DNA from: Cordilura impudica
Lineage: Eukaryota; Arthropoda; Insecta; Diptera; Scathophagidae
Assembly: GCA_963682025.1 (NCBI GenBank)
Contig: OY821522.1
Location: 32,365,849-32,429,848 of the forward strand
Reading direction: 5' to 3'
DNA: 64,000 bases
Positions 1 through 64,000 of this stretch are shown here, piece after piece. The position numbers were made by a program, and so were the translations under genes. Every line of letters starts with the position of its first letter. The first letter of the stretch is position 1. Below the pieces are notes generated by a model that worked only from the letters and a program-made list of their open reading frames with translations, was not told the origin of the DNA and made no database searches.

Positions 1-751
1 ACAAAACAAGCACCCCCAACGATCACAAATAAACAATTCATTCCACCCTATATCTACAACCACAAATTAACCTACACCAGGCATCCCTAAACAAAAAACC
101 GGATCCCACAAACTAATTAAGCCCTACTGCAAACAACCCATAAACACCAAACCAAAATCCCGTATTAAATAACCATATATATCTACAGACACCAATACAA
201 ATCTTAAACCACAGATCACCTAAAACCTCCATACTTATTTACACCCAAGACCAGCCAAAAACAAACAACCACAAGAAACAAATACAACCTGCATCCACAC
301 AACAAATTAAATAAAACGACATACATCTTTAACCAACAACGAAAAACGGAAACACCCTACATCCAAGGAAACAACAATCCAAACAACCACCGCCCAAATA
401 TCTGTATGTATTAATTATCTCACCCTCACTATCATATTAATGACTCATATTACTTTTCAGATCATCAACCCATAACTGAACTACACCCTGATTCACCCAC
501 ACAGAGGTCCTCATCCCACACACTAAACCAGGTAAGAAAATTATAGTCGGTCTAGTCCGATATACACTGTACTAACCCACGATGTGTTTTTCAAATTTTA
601 CCACCGCCTTCCACCATATTCAATCGCGTTTATCCCATTTTTTTCTTAACATCTACTATATTATATTAACATATATTATATTAAATTATATATATTAACA
701 TATTTTTCTCGCTTCCAGGACACTACCCCTACGGTAACCTTATCCGCAACA
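1..751 (-). repeat. 3' LTR of element A (partial, U3 end)
   Basis: Read on the minus strand the LTR starts at 751 with TGTTGCGG, the same first eight bases as the LTRs at 47015 and 57259. It is preceded by GTTT, as is the 3' LTR of the complete element. The sequence is GT-rich on the LTR sense strand, hence the striking A/C-rich plus strand of the first 530 bases, as in the other LTRs. Beyond the first bases little is conserved with the other element, so the LTRs have diverged far more than pol. The other end lies outside the window. Confidence 0.7.
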
Positions 752-2624
752 AAACAGCGAGGCTACCGAGGCATCGCTGGGAGGAACGGTGTGCGGAAAC
801 ACCTCGCTCTCCTGCCACAAAAAAAAAAACACCGCCGATCCCTAAGGGTGAGTATTACAGAAACACCTATCCCTCGCGAGACTATAACTAAAAAAAACTT
901 TTTGCACCGTGGGGGACCTCTCACCCCAAATGTGTCCTCCGGAATAAAATCTGTAATTCAAACATGAACTCAACTCAATGAAGTTGCTCCCTCGGGTATT
1001 TAACCTTTCCGAGCCTTGTTTTGACCCAATCTATGTTTCAATCCGATGGTTTTTCTGCGCACGCCGACTTCTGCGTTTTTCTTCGGAAAAGAAAAAGCAT
1101 AGTGGCCAACCCGAAAATACTTTAATTCATGTAATTGGTCCCTGACCAATTGTAGCACCTTATGTGCAAACTGATATATTCGCAATTGCTCGTCAATACG
1201 TTCTTAAATCTAGAACAACTATGTCAACAAAAAAAAACACGGGTAAAGCCTCTATCACTCCTTCAATTCGGAATCACCGTTGCTAAACCTCGGATTGATT
1301 CGCCTCTTAAGTCTCTTAAATATAAGATGTTCAGAAACTAAATATAAATTTCGCCAAACGCACCAAAACTCCATATACCCTGGTTTAGATCCATTTTTTT
1401 TTTTTTTTAATACTACCAGAACAAAACTTAGTGTTTCACGTTTTAGATGATAGAAATTTTACTATTTTTATTATTCCCACCATTGGTGGACTTAAAGATA
1501 ATTTCTGGAACAGTACAGAACAAGTAAACATAACAAACATTTACTTATTCTATATTGCACTTAAAAATTATATCACAGCAAAAAAAAATGGTAAATCCCA
1601 TATCACAGATTTTAAAACACATTATCATTTCAGGTCTTTTCGTGCTTGTCCCTTTGACATTATAGTCCCAACGTGGGGAACCCCCACCCCTGAGATGTCT
1701 CAACTCTACCGATTGGGAGAACCGGGCACTCCAGGTAAGTATTTGATATATTTTTGCCTCCCCGGATTCAATGTTCTTTTTATTTCTTTTTAGATCCTGC
1801 AAATATTCGCTGGCCAACCGGGCCTTGGGTCCGAACCCGCTATAATCCACTGTCACGTGAGTCATATTTTCTTTTACTTTTTTTTTTTCAAAAACAACCC
1901 TTATTACTATATTTGTACGAACGCTGGCAGGGACCGACTGACTTAACCCTCTACCCGAAACACCCCGCAAATTCTTTCCCCTTCGCCTCCAAGCGATCAT
2001 TATTTAGTATTCTCCTCTACCGCCGCGAATTCTTTCCTTGCGTTCAATTAACCGTGTTCACTCTCGTCCGTTATAATTCAAAAGGTTTTTTTCTCCTCAT
2101 TTGGATCTAGTCGCCAGTGACAGTCAGGTCTTTGCAATGATACAAACATCCCCAATTTTGTTGTGTTTGTCGTCTAATTCATTTCTATTCCGTTCAACTC
2201 GCCGTAATTACGGGCTCAGAAGCATGTCATTGTACCAGGTGACTAACGACTTCCAGTTCTTAATGGCACAGTTCCCCAGAACGCTAACGGAGTCGCACCA
2301 ATGGTACAATGACGGTTACACATGTAACCAGCTTAGAAACGTTGGCTTACGTTGATCGAATATAACGAATTCATCATTGCACTGATCATTGACTGCACTG
2401 CTGCCCTACGTCCAAAAAGGCAAAAAAAAACTTTTGATTCAGTTACGGGAAGAACTTATTACGGAACATTATCATTGAAATATTGTACTAGAGGTTTTCA
2501 TATCACAGGTTGTTGGTATGGGACGAAAAACTAACATATACTTAACTTATATTGCACGCTTAAACCTATATTGCACCAGACGAAGTTTTATCACAGTTTA
2601 CTTATAAATATTGCACATATGCTT
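752..2624 (-). other. 3' noncoding region of element A
   Basis: Lies between the pol stop and the 3' LTR, with no credible long reading frame. Blocks shared with 55717-57258 of the complete element include three GTGCAATATA words just after pol (about 2540-2620), a block near 2230-2345, the tRNA-like relic (1666-1727) and an 18-19-bp block next to the LTR near 780-800. No envelope-like gene is visible. The remainder (about 960-1620) shows nothing recognisable beyond a poly-T run near 1390-1410. Confidence 0.7.
1666..1727 (-). pseudogene. tRNA-Lys(CUU)-like relic in element A
   Basis: Read on the minus strand this 62-nt stretch follows the fly tRNA-Lys(CUU) gene from end to end with gaps: GCCCGG at the 5' end, then ATCGGTAGAG (D-arm), GAGA...TCTCAGGG (anticodon stem and variable region, anticodon loop deleted), GGGTTC (T-arm core) and CCCCACGTTGGG (3' acceptor side). 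It cannot form a tRNA because the anticodon loop and part of the T-loop are missing. A shorter version sits at the matching place, in the same orientation relative to pol, in the element at 47015-59491. The comparison is from my knowledge of the tRNA sequence, not a search. Confidence 0.65.
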
Positions 2625-4362
2625 TCAGACTTTAATGTCTTTCGAATGGAAAACCCCTATACTTTTTCCCTGTAGGGATTCCAATTCGTACATATTGTTT
2701 CCGATTGGTTTTACTATTCTGCATTTTAAATATTTTCTACAGAATTTAGAATTTATATTGTTTTTAAAATCGAATTGTGCAAAATTTCGTCGGTACACTT
2801 CCTGTCCTGGCATAAATTTAGTTGTTCTGGCCCTTTCATTGTATCTCTTTGCGCTTTTATCGAACGCTTCGTGCATATTATTCTTAATTTTTTCGTAAAT
2901 AAGTTTCTGCCGATCTTCTCTGTCCAAGGAAATAATTTCGTGGTCAGTCATTGACTTTAACTTTCTTGCAAGCTTATAGTCGGCTCCATTCGAATACCAA
3001 TGATATCCGAATAGAGAAAAGAATGGTGTCGTCCCCGTCGCTGTATGTATTGAAGTCCTCAATGCACATTCTATTTCTGATAGATATAAATCCCAATCTC
3101 TATGATCATTTTCTAGATATGATCTTACCGCCGCCAAAATAGACTGGTGGGGAATAGAATGCGGTTTTCAAATGCTTTATTTTATAGCTGTCTATCAGTT
3201 CCTTAAAAACGGTTGAAATAAATTGTTGCCCATTGTCACTATGTATTGTTTCGGGAACTCCGAATTTATTAAACACTTCATGAACCAAAAACTGCACTAC
3301 ATTTCTCGCTGTAGCCTCTTTCATTGCTTTAATAAAAGTGAATTTTGAAAAATGGTCTACTACGATAAATATATAGGCGTTGCCCCTTTTCGACCTTGGG
3401 TATTTCCCGAGAAAATCTATATATAATTTCTGGAATGGCCTTTCAGTTTGTACTTCATCCCCTATTGTCGGTCTTAAATTTTGGTTCGAAGGTTTAGCTT
3501 CCTTGCACACTTGGCAATTTAATACATAATTTCGGACTTGAATCGTCATTTTTGGCCAATAATATAATTGTTTTAGCCGGTTTAAAGTCTTATACAGGCC
3601 CCCGTGTGCTGAAGTTGTCGCATCATGAGCCTTTTCAATCAGAATGTGTGTGATTTCCTGAGGTATCCACAGTTTCCAAACACAATCATCTAAACTATCC
3701 GCTCTATCAAAGTTCATTTTCTTAAAGATTTTTCCGTTTTCCACCTTTAAATCCGGGAGTTTGTGTTGATTTTCTTGAATATTTTGTGCTAGGCTCACAT
3801 ATTCCTCACTTTCAAACTCATTGGTTTCAAAGTCAAAATAATCTTCGCTGATTTCATCGACTTGAACTGACATTCGCGATAGCATGTCGGCAACCACATT
3901 TTCCGACCCCTTTCGGTGTTCGATATCAAAATCGAAAGCCTGAAGTTGTAATGACCACCTAGCCAACCGTCCACTAAGGTCCTTCAAGGACATTAACCAT
4001 TTAAGGCTAGCGTGGTCAGTGATAACTGTAAACTTCATCATTTCAACGTAGGGTCTCAACCTCTTTACCGCTAAAACGGCCGCTAAACATTCCTTTTCGG
4101 TCACGGAGTAGTTCTTTTGACACGTGTTCAGTTTCTGCGAACCGTCATTTTTTTGGAAAAGAACTGCTCCGATCCCGAACTCTGATGCGTCACATTGAAT
4201 GAAGAATTGCCTAGAAAAATCGGGATGGCGTAGTACTGGGGCAGTTGTCAGCGCGTACTTCAGCGTTTCAAACGCTTCCGTCGCTTCAGGGGTCAAACAA
4301 ACTTTTTCCCTTTTTTCAATGTGTCGGTGAGCGCTGCTGATATGGAGGCGAAATCTTTTATG
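2625..4362 (-). pseudogene. pol: Broken pol (RNase H-integrase) of element A
   Basis: Two overlapping reading frames (4296-3106 and 3137-2625) together match the C-terminal ~600 residues of the pol at 52234-55716. In order: RNase H (QCDASEFGIGAVLF, VTEKECLAAVLAVKRLRPY, ITDHASLKWLMSL), integrase zinc-binding region (HDATTSAHGG...NCQVCKEAK), integrase core with the first two aspartates (LYIDFLGKYP, HSDNGQQF), and the integrase C-terminus. Near 3135-3150 an extra base plus a ~27-base deletion (net loss ~26) shifts the frame and removes the stretch bearing the catalytic glutamate. With the 5' truncation at 4362 and this lesion, the copy cannot encode a working enzyme. Confidence 0.9.
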
Positions 4363-4978
4363 AAATTTAATGATTTAACTAGAAGGATGCCATATTAAAA
4401 AAAATTGTTAACAGAGCGAAACGAAATGGAATAAAACAAAGTGAACGAAAACGTAAACACAAACATAGGATCAAACATTTATTTAAAAATCAGATTATTT
4501 TGCATGAAATAAAATAAGTAAATGTTGAGTCGTTCACGTCATTCCCAAAAAAATTAATCTTCAAAATTAAAAATATCCCTAATTAATTTATATCTGTAAC
4601 AATGTATACAAAAAATATACAAAAAAAAAAAAATAAAAATGATTAGAAAATATTTTTTTATTGTGGTAAGAATTAAATCTGAATAAAATGCAAATTCATA
4701 ACAAAAGTTTTATAAATTTAATTGTCTCAAACAAAAATACTTTTTACGTGGTACGAATAATCATAAATACATAAAAACATAGCATTTTAGATATAAAAAT
4801 TTTTTCTTCAAAAATTTTTGAAGAAAAATTTTTTAACATGCTAGGCGCTTTTATGTTTTTCGGAAAAATATTTGCGTTGTAATATGTGTTCTTATTAGTA
4901 TAAATTCAATTTTAATCCGGTTTTTGTTTTTCAGTAAATTCATTAATTGTAAAAATGTATCTAAAACAAGTTAGAGTG
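4363..4978. other. Unassigned AT-rich stretch
   Basis: No gene or recognisable element is seen. It contains an A-run near 4621-4640 and a short perfect palindrome around 4801-4835 (ATTTTTCTTCAAAAA followed by its complement). It separates the truncated end of element A from the MITE at 4982. Confidence 0.4.
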
Positions 4979-4981
4979 TTA

Positions 4982-5434
4982 AGCCCTAAAGACATAACGG
5001 CGAGTTGCGAGTGCGAGTAAAAACTAAGCTTTTTGCATGCGAGAACTTGTGCTTTTACAAAATCATTAAAATGCTTCCGATCAGCTGATTGTCCTACTGT
5101 CAAACATAATTCAATTGTCAATTGTATACAAAGCTGTTCATAAAACAAACAATAAATATAACAAAATGAATAAAATCGAAATTATTAACGGGTTAAATAA
5201 AGTAATTACTATCGTAGGCATCGCGTTTAATGCCTATCAGCTGATTCTCCTGTCATCTGATTTTTCTCGCACAGAAAATAGAATCAATTCTATTTTCCTT
5301 GGAAGTGTTTTTACAACCTAAGATGGCAACGCCACACAAAACAGCTTTAATATCAATCTCGCTTCCACATATAGAAAAACTCATACTGCCTCATTCTCGT
5401 TTCTTCTCGCACTCGCAGTTATGTGTTTAGGGCT
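4982..5434 (+). mobile_element. MITE with ~30-bp TIRs and TTA target duplication
   Basis: The ends are imperfect inverted repeats: AGCCCTAAA...GAGTTGCGAGTGCGAG on the left and CTCGCACTCGCAGTTA...TTTAGGGCT on the right. TTA flanks both ends (4979-4981 and 5435-5437). A three-base TTA/TAA duplication and a 453-bp length fit a non-autonomous PIF/Harbinger-type element. Short frames inside it are not credible genes. A second, truncated copy in the opposite orientation lies at 13371-13653 with similar sequence throughout. Confidence 0.8.
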
Positions 5435-5437
5435 TTA

Positions 5438-5928
5438 AATTAGGCTGTGCCGAATCTTTGATACCCTCCACCTCGGTTTGAGTATTGATAATAAATGTAA
5501 ACAAAATATTTGAAAAAGTAAACAATTTGTTACACCTAATACCAAATTATTTCAGCAAATTCTTTGGTTTGATCCGGATTTTTGTTTATTTCAAGAGTTG
5601 GCCTATAAAGCTCTCTCACATTAGTAATTCGCGTTCGAACGAGGAAAGATCGTTTTCGTTTTTTCTATTATTTCGGATAAAAGAAAAACGTTTCGGTGTT
5701 TGCTTTTTGGTCATCGTGGTTGCTGATCGGCATGCATTTAGGTTATATACTTATGTATATGCATGCGTTTCCGGTTATATGACATAACCTCTCGTTTAAT
5801 TTAAAGTTTTTGCAAATCAAATAGCTCGCCCTAACCTTCATTGCGAAAAAGCTATCTCAATTTTTTTGTTAAAATATTGCTATATTTGAAAAATAAAATT
5901 TTTTACATATTAAAAGGGAGTTTTCACT
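5438..5928. repeat. Dispersed-repeat fragment plus unassigned sequence
   Basis: Starts with a short dispersed repeat (about 5440-5475: GGCTGTGCCGAATCTTTGA followed by ATACCCTCCACCT) that reappears at about 61875-61918. The rest, up to the end of the FB-A arm, has no recognisable gene and no counterpart on the other side of FB-A. Confidence 0.5.
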
Positions 5929-7245
5929 ATTAGATTTTGTGGTAACACAAAATAACACCCCTACATGATTTTGCATCCTACTCTAACCTGTGAAAGCATG
6001 TAAACCATAGAATATGTATCTGAACTGCTCACTCTACCGCTGTTTAGTAGTCAACAATGATGGATATATCATACATCGTTGACCGGTCACACTCGATGGA
6101 TATATACATCATCGTTGACCGGTCACGCTTGATTATAATGAAACACGATTTATTATTTATTTATTTATTGTATTAAATATCAATTCTAAATTAAATATAA
6201 ACAAACATTAAATATTGAAATAAAAACAAAACAAGCAGGACAATGAACTTAACTTAATACAGACATTTAAATAACTGCTGACTTTTCACTCGAAACATCC
6301 CTCAAAGTGGTACGTAACTTAACACTGAATAAATTGACTAAACTCAATAGAAATTTCCCGTAATGGGCCTTATTGAAATCAGTAGTTTCTTAAAGAAAAT
6401 AATTTATTATAACACTTACATATATATCAAAAATTTATATTAAAGCTTACCTTTTGGGTGTTGTGAATTAACAATTGCGGTCAAAATTGATATACTTCAT
6501 TTGGAAAATTGATAAGTAAATGATGTATCCATTCAAATACTGCTATCTTTGTTTGTACAGAACCGTGTGTGAGATATGTGATAATACCTCCATAAATCAA
6601 TTTGTTCAATATTCTGAAGAAACTGATTTCATTATGGATGTATTTACGGATACTGTATTCCTCTACTTTATATTCTTCATATTATCAACATTATATTCCA
6701 GACATGGTAGACTGGCATAAACTAAAACATTCGAGCCAAATATTAAAACAAACTCCCGTATCCATGTTATGGCAATAGACTGAAGGATAGATAAAAGGAT
6801 TAGTGTACAATTCTGCAGGGAAGATTTACTTTGTTTCTAGCTAGAATTTTTAATAAAATGTCAGTGCATTACCTTAATAAGTTCAGTTGGTGGAACTGGA
6901 ATCATTACGAATCGATTTAAGAAACTGTGTCAGCGCAGTTTCAAGCATTTGTATTTCTTGTGTATTATCTTCCAACATCATAAAAAGTCCATCAATAATA
7001 TCAAATAGATAACCATATTATTTTCTGGTACAGCATTCACAATCGAAATCCAGGATATAACATATTGTCGCGCAATATAATTCTTTACATAAATGCGTTC
7101 CTTAAGAGGTATAAAAGCTTCTAGATTGAAAGTGTGAAGATTCTATAACAATGTCTTTAAGTAAACGATCCAACAGCAATAGGCCACAAGACGCCAGCAG
7201 CAAATAAATCGGGGAAGAAGGGTATAATGGAGGGACGTGCCACCA
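5929..7245 (+). repeat. FB-A left arm, outer segment
   Basis: Inverted copy of about 11200-13142. Contains two near-repeats of GATGGATATATC...CATCGTTGACCGGTCAC around 6060-6130, mirrored at 12850-12930. It ends at 7245, where the LINE begins; homology to the other arm resumes at 10337 exactly where the LINE tail stops. Confidence 0.75.
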
Positions 7246-10133
7246 AGTTATACAAGGAACACACGCAAAATACCGGACACGTAAATCTTGATCGTTTAAA
7301 CTCAAATCCATTATTTAATATAATTTCTCTAAACGTCAGAAGCATTTCATCAATTAACAAATTTAATAGATTTAAAACTTTTGTAAATATGTTACCACGT
7401 CTACCCAACATTATTGCCGTACAAGAGACATGGTTTGAAAGCAAGTTAATTCAATTATATAAAATAGAAGGTTTTAATACCGTGCACTGTTGTCGAGCCG
7501 ATGGTTATGGTGGTACCTCCGTTTTTATTAGGAAAGATATGGAGTATAATATCAAGTTATGTTCAAGCAATGATTTCGTTGAAATGATAATTTTAACATT
7601 TGAAAATACTAAATTGAATGGTAAATCCATGGTTTTTGGTTCATTTTACAGATCACAAAAGTGTGTTTCAAACAATTTTTTATCAATTTTGGATAATATA
7701 CTTCGTTGTTATGGCCGTAGTCCTTGTATTTTAGTTGGTGACACCAATATTGATAGCTTAGATATGCTTGCCTCGGAGGAGCTCATGAATTTGCTAGCTA
7801 ATTATGATTTTAAAAGTAGTCATACCTTAATAACACGTCCGGTTAGTGGAACTTCAATTGATCATGTCTATTGCAATTTGAATAGTGATTTATTTATTGA
7901 CAGTGTCGTATGTAAGTTATCGGATCATAATTTTGTATCAGTGAGAATTGGAATTGAGACTCGAACCCAAGTTTATGAAGAAGAGATTCATTGGCATTGT
8001 AACTATGACGGTGTTAAAAATTACGTTTATGAACATTTACAAAGAATAGATCTAACTGGTGATCCATCAACTGATACGTCTTCGTTAGTCTTGTGTGTTG
8101 AAAAGGCTATAGAACACTCCACTGTGGGAAAAAAGGTGAAAAAAAATCTCAAAAATGAAATTACGCCGTGGGTAAGTGGAAATTTGGAGAAATTGTTTTT
8201 GTATAAGAAAAAACTCTTAAATATGAGAAGGAAAAACCCAAACGACTTTGATTTACAGAAAAGACTTCAAGCAATTAGCAGAGTGATAAAAATAGCGTAT
8301 AGGGTATCAATGAATAATTATTATGAAGATAATCTAAGAGAAATACAACACAATCCGAAAAAAAGTTGGAAGTTTCTTAATGAAAGTCTTGGAAGAACTT
8401 TAAATAACTCTATGAAACTTAAGAATGAAAATGGTGATGCCATTGTGGAAGATTCTGAGAAAGCAGAAGCTTTAAATAAATATTTTATTGAATCTGTGCA
8501 AGATTTAAAATCAGAGATTGAACATTACCCTGCGGATACGTGTAACTTATTAAGAACGTTGATTCAGCACAATGACAGTTTTCAGTTGGAGTTCGTTACT
8601 TCGGAGGAAATAAACAATGTTATTTTGAGTTTAAAACCAGGAAAGAGTCCTGGCCATGATAACGTGTCGCCAAAAGTGTTATTGACTTGTAACAGTGTAA
8701 TAACGCCGTTTTTGGTAGATATTTTCAACAGCATGTTGGTACGAGGCACTTATCCTGATATTTTAAAAATACACAAAGTTGTACCAATCCCTAAAGAAAA
8801 AAATGTCACTGTTGTAAATATGTTTAGACCTATAGCTATACTGTCAATTATTGATAATGTCTTCGAGAGAATTTTACATACTCAAATTTCTAACTATATG
8901 CATAGTCAAAATTTACTAAATGAGTTCCAGTATGGTTTTAGAAAGGGATGTGGAACCGAAGAGGCAACTGTTAATGTTGTAAACTTTATTTGCAAAAGCT
9001 TGGATGAGGGGTACAAAGGCGTGGCGGGCATTTTTTATGATTTTACGAAAGCTTTTGATCTTATTGATCATAAAATTCTTATGCAAAAGCTTAGATATTA
9101 CGGTATTTGTGGCAGAGAGCTGTCCCTAATAAGAAGCTATTTGACAAATCGTAAACAATTTGTACAAATAAACTCACATAAAAGTGCTTTTCGTGACGTT
9201 GAATATGGAGTGCCACAGGGTAGCGTGCTCGGCCCTTTATTATTTACGATTTATCTCAACGATTTAAAAAATCTGTGTCTTTCTGGTAAACTTTTTATGT
9301 ATGCTGATGACATCTGTTTGTTTTATCCATATAGGCATGAAACAGCTGTAAAAGCGTATATGGAACGGGATGCATCTCTAATATGTGAGTTTGCCAGAAT
9401 AAATAAGCTTGTGTTAAATGCTAAAAAAACAAAATTATTAAGATTTAGACCCCTTAGTCAGCAAAATCAAGGCTTTAGTGTATTTGTGGATGGAAATGTT
9501 GTTACGGAACAAAATTCAATAACTTATTTAGGAGTCATTTTACAGAGTAACCTTAATTGGAGTCTACATATTCAACATACTAAAGGAAAAATATCACAAG
9601 CTATTGGATTTTTATATAAATTTAAAAATAAATTTAGCAAAGATACTAAATTTCTTATATATAACGCATTAATACAAAGTCATTTAAATTATTTAGCTAT
9701 ATTGTACGGTTATAAAAATTCAAATGAGCTGAAATCGCTTCAACGATCGCAAAATAAAGCTCTTAAAATAGTAGCAAATCTTCCTATTTTACATTCTACT
9801 TTTTCGTTATATCGTGATATTTTTCCATCCGTTTTACCAATTCATGGACTTCACAAGTTACAGCTTCTTTTGTATGTCTTTAAATGTTTGCACAATATTG
9901 GATACCATACAGTGCAGTTTTCAAGAAACCAACAAGTTTTCAACACCAGAAATAATAGCAACTTAGCGGTAGCTAGATGCAGGTTAGAAACAACCAGACA
10001 ACGAGTAGAGCATGTGGGTAGTCGTGAATTCAACAATTTACCACCAAATTTGAAATGTATATTGAGAATTTCTTCTTTTAAGAAGTCAGTAAAAAGTTAT
10101 CTATTTGGAAATTTGGAAGAGCTTCTGACTTAA
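7227..10133 (+). CDS. LINE ORF2: AP-like endonuclease plus reverse transcriptase (968 codons)
   Basis: One uninterrupted frame. The endonuclease comes first: NIISLNVRS near residue 31, AVQETWFES near 62-70, GDTNID near 170, SGTSIDHVYCN near 210 and SDHNFVSV near 230, giving the Asn, Glu, Asp and His positions of the exonuclease-endonuclease-phosphatase fold. The reverse transcriptase follows: KPGKSPGHDNVSPKVL, FRPIAILS, FYDFTKAFDLIDH, GVPQGSVLGPLLF and the catalytic FMYADD near residue 690. The family nicks target DNA and reverse-transcribes its own RNA there. The first ATG and six codons (7227-7245) belong to the interrupted FB-A arm, not to the LINE. All catalytic motifs are kept, so this is a recent copy. 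The 'FTKAFD..DH' and 'GSVLGPLLF' signatures lean towards the CR1/L2 side, but clade assignment needs a tree. Confidence 0.9.
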   Translation: MEGRATKLYKEHTQNTGHVNLDRLNSNPLFNIISLNVRSISSINKFNRFKTFVNMLPRLPNIIAVQETWFESKLIQLYKIEGFNTVHCCRADGYGGTSVFIRKDMEYNIKLCSSNDFVEMIILTFENTKLNGKSMVFGSFYRSQKCVSNNFLSILDNILRCYGRSPCILVGDTNIDSLDMLASEELMNLLANYDFKSSHTLITRPVSGTSIDHVYCNLNSDLFIDSVVCKLSDHNFVSVRIGIETRTQVYEEEIHWHCNYDGVKNYVYEHLQRIDLTGDPSTDTSSLVLCVEKAIEHSTVGKKVKKNLKNEITPWVSGNLEKLFLYKKKLLNMRRKNPNDFDLQKRLQAISRVIKIAYRVSMNNYYEDNLREIQHNPKKSWKFLNESLGRTLNNSMKLKNENGDAIVEDSEKAEALNKYFIESVQDLKSEIEHYPADTCNLLRTLIQHNDSFQLEFVTSEEINNVILSLKPGKSPGHDNVSPKVLLTCNSVITPFLVDIFNSMLVRGTYPDILKIHKVVPIPKEKNVTVVNMFRPIAILSIIDNVFERILHTQISNYMHSQNLLNEFQYGFRKGCGTEEATVNVVNFICKSLDEGYKGVAGIFYDFTKAFDLIDHKILMQKLRYYGICGRELSLIRSYLTNRKQFVQINSHKSAFRDVEYGVPQGSVLGPLLFTIYLNDLKNLCLSGKLFMYADDICLFYPYRHETAVKAYMERDASLICEFARINKLVLNAKKTKLLRFRPLSQQNQGFSVFVDGNVVTEQNSITYLGVILQSNLNWSLHIQHTKGKISQAIGFLYKFKNKFSKDTKFLIYNALIQSHLNYLAILYGYKNSNELKSLQRSQNKALKIVANLPILHSTFSLYRDIFPSVLPIHGLHKLQLLLYVFKCLHNIGYHTVQFSRNQQVFNTRNNSNLAVARCRLETTRQRVEHVGSREFNNLPPNLKCILRISSFKKSVKSYLFGNLEELLT

Positions 10134-10336
10134 TATATTTTTTTTATGCAATGTACTTAAATATTAGAATTATTATTACTTTTTTTTTTGTTATTTATTT
10201 TTTAGTATTTGTAAATAATAATGTTTGCCAACTCGCCTCATTAATGCCTTTATGGCGCTGAGGCTTTGAATTTGTTATGAAATATTTTTGGAATAAATAA
10301 AAAAAAAAAATAAAAAAAAAAAAAAAAATAAAAAAA
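7246..10336 (+). mobile_element. LINE (non-LTR retrotransposon, CR1/Jockey-like) inside FB-A left arm
   Basis: The intact right arm of FB-A gives the pre-insertion sequence. Left-arm homology stops after CGTGCCACCA (7245) and restarts with CAATTGAGAATGG (10337), so the LINE lies between these points. It carries one EN-RT frame, a ~200-base 3' UTR with a short stem (GCCTCA...TGAGGC near 10225-10255), and an A-rich tail (AATAAATAAAAA...). There is no ORF1, and the coding frame is already open at the first base, so the copy is 5'-truncated. No target duplication longer than one base is visible. Confidence 0.85.
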
Positions 10337-10860
10337 CAATTGAGAATGGGACTAACGAATTCACTGACATATTTTGAAGAGTCCTAAAGAAAGAACAAAA
10401 ATTAACTTGAACTTATAATTTAATTAATTACTTGCCTTTCCTAAACCTAAACTTGTAGCCGCCAAACCAATTGAACCTCCCTTTCTTTTATTAGAATCCC
10501 GGGAGGAGGCAGTCAATGGACAACACCTCTATAAGTTTTCGCGTTTGGCCAGTTATTTTTCATATTAAACTCATTAACCATTCTGTGTGCGATATCACTT
10601 GAATCACTTAAATAATCAGCTTTTTTTAAATATATATGTATAAAGCATTAACTTTATTTATGTCTATATTTTTTGTTTATTTTAACAATTTAAGTTAACA
10701 CTTTATAATTAACTTCACTTTCCGACAGCCAATAATAAATAATACCCGGTAATTCACAAATATTGCTGTTTAACGAAAAAAAATTTAAAAAACAACTCTA
10801 CAACAGCAACAATAACAGTCATATGTTTTTCAAATAGAAAAACTGCAAGTGTGTTAGTAC
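10337..10860 (+). repeat. FB-A left arm, inner segment with a ~330-bp insertion
   Basis: 10337-10450 matches the inverted complement of about 11100-11215. The match then breaks at about 10455 and resumes at about 10785 with AACAACTCTACAA. The intervening ~330 bases have no counterpart in the right arm, no gene and no clear terminal repeats, so either they were inserted on the left or lost on the right. Confidence 0.6.
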
Positions 10861-11070
10861 AAAAATTGTTTATGTGTTACCCTACAAGAAATGAATGACT
10901 GAAACTAACACATAAACAATTTTTGTACCAACACACTTGCAGTTTTTTTCTATTTAAAAACATGACTGTCATGTTCCCTACAAGAAATGAATGACTGAAA
11001 CTAACACATAAACAATTTTTGTACCAACACACTTGCAGTTTTTTTCTATTTAAAAACATATAACTGTCAT
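10806..11070. repeat. FB-A loop: ~97-bp tandem units containing inverted motifs
   Basis: A unit of about 97 bp (CTACAAGAAATGAATGACTG... AACACATAAACAATTTTTG ... ACACACTTGCAGTTTTTT) occurs twice in direct orientation (about 10883-11060). A reversed copy of its second half lies just before (about 10820-10875). The central part of FB-A therefore folds on itself in more than one register. Short frames here repeat with the unit and are not genes. Confidence 0.7.
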
Positions 11071-13142
11071 GTTGCTATTGTAGAGTTGTTTTTGTTAAGG
11101 TTGAGGAAAGGTAAGTAATTAATTAAATTAAAAGTTCAAGTTAATTTTTGTTGTTTCTTTAGGATTCTTCAAAATATGTCAGTGAATTCGTTAGTGCCAT
11201 TCTCAATTGTGGTGACACGTCCCTCCATTATACCCTTCCACAATTTATTTTTTGCTCGCTTGTGGCCTATTCCTGTTGGATCGTTAGCTATTGCTGTAGA
11301 ATCTTCACAAACTTTCAATCTAGAACTTTTATACCTCTTAAGGTGCTATTACATGATGTGTTTTTTACATATGTACTGTAAATTTTCCCACAACAAAAGT
11401 TGTACACATCGTGTGATACATATGAAACATTGTTTATGTACAATACATGAGGAAAGTCACATGTACATTTTTCAATTAGAACAGGTTCTATTTTTGCATG
11501 ACAAACAAATGAAAATACAACACTGCTTGTGGCGAAAGAAAAACAGAGTAAATTTTAAAGATTAATATTGAAAGAAAAATAAATTGTTTAGTATTAATTA
11601 ACAATTAAAAAATATATAACCTTTTTTTAACAACAAATTTATGTAAATTCACATATTAAATCAGCTGTTGTTTACATTTAGAGGTTATGTCATACGGAAA
11701 TACATACACACGTGTGATAGCAAAAATTATGAATCGTATGTAAAAGACAATTTTGACAGACATGAAGAATTTCAAAAGGATAAAAAAAAGTGACAGTACA
11801 TATGTAAAAAACACTTCGTGTAATAGCACCTTTAGGAAACGCATTTGTGTAAAGAATTATATTGTGCGACAATATGTTATATCCTGGATTTCGATTGTGA
11901 ATGCTGTACCAGAAAATAATATGGTTATCTATTTGATATTATTGATGGACTTTTCATCATGTTGGAAGATAATACACAAGAAATATAATTGTGTGAAACA
12001 ACGCTGACACAGTTTATTAAATCGATTCGTAATGATTCCAGTTAAGTGCGCATGGAAGACACTATAAATATATTGTTAATACATGCGCAATCACCAAATG
12101 AACTTATTAAGGTAATGTACTGACATTTTATTAAAAATTCTAGCTAGAAACAAAGTAAATCTTCCTTGCAGAATTTTACATTAATCCTTATATCTATCTT
12201 TCAGTCTGTTGCCATAACATGGATATGGTTTTTTTAATATTTGGCTCGAATGTTTTAATTTATGCCATTCTGGAACATAGTGTCTGGAATATAATGTTGA
12301 TTATATGAAGAATATTAAGGAACGTGCAGTATCCGTAAATTCGTCCATAATGAAATTAGTTTTCAAAAGAATAAAGATCTCAAAATATTGAACAAATTGA
12401 TTTATGGAGGTATTATCACAATATCTCACACACCGTTCTGTACAAACAATTTTCCAAATGGAGTGTATCAGTTTTAGCCGAAATTGTTAATTCACAACAC
12501 TCAAAAGGTGAGCTTTAATATAAATTGTTGATATATATATGTTATATATTGTTTTCTTTAATAACCTACTGATTGCACTAAGGCCCATTACCGGAAATTT
12601 CTATTGAATTTAGTCAATTTATTCAGTGCTAAGTTACGAACCGCTTTGAGGGATGTTTCGAGTAAAAAGTCAGCAAAGTTGTTTAAACATTCAACATTGT
12701 CTCAAAGTTATCGACACGTTTCGGAATTGGTGATATTGTTGTGTTTTTAATATTTTAATGTTTAATGTTTATTTCTATTTTTGAATTTTTGATTTTTAAT
12801 ACAATAAATAAATAAATAAAAAATAATAAGTCGTGTTTCATTATAATCAAGCGTGACCGGTCAATGATGATGTATATATCCATCAAGTATGACCGGTCAG
12901 CGATGATGGATATATCTATCATCGTTGACTATTAAACAGCGGTAGAGTGAGCCGTTCAGATATATATTATATGGTTTACATACTTTCATAGGTTAGAGTA
13001 AGATGCAAAATCACATGTACACAAAAGTTTCGGTCAGTTTTGGCATATTTGACGGTCATATCACCGGTCAAATGAGCGTCACTGTTCTTGTAGGGTTAGT
13101 TTCGGTCATTCATATAGGGACAATACAATACAAAATCTAACC
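11060..13142 (-). repeat. FB-A right arm
   Basis: Inverted counterpart of the left arm. It carries the MITE at 11341-11831, and ~95 extra bases near 13030-13120, including TACAAGAACAGTGACG and GACCGGTGATATGACC in complement, that the left end lacks. Small frames within it are fragments across degenerate repeat sequence and are not listed. Confidence 0.7.
11341..11831 (+). mobile_element. 491-bp MITE with TTA target duplication in FB-A right arm
   Basis: The ends are inverted repeats of ~38 bp (AGGTGCTATTACATGATG ... CTTCGTGTAATAGCACCT) with a few mismatches. TTA precedes (11338-11340) and follows (11832-11834) the element. The left arm of FB-A shows the empty site (CCTCTTAAGG in complement), which confirms the boundaries. 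A TTA duplication suggests PIF/Harbinger-type mobilisation. The interior is AT-rich with no gene. Confidence 0.85.
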
Positions 13143-13370
13143 CAGTGATGCCAACTTTTGATTTTGAATTAAATTATGTTAATAAAATATATTTCCATTT
13201 ATTGACTCCAAATACTACTACCTGGAAATTATTATCGACCTTAAATTTTTGGGTTTTACTTTGCCTACCATGAAGTCAAAGACATCATGAACACTGGTTC
13301 AAATTAGGGATGCCAAACGCAAAAAATCAGATGTCCCAAAAATTTTAAATAAGAAAATTTGCTATCTTTA

Positions 13371-13653
13371 AGCCCTAAACACATAACTGCGAGTTGTGAG
13401 TGCGAGAAAAAGCAAGAATGAGGCATCATGATTTTTTCTATATGTGGAAGCGAGATCGATAGTAAAGCTTTTTTGTGTGACGTTGCCAACTTATGTTGTA
13501 AAAACACTCGCAAGGGAAATATAATTGGTTTTATTTTCTGTGCGAGAAAAATCAGATGACATGAGAATCAGCTGATAGGCATTAAAAGCGATGCCTACTA
13601 TAGTAATTACTTTATTTAACCCGTTTATAGTTTCGATTTTATTCATTTTGTTA
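13371..13653 (-). mobile_element. Truncated second copy of the AGCCCTAAA MITE
   Basis: Similar to 5165-5434 in reverse orientation: AGCCCTAAACACATAACTGC at 13371, with TTA before it (13368-13370). It breaks off at ATTCATTTTGTTA (13653), where FB-B begins, so the far TIR is missing. The ~225 bases before it (13143-13367) hold nothing recognisable. Confidence 0.75.
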
Positions 13654-13880
13654 CGTGCGTGCCGATAGCCTCGAAAAAATAGCCTCGAATTTCAAATGAA
13701 TAGTTGGCAACGCGAAATTTTTAAAATGTATTCCAATGCTTATGGGAGTGGATTCTCCAGTTTGGGATGACTAATTTAAACAGGAATAATACTTAAATAA
13801 ATATTAGAACATTTATAGAACCTAAATTCTTGTTTTTTATTGGGATTTATTGGGACCGGGATACTCCAAGGAAGCTTCCA

Positions 13881-15897
13881 GCACAATGGAGCGTCGTACC
13901 ATGGAGCACGATATGTCATATTGAAGCTTAGGCAAAGGCGGATATAAAAAGTCTTCCGTGCAATAAATTTGCAAGCACGTTTCTGGACAAACTGGGAATC
14001 TTCATTTTTGTGGTCAAACCCACTTTTTGGACAAACTAAGCTCCGTACCAAGGGGCACGGCATGTCAAATTGAAGCTTAGGCATAGGCGGATATAAAAAG
14101 TGTTCCGTGCAATAAATTTGCCTGCACGTTTCTGGAAAAACTGGGAATCTTTATTTTTGGCCAGACCCACTAATTAAGACCCACTTTTTAGACAAACTAA
14201 GCTTCGTACCATGGAGCACGGCATGTCAAATTGAAGCTTAGGCATAGGTGGATATAAAAAGTCTTCCGTGCAATAAATTTGCCAGCACGTTTCTCGACAA
14301 ACTGGGAATCTTTATTTTTGTCCAGACCCACTTTTTGGACAAACTAAGCTTCGTACCATGAAGCACGGCATGTCAAATTGAAGCTTAGGCATAGGCGGAT
14401 ATAAAAAGTCTTCCGTGCAATAAATTTGCCAGCACGTTTCTGGACAAACTGGGAATCTTTATTTTTGGCCAGACCCACTTTTTGGACAAACTAAGCTTTG
14501 TACCATGGAGCACGGCATGTCAAATTGAAGCTTAGGCATAGGCGGATATAAAAAGTCTTCCGTGCAATAAATTTGCCAGCACGTTTCTGGACAAACTGGG
14601 ATTCTTTATTTTTGGCCAGACCCACCTTATAGACAAACTAAGCTTCGTACCATGGATAACGGCATGTCAAATTGAAGCTTAAGCATAGGCGGATATAAAA
14701 AGTCTTCCGTGCAATAAATTTGCCAGCACGTTTCTGGACAAACTGGGAATCTTTATTTTTGGCCAGACCCACTTTTTGGACAAACTAAGCTTCGTACCAT
14801 GGATCACGGCATGTCAAATTGAAGCTTAGGCATAGGCGGATATAAAAAGTCTTCCGTGCAATAAATTTGCCAGCACGTTTCTGGACAAACTGGGAATCTT
14901 TATTTTTGGCCAGACCCACCTTATAGACAAACTAAGCTTCGTACCATGGAGCACGGCATGTCAAATTGAAGCTTAGGCATAGGCGGATATAAAAAGTCTT
15001 CCGTGCAATAAATTTGCCAGCACGTTTCTGGACAAACTGGGAATCTTTATTTTTGGCCAGACCAACCTTATAGACAAACTAAGCTTCGTACCATGGATCA
15101 CGGCATGTCAAATTGAAGCTTAGGCATAGGCGGATATAAAAAGTCTTCCGTGCAATAAATTTGCCAGCACGTTTCTGGACAAACTGGGAATCTTTATTTT
15201 TGGCCAGACCCACCTTATAGACAAACTAAGCTTCGTACCATGGATCACGGCATGTCAAATTGAAGCTTAGGCATAGGCGGATATAAAAAGTCTTCCGTGC
15301 AATAAATTTGCCAGCACGTTTCTGGACAAACTGGGAATCTTTATTTTTGGCCAGACCCACTTTTTGGACAAACTAAGCTTCGTACCATAGAGCACCGCAT
15401 GTCAAATTGAAGCTTAGGCATAGGCGGATATAAAAAGTCTTCCGTGCAATAAATTTGCCAGCACGTTTCTGGACAAACTGGGAATCTTTATTTTTGGCCA
15501 GACCCACTTTTTGGACAAACTAAGCTTCGTACCATGGAGCACGGCATGTCAAATTGAAGCTTAGGCATAGGCGGATATAAAAAGTCTTCCGTGCAATAAA
15601 TTTGCCAGCACGTTTCTGGACAAACAGGGAATCTTTATTTTTGGCCAGACCCACCTTATAGACAAACTAAGCTTCGTACCATGGATCACGGCATGTCAAA
15701 TTGAAGCTTAGGCATAGGCGGATATAAAAAGTCTTCCATGCAATGAATTTGCCTGCACGTTTCTGGACAAACTAGGAATCTTTATTTTTGGCCAGACCCA
15801 CCTTTTAGACAAACTAAGCTTCGTACCATGGAGCACGGCATAGGCGGATATAAAAAGTTTTCCGTGCAATAAATTTGCGTGCACGTTTCTGGAAAAA
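13881..15897 (-). repeat. Satellite array A, ~14 monomers of 147 bp
   Basis: Counting one unit from GGCATAGGCGGATATAAAAA to the next gives 147 bp. Typical words are GTCTTCCGTGCAATAAATTT, CAGCACGTTTCTGGACAAAC and CATGTCAAATTGAAGCTTA. Units vary at TTTTTGGAC versus CTTATAGAC and at GGAGCACGG versus GGATCACGG. One unit near 14160-14190 has a 16-bp insertion that duplicates GTGGGTCT. The last unit is shortened. Confidence 0.95.
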
Positions 15898-17890
15898 TTC
15901 GAATTATTTATTTAATTAATAAAATTTTTATTTTCTTATTATAATACATAAATTAATAGGTAAAATTCGAGATATATTCACTTCTTTGTGTAGCCTATGT
16001 AAATGATGGGGTGTGTTCAATGGCTATTTTTTTATTTTTTGGCGTGTATTTTGTGCAACGCTGCTGTAAATTAAAATGTGGTATGAGGTATACATTTTAT
16101 ACTACCGTTCAAACGCATTGCACAAATTATTGAAAAATATCAAACTGGAGATTTCGGACATTGTTCAGGTGTATACTGCGAAAGTCAACCAATGTAGCCA
16201 TTGGGTTTATCTGATATTCCTGGCGAGGCAATAGTTAAAGTACATTTCCCAAAATGTGTTGATGTTTATACACCAAAATCATCACACGGGTGGTGCGTTT
16301 TTCGGTACTGGTTTTACACATGAGTGTGTTATTTATGGTGCACCATGGCATCGTTCTAAATGGCCTACTAATTAATTTGTTCCAAGACTTTATGGCTTCA
16401 AATACAAATATGGCTTATCAAATACAGCTGCAGGCAGCACCCAACTTTAAAATGCCAATACGAGTGATTAATAAATTAATATATAGCATACAAAAACAAC
16501 AATTATTGAGAAAGGAAAAGTCGGAGATTTGTTGTAAGGAAAACGTATTTTAGAAAAACTCAAAAAAGAACTAAGTTATTGCGTTTTGCACACCATCTTT
16601 TACCAATCCACAGCATTGCTAGTTATGATTATTACGATGAAAAGAAAATAATTCTTTGTGATAAATTATTTTATAAGTAAAGCTGCTTTTCTATGTTAAA
16701 TAAAAGTAAAAATTCCTAATATATTTGTTCCTCTTTTTATGTATGCCTTATTTGTTGCTCGTTCCAAATGGTTAGTGTTACAGAATATTTCAATTATTAA
16801 CTGATGCGACAGTTCATTTCGGTTTTTATACACATTTCCAATGAGTCTCTTGGCTAGAAATTAATTTGCTAAAAACAATAGAAAAGTCCTGGAATGTTAT
16901 CGATCAAACTATAAGTGATACAACTATAGATATGGCGCAGATGGAGATTTTTGTATTACAGACAATGTAAATAGTTGTATCATTTTAACTGTTCTTATAC
17001 ATATTGTATGTCTTATTAAAAACTACGTCCTTTACAAGATCTATATCTTCATTTCCTTCGGGTTCTTCAACGTGTATATATTCAACAGGTTCAACAACTT
17101 AAGTCTTCTACCATATCTTATATAACTAAGCAAGACAGAGCAAAAAATGGCTTTAATTTTAAATCATCTATAATTAAAGTTTCATAAAAATGCGTTTTTC
17201 TCGAAACAAAAAATCCAATTTTATATGAAAATTTCTTATAATTGCGTTTTTCTCGAAAACTAAGCAGGGTAGAGCAAAATGTGCTTTATTTTGGGATCAC
17301 CTACATATATTTTTGACCACATATATTTTTTTTTTTTTAAAAAATCATGCGTTTTCAGGTTTCCAATAATTTTGATAGCGATCGCCCATATTTCACCCAT
17401 ATGACATATGCGAGCTGTAGTCTATATATAGGTTTATATGGACTAGCCAGTGTACATAAATGAAATGTACAGACCAATAAAAATATATAACTCATACAAA
17501 ATTCTTGTCTGTTATTGTTTTTTTTTTTTTTTTTTCATTATTTAGAACATTTTTAACAAATATCACAACCCTGGTGCTTTGGTAAGTAGAATTGTTTTTA
17601 ATTAAATAAATTTTTACATGCTTGTATTTATTTTATTATGAATTCGGCCTTAAATATTAATTAATAACTGAAGGGATTTAAGCTTCTTCACGAAAGAATT
17701 TCGTTAATAAAGTTGCATATCTAGTCCTATATATAATTTCTTACTTAAAAATCTATGTGTTTATTTTCTCTAAGTATATTTGGATTTTGTAATGCTTTTA
17801 TTTTTATTCTTTGCGTGTATTTGGGTATGTTCAGTGAATAAAAATAGTTAGTTTTTCTGTGCAACTCTGGTAAAAACGGTTATTTTTTTT
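15898..17890 (+). repeat. FB-B left inner arm
   Basis: Inverted near-identical copy of 18102-20059. It holds a degenerate frame from about 16077 ([20 protein letters not shown]...) continuing into 16290-16553 (87 codons), both repeated in the other arm. I recognise no family; they could be a decayed transposase or chance. T-rich stretches surround them. Confidence 0.75.
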
Positions 17891-18101
17891 CTAAGTCCGA
17901 GTTCACACAAGGCAACTTTTGTTGCGCAATTCCGAATGAAAAGAAATGTCAAATATTCAACAAAAAAAAAAGCGAATGAGAGAATTGCTTGAAATAGCCG
18001 AGAACCGGCAATTATTTTTCCCTTTTTATTCCCCTCACCGCAAACATCTACAAACTCAAGAATTGCGCAACAAAAGTTGCCTTGTGTGAACTCGGACTTA
18101 G
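17891..18101. repeat. FB-B centre: perfect 42-bp inverted repeat around a 127-bp spacer
   Basis: CTAAGTCCGAGTTCACACAA... at 17891-17932 is repeated exactly in complement at 18060-18101. The spacer 17933-18059 is not palindromic and contains an A-run. Because the flanking arms are also inverted, the whole ~4.2 kb region could extrude as one cruciform. Confidence 0.9.
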
Positions 18102-20059
18102 AAAAAAAATAACCGTTTTTACCAGAGTTGCACAGAAAAACTAACTATTTTTATTCACTGAACATACCCAAATACACGCAAAGAATAAAAATAAAAGCAT
18201 TACAAAATCCAAATATACTTAGAGAAAATAAACACATAGATTTTTAAGTAAGAAATTATATATAGGACTAGATATGCAACTTTATTAACGAAATTCTTTC
18301 GTGAAGAAGCTTAAATCCCTTCAGTTATTAATTAATATTTAAGGCCGAATTCATAATAAAATAAATACAAGCATGTAAAAATTTATTTAATTAAAAACAA
18401 TTCTACTTACCAAAGCACCAGGGTTGTGATATTTGTTAAAAATGTTCTAAATAATGAAAAAAAAAAAAAACAATAAGAGACAAGAATTTTGTATGAGTTA
18501 TATATTTTTATTGGTCTGTACATTTCATTTATGTACACTGGCTAGTCCATATAAACCTATATATAGACTACAGCTCGCATATGTCATATGGGTGAAATAT
18601 GGGCGATCGCTATCAAAATTATTGGAAACCTGAAAACGCATGATTTTTTTAAAAAAAAAAAATATATGTGGTCAAAAATATATGTAGTTGATCCCAAAAT
18701 AAAGCACATTTTGCTCTACCCTGCTTAGTTTTCGAGAAAAACGCAATTATAAGAAATTTTCATATAAAATTGGATTTTTTGTTTCGAGAAAAACGCATTT
18801 TTATGAAACTTTAATTATAGATGATTTAAAATTAAAGCCATTTTTTGCTCTGTCTTGCTTAGTTATATAAGATATGGTAGAAGACTTAAGTTGTTGAACC
18901 TGTTGAATATATACACGTTGAAGAACCCGAAGGAAATGAAGATATAGATCTTGTAAAGGACGTAGTTTTTAATAAGACATACAATATGTATAAGAACAGT
19001 TAAAATGATACAACTATTTACATTATCTGTAATACAAAAATCTCCATCTGCGCCATATCTATAGCTGTATCACTTATAGTTTGATCGATAACATTCCAGA
19101 ACTTTTCTATTGTTTTTAGCAAATTAATTTCTAGCCAAGAGACTCATTGGAAATGTGTATAAAAACCGAAATGAACTGTCACATCAGTTAATAATTGAAA
19201 TATTCTGTAACACTAATCATTTGGAACGAGCAACAAATAAGGCATACATAAAAAGAGGAACAAATATATTAGGAATTTTTACTTTTATTTAACATAGAAA
19301 AGCAGCTTTACTTATAAAATAATTTATCACAAAGAATTCTTTTCTTTTCATCGAAATAATCATAACTAGCAATGCTGTGGATTGGTAAAAGATGATGTGC
19401 AAAACGCAATAACTTAGTTCTTTTTTGAGTTTTTCTAAAATACGTTTTCCTTACAACAAATCTCCGACTTTTCCTTTCTCAATAATTGTTGTTTTTGTAT
19501 GCTATATATTAATTTATTAATCACTCGTATTGGCATTTTAAAGTTGGGTGCTGCCTGCAGCTGTATTTGATAAGCCATATTTGTATTTGAAGCCATAAAG
19601 TCTTGGAACAAATTAATTAGTAGGCCTTTTAGAACGATGCCATGGTGCACCATAAATAACACACTCATGTGTAAAACCAGTACCGAAAAACGCACCACCC
19701 GTGTGATGATTTTGGTGTATAAACATCAACACATTTTGGGCAATGAACCCAATGGCTACATTGGTTGACTTTCGCAGTATACACCTGAACAATGTCCGAA
19801 ATCTCCAGTTTGATATTTTTCAATAATTTGTGCAATGCGTTTGAACGGTAGTATAAAATGTATACCTCATACCACATTTTAATTTACAGCAGCGTTGCAC
19901 AAAATACACGCCAAAAAATAAAAAAATAGCCATTGAACACACCCCATCATTTACATAGGCTACACAAAGAAGTGAATATATCTCGAATTTTACCTATTAA
20001 TTTATGTATTATAATAAGAAAATAAAAATTTTATTAATTAAATAAATAATTCGAATTTT
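18102..20059 (-). repeat. FB-B right inner arm
   Basis: Inverted copy of the left inner arm. The 87-codon frame is conserved here on the minus strand (19698-19435), differing at one visible residue, with the upstream 70-codon part at 19877-19665. The ~40-bp deletion relative to the left arm lies near 19735. Confidence 0.75.
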
Positions 20060-21480
20060 TCCAGAAACGTGCACGCAAATTTATTGCACGGAAAACTTTT
20101 TATATCCGCCTATGCCGTGCTCCATGGTACGAAGCTTAGTTTGTCTCAAAGGTGGGTCTGGCCAAAAATAAAGATTCCTAGTTTGTCCAGAAACGTGCAG
20201 GCAAATTTATTGCATGGAAGACTTTTTATATCCGCCTATGCCTAAGCTTCAATTTGACATGCCGTGCTCCATGGTACGAAGCTTAGTTTGTCCAAAAAGT
20301 GGGTCTGGCCAAAAATAAATATTCCCAGTTTGTCCAGAAACGTGCTGGCAAATTTATTGCACGGAAGACTTTTTATATCCGCCTATGCCTAAGCTTCAAT
20401 TTGACATGCGGTGCTCCATGGTACGAAGCTTAGTTTGCCCAAAAAGTGGGTCTGGCCAAAAATAAAGATTCCCAGTTTGTCCAGAAACGTGCTGGCAAAT
20501 TTGTTGCACGGAAGACTTTTTATATCCGCCTATGCCTAAGCTTCAATTTGACATGCCGTGATCCATGGTACGAAGCTTAGTTTGTCTATAAGGTGGGTCT
20601 GGCCAAAAATAAAGATTCCCAGTTTGTCCAGAAACGTGCTGGCAAATTTATTGCACGGAAGACTTTTTATATCCGCCTATGCCTAAGCTTCAATTTGACA
20701 TGCCGTGATCCATGGTACGAAGCTTAGTTTGTCTATAAGGTGGGTCTGGCCAAAAATAAAGATTCCCAGTTTGTCCAGAAACGTGCAGGCAAATTTATTG
20801 CACGGAAGACTTTTTATATCCGCCTATGCCTAAGCTTCAATTTGACATGCCGTGCTCCATGGTACGAAGCTTAGTTTGTCTATAAGGTGGGTCTGGCCAA
20901 AAATAAAGATTCCCAGTTTGTCCAGAAACGTGCTGGCAAATTTATGGCACGGAAGACTTTTTATATCCGCCTATGCCTAAGCTTCAATTTGACATGCGGT
21001 GTTCCATGGTACGAAGCTTAGTTTGTCCAAAAAGTGGGTCTGGCCAAAAATAAAGATTCCCAGTTTGTCGAGAAACGTGCTGGCAAATTTATTGCACGGA
21101 AGACTTTTTATATCCACCTATGCCTAAGCTTCAATTTGACATGCCGTGCTCCATGGTACGAAGCTTAGTTTGTCTAAAAAGTGGGTCTTAATTAGTGGGT
21201 CTGGCCAAAAATAAAGATTCCCAGTTTTTCCAGAAACGTGCAGGCAAATTTATTGCACGGAACACTTTTTATATCCGCCTATGCCTAAGCTTCAATTTGA
21301 CATGCCGTGCCCCTTGGTACGGAGCTTAGTTTGTCCAAAAAGTGGGTTTGACCACAAAAATGAAGATTCCCAGTTTGTCCAGAAACGTGCTTGCAAATTT
21401 ATTGCACGGAAGACTTTTTATATCCGCCTTTGCCTAAGCTTCAATATGACATATCGTGCTCCATGGTACGACGCTCCATT
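20060..21480 (+). repeat. Satellite array B, ~9-10 monomers of 147 bp
   Basis: Same monomer as array A, in opposite orientation as expected for the other palindrome arm but with fewer units. The last two units differ (CCCTTGGTACGGAGC, GTTTGACCACAAAAATGAAG). The TAA found in the usual unit is there replaced, so a 102-codon frame (21281-21589) opens by chance. Confidence 0.95.
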
Positions 21481-21711
21481 GTGCTGGAAGCTTCCTTGGA
21501 GTATCCCGGTCCCAATAAATCCCAATAAAAAACAAGAATTTAGGTTCTATAAATGTTCTAATATTTATTTAAGTATTATTCCTGTTTAAATTAGTCATCC
21601 CAAACTGGAGAATCCACTCCCATAAGCATTGGAATACATTTTAAAAATTTTGCGTTGCCAACTATTCATTTGAAATTCGAGGCTATTTTTTCGAGGCTAT
21701 CGGCACGCACG

Positions 21712-24700
21712 TATGCCATTTACATGTAAATAGAAAAATAAAACTAAATGGATATAATTTCATTTATGACAATTCGGATTTAGGTGTAGCAATCGCCATC
21801 AAAAACAATATACAGTACAATAGAATTGTTTGCAATAGAATACAATTTAATAACATATTTATTGAAATAGAATTAATTATAAACAACATTAGAAAAAAAT
21901 ATTTACTGGGGTCTATTTATATTCCCTGTGTATATGCCTCACAAGATTTAAACAACAGCTTGGACCAGATTCTTCAATTAAGCAATAATTATGATGGGTT
22001 TATACTTGGTGGTGACCTAAATGCGAAAAGTTTAAACTGGGGTGATTCTGCAGAAATGGAAAAGCTCTACATGACTGGTTACAGAACAATTGCTTAGATG
22101 TAACGCGCGTTTGCGATATATCTCCATCGTTTCCAAACGGGTCCTCTTTTCTAGACCAGTTTACAACTAAGAAGTCCTCCGGCAATAACTTCATATAAAA
22201 ACACCAATTGGAACGCATTCAGGAGAGATTTAGAAGAAGCCTCCATTGCCATATTACCTCCCAACAACTGCAATTTAAATAATGATGACTTAGATGTACT
22301 CATAAACACATTTAATGATACACTTACCTCAATCCATGACAGTCACTCAATCAAAATAGAAATAAATGATCGTAAACGTCCGTATCCAGATAACATCAAA
22401 AAATTTTTCAAAATAAAGTATACATGGCAGAAAAACCTTAAGAAAATATACCACAGAACTGGCAATAAAATTAGCAGTGAGTATAAAATTCTATCAAAAC
22501 AAATACAATTATTAAAAACAATAATTAATGAGCTTATAAATCTTGAAGATGCTAAAAACTTTAGACTTAAACTCTCAAAAATAAAACCAGGTCCTACTGC
22601 GTTTAAAGATGTATTTCAGATCATTGGTAAAAATAAGTCTCCATTCTGCCAACAACTCTTACATGATGATACCATCACAACAAATAGCTCTCAAATATCG
22701 GAGATTTTTAGATCCCATTACTCTGAAATTTTCAAAGAAGTAATTCCTGAAAGACCAGTCAATAATATAGAAAATCAAATCTCGTCCTGCGTTAATAGAC
22801 TCCCACAAAATATTTATACATTTGATGAAACGTTCCCGGCCGAAAAAACGATGATAATTACCATTTCACAAACGCAAATAAAATTAGAATACTCATAAAA
22901 AACATTAACAGCAAAAAGTCCTTTGGTTTTGACGGTGTCTCCAATTTTATCATCAAAAAATTTCCTGATTCAACACTAAAACTATTAGCTACCATTTTCA
23001 ACAATTGCATTAATAACGGTTATTTCCCATCGGTCTGGAAGAAAGCCAAAATACTACCGATGAAAAAGAAGCAGGACAGTAAAAAGCCTGAAGATTTCCG
23101 CCCAATATCCCTTTTATCCAACGTTGGAAAATTGTTTGAACATGTTATTAAGGAAAAACTGGAAAGTGAGTTCATTGTGGAACCAATATCAGATTTCCAA
23201 TTTGGATTCAGAAAAACTCACTCAACACAACATGCATTGTTGAAATTTCATAACGACGTAACCTGCAATTTAAGGGATAAAACATGCACCGTGGCAATAT
23301 CCTTGGATATTGAAAAGGCGTTTGATTCTGTCTATCATAACGGAATACTTTATAAGCTTATAATACTTGGCGTGGACCCGTTTTTGGTAAAAATACTTTG
23401 CAGCTACTTCGAAAATAGGAAATTTGGCATCCAAATCAACAGCATAACCTCAGAACTAGGACATGTGAAAAGTGGGGTACCACAGGGAAGCATACTGGCT
23501 CCCTTATTGTTCAATATTTTCCTGCATGATTTTCCTCACCAATCTGGAAATTCAAAGGCTATCCTTTACGCTGATGATTGTCTAATTTACTCTCACAACA
23601 AATCACCAATACAAGCTCTGAATATTGCTGCTTTTCATCTGGGAGAAATAAGTGCCTTTTACATGAAATGGGGCATGAAAATCAATGCAGCCAAATCAGA
23701 GGCAATATGCATCAGGAACGCATCGGGTAAATGTCCAAGATACGTTGTGCCGGAGAGTAAACTCCTACAACTCTCACTGGATGGCGTAAATATACCATTT
23801 AAGAACACCATTAAGTACCTCGGGGTTCACTTTGACAAATTATTGAAATTTAATGCCCACGCTAGAAATCTCCTAGAGAAAACGAAAAGAATCTCTGGAA
23901 TGTTTGCAACACTAATGAACAACACATACTTACCTAAGAACACCAAGCTTTTACTCTACAAGGTCGCCATTAGATCGGTTCTCTCCTATGGATTCCCAAT
24001 CTGGTTCACTATATCCCCTATAGTAGCTAAGGAATTGGAGATATTTGAACGAAAAATCCTAAGAAAATGCATCGGAAAGAATTATGAAAATTTCATAAAA
24101 CGATTTTCAAATACCTACGTGTGTGAAAATGCAGATGTTATACCCTTCTGTAGATACGCCATGTTGTTGCAAACCAGATTTGTGGTAAAACTTGCGCTTC
24201 ACGACAACGCTCTAGTCAGCCATATATACAACACAGAGAGAAACATCATCTGGACTGGGTCTACTTACCTCTCACCTGTTGGAATCATCAACGAACATAC
24301 TGACGACGATCCAGTCCCCCGTGACCTCCCCTCATTCTATATGAGCTCAGCTGCCGGCAATCATAGGGGCTGAAAAAGAAGATTGAATTTAATTCTGCAC
24401 AAAATTTACATATGACAAAGTAACTACCTACAAGAGTTTAACTCTATTCGCTGTGATATTTATATTCTATTTATCTAATTATTTTTTTTACTCTGTACCT
24501 GAACAATCTGTTTTGTTTTATTGTTAAGCTTACCATTTATGCATACTCGATGTATTTTCTAATTTGATACGTCCACATGAATTGTGATATGAACATGTTT
24601 GTCAATGTATATAACAGATCTTTTGTTGATTATTATTAATTGTTATTTAGTTTTAGTATGTTAATTACAGACATTTGCTCTGTTAGCGATTTTAAAGGCC

Positions 24701-24910
24701 GAAAGCAAGCCTTGTCAAACTATTCAGTTTGTACATTTTTTTACATTTACACATCTCACTTTAGCAATGTTGCTTGTTACATTTACTTAGCTATTAGAGT
24801 AAGACAAATATAGCTCTAAGAATATTATTGTTCTCATCGTATGTAAGACAATCTATGTTATCGAAAGAAAAGAAGACTTAATAAAAATTTTACTTACTTA
24901 CTTACTTACT
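21712..24910 (+). mobile_element. LINE copy 1 (5'-truncated, (TTAC)n tail)
   Basis: Begins at TATGCCATTTACATG directly after the FB-B end, already inside an endonuclease-like region, and ends with TTACTTACTTACTTAC before FB-B inner-arm sequence (TTAATTTACAGCAGCG). The endonuclease part reads LGVAIAIKNN..., YIPCVYASQDL, ILGGDLNAKSLNWGD, then loses frame near 22060 and again near 22830-22890. The RT part is open. A tail of tandem tetranucleotides rather than poly-A is seen in several LINE groups (I-like and relatives). Confidence 0.85.
23060..24373 (+). pseudogene. LINE reverse transcriptase, copy 1 (open for 437 codons)
   Basis: Contains the RT signatures DFRPISLLSNVGKLFE, ISLDIEKAFDSVYHN (near residue 80), GVPQGSILAPLLFNIF, ILYADDCLIYS (YADD near residue 170) and IKYLGVHFD, then the C-terminal thumb-like region (RSVLSYGFPIWF). 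The frame remains open upstream of the first ATG through SFGFDGVSNFIIKKFP (from about 22900). The endonuclease half is frameshifted, so this is the open remnant of a broken ORF2. It is identical to 28710-30023. Confidence 0.85.
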
Positions 24911-25087
24911 TTAATTTACAGCAGCGTTGCACAAAATACACGCCAAAAATTAAAAAAATAGCCATTGAACACACCCCATCATTTACATAGGCTACACAAA
25001 GAAGTGAATATATCTCGAATTTTACCTATTAATTTATGTATTATAATAAGAAAATAAAAATTTTATTAATTAAATAAATAATTCGAA
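24911..25087 (+). repeat. Fragment of FB-B inner arm
   Basis: Matches 19882-20059 (TTAATTTACAGCAGCGTTGC ... AATAATTCGAATTTTTCC) and runs into satellite array C. The LINE tail abuts it directly. The same fragment follows LINE copy 2 at 30565-30739. Confidence 0.85.
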
Positions 25088-27130
25088 TTTTTCCAGAAAC
25101 GTGCACGCAAATTTATTGCACGGAAAACTTTTTATATCCGCCTATGCCGTGCTCCATGGTACGAAGCTTAGTTTGTCTAAAAGGTGGGTCTGGCCAACAA
25201 TAAAGATTCCCCGTTTGTCCAGAAACGTGCTGGCAAATTTATTGCACGGAAGACTTTTTATATCCGCCTATGCCTAAGCTTCAATTTGACATGCCGTGCT
25301 CCAAGGTGCGAAGCTTAGTTTGTCTATAAGGTGGGTCTGGCCAAAAATAAAGATTCCCAGTTTGTCCAGAAACGTGCTGGCAAATTTATTGCACGGAAGA
25401 CTTCTTATATCCGCCTATGCCTAAGCTTCAATTTGACATGCCGTGCTCCACGGTAGGAAGCTTAGTTTGTCTATAAGGTGGGTCTGGCCAAAAATAAAGA
25501 TTCCCAGTTTGTCCAGAAACGTGCTGGCAAATTTATTGCACAGAAGACTTTTTATATCCGCCTTTGCCTAAGCTTAAATTTGACATGCCGTGCTCCATGG
25601 TACGAAGCTTAGTTTGTCTAAAAAGTGGGTCTTAATTAGTGGGTCTGGCCAAAAATAAAGATTCGCAGTTTTTCCAGAAACGTGCAGGCAAATTTATTGC
25701 ACGGAAGACTTTTTATATCCGCCTATGCCTAAGCTTCAATTTGACATGCCGTGCCCCTTGGTACGGAGCTTAGTTTGTCCAAAAAGTGGGTTTGACCACA
25801 AAAATGAAGATTCCCGGTTTGTCCAGAAACGTGCTTGCAAATTTATTGCACGGAAGACTTTTTATATCCGCCTTTGCCTAAGCTTCAATTTGACATACCG
25901 TGCTCCATGGTACGAAGCTTAGTTTGTCCAAAAAGTGGGTCTGGCCAAAAATAAAGATTCCCAGTTTGTCGAGAAACTTGCTGGTAAATTTATTGCACGG
26001 AAGACTTTTTATATCCGCCTATGCCTAAGCTTCGATTTGACATGCCGTGCTCCATGGTACGAAGCTTAGTTTGTCTAAAAAGTGGGTCTTAATTAGTGGG
26101 TCTGGCCAAAAATAAAGATTCCCAGTTTTTCCAGAAACGTGCTGGCAAATTTATTGCACGGAAGACTTTTTATATCCGCCTATGCCTAAGCTTCAATTTG
26201 ACATGCCTTGATCCATGGTACGAAGCTTAGTTTGTCTATAAGGTGGGTCTGGCCAAAAATAAAGATTCCCAGTTTGTCCAGAAACGTGCTGGCAAATTTA
26301 TTGCACGGAAGACTTTTTATATCCGCCTATGCCTAAGCTTCAATTTGACATGCCGTGATCCATGGTACGAAGCTTAGTTTGTCTATAAGGTGGGTCTGGC
26401 CAAAAATAAAGATTCCCAGTTTGTCCAGAAACGTGCAGGCAAATTTATTGCACGGAAGACTTTTTATATCCGCCTATGCCTAAGCTTCAATTTGACATGC
26501 CGTGCTCCATGGTACGAAGCTTAGTTTGTCTATAAGGTGGGTCTGGCCAAAAATAAAGATTCCCAGTTTGTCCAGAAACGTGCTGGCAAATTTATGGCAC
26601 GGAAGACTTTTTATATCCGCCTATGCCTAAGCTTCAATTTGACATGCGGTGTTCCATGGTACGAAGCTTAGTTTGTCCAAAAAGTGGGTCTGGCCAAAAA
26701 TAAAGATTCCCAGTTTGTCGAGAAACGTGCTGGCAAATTTATTGCACGGAAGACTTTTTATATCCACCTATGCCTAAGCTTCAATTTGACATGCCGTGCT
26801 CCATGGTACGAAGCTTAGTTTGTCTAAAAAGTGGGTCTTAATTAGTGGGTCTGGCCAAAAATAAAGATTCCCAGTTTTTCCAGAAACGTGCAGGCAAATT
26901 TATTGCACGGAACACTTTTTATATCCGCCTATGCCTAAGCTTCAATTTGACATGCCGTGCCCCTTGGTACGGAGCTTAGTTTGTCCAAAAAGTGGGTTTG
27001 ACCACAAAAATGAAGATTCCCAGTTTGTCCAGAAACGTGCTTGCAAATTTATTGCACGGAAGACTTTTTATATCCGCCTTTGCCTAAGCTTCAATATGAC
27101 ATATCGTGCTCCATGGTACGACGCTCCATT
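25088..27130 (+). repeat. Satellite array C, ~13 monomers
   Basis: 147-bp units with local variants, including units carrying the 16-bp GTGGGTCT-duplicating insertion (near 25625, 26085 and 26835). The 5' part matches the 5' part of array D, and the part after about 26210 matches array B after 20560: the signature of a crossover between mismatched arrays. Confidence 0.95.
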
Positions 27131-27361
27131 GTGCTGGAAGCTTCCTTGGAGTATCCCGGTCCCAATAAATCCCAATAAAAAACAAGAATTTAGGTTCTAT
27201 AAATGTTCTAATATTTATTTAAGTATTATTCCTGTTTAAATTAGTCATCCCAAACTGGAGAATCCACTCCCATAAGCATTGGAATACATTTTAAAAATTT
27301 TGCGTTGCCAACTATTCATTTGAAATTCGAGGCTATTTTTTCGAGGCTATCGGCACGCACG

Positions 27362-30300
27362 TATGCCATTTACATGTAAATAGAAAAATAAAACTAAATG
27401 GATATAATTTCATTTATGACAATTCGGATTTAGGTGTAGCAATCGCCATCAAAAACAATATACAGTACAATAGAATTGTTTGCAATAGAATACAATTTAA
27501 TAACATATTTATTGAAATAGAATTAATTATAAACAACATTAGAAAAAAATATTTACTGGGGTCTATTTATATTCCCTGTGTATATGCCTCACAAGATTTA
27601 AACAACAGCTTGGACCAGATTCTTCAATTAAGCAATAATTATGATGGGTTTATACTTGGTGGTGACCTAAATGCGAAAAGTTTAAACTGGGGTGATTCTG
27701 CAGAAATGGAAAAGCTCTACATGACTGGTTACAGAACAATTGCTTAGATGTAACGCGCGTTTGCGATATATCTCCATCGTTTCCAAACGGGTCCTCTTTT
27801 CTAGACCAGTTTACAACTAAGAAGTCCTCCGGCAATAACTTCATATAAAAACACCAATTGGAACGCATTCAGGAGAGATTTAGAAGAAGCCTCCATTGCC
27901 ATATTACCTCCCAACAACTGCAATTTAAATAATGATGACTTAGATGTACTCATAAACACATTTAATGATACACTTACCTCAATCCATGACAGTCACTCAA
28001 TCAAAATAGAAATAAATGATCGTAAACGTCCGTATCCAGATAACATCAAAAAATTTTTCAAAATAAAGTATACATGGCAGAAAAACCTTAAGAAAATATA
28101 CCACAGAACTGGCAATAAAATTAGCAGTGAGTATAAAATTCTATCAAAACAAATACAATTATTAAAAACAATAATTAATGAGCTTATAAATCTTGAAGAT
28201 GCTAAAAACTTTAGACTTAAACTCTCAAAAATAAAACCAGGTCCTACTGCGTTTAAAGATGTATTTCAGATCATTGGTAAAAATAAGTCTCCATTCTGCC
28301 AACAACTCTTACATGATGATACCATCACAACAAATAGCTCTCAAATATCGGAGATTTTTAGATCCCATTACTCTGAAATTTTCAAAGAAGTAATTCCTGA
28401 AAGACCAGTCAATAATATAGAAAATCAAATCTCGTCCTGCGTTAATAGACTCCCACAAAATATTTATACATTTGATGAAACGTTCCCGGCCGAAAAAACG
28501 ATGATAATTACCATTTCACAAACGCAAATAAAATTAGAATACTCATAAAAAACATTAACAGCAAAAAGTCCTTTGGTTTTGACGGTGTCTCCAATTTTAT
28601 CATCAAAAAATTTCCTGATTCAACACTAAAACTATTAGCTACCATTTTCAACAATTGCATTAATAACGGTTATTTCCCATCGGTCTGGAAGAAAGCCAAA
28701 ATACTACCGATGAAAAAGAAGCAGGACAGTAAAAAGCCTGAAGATTTCCGCCCAATATCCCTTTTATCCAACGTTGGAAAATTGTTTGAACATGTTATTA
28801 AGGAAAAACTGGAAAGTGAGTTCATTGTGGAACCAATATCAGATTTCCAATTTGGATTCAGAAAAACTCACTCAACACAACATGCATTGTTGAAATTTCA
28901 TAACGACGTAACCTGCAATTTAAGGGATAAAACATGCACCGTGGCAATATCCTTGGATATTGAAAAGGCGTTTGATTCTGTCTATCATAACGGAATACTT
29001 TATAAGCTTATAATACTTGGCGTGGACCCGTTTTTGGTAAAAATACTTTGCAGCTACTTCGAAAATAGGAAATTTGGCATCCAAATCAACAGCATAACCT
29101 CAGAACTAGGACATGTGAAAAGTGGGGTACCACAGGGAAGCATACTGGCTCCCTTATTGTTCAATATTTTCCTGCATGATTTTCCTCACCAATCTGGAAA
29201 TTCAAAGGCTATCCTTTACGCTGATGATTGTCTAATTTACTCTCACAACAAATCACCAATACAAGCTCTGAATATTGCTGCTTTTCATCTGGGAGAAATA
29301 AGTGCCTTTTACATGAAATGGGGCATGAAAATCAATGCAGCCAAATCAGAGGCAATATGCATCAGGAACGCATCGGGTAAATGTCCAAGATACGTTGTGC
29401 CGGAGAGTAAACTCCTACAACTCTCACTGGATGGCGTAAATATACCATTTAAGAACACCATTAAGTACCTCGGGGTTCACTTTGACAAATTATTGAAATT
29501 TAATGCCCACGCTAGAAATCTCCTAGAGAAAACGAAAAGAATCTCTGGAATGTTTGCAACACTAATGAACAACACATACTTACCTAAGAACACCAAGCTT
29601 TTACTCTACAAGGTCGCCATTAGATCGGTTCTCTCCTATGGATTCCCAATCTGGTTCACTATATCCCCTATAGTAGCTAAGGAATTGGAGATATTTGAAC
29701 GAAAAATCCTAAGAAAATGCATCGGAAAGAATTATGAAAATTTCATAAAACGATTTTCAAATACCTACGTGTGTGAAAATGCAGATGTTATACCCTTCTG
29801 TAGATACGCCATGTTGTTGCAAACCAGATTTGTGGTAAAACTTGCGCTTCACGACAACGCTCTAGTCAGCCATATATACAACACAGAGAGAAACATCATC
29901 TGGACTGGGTCTACTTACCTCTCACCTGTTGGAATCATCAACGAACATACTGACGACGATCCAGTCCCCCGTGACCTCCCCTCATTCTATATGAGCTCAG
30001 CTGCCGGCAATCATAGGGGCTGAAAAAGAAGATTGAATTTAATTCTGCACAAAATTTACATATGACAAAGTAACTACCTACAAGAGTTTAACTCTATTCG
30101 CTGTGATATTTATATTCTATTTATCTAATTATTTTTTTTACTCTGTACCTGAACAATCTGTTTTGTTTTATTGTTAAGCTTACCATTTATGCATACTCGA
30201 TGTATTTTCTAATTTGATACGTCCACATGAATTGTGATATGAACATGTTTGTCAATGTATATAACAGATCTTTTGTTGATTATTATTAATTGTTATTTAG

Positions 30301-30564
30301 TTTTAGTATGTTAATTACAGACATTTGCTCTGTTAGCGATTTTAAAGGCCGAAAGCAAGCCTTGTCAAACTATTCAGTTTGTACATTTTTTTACATTTAC
30401 ACATCTCACTTTAGCAATGTTGCTTGTTACATTTACTTAGCTATTAGAGTAAGACAAATATAGCTCTAAGAATATTATTGTTCTCATCGTATGTAAGACA
30501 ATCTATGTTATCGAAAGAAAAGAAGACTTAATAAAAATTTTACTTACTTACTTACTTACTTACT
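27362..30564 (+). mobile_element. LINE copy 2 (duplicate of copy 1)
   Basis: Same 5' truncation point, same endonuclease frameshifts and same 3' end as copy 1, with the tail one TTAC longer. Sharing the truncation and lesions means it arose by duplication of the locus, not by a second retrotransposition. Confidence 0.9.
28710..30023 (+). pseudogene. LINE reverse transcriptase, copy 2 (437 codons)
   Basis: Identical in translation to the frame at 23060-24373, with the same RT motifs and YADD near residue 170. It is part of the duplicated segment and has no independent significance. Confidence 0.85.
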
Positions 30565-30739
30565 TTAATTTACAGCAGCGTTGCACAAAATACACGCCAA
30601 AAATTAAAAAAATAGCCATTGAACACACCCCATCATTTACATAGGCTACACAAAGAAGTGAATATATCTCGAATTTTACCTATTAATTTATGTATTATAA
30701 TAAGAAAATAAAAATTTTATTAATTAAATAAATAATTCG

Positions 30740-32345
30740 AATTTTTCCAGAAACGTGCACGCAAATTTATTGCACGGAAAACTTTTTATATCCGCCTATG
30801 CCGTGCTCCATGGTACGAAGCTTAGTTTGTCTAAAAGGTGGGTCTGGCCAACAATAAAGATTCCCCGTTTGTCCAGAAACGTGCTGGCAAATTTATTGCA
30901 CGGAAGACTTTTTATATCCGCCTATGCCTAAGCTTCAATTTGACATGCCGTGCTCCAAGGTGCGAAGCTTAGTTTGTCTATAAGGTGGGTCTGGCCAAAA
31001 ATAAAGATTCCCAGTTTGTCCAGAAACGTGCTGGCAAATTTATTGCACGGAAGACTTCTTATATCCGCCTATGCCTAAGCTTCAATTTGACATGCCGTGC
31101 TCCACGGTAGGAAGCTTAGTTTGTCTATAAGGTGGGTCTGGCCAAAAATAAAGATTCCCAGTTTGTCCAGAAACGTGCTGGCAAATTTATTGCACAGAAG
31201 ACTTTTTATATCCGCCTTTGCCTAAGCTTAAATTTGACATGCCGTGCTCCATGGTACGAAGCTTAGTTTGTCTAAAAAGTGGGTCTTAATTAGTGGGTCT
31301 GGCCAAAAATAAAGATTCGCAGTTTTTCCAGAAACGTGCAGGCAAATTTATTGCACGGAAGACTTTTTATATCCGCCTATGCCTAAGCTTCAATTTGACA
31401 TGCCGTGCCCCTTGGTACGGAGCTTAGTTTGTCCAAAAAGTGGGTTTGACCACAAAAATGAAGATTCCCGGTTTGTCCAGAAACGTGCTTGCAAATTTAT
31501 TGCACGGAAGACTTTTTATATCCGCCTTTGCCTAAGCTTCAATTTGACATACCGTGCTCCATGGTACGAAGCTTAGTTTGTCCAAAAAGTGGGTCTGGCC
31601 AAAAATAAAGATTCCCAGTTTGTCGAGAAACTTGCTGGTAAATTTATTGCACGGAAGACTTTTTATATCCGCCTATGCCTAAGCTTCGATTTGACATGCC
31701 GTGCTCCATGGTACGAAGCTTAGTTTGTCTAAAAAGTGGGTCTTAATTAGTGGGTCTGGCCAAAAATAAAGATTCCCAGTTTTTCCAGAAACGTGCTGGC
31801 AAATTTATTGCACGGAAGACTTTTTATATCCGCCTATGCCTAAGCTTCAATTTGACATGCCGTGCCCCTTGTTACGGAGCTTAGTTTGTCCAAAAAGTGG
31901 GTTTGACCACAAAAATGAAGATTCCCAGTTTGTCCAGAAACGTGCTGGCAAATTTATTGCACGGAAGACTTTTTATATCCGCCTTTGCCTAAGCTTCAAT
32001 TTGACATGCCGTGCTCCATGGTACGAAGCTTAGTTTGTCTAAAAAGTGGGTCTTAATTAGTGGGTCTGGCCAAAAATAAAGATTCCCAGTTTTTCCAGAA
32101 ACGTGCAGGCAAATTTATTGCACGGAAGACTTTTTATATCCGCCTATGTCTAAGGTTCAATTTGACATGCCGTGCCCCTTGGTACGGAGCTTAGTTTGTC
32201 CAAAAAGTGGGTTTGACCACAAAAATGAAGATTCCCAGTTTGTCCAGAAACGTGCTATCAAATTTATTGCACGGAAGACTTTTTATATCCGCCTTTGCCT
32301 AGGCTTCAATATGACATATCGTGCTCCATGGTTCGACGCTCCATT
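30740..32345 (+). repeat. Satellite array D, ~10-11 monomers
   Basis: 147-bp units in the plus orientation, mixed with units bearing the 16-bp insertion and units with the AAAATGAAG variant (frames of 65, 65 and 102 codons open in these by chance). It is preceded by another FB-B inner-arm fragment (30565-30739). Confidence 0.95.
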
Positions 32346-32590
32346 GTGCTGGAAGCTTCCTTGGAGTATCCCGGCCACAATAAATCCCAATAAAAAACAA
32401 GAATTTAGGTTCTATAAATGTTCTAATATTTATTTATGTATTATTCCTGTTTAAATTAGTTATCCTAAACTGGAGAATCCACTCCCATAAGCATTGGAAT
32501 ACATTTTAAAAATTTCGCGTTGCCAACTATTCATTTGAAATTCGAAGCTATTTTTTCGAGGCTATCGGCACGCACGTATCGGCACGCACG
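32346..32590 (+). repeat. FB-B outer flank, third copy
   Basis: Matches 21481-21711 and 27131-27361 (CTGGAAGCTTCCTTGGAGTA ... TCGAGGCTATCGGCACGCACG) with a few substitutions. The terminal CGGCACGCACGT is duplicated in tandem (32568-32590), then the Harbinger-type element begins. Confidence 0.85.
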
Positions 32591-32653
32591 TCTGACAAAA
32601 ACTTAGCCATTATTTTGACGTTTCATTTGATTTTGACGTTTAAGTATATTAAA

Positions 32654-34975
32654 ATGGCGCAATTAAAATTAAATAAAAGCGAAATTATTAATTTAATTAA
32701 TATATATCGCGAAAATGAGTGCTTATGGAATTATAAAAGTGACAATGGCTTAAGTCTAGTTTAGGGGCAACTCCCCGATCGGTTCCAAATTCTCACCACT
32801 TATAAATCATTTTATTGCGGTTCTAGGAAAATAATTTTTTTCGTCGGTCGAGCCTATTTTCCGAGTTATGGGCCTCCAAAGTTTTGACATGGACTTGTAT
32901 ATAACTCTGTTATTTACTATCGGATTATATATATCATTTGAAAGCTTATTTCAGTACCTTTCATTTGGTATCTTTAAATTTTAAATCCATTAACCCATTA
33001 TGAACCTATTTCAAATTTTGTATTTTTCCAATAGAGTTTTTTCTTAAAAACGGGATTATCTCGTAAACAGACATATTTCATGTGTAGTTTTACGTTAACT
33101 GAATAAAAGCTGTGTTCAGTACCTTCATTTTCATATATTTTTTGATCTCTTAACCCTTTCAGGACCGGGTATACTATTATTTTTTATGGGAATTAACCCA
33201 TTAGAAATATATTTGCAGAATATTATGAAAATTTTTTTTAAAAAATCGCGCGATTTACTTTAGTGTTTCCGGGAAAAGACACTTTTTTATTCTTGTGACG
33301 TACGCTGGAAAACTTTATTCAGCGAAGCCACCTGCCGCGTCCTACTGGAGGAGAAAACCCTTAAGCGCGGCCGCAGGCCGCCACGCAGAAAAACTTACTA
33401 TGCGAAGCCAGATTTCAATACTATATTATAAAAATAAGAAAACTATTGATTTTCCCTTTTACGAAATGTTTACTTTTTACTTTTTAATAAGAGATCACTC
33501 AAAAAACATATATATGTATACACAACAAACATAAAAAATTCTACTTTAATTAATTTAAAAACTTACCACATTTTTCGACAATGAATAAAAAGGTGTAGCC
33601 ATTATTTAAAAAAATATAAAACTTTTGGAATGCCGTAAAAATAGGAACATATATTTTCCAAAAACTAAAAAGTGTACATAAAATCCCTAATATATCCGGT
33701 CCTGAAAGGGTTAAGAGGTCGAAAAATATATCAAAATGAAGCTACTGGACCCAGCTTTTATTCAGTTAACGTAAAACTACACATAATATATGTCTGTTTA
33801 CGAGATAATCCCGTTTTTAAGAAAAAACTCTATTGGAAAAATACAAAATTTGAAATAGGTTCATAATGGGTTAATGGATTTCAAACACCAAATGAAAGGT
33901 ACTGAAATAATCTTTCAAATGATATATATATCGGTGAAATTTGATAGTAAATAACAGAGTTATATACAAGTCCATGTCAAAACTTTGGAGGTCCATAACT
34001 CGGAAAATAGGCTCGACCGACGAAAAAAAATATTTTCCTGGAATCACCCAAAAAAAAAAAAAATCGGAGAGTTGCCCCTAAAGTAGACTTGTTCCGTGAC
34101 AATTATAAAAGAAGTGATTTAAAAAGAAAAGCATGGGAAGCAATTGGCCAAAAATTTAAGTGTACGGCAGACGAAGCCAAAAAAAAAAATTAAATATCTA
34201 CGATCTGCTTATGTTGGAGAAAAGAAAAAAGTTGAAGATTCTAAAAGAAGTGGCTCATCTGGAGATGTATATGAACCCGACCTCTTCTATTTTAATGAGT
34301 TCTCCTATTTAGACGGAGCAATCGTTTTAAGGAAAAGATATTCCAATTTTGATGAGGTTTTTCTACATATATTTTTTTACATTATAAATAATTTACTTGA
34401 AATGTTAATTTTTTACAGATCAATAGCAGCAGCGTGAGTTTTTCCCAAGAGGATGCAACAACCGATGCAACAGGCAGCATCCCTTGCAAAACAGAACAAA
34501 TGAATGCCGAAACCGAGGATATGGGTGGCTGTTCTCAAAAAAAAGGAACAAACGTAGACGAGTAGAGGACTCCGAACTCAGTACGCAGAAATTGGACGCA
34601 GCACTAGTAAATTTTGCTGTTAGGAAACCATCTCCTACGCCTGAAGAAGATGATGTATTTGTAGCATTCGGAAAAAGCGTTGCTGTGCAACTGAAAAAAC
34701 TGTCTCCAGTTCGCGCATCTACAGCTATGGCTGAATTGCAGCAAATTATTAATAAGCATACTATTATACAGTTGCAGCAAACATCGCAGAGGACTGAAGT
34801 TGTTTGTGAGGAACTAATTGTGCCGTCTCCCTGTTGTGCTACGCAATCTGACAGCGAAGACGTATGTTTTTCACCAGAGTTGGCTAGTTCGTTTCATAGT
34901 ACAACATATGATGGAATACGTACTGCCATGTATTATGCAGATATTCGCGACGATGAAGATTGTGAACAGTAGATT
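32654..34975 (+). pseudogene. MADF-BESS domain protein, split by a MITE and frameshifted
   Basis: Starts at ATG 32654 (MAQLKLNKSEIINLINIYRE), the first helix of a MADF (Myb/SANT-like) domain. Interrupted at 32760 by a 1321-bp MITE, it resumes in frame at 34085 with FRDNYKRSDLKRKAWEAIG and IKYLRSAYVGEKKKVEDS, the remaining MADF helices. A ~62-bp intron is likely (donor near 34356, acceptor TTTTTTACAG near 34418), followed by a Ser/Thr-rich linker. In the A-run near 34530-34545 one base is missing, so the frame shifts. The following 162-codon frame (34484-34972) has a KKRNKRRR basic patch and a BESS-like motif (VFVAFGKSVAVQLKKL). MADF-BESS proteins bind DNA and partner proteins, and such proteins accompany Harbinger nucleases. 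A host origin is possible. Confidence 0.7.
32761..34081. mobile_element. 1321-bp MITE with ~400-bp TIRs inside the MADF exon
   Basis: Ends TTAGGGGCAACTC / GAGAGTTGCCCCTAA. Inverted homology extends ~420 bp inward on the left and ~395 bp on the right (to AACCCTTTCAGGACCGG near 33155-33170 and CCGGTCCTGAAAGGGTT near 33697-33713). A three-base AGT flanks both ends (32758-32760 and 34082-34084). The central ~500 bp has a 79-codon frame with no recognisable product. Removing one AGT and the element leaves the MADF frame continuous, which supports the boundaries. Confidence 0.85.
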
Positions 34976-35548
34976 CTGGAATAGTGGTTATTAGATTATA
35001 AAATACAAAACATTATATTCTCTCTAATTACTTTTATCAATTAAATGTATACCAATCAGTATTTTTTAAAGTTTATATTATATGTTATAATAAAAAATGT
35101 ATTTGAAATGTATTGAAATTTGAATTATGAAATTTTTTTTTATTTTTATATAATATTAAAATTACAATAAAAAATGTATTTGAAATTGAATATTTGTATA
35201 ATGTGATAATTTGGATATTATGGAATTTAAGTCGATTACAAAGGGGTCATTTGTATGGGGACTTGGTCTGAACATGCACCGATTTTCAGCAATTGTAACA
35301 GTGTTCATCCTATGCTCGATAGAAGATTGTATATTACATTGCATCGAAATATATTCCTATTTGTGACAGACAGACATCGCTAAATCGACTTAGAAAGTGA
35401 TTCAGAGTCGATTGGTATAATAAAAGGTCAAATATTTATGGTAGCTACAAACATCAGGATAAATTCATTATACCCTGACGACATAGTGGTATAGGGTATA
35501 ATATAAACTATTTCAAACAATTAATCTGAAGATGAAATCAAAGATTTA
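34976..35548. other. Intergenic AT-rich stretch with a dispersed repeat
   Basis: Lies between the two convergent Harbinger genes. The dispersed repeat at about 35380-35505 (CGACTTAGAAAGTGATTC ... GACATAGTGGTATAGGGTAT) is present in reverse at about 63850-63985. No gene is seen. Confidence 0.55.
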
Positions 35549-36272
35549 TTATTCTTTAAAATTTTTTTGAATTTTTTTCCATTGGTAAGGCACGTTTCCA
35601 TCATTAATTACATATTTGCACAGCTTATCTCTGTACCGGCAAGAGTACTTATAGCCAGATAAATCTTGTTTTGTCAATGGTGTAATTGTTTCTGGAAGAT
35701 TCCAATTGACGGTTTCTTCTACGCTGACGGTTACTGCGATTGACTTGGTCAAATAGTTGTGTAGAACACAACAAGCTTTAACTACTAGATCACAATTATT
35801 TAGAGAAACTTCTATCGGTCGGTGAAAAATTCGAAAACGTGAAACTAGTCTACCAAAAGTCATTTCCACAATTAGTTTCGCTCTGCTCAATCTATAATTA
35901 AACACTTCTTGGGCGACAGTCAACGCGATGTTTTTATCAAAAGCCTTCACTATGTGAGTGTCTAAGGGAAAAATACAGTTCCCGAGTTTTTCTGAAAGCG
36001 GCAAATTCAATTTCCCTGACTTCAAGCAATGGTAGAAAAAACAACTTTTAAGTATTACGGTGTCCGTCGCCCTTCCATTTGCCCCCACATCAATATATAA
36101 ATTTGCCGAATGCGTCGACTGCAGCCAAAAGAACGACACTGAAAAAGCCTTTATAATTGTAAAAATCAGAGCCTGAGTTTGGTGGTGACTTAATCCTTAC
36201 TAGGAGACCACCACTCGAAATTCGAGTGCAAATTCTAGGAAATTCAATTTTTTCATTTATTAAAACAAACAC
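35549..36272 (-). pseudogene. Harbinger-type DDE transposase (broken)
   Basis: Minus-strand frames 36272-36090 and 36139-35549 read consecutively. The first gives PPNSGSDFYNYKGFFSVVLLAAVDAFGKF and the second YIDVGANGRATD, then NIALTVAQEVFNYRLSRAK, FGRLVSRFRIFHRPI and VVKACCVLHNYL. These are hallmarks of the DDE superfamily endonuclease 4 domain of HARBI1-type transposases (Asp in AAVDA, Asp/Asn-Gly block, Glu before the 'FG.L..RFR' block). A one-base shift near 36100-36139 breaks the frame. Upstream the conserved 'GAIDGKH' block is replaced by unrelated residues (TRISSGGLLVRIKS), and the N-terminal half is absent. It is non-functional. Confidence 0.85.
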
Positions 36273-36463
36273 ATTAACGAATTTAAGAGTTCAAATCTAA
36301 TTCTCTTTACGAACGGTCGTGTAAATAATTAAAGCGCTTAGAGTACAACTATTTAAAATTAATAACAAGTGTATATTTTTGTTTTTGCAATTGCCTATTC
36401 TTGATCTCATTTGAACTCACGTGGTAGTCAATTCTGCTTAAAACAGGAATAAAAAATCTAGCG

Positions 36464-36966
36464 ATGGCCCGAGGGGCCAAATCTTCATCAAAAAGAAAGC
36501 TCCTTGCCAACAAGAAGATGACAAAACTTCCTCCGGGTTTTGTTAACCCGAACATCGCGTCAACTTCCAGCAACAGATTTAGCCTGCTTGCTGGTCTCAA
36601 TGATATGGACGCAACTCCTGCATCAAATATTAACGATATTAAACAACACAAACCTCCACCTATAGTTGTAGAAGCCAACGCCTCATTTGCAGATATATGA
36701 AAACTACTTGGTAAAGATTGTATTTTCAAACGTACTTCAATTGGTACCAAAATTTTTGCTCCAACTAAAGAATTGTACGAATGCTTCAAGCAAATTCTTA
36801 AAGAGAGTATAATGGAGTTTCATTCATATGGCTCCAAAGATAATATTTTATACACAACCTTTCTACACGGTTTACCCCGCATAAACTCTGAGGACATCAC
36901 CGAACTACAACCTATCCCCTTCTTCCGTGGCTGAAATAGTTTCCAAATTCAGTTCGAAGACAATGC
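36464..36966 (+). pseudogene. LINE ORF1 (gag-like), N-terminal half
   Basis: Starts MARGAKSSSKRKLLANKKM, a basic N-terminus. After 78 codons a TGA interrupts (near 36698), then the same frame continues (KLLGKDCIFKRTS, APTKELYECFKQILKE, GSKDNILYTTFLHGLP), resembling the RRM-like/gag region of Jockey-clade ORF1. A second stop lies near 36933. The frame reads into EDNA at 36966, where the BEL LTR begins, and continues on the other side of BEL at 43256 with VYKVQFVRKN. Confidence 0.7.
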
Positions 36967-37333
36967 TGTCGTCGTCCAAATTAAATAAAAAACGCCGTCG
37001 ATATGCGTATAAAACTAAGTTGAGTAATTTGAGTAATTTATTCTCTAAAAAGATATAGGTTAACAAAGGTTTTTTTGTATTTACGGGCCACTTACATTTT
37101 GTTGGACATCTTATCTTTTGGACGACATTAAACAAACTGCCGCCAACATTAAATAGTTTCAATAATAAAATGGCCGTAATGCTTCTATATATAATTATTA
37201 ATAATTGAAAAGTTGGCCTTACTGTCTCAAAAGGAGAAATTAGGGGAAATGATAATTAAACATAAAAATACATAAACAAAGCAAACAGAACAAAACAGCT
37301 GATCAGGGATGAGAGTTATCGGCATTATCAACA
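36967..37333 (-). repeat. BEL 3' LTR (367 bp)
   Basis: On the minus strand it starts TGTTGATAATGCCGATAAC and ends with GGACGACGACA. The pol frame runs about ten codons into it before stopping (37303). Confidence 0.93.
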
Positions 37334-40300
37334 TCCCCGCCTCCGTGAATGGTCTCCATGTGGACCACTTCACCAACATCTTGAACATCTAATACTGCAA
37401 GTTTTGAAACAGGACGTCGCAGGCACCCGGTATTCGTGTTCACCTCTGCTGATCTTGCAACACCATCTTTGCCCACAAACAAATGTACGATACGTCCTCT
37501 TTTCCATTTGGATCTCGGCTCGTCAGTTTCGCAGATCAAAACTAAGGCTCCTGTGGACAACGGTTTAGCAGGGAGACACCATTTTGTCCTTCGAGTAAGC
37601 TCGGGCAAATATTCCAGCGTCCTCTTTTCCATAAACAATTTTTTAGGTTTTGTAGAATTCTCCACTGCTTTCTTAAAGAGCAAAATCTTGGGTTAAATGG
37701 AGCTGGAGTCTGTGTAGAATTGTGGCAGCCTAATAAAAAATGATTGGGCGACAGCGGCTCTGGCTCATCCGGAGTAACAGGCAAATGTGTGAGAGGCCTC
37801 GAATTTACAATATTTTCACACTGCACTAATAGACTATACAATGTTTCTGGCCGAGGTGTTTTCTCTTTTAGTGTTGCATACAAAGCCCTCTTTATTGATT
37901 GGACGAGACGTTCCCATGAGCCACCAGCACTGGGATCAGAAGGGGTGTTGAATTTCCACTTTATGCCTAGAGGTTTCAAACCAGCATCAATTTTATCAAA
38001 ATCAATAAAGTTCTCTTCTTCGCCCAGCTCTTTATTAATACCAACAAAATTTGAACCGTTGTCGCTTCTCATCTGGACGGGGACACCACGACGATTTATA
38101 AAATTGCGAATACACAGCAAACACGAATCGCTAGACAGATCCACGGACAGCTCCAAATGTACAGCTCGAGTTGTCAAACACGTAAATAGTGCAACCTAAC
38201 GCTTTTCATGACTGCGGCGTACGGCCACCAAGACAGGGCCGAAATAGTCCAAGCCAGTATAAGAAAATGGACGAACAAAGGCACTTAAACGATCTTCTGG
38301 AAGGGGCCCCATTATAGGTTGCAAGGGCTTACATTTCCTTAGTTTGCATCCACAGCATGCAGCTTTGACACTTCTCAGCACGACACGTATTGATGGAATC
38401 CAAAATTTAAGGCGTATTTGACGGATCACAGACTCATCATTGATATGGTGTTGACCTTCGTGATACCATTTAACTATAAGGTGGGTCAATGGATCACTTT
38501 TGGGCAAAATGTACGGTCTTTTGGTACCAAACGTTATAAGTGGTGCGTTATCGATCCTGCCACCGCAGCGTAGATTTTCAAATGCGTCAATATACGGGTT
38601 ATGAGATTTTATGGGACTGTCTGGAGGCACATTTATCTTCTCTAAAAGACAGGAATATTCATTATTAAATGCAGTTCTCTGCACTGACCTTATTATAAAT
38701 CGTTCAGCATATTCCTCTTCGTCCACAGACAGATCCCCCTTTGAATCTGGCAGTTGTTTGCATTTCGACTTCAAGTTGTTTATGTATCTAAATACCCATG
38801 CCATACACCTTTTAAGCCGCCGGTACTTCGAAAATCGTTTCGCATCAAAAATCGAAATGTTTATAGTTTTAGTGGACAGCACAAAACGTCCTTGGCGTAG
38901 TTCTTCTTCACTGTGTGTTTCTTCAGTTGAATTACCGCTAGAGGGCCACAAATTTGAAGGGCGACTCAAAAAACCCGGTCCATTTTTCCATCGGCTATCA
39001 GGATTATATACGGTACACGGCCTTGTACCATCATCAGCAGGATTCATTTCACCTGGAACCCAACGCCATTGATCTTCTTGTGAAGACTCCAAAATCTCCG
39101 CGACTCGGTTGGCCACAAACTGTTTATAACGTCGATGATCTGATGTGAGCCATTTAATCACTGTACTGGAGTCCATCCAAAACCAAATTTGTTCTGGTTG
39201 AATATTGTGGTATTTGATGATGCCAGCTTTAAGCCGCACAGCCATCACCGCAGCCTGCAATTCTAGCCTTGGGATCGTCATAAACTTATTGGGGGCACAA
39301 TTACTTTTTCCCGTAACAAACGATATTTTAGTTCCGCCGTCAGTATCGAGCCTCCAATATGCCACCGCTGCCATTGCTACCTCGCTTGCATCGCAAAATA
39401 TATGTAAGGTTGTACCTCGATGAGACAAATTAGAAAAATAACATCTTGGGATACAAAAGTCCCTTACCTTTTTCAACCCACAGATCCAAGAACTCCAACG
39501 ACCGCGTAACGCCTCTGGTATTACTTCATCCCATTCCAAGCCACACTTCCAAAGCGACTGCATAAAGATTTTGCCAGCGATAGTGAAATCGCATAAGAAA
39601 CCGTAGGGGTCAAATACCGACATTATCAAACTGAGCACTTCACGCTTTGTCGGTGTCCGTTTGTTTTCCAAAATATCCGCAGAGACACGATTAAATTGCA
39701 AATTGAAGATAAACTTATCATTTGCTGGGGACCACTGCATTCCCAAAATTTTCTCTGTCTTATCAGCTGATATGTTTATGTTTGATAAAGCAGGGTTGCC
39801 AAAGTGTTCATTTATTTTATCCGAGTTGGAAATAATTTTGTGCATCGTAAATCCCGCCGCTCGGTGTATTTTGATAACATCTTGGACCACATTCATAGCT
39901 TCATCATCGGAGCTAAAACAATCAGCATAATCATCCACATAGTGACGTTTTACAATAGCTTCTGCTGCTCTGGGCATATTTTGTTTAAATTTTTCAGCAT
40001 TCAAATTTTTAATGTACTGGGCTATTGTGGGTGAACATGTTGCTCCGAATATTGCCCTTGTCATGACATATTGCTCAATGGGCCCGTTGTTGTTTTCGCG
40101 ATATAAAAAGCGTTGGAAATGCTGATCCTCTTTTCGGATGGCCACTTGCAAAAACATTTCCTTTATATCGCCACAAACTGCAATTGGTTCTTCTCGAAAT
40201 TTAAATAAAACACTAAGTAATGGTTGATTTAAATCTGGACCCGGCAAGAGACAGTCATTTAACGAAACACCCTGTACTTTTGCAGCAGCATCAAATACCA

Positions 40301-42701
40301 AGCGTAGACTTTCCTTGTTAGGATTAAATACTGCAAAATGAGGTAAAATGAAAATATTAGAGCAACAAATGTTTTCTTCTTCTGAAGTAACACGTCTTGC
40401 ATAACCATTTTTCAAAATATGTTGCATTTTTTGCCTGTATTCGATTTCAAATTTTGGGTTTATTTTAAATTTGTTTTCCACTAGATGGAGACGTCTTGAA
40501 GCTGAACCATAGCTATCGGGAAACGACCTACTTTCGTTTCGCCATAAAAGGCCACATTCGTACCTGCCATCATAGTATTTTGTTGTGGACTTTAGAATAT
40601 TTAGCTCCTTTTCTTCACTTTTAGGCATGACATGTTTCGAATCGAGTTTTACCAAACACGATTCAATTTCAAAATATTGTTTCATCATGTGCTCCATACA
40701 ACTGTTATTTTCTTGGTGCTTTGCCAGAAACACACTTTTGACCATGTCCTTGTTATTGTTACCAGTTGGACCATAAACTACCCAGCCAAGTCTTGTCCTT
40801 ACAGCTATAGGGCCATTTTCATCTGGACATCTGGGTATTTCCACGGGAACTGACAAAAATGCATGCGACAAACTAATTATCATCTTTGGCCTTATTCTGT
40901 AATAATCGGCGAGGGGCAACTCTTCAAGATGATTTTTACAATTTATGCCACCCATGGAAAACGACTGTGTTGGCAACTCTAAATTTTTAACCAAATATAC
41001 TTTTGAAATGTTATATTTCTCACTTTCATTTTGTGAGCCACTAATTGTCAAGTCAACAATTTCTGTTAGTTGGCTACTACTGTGCCCATTAAGCCATTGC
41101 AATTTCAAATTTTCCCTTTTTCCTTCCAATCCAATTTGTTTTCCAATATCCCAATCTAGCATGGTGGCGTCAGCGCCGTCGTCTATAAATGCGTAGATGG
41201 ATATACGTTTTTTGGGACCATAAATCATCACTGGGATTATTTGAAATAAGATTTCACTCTTTTGAGTACCTGCATGTAGATTTACAACTTCTCTGGGATT
41301 TTCATTTCGAGCAATTGTGGCAACGCTATTGTTTTGTTTACATTTTTTATCATCTGGTGAGTGCAATAATGGATTGTGATATTTTTTACAGCCACTTATA
41401 CCACATAATTGTTTCTTGTAACACTTTCCAACTTGATGTGGTCCTTTTAGGCATGCAAAACAAAGCCGGAGTTCCCGTACCTTCTTCCAACGTTCATCAA
41501 TAGGAGCGCTCTTAAATACTGGACAATCGGTAAGTGCATTACAATTTTCAGAGCAGACCATACATTTTTTGGTAGAAGTTGTGGTTAATGCATATTTATT
41601 TTTACTTGCCTTTTTTACAGATGATGACGACGACACGGGAAGACCATCAGAAACCATGTTGGCGACTTTTCTGACACCATCGAGCCACTCGGAGAAACGT
41701 TTCAAATTGGGAGGCTCTTCCAGGGCAATACATTTTTCAGCCCACTGCATCTGTTTTGTTGGCGGCAGCTTGGAAACTAATTCGCTGAGTAAGGTTGGGT
41801 TGTTCAAATGATGCGTACCACTAGCTTTCTGCAGAAACCGTACCATATTTGTGACCTTTGTAGCGAATTGTATCAATAAATCAAGTCTTCCTTCAGGGAC
41901 ATATGAAAGTGAATTTATTTTGTGTATTTGGCTTTTTATTAATTGTTCAGGACGACCGTAAGTTTCACACAAAATATCCAAAATCACATTTACATTTCTG
42001 GAACTTGATAACAAAGACTCCACTGTTTCTTTTGCCGGACCATGTAGTGCTTCACGAATGCGTATTATGTTCTGTAAGGGACTGTATTCAAATTCGGCTG
42101 TCGTTTGTTCAAATTCTTCTTTGAATGTCGGCCACTCCTCTGGCAGACCGTAAAATTTTGGAAGGGGGTAAATTTTCTTGGCTCTTACGGACGTGGAACC
42201 TTGGCTGTGGGAAGAAACATTAGTAGAAGACTCACCGTTTTCATCCAATAATGCTGCCTGAACTGTATTTGAAGTTGAGGCCCTCAAGGCTGCTCTTGGT
42301 ATATCGTTGACATTTGCTGCGACCGTCTGTCCACTATGAGCTACACTTTGCGACACCAATTGCATTTCTTGTTGCAGTGACGCTATGCTTGCGGCTGTCT
42401 GCTCTCTTTGTGCCACGAGCAAATTTTGCAAATTCATGTTCACTGCATCAATCTGCTTCATCATTTCATTTTGCATGTCCGCCATAAGACGCAAAATTTC
42501 GGGCTGAGATGACTGTGGTTGTATTTTACTACCTCCCGGCTGACCGGGCGGTACCACCGGTGAATTGACGGACGATTGTTGGCCGGTCGCCGGCGCCGCG
42601 GCTGCTGAATTTTTTTTTACATTACCATCCATATCGGCCAAACGTTTTGGTGGCACACCTTTATTGGACCGATCACTTGTTCTGGGAGACTGTTCCGCCA
42701 T
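37303..42701 (-). pseudogene. gag-pol: BEL/Pao gag-pol polyprotein with one in-frame stop and one frameshift
   Basis: ATG at 42701 (MAEQSPRTSDRSNK). Order: Gln-rich coiled region, gag-like DUF1759 region (WPTFKEEFEQTTAEF, ILCETYGRPEQLI), Cys-rich knuckle (CFACLKGPHQVGKC), A17-type aspartic protease region (AFIDDGADATML near residue 510), RT (RLVFDAAAKVQG, CGDIKEMFLQVAI, HYVDDYADC near 925), RNase H (HIFCDASEVAMAAVAYW near 1105), integrase zinc-binding (HEGQHHINDESVI) and core (GLDYFGPVLV, RSDNGSNFVG, GGSWERLVQSIK), then a DUF5641-like C-terminus (SKWKRGRIVHLFVG). A TAG at 38196-38198 interrupts the integrase core in frame, and a shift near 37640-37690 precedes the C-terminal domain. Otherwise the frame is open for ~1500 codons. 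The product would drive capsid assembly, reverse transcription and integration. Confidence 0.92.
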
Positions 42702-42889
42702 ACGTTGTACAAACAACACAAAATTTTAACAATTGTTGTAACACTGGAGACACAAGGACAACAAACTCCGACAATGTTACTAGACAGAACCAAACAAGTG
42801 TCCAAACAAAATGGTGAAATCGCCTACCGTTCTATACAAATTACTCTTTATTCCATAAAGAATAATTGCGCACAAAATAGAATAAAGAT

Positions 42890-43255
42890 GTCGTCCTCCA
42901 AATTAAATAAAAAACTCCGTCGATATGCGTATAAAACTAAGTTGAGTAATTTGAGTAATTTATTCTCTAAAAAGATATAGGTTAACAAAGGTTTTTTTGT
43001 ATTTACGGGCCACTTACATTTTGTTGGACATCTTATCTTTTGGACGACATTAAACAAACTGCCGCCAACATTAAATAGTTTCAATAATAAAATGGCCGTA
43101 ATGCTTCTATATATAATTATTAATAATTTAAAAGTTGGCCTTACTGTCTCAAAAGGAGAAATTAGGGGAAATGATAATTAAACATAAAAATACATAAACA
43201 AAGCAAACAGAACAAAACAGCTGATCAGGGATGAGAGTTATCGGCATTATCAACA
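42890..43255 (-). repeat. BEL 5' LTR (366 bp)
   Basis: Near-identical to 36967-37333, with visible differences at GTCGTCCTCC/GTCGTCGTCC, AACTCCG/AACGCCG and TAATTTAAAA/TAATTGAAAA. It is followed (minus strand) by a ~190-base leader to the gag-pol start. Confidence 0.93.
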
Positions 43256-43906
43256 AATGCTGTTTACAAAGTTCAATTTGTTCGTAAAAATTTAAACCCA
43301 ACTGCCTTAAAAAATGTAAGGACAATTTCCAGTATTATAATTTCTTGGAAAAAATACAAATCTAGATCCAGAAATAAACCAACTCAATGCTGGAACTGCC
43401 TAATGTATGGCCATGGCGGTGAACATTGCCATCGAAGTGCTGCGTGTATAACATGTGCAGGACAACATCATACAAGTGTGTGTCCGTTTAACACAAATGA
43501 AAAAAGACCAGCTGTTTTTACATGCTTTAATTGCAAAAAACATGGAAAAGAGAGAACTGATCACTCTGCAAACGACATCAACTGTCCGTTACGTTCTCTC
43601 TATTTGGAAACTAGAACAAGAGTAACTTCCAAAAGTCATAACAACAGCAGGCAACAACAAAATATTTCATTTCAATCAAAGGTTGATTTCCCAAATTTAA
43701 GTAGCAACAACACAAACAATAACATCAATAATAACACTAAAGCTACATATGCTAACCAGCTGAAAACAAACAACGAGTTATTTAACATTGATGAGCTTTT
43801 TCATATTTTCACTACAGCTATGGATGATTTGCATAGGTGCACTTCAAAAGTACAACAAATCAAAGTTGTAATGTCAATGGTAAAATTCGCCCATGGATTA
43901 TACTAA
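43256..43906 (+). pseudogene. LINE ORF1 (gag-like), C-terminal half with zinc knuckles
   Basis: Continues the frame interrupted at 36966. It carries three Cys/His knuckles typical of Jockey-type ORF1: CWNCLMYGHGGEHC, CITCAGQHHTSVC and a third starting CFNCKKHGKERTDH. A Ser/Asn/Gln-rich tail follows, and its end overlaps the ORF2 start by about 14 bases. The family's ORF1 protein packages LINE RNA. Confidence 0.85.
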
Positions 43907-45595
43907 TAATTTAAACGAATTCAAAATGCTTCACTTAAATGCTAATGGCATTTCAAACTTTTCTAAATTAAAACAATTTGAGATACTAATTGAACGAGAA
44001 AATATTAAAATAGCGTCTTTGAATGAAACATTTTTTCCAGAAAATCATAGACCCTATTTTAAAAATTATTATTTATATAGAAGTGACAGAACAGATGCTA
44101 GAGGAGGAGGAGTAGCTCTGTTAATTCATAAATCTGTTGCTCATAAAAACCTATTTATATCAAACACCTCATCAATCGAAAACATCTCAATTGAAGTTAT
44201 TATAAATAATAGACCTATTGTTGTATCTTCGTTATATTCACCAAAATATGCCCATAACTTCTGTGCTGATATCTTGAACCTAAAACCTTCCTCCAAAGAA
44301 TATATAATTTTTTGTGACCTAAATGCCAAACATTGTTCTTGGAATTGTCGTTCAAATAATGCGGCGGGAATCGCACTGAACAATCTACAGCAATCAAGCA
44401 ATTTTTTCATACACTATCCTAATAGTCCAACCCTATTCCCCCATCAACATAATCGCGAAGCATCCACAGTCGATATTATTTTAAGCAACTCCGCTTTTAA
44501 TATAGACGTAAAAACAATGGATTACGAAATACCATCAAACCATCGCCCCACTATATGTACTCTTAAAAGATCAATGGCCTTGCAGGTTGACCTCAATTAT
44601 TATGATCATAGTGCAACCAACTGGAACATTTATATGAATTTTTTAGACAATAAAATCACGTTGTATTCGGATATATACAATACCAAGGCAGTAATTGATC
44701 AGGAAATCCAAAAATTTATAAATGTAGTTTCCGAAGCAAGGGATGTGTCTACACCTAAAATAACCCAATAAAATAATTACACATTACCAGAAAGTACTGT
44801 GAAATATATAAAACTAAGAAGAAGCTTTAAAAGAAAAAGCCAACGATCTCCAAATATAGCCGAGCAAACTTTTTATAATCAATGTACCAAGTTTCTAAGT
44901 AACATGATTGATAAAAGTATTAATTCGGAGCGCAGTAAGAAATGGCCTCAATTATTATCCAATTTAAAACCAGGTGATAAATCATTTTGGAAAATAAGCA
45001 GGAAATTGCGAGGAAAAGGAAAAAATCAAATCGCTCACTTTAAAGTTGGAAATACAAAAATAACATCTGATAAGGACAAGGCTGAAGTCTTGGCAAATAC
45101 ATTCGTCCAAGCAAATAACCTCACTTCGAACTACAACCATTCAGCGGATACATTAATAAATTCAACAGTAAATAATTTTAAGAATGAAAATCCTAGTTCT
45201 GAATCAGCTATTTATACATCGCTTGAAGAAGTAATGAATATTTTCTCATCAATAAAACCCTCAAAATCCCCTGGTTTCGATAATGTTCCGAACCTGCTCT
45301 TAAAGAAACTACCACTCTAAAATTACTGGTTATAATATTTAACAGCAGCATCAAACTCAACTATTTCCCAAACTATTTCAAAAATGCTAAGGTTATAGCT
45401 ATTAACAAACCTAGCAAGCCTAAAAATAACCCAAACAGCTACATACCTATCAGTCTATTAAGTAACTTTGGTAAAATATTTGAAAAAATTCTACATTATC
45501 GTCTTAGTGAATTTGTAATGACCAATTCTATTGTTGGTAAAGAACAATTTGGATTTAAAAAAGGACATAGCATTACTCACTTTTTGATATTTCTG
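43893..45595 (+). pseudogene. LINE ORF2: endonuclease and start of reverse transcriptase (broken)
   Basis: Endonuclease: KMLHLNANGISN, IASLNETFFPE (catalytic Glu), RSDRTDARGGGVALLI, SSLYSP, FCDLNAKHCSWN, STVDIILSN and PSNHRPTICTL. An in-frame TAA at 44769-44771 interrupts, then the same frame continues at 44772 (YIKLRRSFKRKSQ, SFWKISRKLRGKG, IKPSKSPGFDNVPNLLLKK). At about 45318 the frame shifts, and RT blocks NSYIPISLLSNFGKIFE and VGKEQFGFKKGHS follow. The sequence ends near 45595, before the catalytic YADD. It is a dead, 3'-truncated copy. Confidence 0.88.
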
Positions 45596-45637
45596 GCAAC
45601 GGTTGATACAACACGAAAATCAATGGGCAACAGAGCT

Positions 45638-45697
45638 ACACACCAGGCAACGGTTGATTCAACATGGCTGTGTTGAAGCAACCGTTGCCTGGTGTGT
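45638..45697. repeat. 60-bp near-perfect palindrome (27-bp stem, 6-nt loop)
   Basis: ACACACCAGGCAACGGTTGA... folds on ...CAACCGTTGCCTGGTGTGT with a single mismatch and loop TGGCTG. A third partial copy of the core (GGCAACGGTTGATACAACAC) sits at 45595-45614, exactly where the LINE breaks off. It may be a tiny foldback element. Confidence 0.9.
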
Positions 45698-46469
45698 AGG
45701 CAGCATAATACTGTCATACAAATATATTAGTTGGATGATGGCAGACTGTACGGTTGTCTCGCTGACCAGTGTTGCCATAATTTGAAATTGAAAAGATGCT
45801 AAATTGCAAAAAAAAAAAAAGATGCTAAAACGTACTGGAGTCAAAATAAAAGATGCAAATTTTTTTTTTAATTCCATTACCTTTTGATTGAAAAATTAAG
45901 TACTTATTAATTAATTCTTTGGTTTTTAAATGGAAAAATGAATATAAAACATAAGTTTCGATTTATATTTTTAAAATTTTAAATAAAATTATTTTGATTA
46001 AATATTTTAAATTAAATATTTTTAATTTTAGAGAGATTTTTTTAATTTCAAATATAACAGAATTTACATTATCAAAAGATACGAGTATATCTACAATATT
46101 AATAGGCTAGGCGATTTCTTGTGACCGATGTTTTGTTTTACCGTTCTATCCCGATTTTCGTCAAACGTATATTATTTGAAAGGTACTTCTTTTTAGCCGG
46201 ATTGCAGATTTACAGATTTTTAAATTTTTTCCTTTATTTTGAGTAAACTGCATTTAAATTTGCTACTAACATATACATAAAATTAAATTATACAATTCTA
46301 AGTGTGTGTTTATTAAATTTGTTAATGTGTTTGTAATAAAAATGAATTTTTTTTGTGTTGATTTGCGAATTGGCTATAATTGATTAGCATACATTTAGGG
46401 TCTTTATTTAATGAAAAAATAGAATTTCCTAGAATTTGCACTCGAATTTCGAGGGCTGGAATCTGCTAG

Positions 46470-46945
46470 TTACAATAATTGGTTTATGATAACTAATATT
46501 TCTGTGATGTCTTCATCTTCAAGTTCATCTTGGCTCTGAAATTTTTCAGACGATCGACTTTCAACGACATCGCTCGGTATATTGTAAGTGTAACAGCATC
46601 CATTTTTCAATTTCAAACCTTCTTCTATACGTATTACAGAACATAGCAACTCGGATTTTATTCTGTTGCAAAGTTTGCTTTTAATTAAAGTCATAAAATT
46701 AAACGAACGTTCAACTCCGGCTTTTGAGAACGACAAAACAAATAAAGACAATACAAATGTGGATAACTTTTTAAATGGACTTTCGCCAATAGAATTTTTG
46801 TTTACTTCAATCCATAAAGAGTTTGTATTCAGTGTTGTATCCCAATATTGTTCTGTGAGATAACTCAATTGGATTTGAATTTTTTCTGTTTCAGCTAATC
46901 TAAATTTAAACTCTTCTAATATATTGGTTATCGATTTTTTACCCG
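46470..46945 (-). pseudogene. hAT transposase, C-terminal dimerisation region (fragment)
   Basis: Minus-strand frame reading NILEEFKFRLAETEKIQIQL (from about 46930), SYLTEQYWDTTLNT, SPFKKLSTFVLSLFVLSFSKAGVERSFNFM, TLIKSKLCNRIKSELLCSVIRIEEGLKLKN. The 'SxAxVERxFS.M..IKxxxRNRmxxExLxxxlRI' pattern is the hAT C-terminal (dimerisation) domain. Upstream the frame closes at a TAA near 46945, and the catalytic domain is absent. It lies just left of the LTR element. Confidence 0.8.
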
Positions 46946-47014
46946 GTTAAATGTGTTTTGTATTGAAAATTTTGGAATTTTTTTTAATGCAATTATATTT
47001 TTTGGCAATCGACT

Positions 47015-49250
47015 TGTTGCGGGTGCCTGTGGATGAGGGAGACCTAGAACAAAAAAATGAAACCATTAGATGTAAAAAATTTATGTATTGGGTTGTAGTT
47101 TTTATTTGTTGTATATGGTGGTGGGAGTTGAGGTAGATGCATGTGATTTTTTTTTGTTTCTTTTGGGATGGTGAAGCTGGATGCCAGAATGTGATTTTTT
47201 TTTTGCATTTTTTGTTATTTCTTGGTATGATATTAGTGATTATTTTTTTTTAATATTTATTATGTACTGTTTCGATATTGCTATGGTTTATTGTAGGGAA
47301 ATGGCATGTTGGTAGTATTGAGGTTATTCACAATAGTTTTATCGTAAAAGTGCTGCCAAATTTTCTGGGGTTTGTGAAGGGAAAACAAAGCTGTATTTTT
47401 GGCAGATTTCCATTCATAAATCCCGGCAAAATAATGGGAATTAACATTCCTGTTTTTGGTGTCTATGTTATATGTGTAATTCGTCAGTTTTGATGGCTGC
47501 GGATTTTCTGTAATGCGATTGGCCAAAAATTAGGAAAAAAAAAGATGGAGATTTTTGCGGGAACTGTGTGTTTGGGGCAAAAATCAACAATATAAATAAG
47601 AGATAGCCGGCCGGGGAACGTCATTAGCAGTGAACTCTTCATAAATAACAGTGTATACGGTGTGATAACAGAAAAATATAAAAATCAAAAGTTTAAATTC
47701 AGTGGAGTTAAGAAAACTAATCCAGTGGCAGCAAATAAAATTTTATTATTAAATAAAATCTAAGAGGAAATAATTAATAGGTGAGTGTGTGTGAATTAGA
47801 GTGTGTAGAATATAAAATAGTGATAAAACTTATGTGGGTGAATTAGGTATCCCAATTGAAGTGTCCAGCCGGGAAAGTTTCGCTGAAAACCGTTGTGATA
47901 TCCCAGGGATTAAGGAGAGGAACCGTGTTGGAGGTTGTTTAAAATCTAGCAGCCCTGGTGGGGAAGTATAACCTGAAACAAAAAAAAAGACACAAATACG
48001 GTGAATCTGTGATATTTAAGGTAAAAGTAGATATATAAGTTCAGAATACTCCCCGGTTGAAATTGTCCATGGTGAAACGGGCTGCGGCCTTCATGTGCAC
48101 GTGAAACTGTGAAAGAAAGAGCAGAAGAAGCTTGAGAGTTTTAAAAAAAAACTGAATTTAAAATTTTTTTGATATATATATGTGAAAAGTCAAGGCAGAA
48201 AAGAAAAAATTTGGAATATTTGAAAAAAAAAAGGAAAGTATAAAAACCATATAAGTATAAGAAAAAGTTATAAAGTTATAAAAAAAAAAAAGGAACATTT
48301 AAAAACTAGTGTTAAGTTAAGTGTTAGTTTTTTTTAGTTAGGGTTTTTTTTTGTAGTTTAAATGCCTATAAATCATTAAATTGTTTTTATGTAAGAAAAA
48401 AATGTAAGTGCCCAAATTTTTAAGTGTCCAAAAATAGTGTTCAAGATATGTTAGGCGTACAAAGTTGGCGGTAATTGGAATACGTGTAGTTTTTTTTTTT
48501 TTTTGGTGTTTGTGAATCTGGTAAAACCAACCTAAGAGAGCTCATTTAGGTAGGGTGTTTTGTTTTGTTTCGTGTGTTAGTGCGGACTCAAAATGGAGTC
48601 AGAAGTGTAAACTTTGTGAGCCTAGGTAAAATCGCTAAATTTCAGCAAAAAAAAAAAAAAAAAAAGGAGCAAAATTTAAATCCGTTATAAATAAAAATTT
48701 AGAAATTTTGGCACAGTGGTATTTAGTATTTAGGTTCTTTTTTGTCATTTGTGAATTAATGTTAAGGAATAGGGAATTTGGATTAAAGAAAAATACTGTA
48801 TATTACTAATTTAAGTGCAAAAGAAAAAAAAATAAGAAAAATTCGATTGTTTAGTTTAGTTTTCTGTGGTTTGTTTAAATAAAAAAATAATTATGTTATG
48901 AGTTGAAAATTTTAAAAGAAATATGTTGTGCTAATTTATTGTTGTGGTGAAGTGCGGATGTGGTAAGTGGGCTTAGTGTCACAGTGTGTGTGGGTATGGG
49001 GATCACTTTAAATCATATAGGCCAACAGTGATCTAGGTTGGGTGGGCGGTGTGGAGGAAAAACATCTCAGCCTCCCTCGTAACTGTTCGGTGTTTGTGTT
49101 TTTTTTTTTGTGTAGTTTTTAGTTTTTTTTTGGTTTACTTATTTGATTGTGCTTGTCCCTGGGCTGTAGTGGTAGGTTGGAACCAGACCCTAAGAAGCCA
49201 AACTGAGCTGGCTGGCATCACCACTACAGTGCCTTTGGGGGCACGTAACA
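47015..49250 (+). repeat. 5' LTR of element B (2236 bp)
   Basis: TGTTGCGGGTGCCTGTGGAT ... GGGGGCACGTAACA. It contains the TATA-like promoter near 47591, A-runs and T-runs, and no convincing gene. Frames of 71, 81 and 87 codons occur in both LTRs merely because the LTRs are duplicates. Confidence 0.96.
47591..47630 (+). promoter_or_regulatory. LTR promoter: TATA box and initiator
   Basis: TATAAATAAG at 47591-47600 is followed 30 bases later by GTCATTAGCAGTG (initiator-like TCATT at 47621), the spacing expected for RNA polymerase II in flies. The same pair lies at 57836 and 57866 in the 3' LTR. The start site would make R begin ~600 bases into the LTR. Confidence 0.55.
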
Positions 49251-49253
49251 ATA

Positions 49254-49263
49254 TGGCGCCCAA
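49254..49263 (+). promoter_or_regulatory. Primer binding site for tRNA-Lys(CUU)
   Basis: TGGCGCCCAA starts three bases after the 5' LTR and complements the 3' end of tRNA-Lys (TTGGGCG plus CCA). The ninth and tenth bases favour the CUU isoacceptor over UUU. Complementarity stops after ten bases, shorter than the usual ~18. Confidence 0.65.
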
Positions 49264-50878
49264 TCAAAATGAAGGACATCAAAAGATGTCCATGAAATTT
49301 ACCAGTATATAATACGTCTAGATATACTGACAATAGCCCATTAAAATTTCGAAATAGCCCAATGGCGTATACTTTTGTTTAAAATTTTTCAAAGTTTTGG
49401 ATGCTATAAACCTTTAAGGCCCAAATCAAGTTCAAATCTTAGATTTGTGTATAGATTCAAAACAGAGGAAACTGGAAACAAAGTTATGCGTTTTTAAACA
49501 GTGCAAGTGATAATTTATTAACCCGGTAGCGTGAAATGTTTTTTTTGTTAAACGTTTCATTGGTAGGGAGATGGTCAAAAATGTTGATGTTAAATGTAGT
49601 TTCTGAGTGTTTTGATTATTCGTAAAATATCTGTCGATCAGATAGACTTTCTGATACCCGTTCGGAACAGAGTTTCGAGGTCAGGAATATCAGTAAAGTT
49701 TATCTGACTTTCCGATAACGTGCAAATTCCATAGTATGAATAATGCACTGATATGGAAGGACGCAAATAGTAACAATTTTGTTCATTTCGTTAAAGTAAT
49801 TTGTGTTTGAAGAACAGTACGAGGCCTATTTAATAGGCACACATAAAATCGATGAGTCCACACACACACCCATTTACGCATACCGAAAACTTCATCAATT
49901 GTGATTATATTAATTTTGAATTTTTGTGTAGAATTTGTATTGTGGTCATACGTCTATTTTTTTTTTCAAACAGTTGTTTTATATTAATGAGTTAAATTTG
50001 TGATAAAGGCTAAAAATAAATTTCCACAAATGTTAAAATTTTAACTTTATCAAGTGTAAATTTTTTTTTGCGTTTTGAGAGTCAAACCAAAATATTTATA
50101 TATAAAGTTTTTATTAAAAGTTTTGTTTTTGTGTGGTATCTCGTGAATTTTTTTTATTGCAATTATACACCAAGTATCTCGTTTTTTTTGTGTCCATAAA
50201 CTAAATAGCCCAATTTTTTATTTACATATTTTCTTTTGTAATAATCAAGTTTTAATTAAATTTTTACATTTTTTTTGTGTTTCGTGATTAATTATTTTTA
50301 ATCGCTTTTTTTACTTATACACCAAGTACTTCGTTTTTTTTTACATGTAATTTTTGTTTATTTTTAACTTTTAACTAGTCAAGTTTTTTTTGTGGACATT
50401 GGTGTTCGGATATTCAATAATTGCATACCATTAATATAAAAATTCGTTTGAAAGTGTTCGGTTTATAATCATTTTTGTGGTATATAGATATATTTTTGTA
50501 GTTTTCAGTGCATGATTAGTAATAAGAAAATTTAATGTTTTAGTTACTTTTGTTTCATATTGTAGTTTTTAAATTTTTTTTTATTCATTTATAGTTTTAG
50601 TCTACTTGGTTTATCTTTTTTTTTACACATTCGCTTTTCAAAAATTTTTTTTTATTATGGTTTATATATTACATTTTTATTTTTTTTATTCTCATATTCT
50701 TTTTTTTTATATATTCATTTTTTTTTATTATATTTTTTTTTATATATACCCATTTTTATAAATTTTTTTGTATTTTTATTTTTTTATACATTTTTTTTTT
50801 ACTGTCCATCCGATTCTTAGAGTTTGTTTGTCGACCCTGTAAAGTTTTGTTTATTGTTTTTTTTGATTACGGAAATAC
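49264..50878 (+). other. Long 5' leader of element B
   Basis: About 1.6 kb of T-rich sequence between the primer site and gag, with no long frame. T-runs are densest at 50570-50810. Two directly repeated words, TACACCAAGTA(T/C)(C/T)TCG, occur near 50166 and 50318. No structure can be asserted. Confidence 0.6.
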
Positions 50879-52363
50879 ATGTCCGACCAGGAGAAAACGA
50901 AGTTAAAGAGACAGCGACATAGGGATATCTCATTTGACTTAAATAGGTCTTCTCCCCAAGTAAAAGAAAAATACACGAAGGATAATAGGGCGAGAAGAAT
51001 GCCACCCCCAGCAGATTCTGATATCGTGGACATGTCCAAAACTATTAACGCAGGCGCGAGACCGAAAACGCGAAGCGACGCGCGAAACCAGAATTCTGGA
51101 GCGCGTAGCGTAGGTTTTAATGATGATTTATCACCATCAGTTAGGGAAATGGTAGGCGAAAGTGTAGAGGAGATGAGAAGGTCATTGGGTAATTCAATCG
51201 AAGATATTGTGAGTGAAAAGGTTAGTAGGGAACTAAAAAAGGTCCACGACAGTATGGCAATGCTAGGAGAGGCAATTCGAACATTGAATCTGAGGGATTC
51301 AAGTAGGGAAAACAGAGTTCGTAATGATAATCTACCCAGCTCCGTGGCCAATACAGGTTACCCCAACATTGGCCATCAACAGTATGCGTTTCCACCTCCT
51401 GAGATGAACCACCATCAAGCGGCTCCGAACGCGTATAGAGCAGCAGCACCACCGATGATGAACACGGGACCACCTCCTATTTTTCACCCATCATACTATA
51501 TGAATAAAACGAGGGTGGATAGGTTTGGTTTGAGATTTGATGGAAATGAGGCACGACTTTCAATCGAGTCGTTCGTATTTCGCCTGGAATATTGCCAAAG
51601 GCAATATCAAGTGCCGTGGAAGGAAATCCTCGATGATTTTCATTTGTTAGTGACGGGAGCAGCATTGGATTGGTACTGGCTCCACGTAGAGACCCACCGT
51701 GTCACCCAATGGGAGGACCTGCGACACTCGATGCTGAGTCGGTTTAAAACTCACCGTACTAACATGGACATAATGCACGAATTGGTCGAGCGAAAACAAA
51801 ATGCAGGAGAAACCATCGACAGCTACTTCTACCACATAAGCCTGCTCAGATCCAAATTACAAGCACCAGTTTACGAGTTCGAAATGATAAAACTTGCAAA
51901 GAGAAACCTAAGAGAGAGCATAGCGCGCATTGTCTATCCAATTAGCGTGACATCGCTTGAACAGTTGAGGGTGGAATGTGTAGAGGCGGAAAGAAATTTT
52001 CCCCGACGCGAAGCCAGACCTACTCCAACTCAACCACCAAGAAGATACGTTAATGAAATCGAAACGGAATATGATGACTCAGAAGGAATGCCCAGTAATG
52101 AAATCGCAGAGGTTAGTAACGCGACAATTTGCTGGAACTGCCAACAACAGGGTCACATATTTATAGATTGCCCTTCAGCCCAAAGAAATCTCTTTTGCTA
52201 CAAATGCGGTAAGGCAGATGTCATTTCGCCGAATTGCCCGAAATGCAAAATACGGGAAAACTCGAAACGGAGCGTGATTTCGACGGGGGAATCACGTTCC
52301 TCGAGAAACGCCCCGAACCAACAACAACAACAATCCCAAAACAGACAAGTATACCAGCAATAA
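50879..52363 (+). CDS. gag: Gag polyprotein of element B (494 codons)
   Basis: Starts MSDQEKTKLKRQRHRDISFD, highly basic. Then a helical region (MVGESVEEMRRSLGNSIEDI), a Pro-rich linker and the Ty3/gypsy capsid region (WYWLHVETHRVTQWEDLRHS, IDSYFYHISLLRSKL, AKRNLRESIARIVYP). The nucleocapsid has one standard CCHC knuckle (CWNCQQQGHIFIDC) and a second, CYKCGKADVISPNC, where the His position is Val. A Gln-rich end (QQQQQSQNRQ) follows. Gag forms the particle and binds genomic RNA. The last ~130 bases overlap pol in the -1 frame, so pol is probably made by -1 frameshifting. No canonical slippery heptamer was found in register. Frame intact. Confidence 0.93.
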   Translation: MSDQEKTKLKRQRHRDISFDLNRSSPQVKEKYTKDNRARRMPPPADSDIVDMSKTINAGARPKTRSDARNQNSGARSVGFNDDLSPSVREMVGESVEEMRRSLGNSIEDIVSEKVSRELKKVHDSMAMLGEAIRTLNLRDSSRENRVRNDNLPSSVANTGYPNIGHQQYAFPPPEMNHHQAAPNAYRAAAPPMMNTGPPPIFHPSYYMNKTRVDRFGLRFDGNEARLSIESFVFRLEYCQRQYQVPWKEILDDFHLLVTGAALDWYWLHVETHRVTQWEDLRHSMLSRFKTHRTNMDIMHELVERKQNAGETIDSYFYHISLLRSKLQAPVYEFEMIKLAKRNLRESIARIVYPISVTSLEQLRVECVEAERNFPRREARPTPTQPPRRYVNEIETEYDDSEGMPSNEIAEVSNATICWNCQQQGHIFIDCPSAQRNLFCYKCGKADVISPNCPKCKIRENSKRSVISTGESRSSRNAPNQQQQQSQNRQVYQQ

Positions 52364-55300
52364 CAAAAGAGCAAAATGTTAAACATTTTGCGAAAATTCG
52401 TCATTATTTGCCCAAGGAAATCCGGGAGGAAAACTACCAGATGATTCGGCAGAGAATTTTTAATGAAGATCCGATGCCAGAACAGATAAGCAAGGAATCA
52501 AATAGTGATGAAGATTTTCCAGATTTTTTCCGACAACAACAACAACCTCAAAATAAAAATTTGTCCAATGCAAAATACAGACAAGTTCTGAAGCTACGGT
52601 CGGATTATTCAAAAAGGAAATCGAACAGGAAATTAATTATAGAGTCCATAAATCATGTTCGCAAAAGTATAGATCCCAGACCATACGCCGAAATATTTAT
52701 CGAAGGCAAAATGTACAAAGGCCTGTTAGACTCAGGAGCCTCGATAAGCGTTCTTGGTAGAAATTGCAGAGAGATGTTGGAAAATTTAGAGACCGATATG
52801 AAACCTCTTTTCACAAAAGTATATGCGGCAAACGGTCAAGCTCATAGAGTTTTGGGAAAAATTAAATTAGAGGTGGTATATAAAAACGAAATTAAGAATA
52901 TAAATTTTTATCTGTGCCCTGATTTAGAGCAAGAAATTTATCTAGGAGTAGATTTTTGGAGAGAGTTTAATATTGCTCCTCAAATCATGGCAACGGAGGA
53001 AGTTAATCTTGAGATCATCAGAGAGATGCAACGGGATATCAAGAGCGATTCGCACAAGATGAAAATGCATGATCTGACTGAGCAACAAAAACAACAGCTC
53101 CAAGAGACAATAAACAAATTTCCCACATTTGAGAAAGATGGTTTAGGGTGCACAAGGCTTGAGAAACACCAGATAAAATTGGTTGATGGTACAAATCCAG
53201 TTAAGGAAAGGCACTACCCAATGTCACCGGCCGTCCAAGACATCGTGTACACCGAAATTGACAACATGCTCGCATTAAACGTAATCGAGGAAAGCGACAG
53301 CCCCTGGAGCAATCGCACCACGGTGGTTAGGAAACCGGGGAAAAATCGTTTCTGCTTAGATGCACGCAAATTAAACGACGTAACGGTAAAGGATGCTTAT
53401 CCCCTACAAAACATAGATGGGATTCTGAGTCGCATAGACCAAACCCATTTTATCAGCAGCGTCGACCTGAAGTATGCCTTCTGGCAGATTGAGCTGGAAG
53501 AGGCGAAACCATGTACAGCCTTCACAGTGCCAGGTCGACCGCTGTATCAATTTCGGGTAATGCCGTTTGGTCTATGTAACGCGGCTCAGAGACTATGTCG
53601 CCTCATGGACAAGGTAATCCCAGCGAGATTAAAGTCTAACGTCTTCATATATCTGGATGACCTGCTCATAATTTCAGATGAGTTTTCTACACACCTTAAA
53701 TTATTGAACCAGGTAGCAGACTGCTTGAAAAAAGCCAATCTGACAATCGGACTGAGGAAATCGATGTTCTGCTTTAAAGAACTGAAGTACCTAGGTTTCG
53801 TAATTGGAGGAGGTATGCTGAGAACTGATCCCGAAAAGGTGGCAGCAATACAGAAAATAACACTGCCAAAGTCACCGAGGGAGGTAAGGAGTTTTTTAGG
53901 TACAGCCGGTTGGTATCGCCGCTTCATAAAAGACTTCGCTTCAATTTCTGCAGCCCTGACGGATACGTTAAGGAAGGGAAAGAAGTTCGCAATTACTCCA
54001 GAGGCAGAGGAGGCCTTCGAAACATTAAAATATTGCCTGACCACTGCTCCTGTTCTACGCCACCCGGATTTTAGCAAACAATTCTACATTCAGTGTGACG
54101 CCTCTGAGTACGGGATCGGAGCAGTTCTTTTTCAGAAAAACGACAGTGGAGATGAAAACCCCATAGCGTTTTATTCGCAAAAGTTAAACTCCTGTCAAAA
54201 GAACTACTCCGTGACCGAAAAGGAGTGCCTGGCGGCCGTCATGGCTGTAAAACGATTTCGCCCATACGTCGAAATGATGAAGTTTACCGTCATAACGGAC
54301 CATGCCAGTCTGAAATGGTTGATGTCGTTAAAGGACTTGAGTGGGCGTCTAGCAAGATGGTCGCTGCAGCTGCAGGCGTATGATTTCACCATCGAACACC
54401 GAAAAGGGTCGGATAATGTGGTCGCGGACATGCTCTCCCGAATGGCGGTGCAGATCGACGAACTTGATAATGATTATTTCAATTTTGAGACGAACGAGTT
54501 TGAAAGCGAAGAGTATGTAGCATTGGTGGACAATATTTTGAAGAACCAGAACAAATTACCGGATTTGAAAATAGAAGATGGGAAAATCTTTAAAAAAGCC
54601 ATATATGATAGGGACGAAAATATCGAGGAAAATATTTGGAAATTATGGGTTCCCCAGGACATTACCAATATTCTAATCGAAAAAGCTCATGACGCAACAA
54701 CATCAGCACACGGGGGCCTACATAAAACGTTAAACCGCTTAAAGCGATTGTACTATTGGCCAAGAATGACCACGCAAGTTAGAAATTATGTGTTAAATTG
54801 CCAGGTATGCAAAGAGTCAAAGCCGTCGAATCAGAAATTAAGACCGACGATAGGGGATGAGGTGCAAACCGAAAGGCCATTCCAAAAACTGTATATCGAT
54901 TTTCTCGGAAAATATCCACGTTCAAAAAGGGGCAATGCATACATTTTTATAGCGGTCGATCATTTCACCAAGTTTACTTTTATAAAGGCTATGAAAGATG
55001 CCACAGCTAAAAATGTAGTACAGTTCTTAGTTCAAGAAATTTTTAACAAATTTGGAGTTCCCGAAACTATACACAGCGATAATGGCCCACAATTTGTGTC
55101 AACGATATTTAACGAGATGATTGCCAGTTATAAAATTAATCATCTGAGAACAGCATTCTATTCACCGCAGTCGAACGCCTCTGAAAGGGTGAACCAATCT
55201 GTATTGGCAGCGGTGCGGTCATATTTAGAGAAAGATCAGCGCGACTGGGACTTGTATCTTTCGGAGATAGAGTGTGCGTTAAGAACATCAGTACATTCAG

Positions 55301-55716
55301 CAACAGGCGTGACACCATTCTTTGCGCTGTTTGGATATCATTGGTACGCAAATGGGGCAGATTATAACCTTGCCAGAAAACTGAAATCCCTGACCGATCA
55401 CAATATAGTGTCATTAGATAGGGAAGACCGTAGAAAGCTAATTCAGGAAAAGATTATAAACAATATGCATGAAGCATACAACAAAAGCGCCATGAGGTAT
55501 AATAAACAGGCGAGAACGACGAAATTTAAACCGGGGCAAGAAGTTTATAGGCGAAATTTTGCACAGTCAGATTTCAAAAATAATATAAATGCAAAATTCT
55601 GCAGAAAATTCGTCAAGTGCAGAATAGTAAAGCCGGTTGGCAATAACATGTATGAGTTAGAAAACCTTAATGGTAGAACAATAGGAGTTTTTCATACAAA
55701 AGATATAAAAGTCTGA
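52234..55716 (+). CDS. pol: Pol polyprotein of element B: protease-RT-RNase H-integrase (1160 codons)
   Basis: Protease GLLDSGASISVLG (Asp near residue 166). RT: KNRFCLDARKLNDVT, FISSVDLKYAFWQI, FRVMPFGLCNAAQRLC and FIYLDDLLII (YLDD near 472). RNase H: QCDASEYGIGAVLF (near 622), VTEKECLAAVMAVKR and VITDHASLKWL. Integrase zinc region: HDATTSAHGG ... NCQVCKESK. Integrase core: KLYIDFLGKYP, IHSDNGPQF and the glutamate in NASERVN. It ends in a C-terminal domain without an obvious chromodomain. All catalytic residues seen are present and no stop interrupts, so this is a potentially functional copy. The first residues come from the gag overlap; there is no ATG of its own that must be used. It is followed directly by GTGCAATA-repeat 3' sequence. 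Confidence 0.95.
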   Translation: MPEMQNTGKLETERDFDGGITFLEKRPEPTTTTIPKQTSIPAITKEQNVKHFAKIRHYLPKEIREENYQMIRQRIFNEDPMPEQISKESNSDEDFPDFFRQQQQPQNKNLSNAKYRQVLKLRSDYSKRKSNRKLIIESINHVRKSIDPRPYAEIFIEGKMYKGLLDSGASISVLGRNCREMLENLETDMKPLFTKVYAANGQAHRVLGKIKLEVVYKNEIKNINFYLCPDLEQEIYLGVDFWREFNIAPQIMATEEVNLEIIREMQRDIKSDSHKMKMHDLTEQQKQQLQETINKFPTFEKDGLGCTRLEKHQIKLVDGTNPVKERHYPMSPAVQDIVYTEIDNMLALNVIEESDSPWSNRTTVVRKPGKNRFCLDARKLNDVTVKDAYPLQNIDGILSRIDQTHFISSVDLKYAFWQIELEEAKPCTAFTVPGRPLYQFRVMPFGLCNAAQRLCRLMDKVIPARLKSNVFIYLDDLLIISDEFSTHLKLLNQVADCLKKANLTIGLRKSMFCFKELKYLGFVIGGGMLRTDPEKVAAIQKITLPKSPREVRSFLGTAGWYRRFIKDFASISAALTDTLRKGKKFAITPEAEEAFETLKYCLTTAPVLRHPDFSKQFYIQCDASEYGIGAVLFQKNDSGDENPIAFYSQKLNSCQKNYSVTEKECLAAVMAVKRFRPYVEMMKFTVITDHASLKWLMSLKDLSGRLARWSLQLQAYDFTIEHRKGSDNVVADMLSRMAVQIDELDNDYFNFETNEFESEEYVALVDNILKNQNKLPDLKIEDGKIFKKAIYDRDENIEENIWKLWVPQDITNILIEKAHDATTSAHGGLHKTLNRLKRLYYWPRMTTQVRNYVLNCQVCKESKPSNQKLRPTIGDEVQTERPFQKLYIDFLGKYPRSKRGNAYIFIAVDHFTKFTFIKAMKDATAKNVVQFLVQEIFNKFGVPETIHSDNGPQFVSTIFNEMIASYKINHLRTAFYSPQSNASERVNQSVLAAVRSYLEKDQRDWDLYLSEIECALRTSVHSATGVTPFFALFGYHWYANGADYNLARKLKSLTDHNIVSLDREDRRKLIQEKIINNMHEAYNKSAMRYNKQARTTKFKPGQEVYRRNFAQSDFKNNINAKFCRKFVKCRIVKPVGNNMYELENLNGRTIGVFHTKDIKV

Positions 55717-57258
55717 TTTAAAGTGCAATAAAGTAAATGTAAACGGTGATAAAACAACCCTTGAAGTGCAATATAGGATTAAGAGTGCAATATAGTTTTA
55801 AGTCTATGTTAGTTACTCGTCCTATATGTGCCTGTTAATTTCGTCCTATTAAATTAGAAAGACCTGTGATACAAAACCTTCCCTTTGAGTGCGATAAAAA
55901 GTAATATCATTTCAGTGCAATATAAATTAGATTGAATTAGAATTTTTACATAAGATAGAAGTGTTAACTACGGTCACTTTTTACTTATAATCCGTTTGGC
56001 AGTACAATTAATTTCGTCCGCAATGACTAATTCGCTGTTTTGTCATACCAAAAGCTAACGTTTCTAAGCTGGTTATATGTATAACCGTCATTGTACTAAT
56101 GGTGCGTTTCCGTTAACACCCTGGAGAACTATGCTATTAAGGGCTAGGAACCGTTAGTCACCGAGTACAATGACAAAAATCTGAGTCCGAATTTACAGCG
56201 TGGCGGACAAAAGAAGTGAATTAATTACACATTTTATTCTTTTTTTTAATCACTTGGAAAAAATGTGGTGTCACGATGACTAAAAAAATTTGTAACTGTC
56301 AAACGCTTTAAGTAATGAGCCCGTAGGAAACAACTAAGCAGATGGTACAAGAAGGAAAAAAAAAAACGAATACAAAACGTTTTGTTTGTTGGGGTTAGGC
56401 TATGATATGCTAATGGCAATAATATAGTAAATTATAGAAAAAGGAAAATATAAAACTCACATGATAACTATTTGATGAATTTATTGATTCAACAACGCAA
56501 AACGATAAATAAAATCTGAAAGGCAAAAGAGAGGACAAATAAATCTTGTTAGATACTAAATATTTCATGTACTTACCTGTTATGCCCGGCTTGAGACATC
56601 TCAGGGCGTGAGAATTCCCCACGTTGGGACAAGCACCCTTTAGAAGATCTAAGGAAAAGTCGGAAAAAAATAGTGAGTCGAATTTGTTTTTTTTTGACAA
56701 TCGATTTTTTTTTAAGAATTCATTCTTTGGAAAGTCTGACCGGATCCTTTCAAAAGTGTGATAAAAGTTTTTAATTTTTATTTGTTTTTGTTAAGAATTT
56801 ATTCTTTAACAATTCTGATTAGTTTTTCTTTGCTAGTTTTTACACAAATAGGGGCTTAATGCTTTTAAGATACTTAGCTGTTTTTTTTATGAAAATATAC
56901 CTTTAAGGTTCTGAGCTGAAAGCTCAAATAAAACCTTCGTATTTTTTTTGAGTTTGAGTTTAAAGAAGTGATTCTTTTTAAGGTAAGCCGATTTTGTTTT
57001 TAGGAAAGAATCCACCCTGTTCAGAAACGCGTAAAAGTTTGAAAGTAAAATTATGGAAAGAAGTGTCGGAAAATTCTGGCATTAGTGTTTTATTTAATTT
57101 TTACGAATGAAGTAAACCGGCTGAATATATCTTTTGTTTGTATGAGTTCCGTAAGTTTCTTTTTATCAAACAAAGAATTCATTCTTTACTTACCCTGTCA
57201 GATTAAAATTTTTCCGCACACCGTTCCTCCCGCGTAGACGTTGGTAGTCACGGAGTTT
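55717..57258 (+). other. 3' noncoding region of element B
   Basis: No envelope frame. Just after pol, several GTGCAATA(T/A)A words occur at 55723-55930. A ~170-base block at 56035-56210 (CTAACGTTTCTAAGCTGGTT...) matches element A. The tRNA-like relic is at 56584-56630, and CCGCACACCGTTCCTCCC (about 57216-57233) matches element A. Immediately before the 3' LTR the sequence is GTCACGGAGTTT, so no purine tract of the usual length is seen. Confidence 0.75.
56584..56630 (+). pseudogene. tRNA-Lys(CUU)-like relic in element B
   Basis: GCCCGGCTTGAG, then ACATCTCAGGG, then CCCCACGTTGGG: the tRNA's 5' acceptor strand, variable/anticodon-3' side and 3' T-arm/acceptor strand, with the D-arm and anticodon loop deleted (47 nt). 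It has the same orientation relative to pol as the longer relic in element A (1666-1727). Both are flanked by ACTTACCTG, the complement of a perfect splice donor. Confidence 0.6.
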
Positions 57259-59491
57259 TGTTGCGGGTGCCTGTGGATGAGGGAGACCTAGAACAAAAAA
57301 ATGAAACCATTAGATGTAAAAAATTTATGTATTGGGTTGTAGTTTTTATTTGTTGTATATGGTGGTGGGAGTTGAGGTAGATGCGTGTGATTTTTTTTTG
57401 TTTCTTTTGGGATGGTGAAGCTGGATGCCAGAATGTGATTTTTTTTTTTGCATTTTTTGTTATTTCTTGGTATGATATTAGTGATTATTTTTTTTTAATA
57501 TTTATTATGTACTGTTTCGATATTGCTATGGTTTATTGTAGGGAAATGGCATGTTGGTAGTATTGAGGTTATTCACAATAGTTTTATCGTAAAAGTGCTG
57601 CCAAATTTTCTGGGGTTTGTGAAGGGAAAACAAAGCTGTATTTTTGGCAGATTTCCATTCATAAATCCCGGCAAAGTAATGGGAATTAACATTCCTGTTT
57701 TTGGTGTCTATGTTATATGTGTAATTCGTCAGTTTTGATGGCTGCGGATTTTCTGTAATGCGATTGGCCAAAAATTAGGAAAAAAAAAGATGGAGATTTT
57801 TGCGGGAACTGTGTGTTTGGGGCAAAAATCAACAATATAAATAAGAGATAGCCGGCCGGGGAACGTCATTAGCAGTGAACTCTTCATAAATAACAGTGTA
57901 TACGGTGTGATAACAGAAAAATATAAAAATCAAAAGTTTAAATTCAGTGGAGTTAAGAAAACTAATCCAGTGGCAGCAAATTAAATTTTATTATTAAATA
58001 AAATCTAAGAGGAAATAATTAATAGGTGAGTGTGTGTGAATTAGAGTGTGTAGAATATAAAATAGTGATAAAACTTATGTGGGTGAATTAGGTATCCCAA
58101 TTGAAGTGTCCAGCCGGGAAAGTTTCGCTGAAAACCGTTGTGATATCCCAGGGATTAAGGAGAGGAACCGTGTTGGAGGTTGTTTAAAATCTAGCAGCCC
58201 TGGTGGGGAAGTATAACCTGAAACAAAAAAAAAGACACAAATACGGTGAATCTGTGATATTTAAGGTAAAAGTAGATATATAAGTTCAGAATACTCCCCG
58301 GTTGAAATTGTCCATGGTGAAACGGGCTGCGGCCTTCATGTGCACGTGAAACTGTGAAAGAAAGAGCAGAAGAAGCTTGAGAGTTTTAAAAAAAAACTGA
58401 ATTTAAAATTTTTTTGATATATATATGTGAAAAGTCAAGGCAGAAAAGAAAAAATTTGGAATATTTGAAAAAAAAAAGGAAAGTATAAAAACCATATAAG
58501 TATAAGAAAAAGTTATAAAGTTATAAAAAAAAAGGAACATTTCAAAACTAGTGTTAAGTTAAGTGTTAGTTTTTTTTAGTTAGGGTTTTTTTTTGTAGTT
58601 TAAATGCCTATAAATCATTAAATTGTTTTTATGTAAGAAAAAAATGTAAGTGCCCAAATTTTTAAGTGTCCAAAAATAGTGTTCAAGATATGTTAAGCGT
58701 ACAAAGTTGGCGGTAATTGGAATACGTGTAGTTTTTTTTTTTTTTGGTGTTTGTGAATCTGGTAAAACCAACCTAAGAGAGCTCATTTAGGTAGGGTGTT
58801 TTGTTTTGTTTCGTGTGTTAGTGCGGACTCAAAATGGAGTCAGAAGTGTAAACTTTGTGAGCCTAGGTAAAATCGCTAAATTTCAGCAAAAAAAAAAAAA
58901 AAAAAAGGAGCAAAATTTAAATCCGTTATAAATAAAAATTTAGAAATTTTGGCACAGTGGTATTTAGTATTTAGGTTCTTTTTTGTCATTTGTGAATTAA
59001 TGTTAAGGAATAGGGAATTTGGATTAAAGGAAAATACTGTATATTACTAATTTAAGTGCAAAAGAAAAAAAAATAAGAAAAATTCGATTGTTTAGTTTAG
59101 TTTTCTGTGGTTTGTTTAAATAAAAAAATAATTATGTTATGAGTTGAAAATTTTTAAAGAAATATGTTGTGCTAATTTATTGTTGTGGTGAAGTGCGGAT
59201 GTGGTAAGTGGGCTTAGTGTCACAGTGTGTGTGGGTATGGGGATCACTTTAAATCGTATAGGCCAACAGTGATCTAGGTTGGGTGGGCGGTGTGGAGGAA
59301 AAACATCTCAGCCTCCCTCGTAACTGTTCGGTGTTTGTGTTTTTTTTTTTGTGTAGTTTTTAGTTTTTTTTTGGTTTACTTATTTGATTGTGCTTGTCCC
59401 TGGGCTGTAGTGGTAGGTTGGAACCAGACCCTAAGAAGCCAAACTGAGCTGGCTGGCATCACCACTACAGTGCCTTTGGGGGCACGTAACA
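57259..59491 (+). repeat. 3' LTR of element B (2233 bp)
   Basis: Near-identical to 47015-49250. Visible substitutions include ATGCGTGTG/ATGCATGTG, CAAAGTAATG/CAAAATAATG, GTTAAGCG/GTTAGGCG and AATCGTATAG/AATCATATAG, plus A/T-run length changes. The end GGGGGCACGTAACA is followed by the GACT duplicate. Confidence 0.96.
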
Positions 59492-59829
59492 GACTTCTTA
59501 ATTCATTAAAAACTGTTGTTGCTGTTTACATTCTATTTCAAAATGTTTTGTTATATATGTAGAAAGAAACGAGCAGAGTGTAAAAATAGTACACAAATTT
59601 ATCGTATTACACTTTGAGAAATTTTAACATATCAATACCATTAAAATTAAAATTATATATTCAAAAATAATGATAAAAAATCAAAAAAAAGATGCTAAAA
59701 GCAACTTTTTATTAATAAAAGATGCTAAGTTAGCATCTAGCAACTTTTCATAAATTTTGGATGCTAAGCAACAAAAAAAGTTGCTAAATCTAGCAACTAA
59801 AATGCTATAATGGCATCACTGTCGCTGAC

Positions 59830-60172
59830 TCGTTTAGGTCGTTGTGAAGTATGAAACCGTATACTTTAGTTAATAGTTGCTGAAGTTTAGTACCATCTCA
59901 CATTCAGACAAAAAACATGTGCAACATGTTCAGGCTGAAAAAAAATAAAAAGGAACAAATGATGTAAAATGCAAACATTTGGAATTGTTTGTTTTTAAAA
60001 GTGAATTAACCAAATTATTTATGTTAAGTGTATTATTATTGTACTTTATTTATTACTCCAATATAGAAATGAAATAAAGAAAATATAATTAAAAAAAAAC
60101 TAAAACTCAATTCAAATGAAAAAAATTTAAATACTAAGTGTAAAAAACAGCAACAACACAAAAACATACGCA
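59830..60172 (+). other. Putative upstream/5' UTR region of the host gene
   Basis: Host sequence to the right of the hAT target duplication; its left-hand continuation is 45698-45758. The end (AACAGCAACAACACAAAAAC) is a fly-like A/C-rich 5' UTR leading to ACGCAATG. No promoter element is clear. Confidence 0.45.
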
Positions 60173-61225
60173 ATGATTATAATGTTAAAATTTGTAAACA
60201 TGAGTTTCATACACGATCCTATACTGGCTCTGATGCACAAAATACAAAAATGGAACCGTTATTATAATGACCTATTTTATTGTTGCAGTTCGAAGTTAAG
60301 CAAAAGGAGAAAAAGATCAGAAACTATAGCAGGAATAAGAGCAAGAAAGTGTGTTAACTGTTGTGAAAACACATCGTATCAGTGTGCGAACAAAGTAAAT
60401 AGCGAGGTTTTTAAACTCATTAATTATTTAACACATGTCAGTTTATACTTCCAGAAAATCTTTAATGACTTACATTTCATAATTGTGACATTATTATTAG
60501 CCCTTATAACAACAACAGCAAATAGCATAGATAATGAGGACAAAACTCAACGAAACACTTACACTCTGGCATCATTACCCATAGAAATTTCAGCACCAGC
60601 AGCAGTAATTCCTTTCATGGTTTTAAACACTACCCATCCCTTCTATATGCCTTGTTTGCATATTCCATATACTCTACATCATGATAGAGTGGGCAAATCA
60701 TTTATTTTTAGGCAAACAATTTTAAAATATTTCAATCATCGTCGTCATGTACGTAAACTTTTAAAAATGAAACAGTATGAGAAAATTAAAAACTATAAAT
60801 GGCCTAAAAGTGATCGAATAATGTTAATCGTTAAAATACATCATCTCTGTCGAATTTCCAAAACTACCGAATCCAATTTTTTCAATGCAAACATAAACTT
60901 TAAAAATAATTTAACCAAAAACGATTATTATAGTAAAATTATAAATACTAATGACACACATCCAGTCAATATACATACAAACGAAGATGTTACAAATGCC
61001 AGCAAAAAACTCGATGATGATTTTAAAGTTAACAAATTAGATTTTACTGGTGACTTATTGCCACCTGTTACTGCAATCATTCAAGCTATTATGGAATATC
61101 TATTTCAAATCGCATCTGTCGACCATCGTCAGTATTTGTACACTGATCAACAAATTGATCATTATAAACTTATGAAATTAGTGATGAATGGCTTGAGCTT
61201 ACAAATACCACCCAACATTAAAACA
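60173..61225 (+). CDS. Putative host protein, N-terminal coding exon (351 codons); possible TGF-beta-ligand propeptide
   Basis: The only long frame here not explained by a mobile element. ATG at 60173 (MIIMLKFVNMSFIHDP) follows a fly-like ACGCA context. Features: a basic Cys-containing N-terminus (SKRRKRSE, CVNCCENTSYQC), one hydrophobic segment near residues 100-119 (LHFIIVTLLLALITTTANS) that could be an internal signal peptide or anchor, possible N-glycosylation sites (NTTH, NDTH), basic clusters, and an end DHYKLMKLVMNGLSLQIPPN. That end resembles the 'I...IL..L.L..PPN' start of TGF-beta propeptides. GTAAGT at 61226 is a perfect donor in phase 0, and the frame beyond it runs into repeat-like sequence. 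The identity is a guess; that it is a real exon is likelier. Confidence 0.5.
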
Positions 61226-61231
61226 GTAAGT
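61226..61231 (+). promoter_or_regulatory. Candidate 5' splice donor
   Basis: ACA|GTAAGT directly follows codon 351 of the upstream frame, matching the consensus at all six intronic positions. The remaining sequence of the window would be intron. Confidence 0.6.
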
Positions 61232-62369
61232 AAAATAAAGGACTTCTTTATTTTTATACCCTACAGGAGTGTATGGCAATCACTGTTGTCATGATTATTT
61301 TAGAAAAACAAAATTTCTGAAAAACTGCTACCATTCAACAATATCCGTCCATATAACTGTGTGCCTATCTAAACCATCCTATAAATCATTAGACTAATAA
61401 TAAATCCATACTTGAACTTTTTTAGCCATTATACACATTTAAATGAAGATGATTCTGATAGTGATAGTCGTCAGTGAGGTGGGCCGTTTTTAAAAAAACC
61501 AATTTTTTAGTTTTTCAAAATATTACGCATATCTTTCAAAGAAACCATATGCAAATGTGCATCATGTGAATGAGTTTTTGGAGGCACGTATTATAGATAT
61601 GCGATAAATAATTTTAATTCTAATGGGTTTTGTAGGAAGATGTTTAAATTCAAGAGATCAAATTAAAATAAAACCGAAATAGGCATATTTTCATAATTTT
61701 TTTTTTTTTGAAAATATGAATAATGTTGGATTATTTATTTCGAATACACGTTATAGTATAACATTTGAAGAATCTTTAAAAAAAATTTCAGCGAATCTCC
61801 GGAGGCGCCTTAACAATAAGTTTTGTGGTTAACATCGTAACTCGTTATCGGATCATGTTAAATAAAAACAAGAGTGTTAAATTCGGCTGTGCCGAATTTT
61901 TTAATACCCTCCACCTGCGTCTTAAATTCAATATTACGCCCAATGTTGACTACGGCTACCACTTTAAAACTATTGCCGATACTGAAACATCAATTCCGAA
62001 TACCAATTAAATTTAAAGATAATTTTTTTTTTCTTTTTGGTCAGTTTCTATAATAATTTCTTTTTATACAAAATAATGATCATGTGTTCTATAGAACGAA
62101 TTAATTACTATTTGATTACTGAAGTAGAAATCCTATGAGTTCCCTAAGTCCTTCATAGAACACTAACGAAAATTATTATTTAACACAGCCGGCGTTATAA
62201 TAACAAGTAGAAGTAATACGATAATTAAAAAAAATCCAAATGGCTAAAAATTATTAATATTTAAAATAAGCGAGTTTTAATATATTTTTTTCTGAATTAG
62301 CAAGTAATATGTTAATTGAAGGATACATTTAATACGAAAAAAGAACTACATAATAATAACAGGTAAAAA
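61232..62369. other. Presumptive intron with a dispersed-repeat fragment
   Basis: AT-rich, with no credible coding frame. At about 61872-61918 is the dispersed repeat AATTCGGCTGTGCCGAATTTT followed by AATACCCTCCACCT, shared with 5440-5475. Its first part is a short palindrome (AATTCGGCTGTGCCGAATT). Confidence 0.5.
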
Positions 62370-63435
62370 ACTATATATAGAAACTATTAATAGTTAATTT
62401 TTAATTTTTATTTTTTAATTTTTAGTTGTATATTTTTAAGTTTAAATTTTTTATTTTAATTTTTAATTTCAATTTTTAATTTTCGATTTTTAATTTCTAA
62501 TTTTTCATTTTTCATTTTTAATTTTAATTTTTTATTTGAATTTTTCAATTTTCATTTTTAATATCTAATTATTAATTTTTTAATTTTTAATTTTTAAATT
62601 TTAGTTTTTAATTTTTAATTTTTGATTTTAAAATTTTAATTTTTAATTTTTAGTTTTTTATTTTTAATTTTTAATTTTTAGTTTTTAATTTTTAATTTTT
62701 ATTTTTAATTTATAATTTTTTAATTATTAGTTATTAATTTATAATTTTATTTTTTAATTTTAAAATTTTAATTCTTAATTTTTAGTTTTTAATTTTTGAT
62801 ATTTAATTTTTAAGTTTTTATTATTAATTTTTAATTTTAATTTTTAATTTTAAATTTTAAATTTTTAATTTTCCATTTTTCATTTTCCATTTTCAATTTT
62901 TAAATTTTAATTTTTAATTTTTCAGGTTCCAATTTTCATTTTCCATTTTTAATTTTTAATTTTCCATTCTCCATTTTTCATTTTCTATTTTTCATTTTCC
63001 ATTCTCCGTTTTTCATTTTCCATTTTCTATTTTTCATTTCCATTTTCCATTCTCCATTTTTCATTTTCTATTTTCCATTTCTCATTTTTCATATTCCATT
63101 TTCCATTCTCCCTTTTTTCAATTTAAAATTTTTAATTTTTTTTTTTTTTAATTTTCCGTTTTCCATTTTTATTTTCCATTTTCCATTCTCCCTTTTTCAA
63201 TTTTAATTTTTAATTTTTCATTTTCCATTTTTTATTTTCTATTTTTCATTTTTAATTTTTAATATTTAATTTTTCATATTCCATTTTCCATTGTTCATTT
63301 TCCATTTTCCATATTTCATTTTCCATTTTTCATATTTCATTTTCCATTCTCCATTTTTAATTTTCTGTTTTCCACTTTTCATTTTTTATTTTTCGTTTGT
63401 AATTTTTCATTTTCCAATTCCATTTTTCATTTTCT

Positions 63436-63466
<31 letters not shown>

Positions 63467-63725
63467 CTCCATTTTCTATTTTCCATTTTCCGTTTTTCAT
63501 TTTTACTTTTTAATTCTCAATTTTTAATTTTTCATTTCCCATTTTTCATTTTCAATTTTCCATCTATCGTCTTCCATTTTTCAATTTTAAATTTTCAGTT
63601 TTCATTTTTCTTTTTCCAGTTTTCATTTTCCATTTTCCATTCTCCATTTTTCATTTTCTATTTTTAATTTTTCATTTTCCAATTTTCATTTTCCATTTTT
63701 AATTTTCCATTTTTCGTTTTCATTG
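62370..63725. repeat. ~1.35 kb low-complexity tract of ATTTTTA / ATTTTCC words
   Basis: Almost entirely short T-rich words: first TTTTTAATTTTTAA-type (to about 62870), then CATTTTCCATTTTTCATTTTC-type with periodicity of about 6-8 bases. C and G are nearly confined to the CC dinucleotide. A frame of 78 codons (Phe/Ile/His/Pro-rich) at 63291 is a by-product. Confidence 0.95.
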
Positions 63726-63849
63726 TTTCTTTCATATTGGCGATTTTTTTTATTATAACGTGATAACGATAAAAAAATATGTGGCAATACTACAAACATA
63801 GCTCATGGAAGTTGTGTTTCTTGGTATGATTGCATCATTTTTTGTGGCT

Positions 63850-64000
63850 TTTTATACCCTATACCACTATGTGGTTTGGGTATAATGACTTTGTGCTGCT
63901 GTTTGTAACAACCAAAAATATTTGACCTAGACCCATCTTTAATTATACCGATCGAATCAGAATCACTTTCTGAGTTGATTTAACAGTGTCCGTCCGTCCG
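63850..64000 (-). repeat. Dispersed repeat, runs off the window
   Basis: TTTATACCCTATACCACTAT ... AATATTTGACCTAGACC ... GAATCAGAATCACTTTCTGAG matches 35380-35505 in reverse complement. It ends in CCGTCCGTCCG at the window edge. Confidence 0.75.

Follow-up and report, generated by a model that had tools for sequence, protein, structure and literature searches.

A captured tRNA-Lys(CUU) relic as a candidate exon of a spliced antisense RNA in two diverged Ty3/gypsy elements of the fly Cordilura impudica

The Osvaldo lineage of Ty3/gypsy retrotransposons is described as having long LTRs and a primer-binding site (PBS) complementary to tRNA-Lys (PMC3286476). In its Culex members the LTRs measure 997–2055 bp by the text of that source and up to 2137 bp by its table, in which a 4-bp target-site duplication (TSD) is given in most, not all, rows (PMC3286476). 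Two described systems of this type stand close to the elements A and B analyzed here, which lie in a 64,000-nucleotide stretch of the Cordilura impudica assembly (contig OY821522.1, positions 32,365,849 to 32,429,848 of the forward strand; hereafter the window). The element cqgypsy_1 of Culex quinquefasciatus, likewise Osvaldo-type and with long LTRs, also contains a captured tRNA-Lys sequence; its capture is, however, a tRNA-Lys/tRNA-Glu dimer at the PBS, with perfect cloverleaves and CCA, unlike the relics of A and B, and in the passages cited the dimer belongs to one family, related Aedes elements being without it, and no antisense exon is described (PMC3286476). The Isis-like element of the blowfly Calliphora vicina, also of the Osvaldo lineage, resembles B in its long LTRs (2577 bp) and its 4-bp TSD, and its pol of 1137 aa and lack of env are listed as further likenesses; it is set beside B by description, and the passages cited mention no tRNA relic or antisense exon (PMC3630058).

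The window holds many retroelements and repeats. Element B is a complete LTR retrotransposon of 12,477 bases on the plus strand (47015–59491), flanked at both ends by the TSD GACT and bounded by a 5′ LTR of 2236 bp (47015–49250) and a 3′ LTR of 2233 bp (57259–59491) that are 99.4% identical. It carries gag (50879–52363, plus strand; Pfam Retrotrans_gag, E 2.3e-5) and pol (52234–55716, plus strand), an intact ORF with protease, RT, RNase H and integrase. The tRNA-Lys-type PBS TGGCGCCCAA (49254–49263, plus strand) is located three bases past the 5′ LTR, and its pairing with tRNA-Lys is limited to ten bases, the next eight letters mismatching the tRNA query sequence. Element B thereby combines the long LTRs (about 1–2 kb) and the 4-bp TSD of the Osvaldo lineage with its tRNA-Lys PBS, the latter judged from those ten bases and from B, as A's PBS falls outside the window. 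Element A, on the minus strand, comprises a pol remnant (2625–4296) in two ORF pieces, one (3106–4296) with RNase H and integrase domains and the other (2625–3137) without a Pfam match and aligning to the end of B pol, as well as the start of a 3′ LTR (1–751), truncated at the window edge and assigned by the homologous LTR junction. Among the best 120 of the 3190 matches to the pol protein, 8 were named; 6 of these came from flies (Lucilia cuprina, Stomoxys calcitrans twice, Drosophila bipectinata, D. ananassae and Ceratitis capitata) and 2, including the best-ranked named one, from the moth Eumeta japonica, and no Osvaldo-named protein was present among these 120. For a BEL query, the best-ranked named match was from Haematobia irritans (75%). 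The repeats of the window include a large array of 147-bp tandem repeats (13652–32578), which is in part palindromic, with 98% complementarity between arms of as much as 1602 nt, and in which ORFs of 437 aa lie at 23060 and 28710, that at 23060 matching a Pfam reverse transcriptase; near the window edge, a dense short-period tandem array extends from 62356 to at least 63044, with 69 copies spaced 8–21 bases start-to-start.

Each element carries a relic of tRNA-Lys(CUU), which lies downstream of pol, ahead of the 3′ LTR, and has the same orientation as pol. An earlier, sequence-only reading had claimed that words of this tRNA stand in order on the minus strand of A, and this is confirmed: from 1727 to 1667 on the minus strand the relic reads GCCCGG, TCGGTAGAG, TGAGAC, ATCTCAGGG, GGGTTC and CCCACGTTGGG, amounting to six exact words of at least six letters in common with the tRNA and a Smith-Waterman score of 55. 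The shorter version that had been reported at the same place and orientation in B was found at 56584–56628 on the plus strand, with four such words (GCCCGGCT, TGAGAC, ATCTCAGGG and CCCCACGTTGGG), a score of 38 and the D arm gone. Comparison with shuffled sequence had been set as a check beforehand, and both scores exceed anything obtained when either partner was dinucleotide-shuffled in sets of 2000 (mean 13–14, maximum 26); moreover, the relics are the top two tRNA-Lys matches of the window on both strands, the next non-overlapping place scoring 22. The tRNA query sequence is called by ARAGORN as a perfect tRNA-Lys(ctt). Neither relic was called as a foldable tRNA by ARAGORN, and the Rfam tRNA model gave no match to them even at E ≤ 10. 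Judged by the order and the scores of the shared words, the tRNA origin of the relics is established. The deletion of the anticodon loop that had been noted is seen in both relics (tRNA nt 33–37, numbered by hand like all tRNA positions of the deletions), yet this account was incomplete, a second deletion of 4 nt in the T loop (56–59 or 57–60) being also common to both.

In addition to the two internal deletions, the relics of A and B have the junctions on both sides and the changes TTGAGAC and GGGAC in common. Since the junctions and deletions are shared, one capture is likeliest, and by parsimony the two relics have a single origin, in support of the earlier idea of a gain in their common ancestor. 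The deletions span tRNA positions 37 and 58, which in fly tRNA-Lys(CUU) we take to be modified (t6A37 and m1A58). In the HIV-1 primer tRNA-Lys,3, plus-strand synthesis is described as stopping mainly at m1A58 and to a minor degree at psi55, m5U54 and ms2t6A37 (PMC13191261). Deletions at modified bases that are able to stop reverse transcriptase suggest copying of a mature tRNA; reverse transcription of such a tRNA is the likeliest source of the relic, by an argument that is post hoc, concerns two deletions and is borrowed from tRNA-Lys,3 rather than from tRNA-Lys(CUU). The sense orientation would be consistent with a template jump from genomic RNA to the tRNA and back in the course of minus-strand synthesis. 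The copied primer tRNA that the sequence-only reading had offered as one explanation is supported by the tRNA-Lys-type PBS of B as well as by the position of the deletions. Skipped modified bases could serve as a fossil mark that distinguishes copies of mature modified tRNAs from copies of tRNA genes.

The description of A and B as two diverged elements holds: their pol sequences are 84% and 82% identical at the amino-acid level in A's two ORF pieces (553 codons), yet only 57 of 154 four-fold sites (37%) are identical, which amounts to saturation, and the NG86 method yields no finite dS. The A LTR (about 750 bases within the window) has no blastn match to the B LTR on the same strand. The relics, by comparison, agree at 41 of 45 aligned positions, not counting 18 gapped columns, and the antisense segments proposed below at 57 of 83 (exon E2), 40 of 59 (intron b) and 20 of 55 (exon E3, a neutral level); Fisher p for the relic identity is 3.5e-11 vs. 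four-fold sites and 1.1e-8 vs. E3. Saturation of silent sites alongside such a conserved relic indicates selection, and this comparison of two elements points to retention of the relic by selection, as had been suggested; a neutral remnant would hardly be recognizable in both A and B.

The strand on which the relic might act was addressed by folding. The RNAalifold consensus of the relic pair has −15.65 kcal/mol in antisense, reached by 18 of 1000 column shuffles, and −13.4 kcal/mol in sense, reached by 184 of 1000. In the antisense consensus fold, the old T stem is a six-pair hairpin in which two G-C pairs of A are G.U in B, and the minimum antisense fold of B on its own is shifted by one pair and has one G.U. 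Of three G-to-A differences on the B sense strand in this part of the relic, two fall in the old T stem; these give A-C mismatches in sense and are G.U-pairable in antisense RNA only. The alignment-based model thus tilts weakly toward the antisense strand, whereas the single-sequence fold stability (z from −1.2 to +0.4 vs. shuffles, both strands) supports neither.

On the antisense strand, an exon end with the donor CAG|GTAAGT is located seven bases past the relic in A and B alike (relic 1727, exon end 1734 in A; 56584 and 56577 in B). These are the only two such donors of the window, a feature that the sequence-only reading had missed: counted without any threshold, there are exactly two copies of the donor word CAGGTAAGT over the two strands of the 64 kb (A, plus 1732; B, minus 56579). 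Downstream of the donor there is a polypyrimidine acceptor, which delimits a proposed intron b of 59 nt in A (1735–1793, plus strand; acceptor score 11.8) and 61 nt in B (56516–56576, minus strand; acceptor 9.6). The proposed exon E2, which contains the relic, would occupy 1634–1734 of the plus strand in A (donor 8.8, weak acceptor 1.8, with a stronger acceptor of 8.7 at 1420) and 56577–56648 of the minus strand in B (acceptor 7.4, donor 8.8). It would be followed by exon E3 (A, 1794–1856, plus strand; B, 56461–56515, minus strand), after which comes a weak donor GTGAGT (3.4 in A, 4.6 in B), and preceded by exon E1, which would span the 3′ LTR junction at 719–847 on the plus strand in A (acceptor 7.3, donor agg|GTGAGT 5.8) and at 57194–57287 on the minus strand in B (acceptor 7.9, donor agg|GTAAGT 6.5), its acceptor being inside the LTR in both elements. 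The agreement between A and B is weaker at the E1 borders, the E2 acceptor and the E3 donors than at intron b. The splice-site weights were general ones, and the strict thresholds for a donor-acceptor pair (donor score ≥ 8.5, acceptor score ≥ 9.0, spacing 45–120 nt) were chosen after a first scan; with these settings the whole window, both strands, contains exactly two pairs, one per relic, and shuffled post-pol regions contain them in 0 of 2000 and 1 of 2000 cases in antisense and, likewise, in 0 of 2000 and 1 of 2000 cases in sense. The real sense post-pol regions have no donor-acceptor pair even with thresholds of 4 and 4. In a local control, in which the 120 nt after the donor were shuffled, such an acceptor arose in 8 of 2000 (A) and 32 of 2000 (B) cases. 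By these weights, it is clear that A and B have antisense splice signals at corresponding positions.

We propose, with a probability slightly better than even (roughly 55%), that the captured primer tRNA is now exon E2 of an antisense RNA that is spliced and probably noncoding, as read from the sequences of the two elements. In an ancestor of A and B, a mature tRNA-Lys(CUU), of the type that serves B as primer, would have been reverse transcribed, with two stretches at modified bases skipped. During minus-strand synthesis this copy would have become part of the element, downstream of pol and ahead of the 3′ LTR, in the same orientation as pol. The opposite strand would then have taken over the copy, whose reverse complement would be an exon of a spliced antisense RNA probably starting in the 3′ LTR, and selection would have retained the exon letters, the donor just past the 5′ end of the tRNA part and the acceptor that follows. 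We infer that such an RNA is made and spliced, is noncoding and regulates the element; regulation might operate in cis by pairing with the element RNA, or via a 12-nt perfect complement to tRNA-Lys. Indeed, exon E2 of both elements retains the complement of the 12 letters CCCCACGTTGGG, which correspond to tRNA positions 60–71, a part that borders and overlaps the priming segment; the B PBS pairs with positions 67–76, so the two would compete. The energies of the E2/tRNA-Lys duplexes (−96.0 and −78.5 kcal/mol) follow from the tRNA origin and are, therefore, not evidence of use. The more specific reading is that of an anti-primer RNA, which would control priming or copy number by pairing with tRNA-Lys or with fragments of tRNA-Lys as its guides; it is tentative and on balance improbable, and a cis role (pairing with the sense RNA, or feeding small RNAs) is as likely. 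In the Ulysses element of Drosophila virilis, testis antisense piRNAs are reported mostly on the LTRs (PMC3136932).

Several other readings account for parts of these observations. Use of the relic by the element in sense, as a structured tRNA-like RNA, was the other proposal of the sequence-only reading; it would fit the sense orientation, the tRNA-Lys-type PBS of B and the acceptor and anticodon stems that stay pairable in the sense consensus fold, and it has a precedent in HIV-1 that involves the same tRNA family (PMC9315659). However, both relics have lost the anticodon loop, the part that is imitated in HIV-1, the D arm of B is gone, mismatches break the B T stem on this strand, the sense fold does no better than column shuffles, and the conserved antisense donor and acceptor would be left unexplained. 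With the Rfam tRNA model giving no match and the fold statistics unremarkable, a sense tRNA-like structure was rejected as the main reading, and we consider it unlikely; of the earlier interpretation as a whole, the ancestral gain, the maintenance and the primer-tRNA copying stand. A DNA-level element (enhancer, insulator or protein-binding site) made of tRNA letters, in which the splice-like letters would be chance or secondary, draws some credit from other conserved words nearby and from a repeated motif, GTGCAATATA; the exact 9-letter donors and strong acceptors at nearly equal spacing in A and B, as well as the divergence of the intron interior and, above all, of E3, speak against it and leave it with a small share of probability. 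A protein-coding antisense gene in the region from pol to the 3′ LTR, comparable to HTLV-1 HBZ or plant antisense ORFs and with the relic as a coding exon, has precedents (PMC7264820, PMC10186651), and E2 plus E3 are open in one frame for 54 codons in A and 42 in B, with P-E-M-S-Q in common. This short stretch is all that A and B were found to share by way of a conserved antisense protein; third positions in the conserved part of E1 are, by eye, no freer than others, and in the P-E-M-S-Q frame the phase of intron b is 1 in A and 2 in B. The length of E2 differs by 29 bases if the A acceptor is that at 1634, although an acceptor at 1420 would make the difference a multiple of three, so that length alone is not decisive. 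Because A and B have different intron phases in the one frame that they share, an antisense protein is not favored, and we regard it as rather doubtful.

The history of the relic admits alternatives as well. The primer tRNA is expected in every particle, and the same modified bases may be skipped in each round of reverse transcription, so that A and B could have captured the same, highly conserved host tRNA independently; against this, the two have in common the junctions on both sides, the changes TTGAGAC and GGGAC and the donor nearby, and a functionless neutral remnant of one capture would be expected to show an identity near that of the four-fold sites (37%). We assign a very low probability to independent capture or a neutral remnant. 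SINEs usually have tRNA-derived heads. A tRNA-Lys-derived SINE inserted into the ancestral element would find a parallel in the tRNA dimer of the Culex Osvaldo-lineage element, which is reminiscent of SINE Twin (PMC3286476), but no SINE body or tail is seen by eye beside the relic in A or B, and both relics have lost part of the B-box region, making this origin highly improbable; a Pol III promoter was rejected along with it, on the same partial deletion.

The proposed antisense exon derived from the captured primer has conserved neighbors. Between pol and the relic, there is a conserved structured non-coding block (A, 2175–2401, minus strand; B, 55999–56223, plus strand) with 166 of 227 positions identical (73%), which includes a long hairpin GUCAUUGUAC.../...GUACAAUGAC; its consensus fold (−43.1 in sense and −47.1 in antisense, null means −25.3 and −22.7) was reached by 0 of 300 column shuffles in each orientation. 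A further block at the LTR junction (A, 745–799; B, 57211–57265) is identical at 46 of 56 positions and, by eye, open in one antisense frame in both elements; no classical purine-rich tract was seen ahead of the 3′ LTR in A or B. With these two blocks, the post-pol region is a conserved non-coding cassette of which the relic is one part. The motif GTGCAATATA occurs on the sense strand three times in the post-pol region of A (751–2625, minus strand) and three times in that of B (55717–57258, plus strand), and 0 times on either strand of window positions 2626–47000; from their distribution the copies look like a cluster of binding sites. In the post-pol region of A, a stretch at 1506–1560 (minus strand) matched the Rfam family mir-4703 with 25.6 bits vs. 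a gathering score of 88 (E 0.0042 in a 401-base search), which is probably a chance match to a local inverted repeat.

Searches were extended to two contig collections. In the viral collection, the relic DNA pattern had 0 matches, B pol had none, and a 32-row pol alignment gave 81 pattern matches of which 0 were confirmed. In the genome collection, the same alignment gave 29 pattern matches and 14 distant loci at 27–40% identity, all of them in MAG records filed as prokaryotes. None of the 14 had a tRNA-Lys score like those of the relics (the best was 34, at locus L005, which contains one PBS word, and the other 13 scored 17–25), and the donor word CAG|GTAAGT was present, on either strand, in 2 of 14 (L009 and L010). 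As none of these loci is a close relative, they carry no information on the element family.

Overall, retroelements are already known to capture tRNAs and, separately, to be transcribed in antisense, and a captured primer tRNA that selection has maintained as an exon of an antisense RNA while silent sites diverged to saturation was not found among the matches listed in the open-licence literature. On the side of capture, the Helenus TRIMs have tRNA-derived LTRs, and the hymenopteran ones were aligned with tRNA-Lys-CTT, so that tRNA-Lys(CUU) letters are involved as here (PMC10886601). Helenus elements are, however, described as non-autonomous, with the tRNA part in the LTR and with A and B boxes (PMC10886601), whereas element B has gag and pol, its relic (56584–56628) lies outside the 3′ LTR, which starts at 57259, and the Pol III boxes are not retained, the T loop being partly deleted in both relics and the D arm gone in B. 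The tRNA-like element next to the HIV-1 PBS resembles the relics in that a retroelement RNA imitates the primer tRNA-Lys; in the account cited it imitates the anticodon loop beside the PBS (PMC9315659), while the relics of A and B are without this loop (nt 33–37 deleted) and lie toward the opposite end of the element, in B at a distance of 7.3 kb from the PBS. On the side of antisense transcription, the hbz gene of HTLV-1 produces a spliced antisense RNA from the 3′ LTR, the same layout as that predicted here from splice signals, and its RNA both encodes a protein and acts as RNA; hbz differs in being protein-coding, as opposed to the A and B elements without a conserved antisense protein (PMC10186651). 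Micropia of Drosophila hydei, a fly Ty3/gypsy element, has noncoding antisense RNAs like the one proposed, which by a cited title are complementary to reverse transcriptase, and the passages cited mention no tRNA-derived exon (PMC7264820). Steamer-like Element-1 of Mytilus chilensis, another invertebrate LTR retrotransposon, has an antisense RNA driven by the 3′ LTR, with a 67-aa antisense ORF and an IRES and, in the passages cited, no mention of a tRNA exon (PMC10974842). Set beside these systems, the antisense RNA of A and B, if it exists, would be a concrete case in which a retroelement has made a regulator out of its primer.
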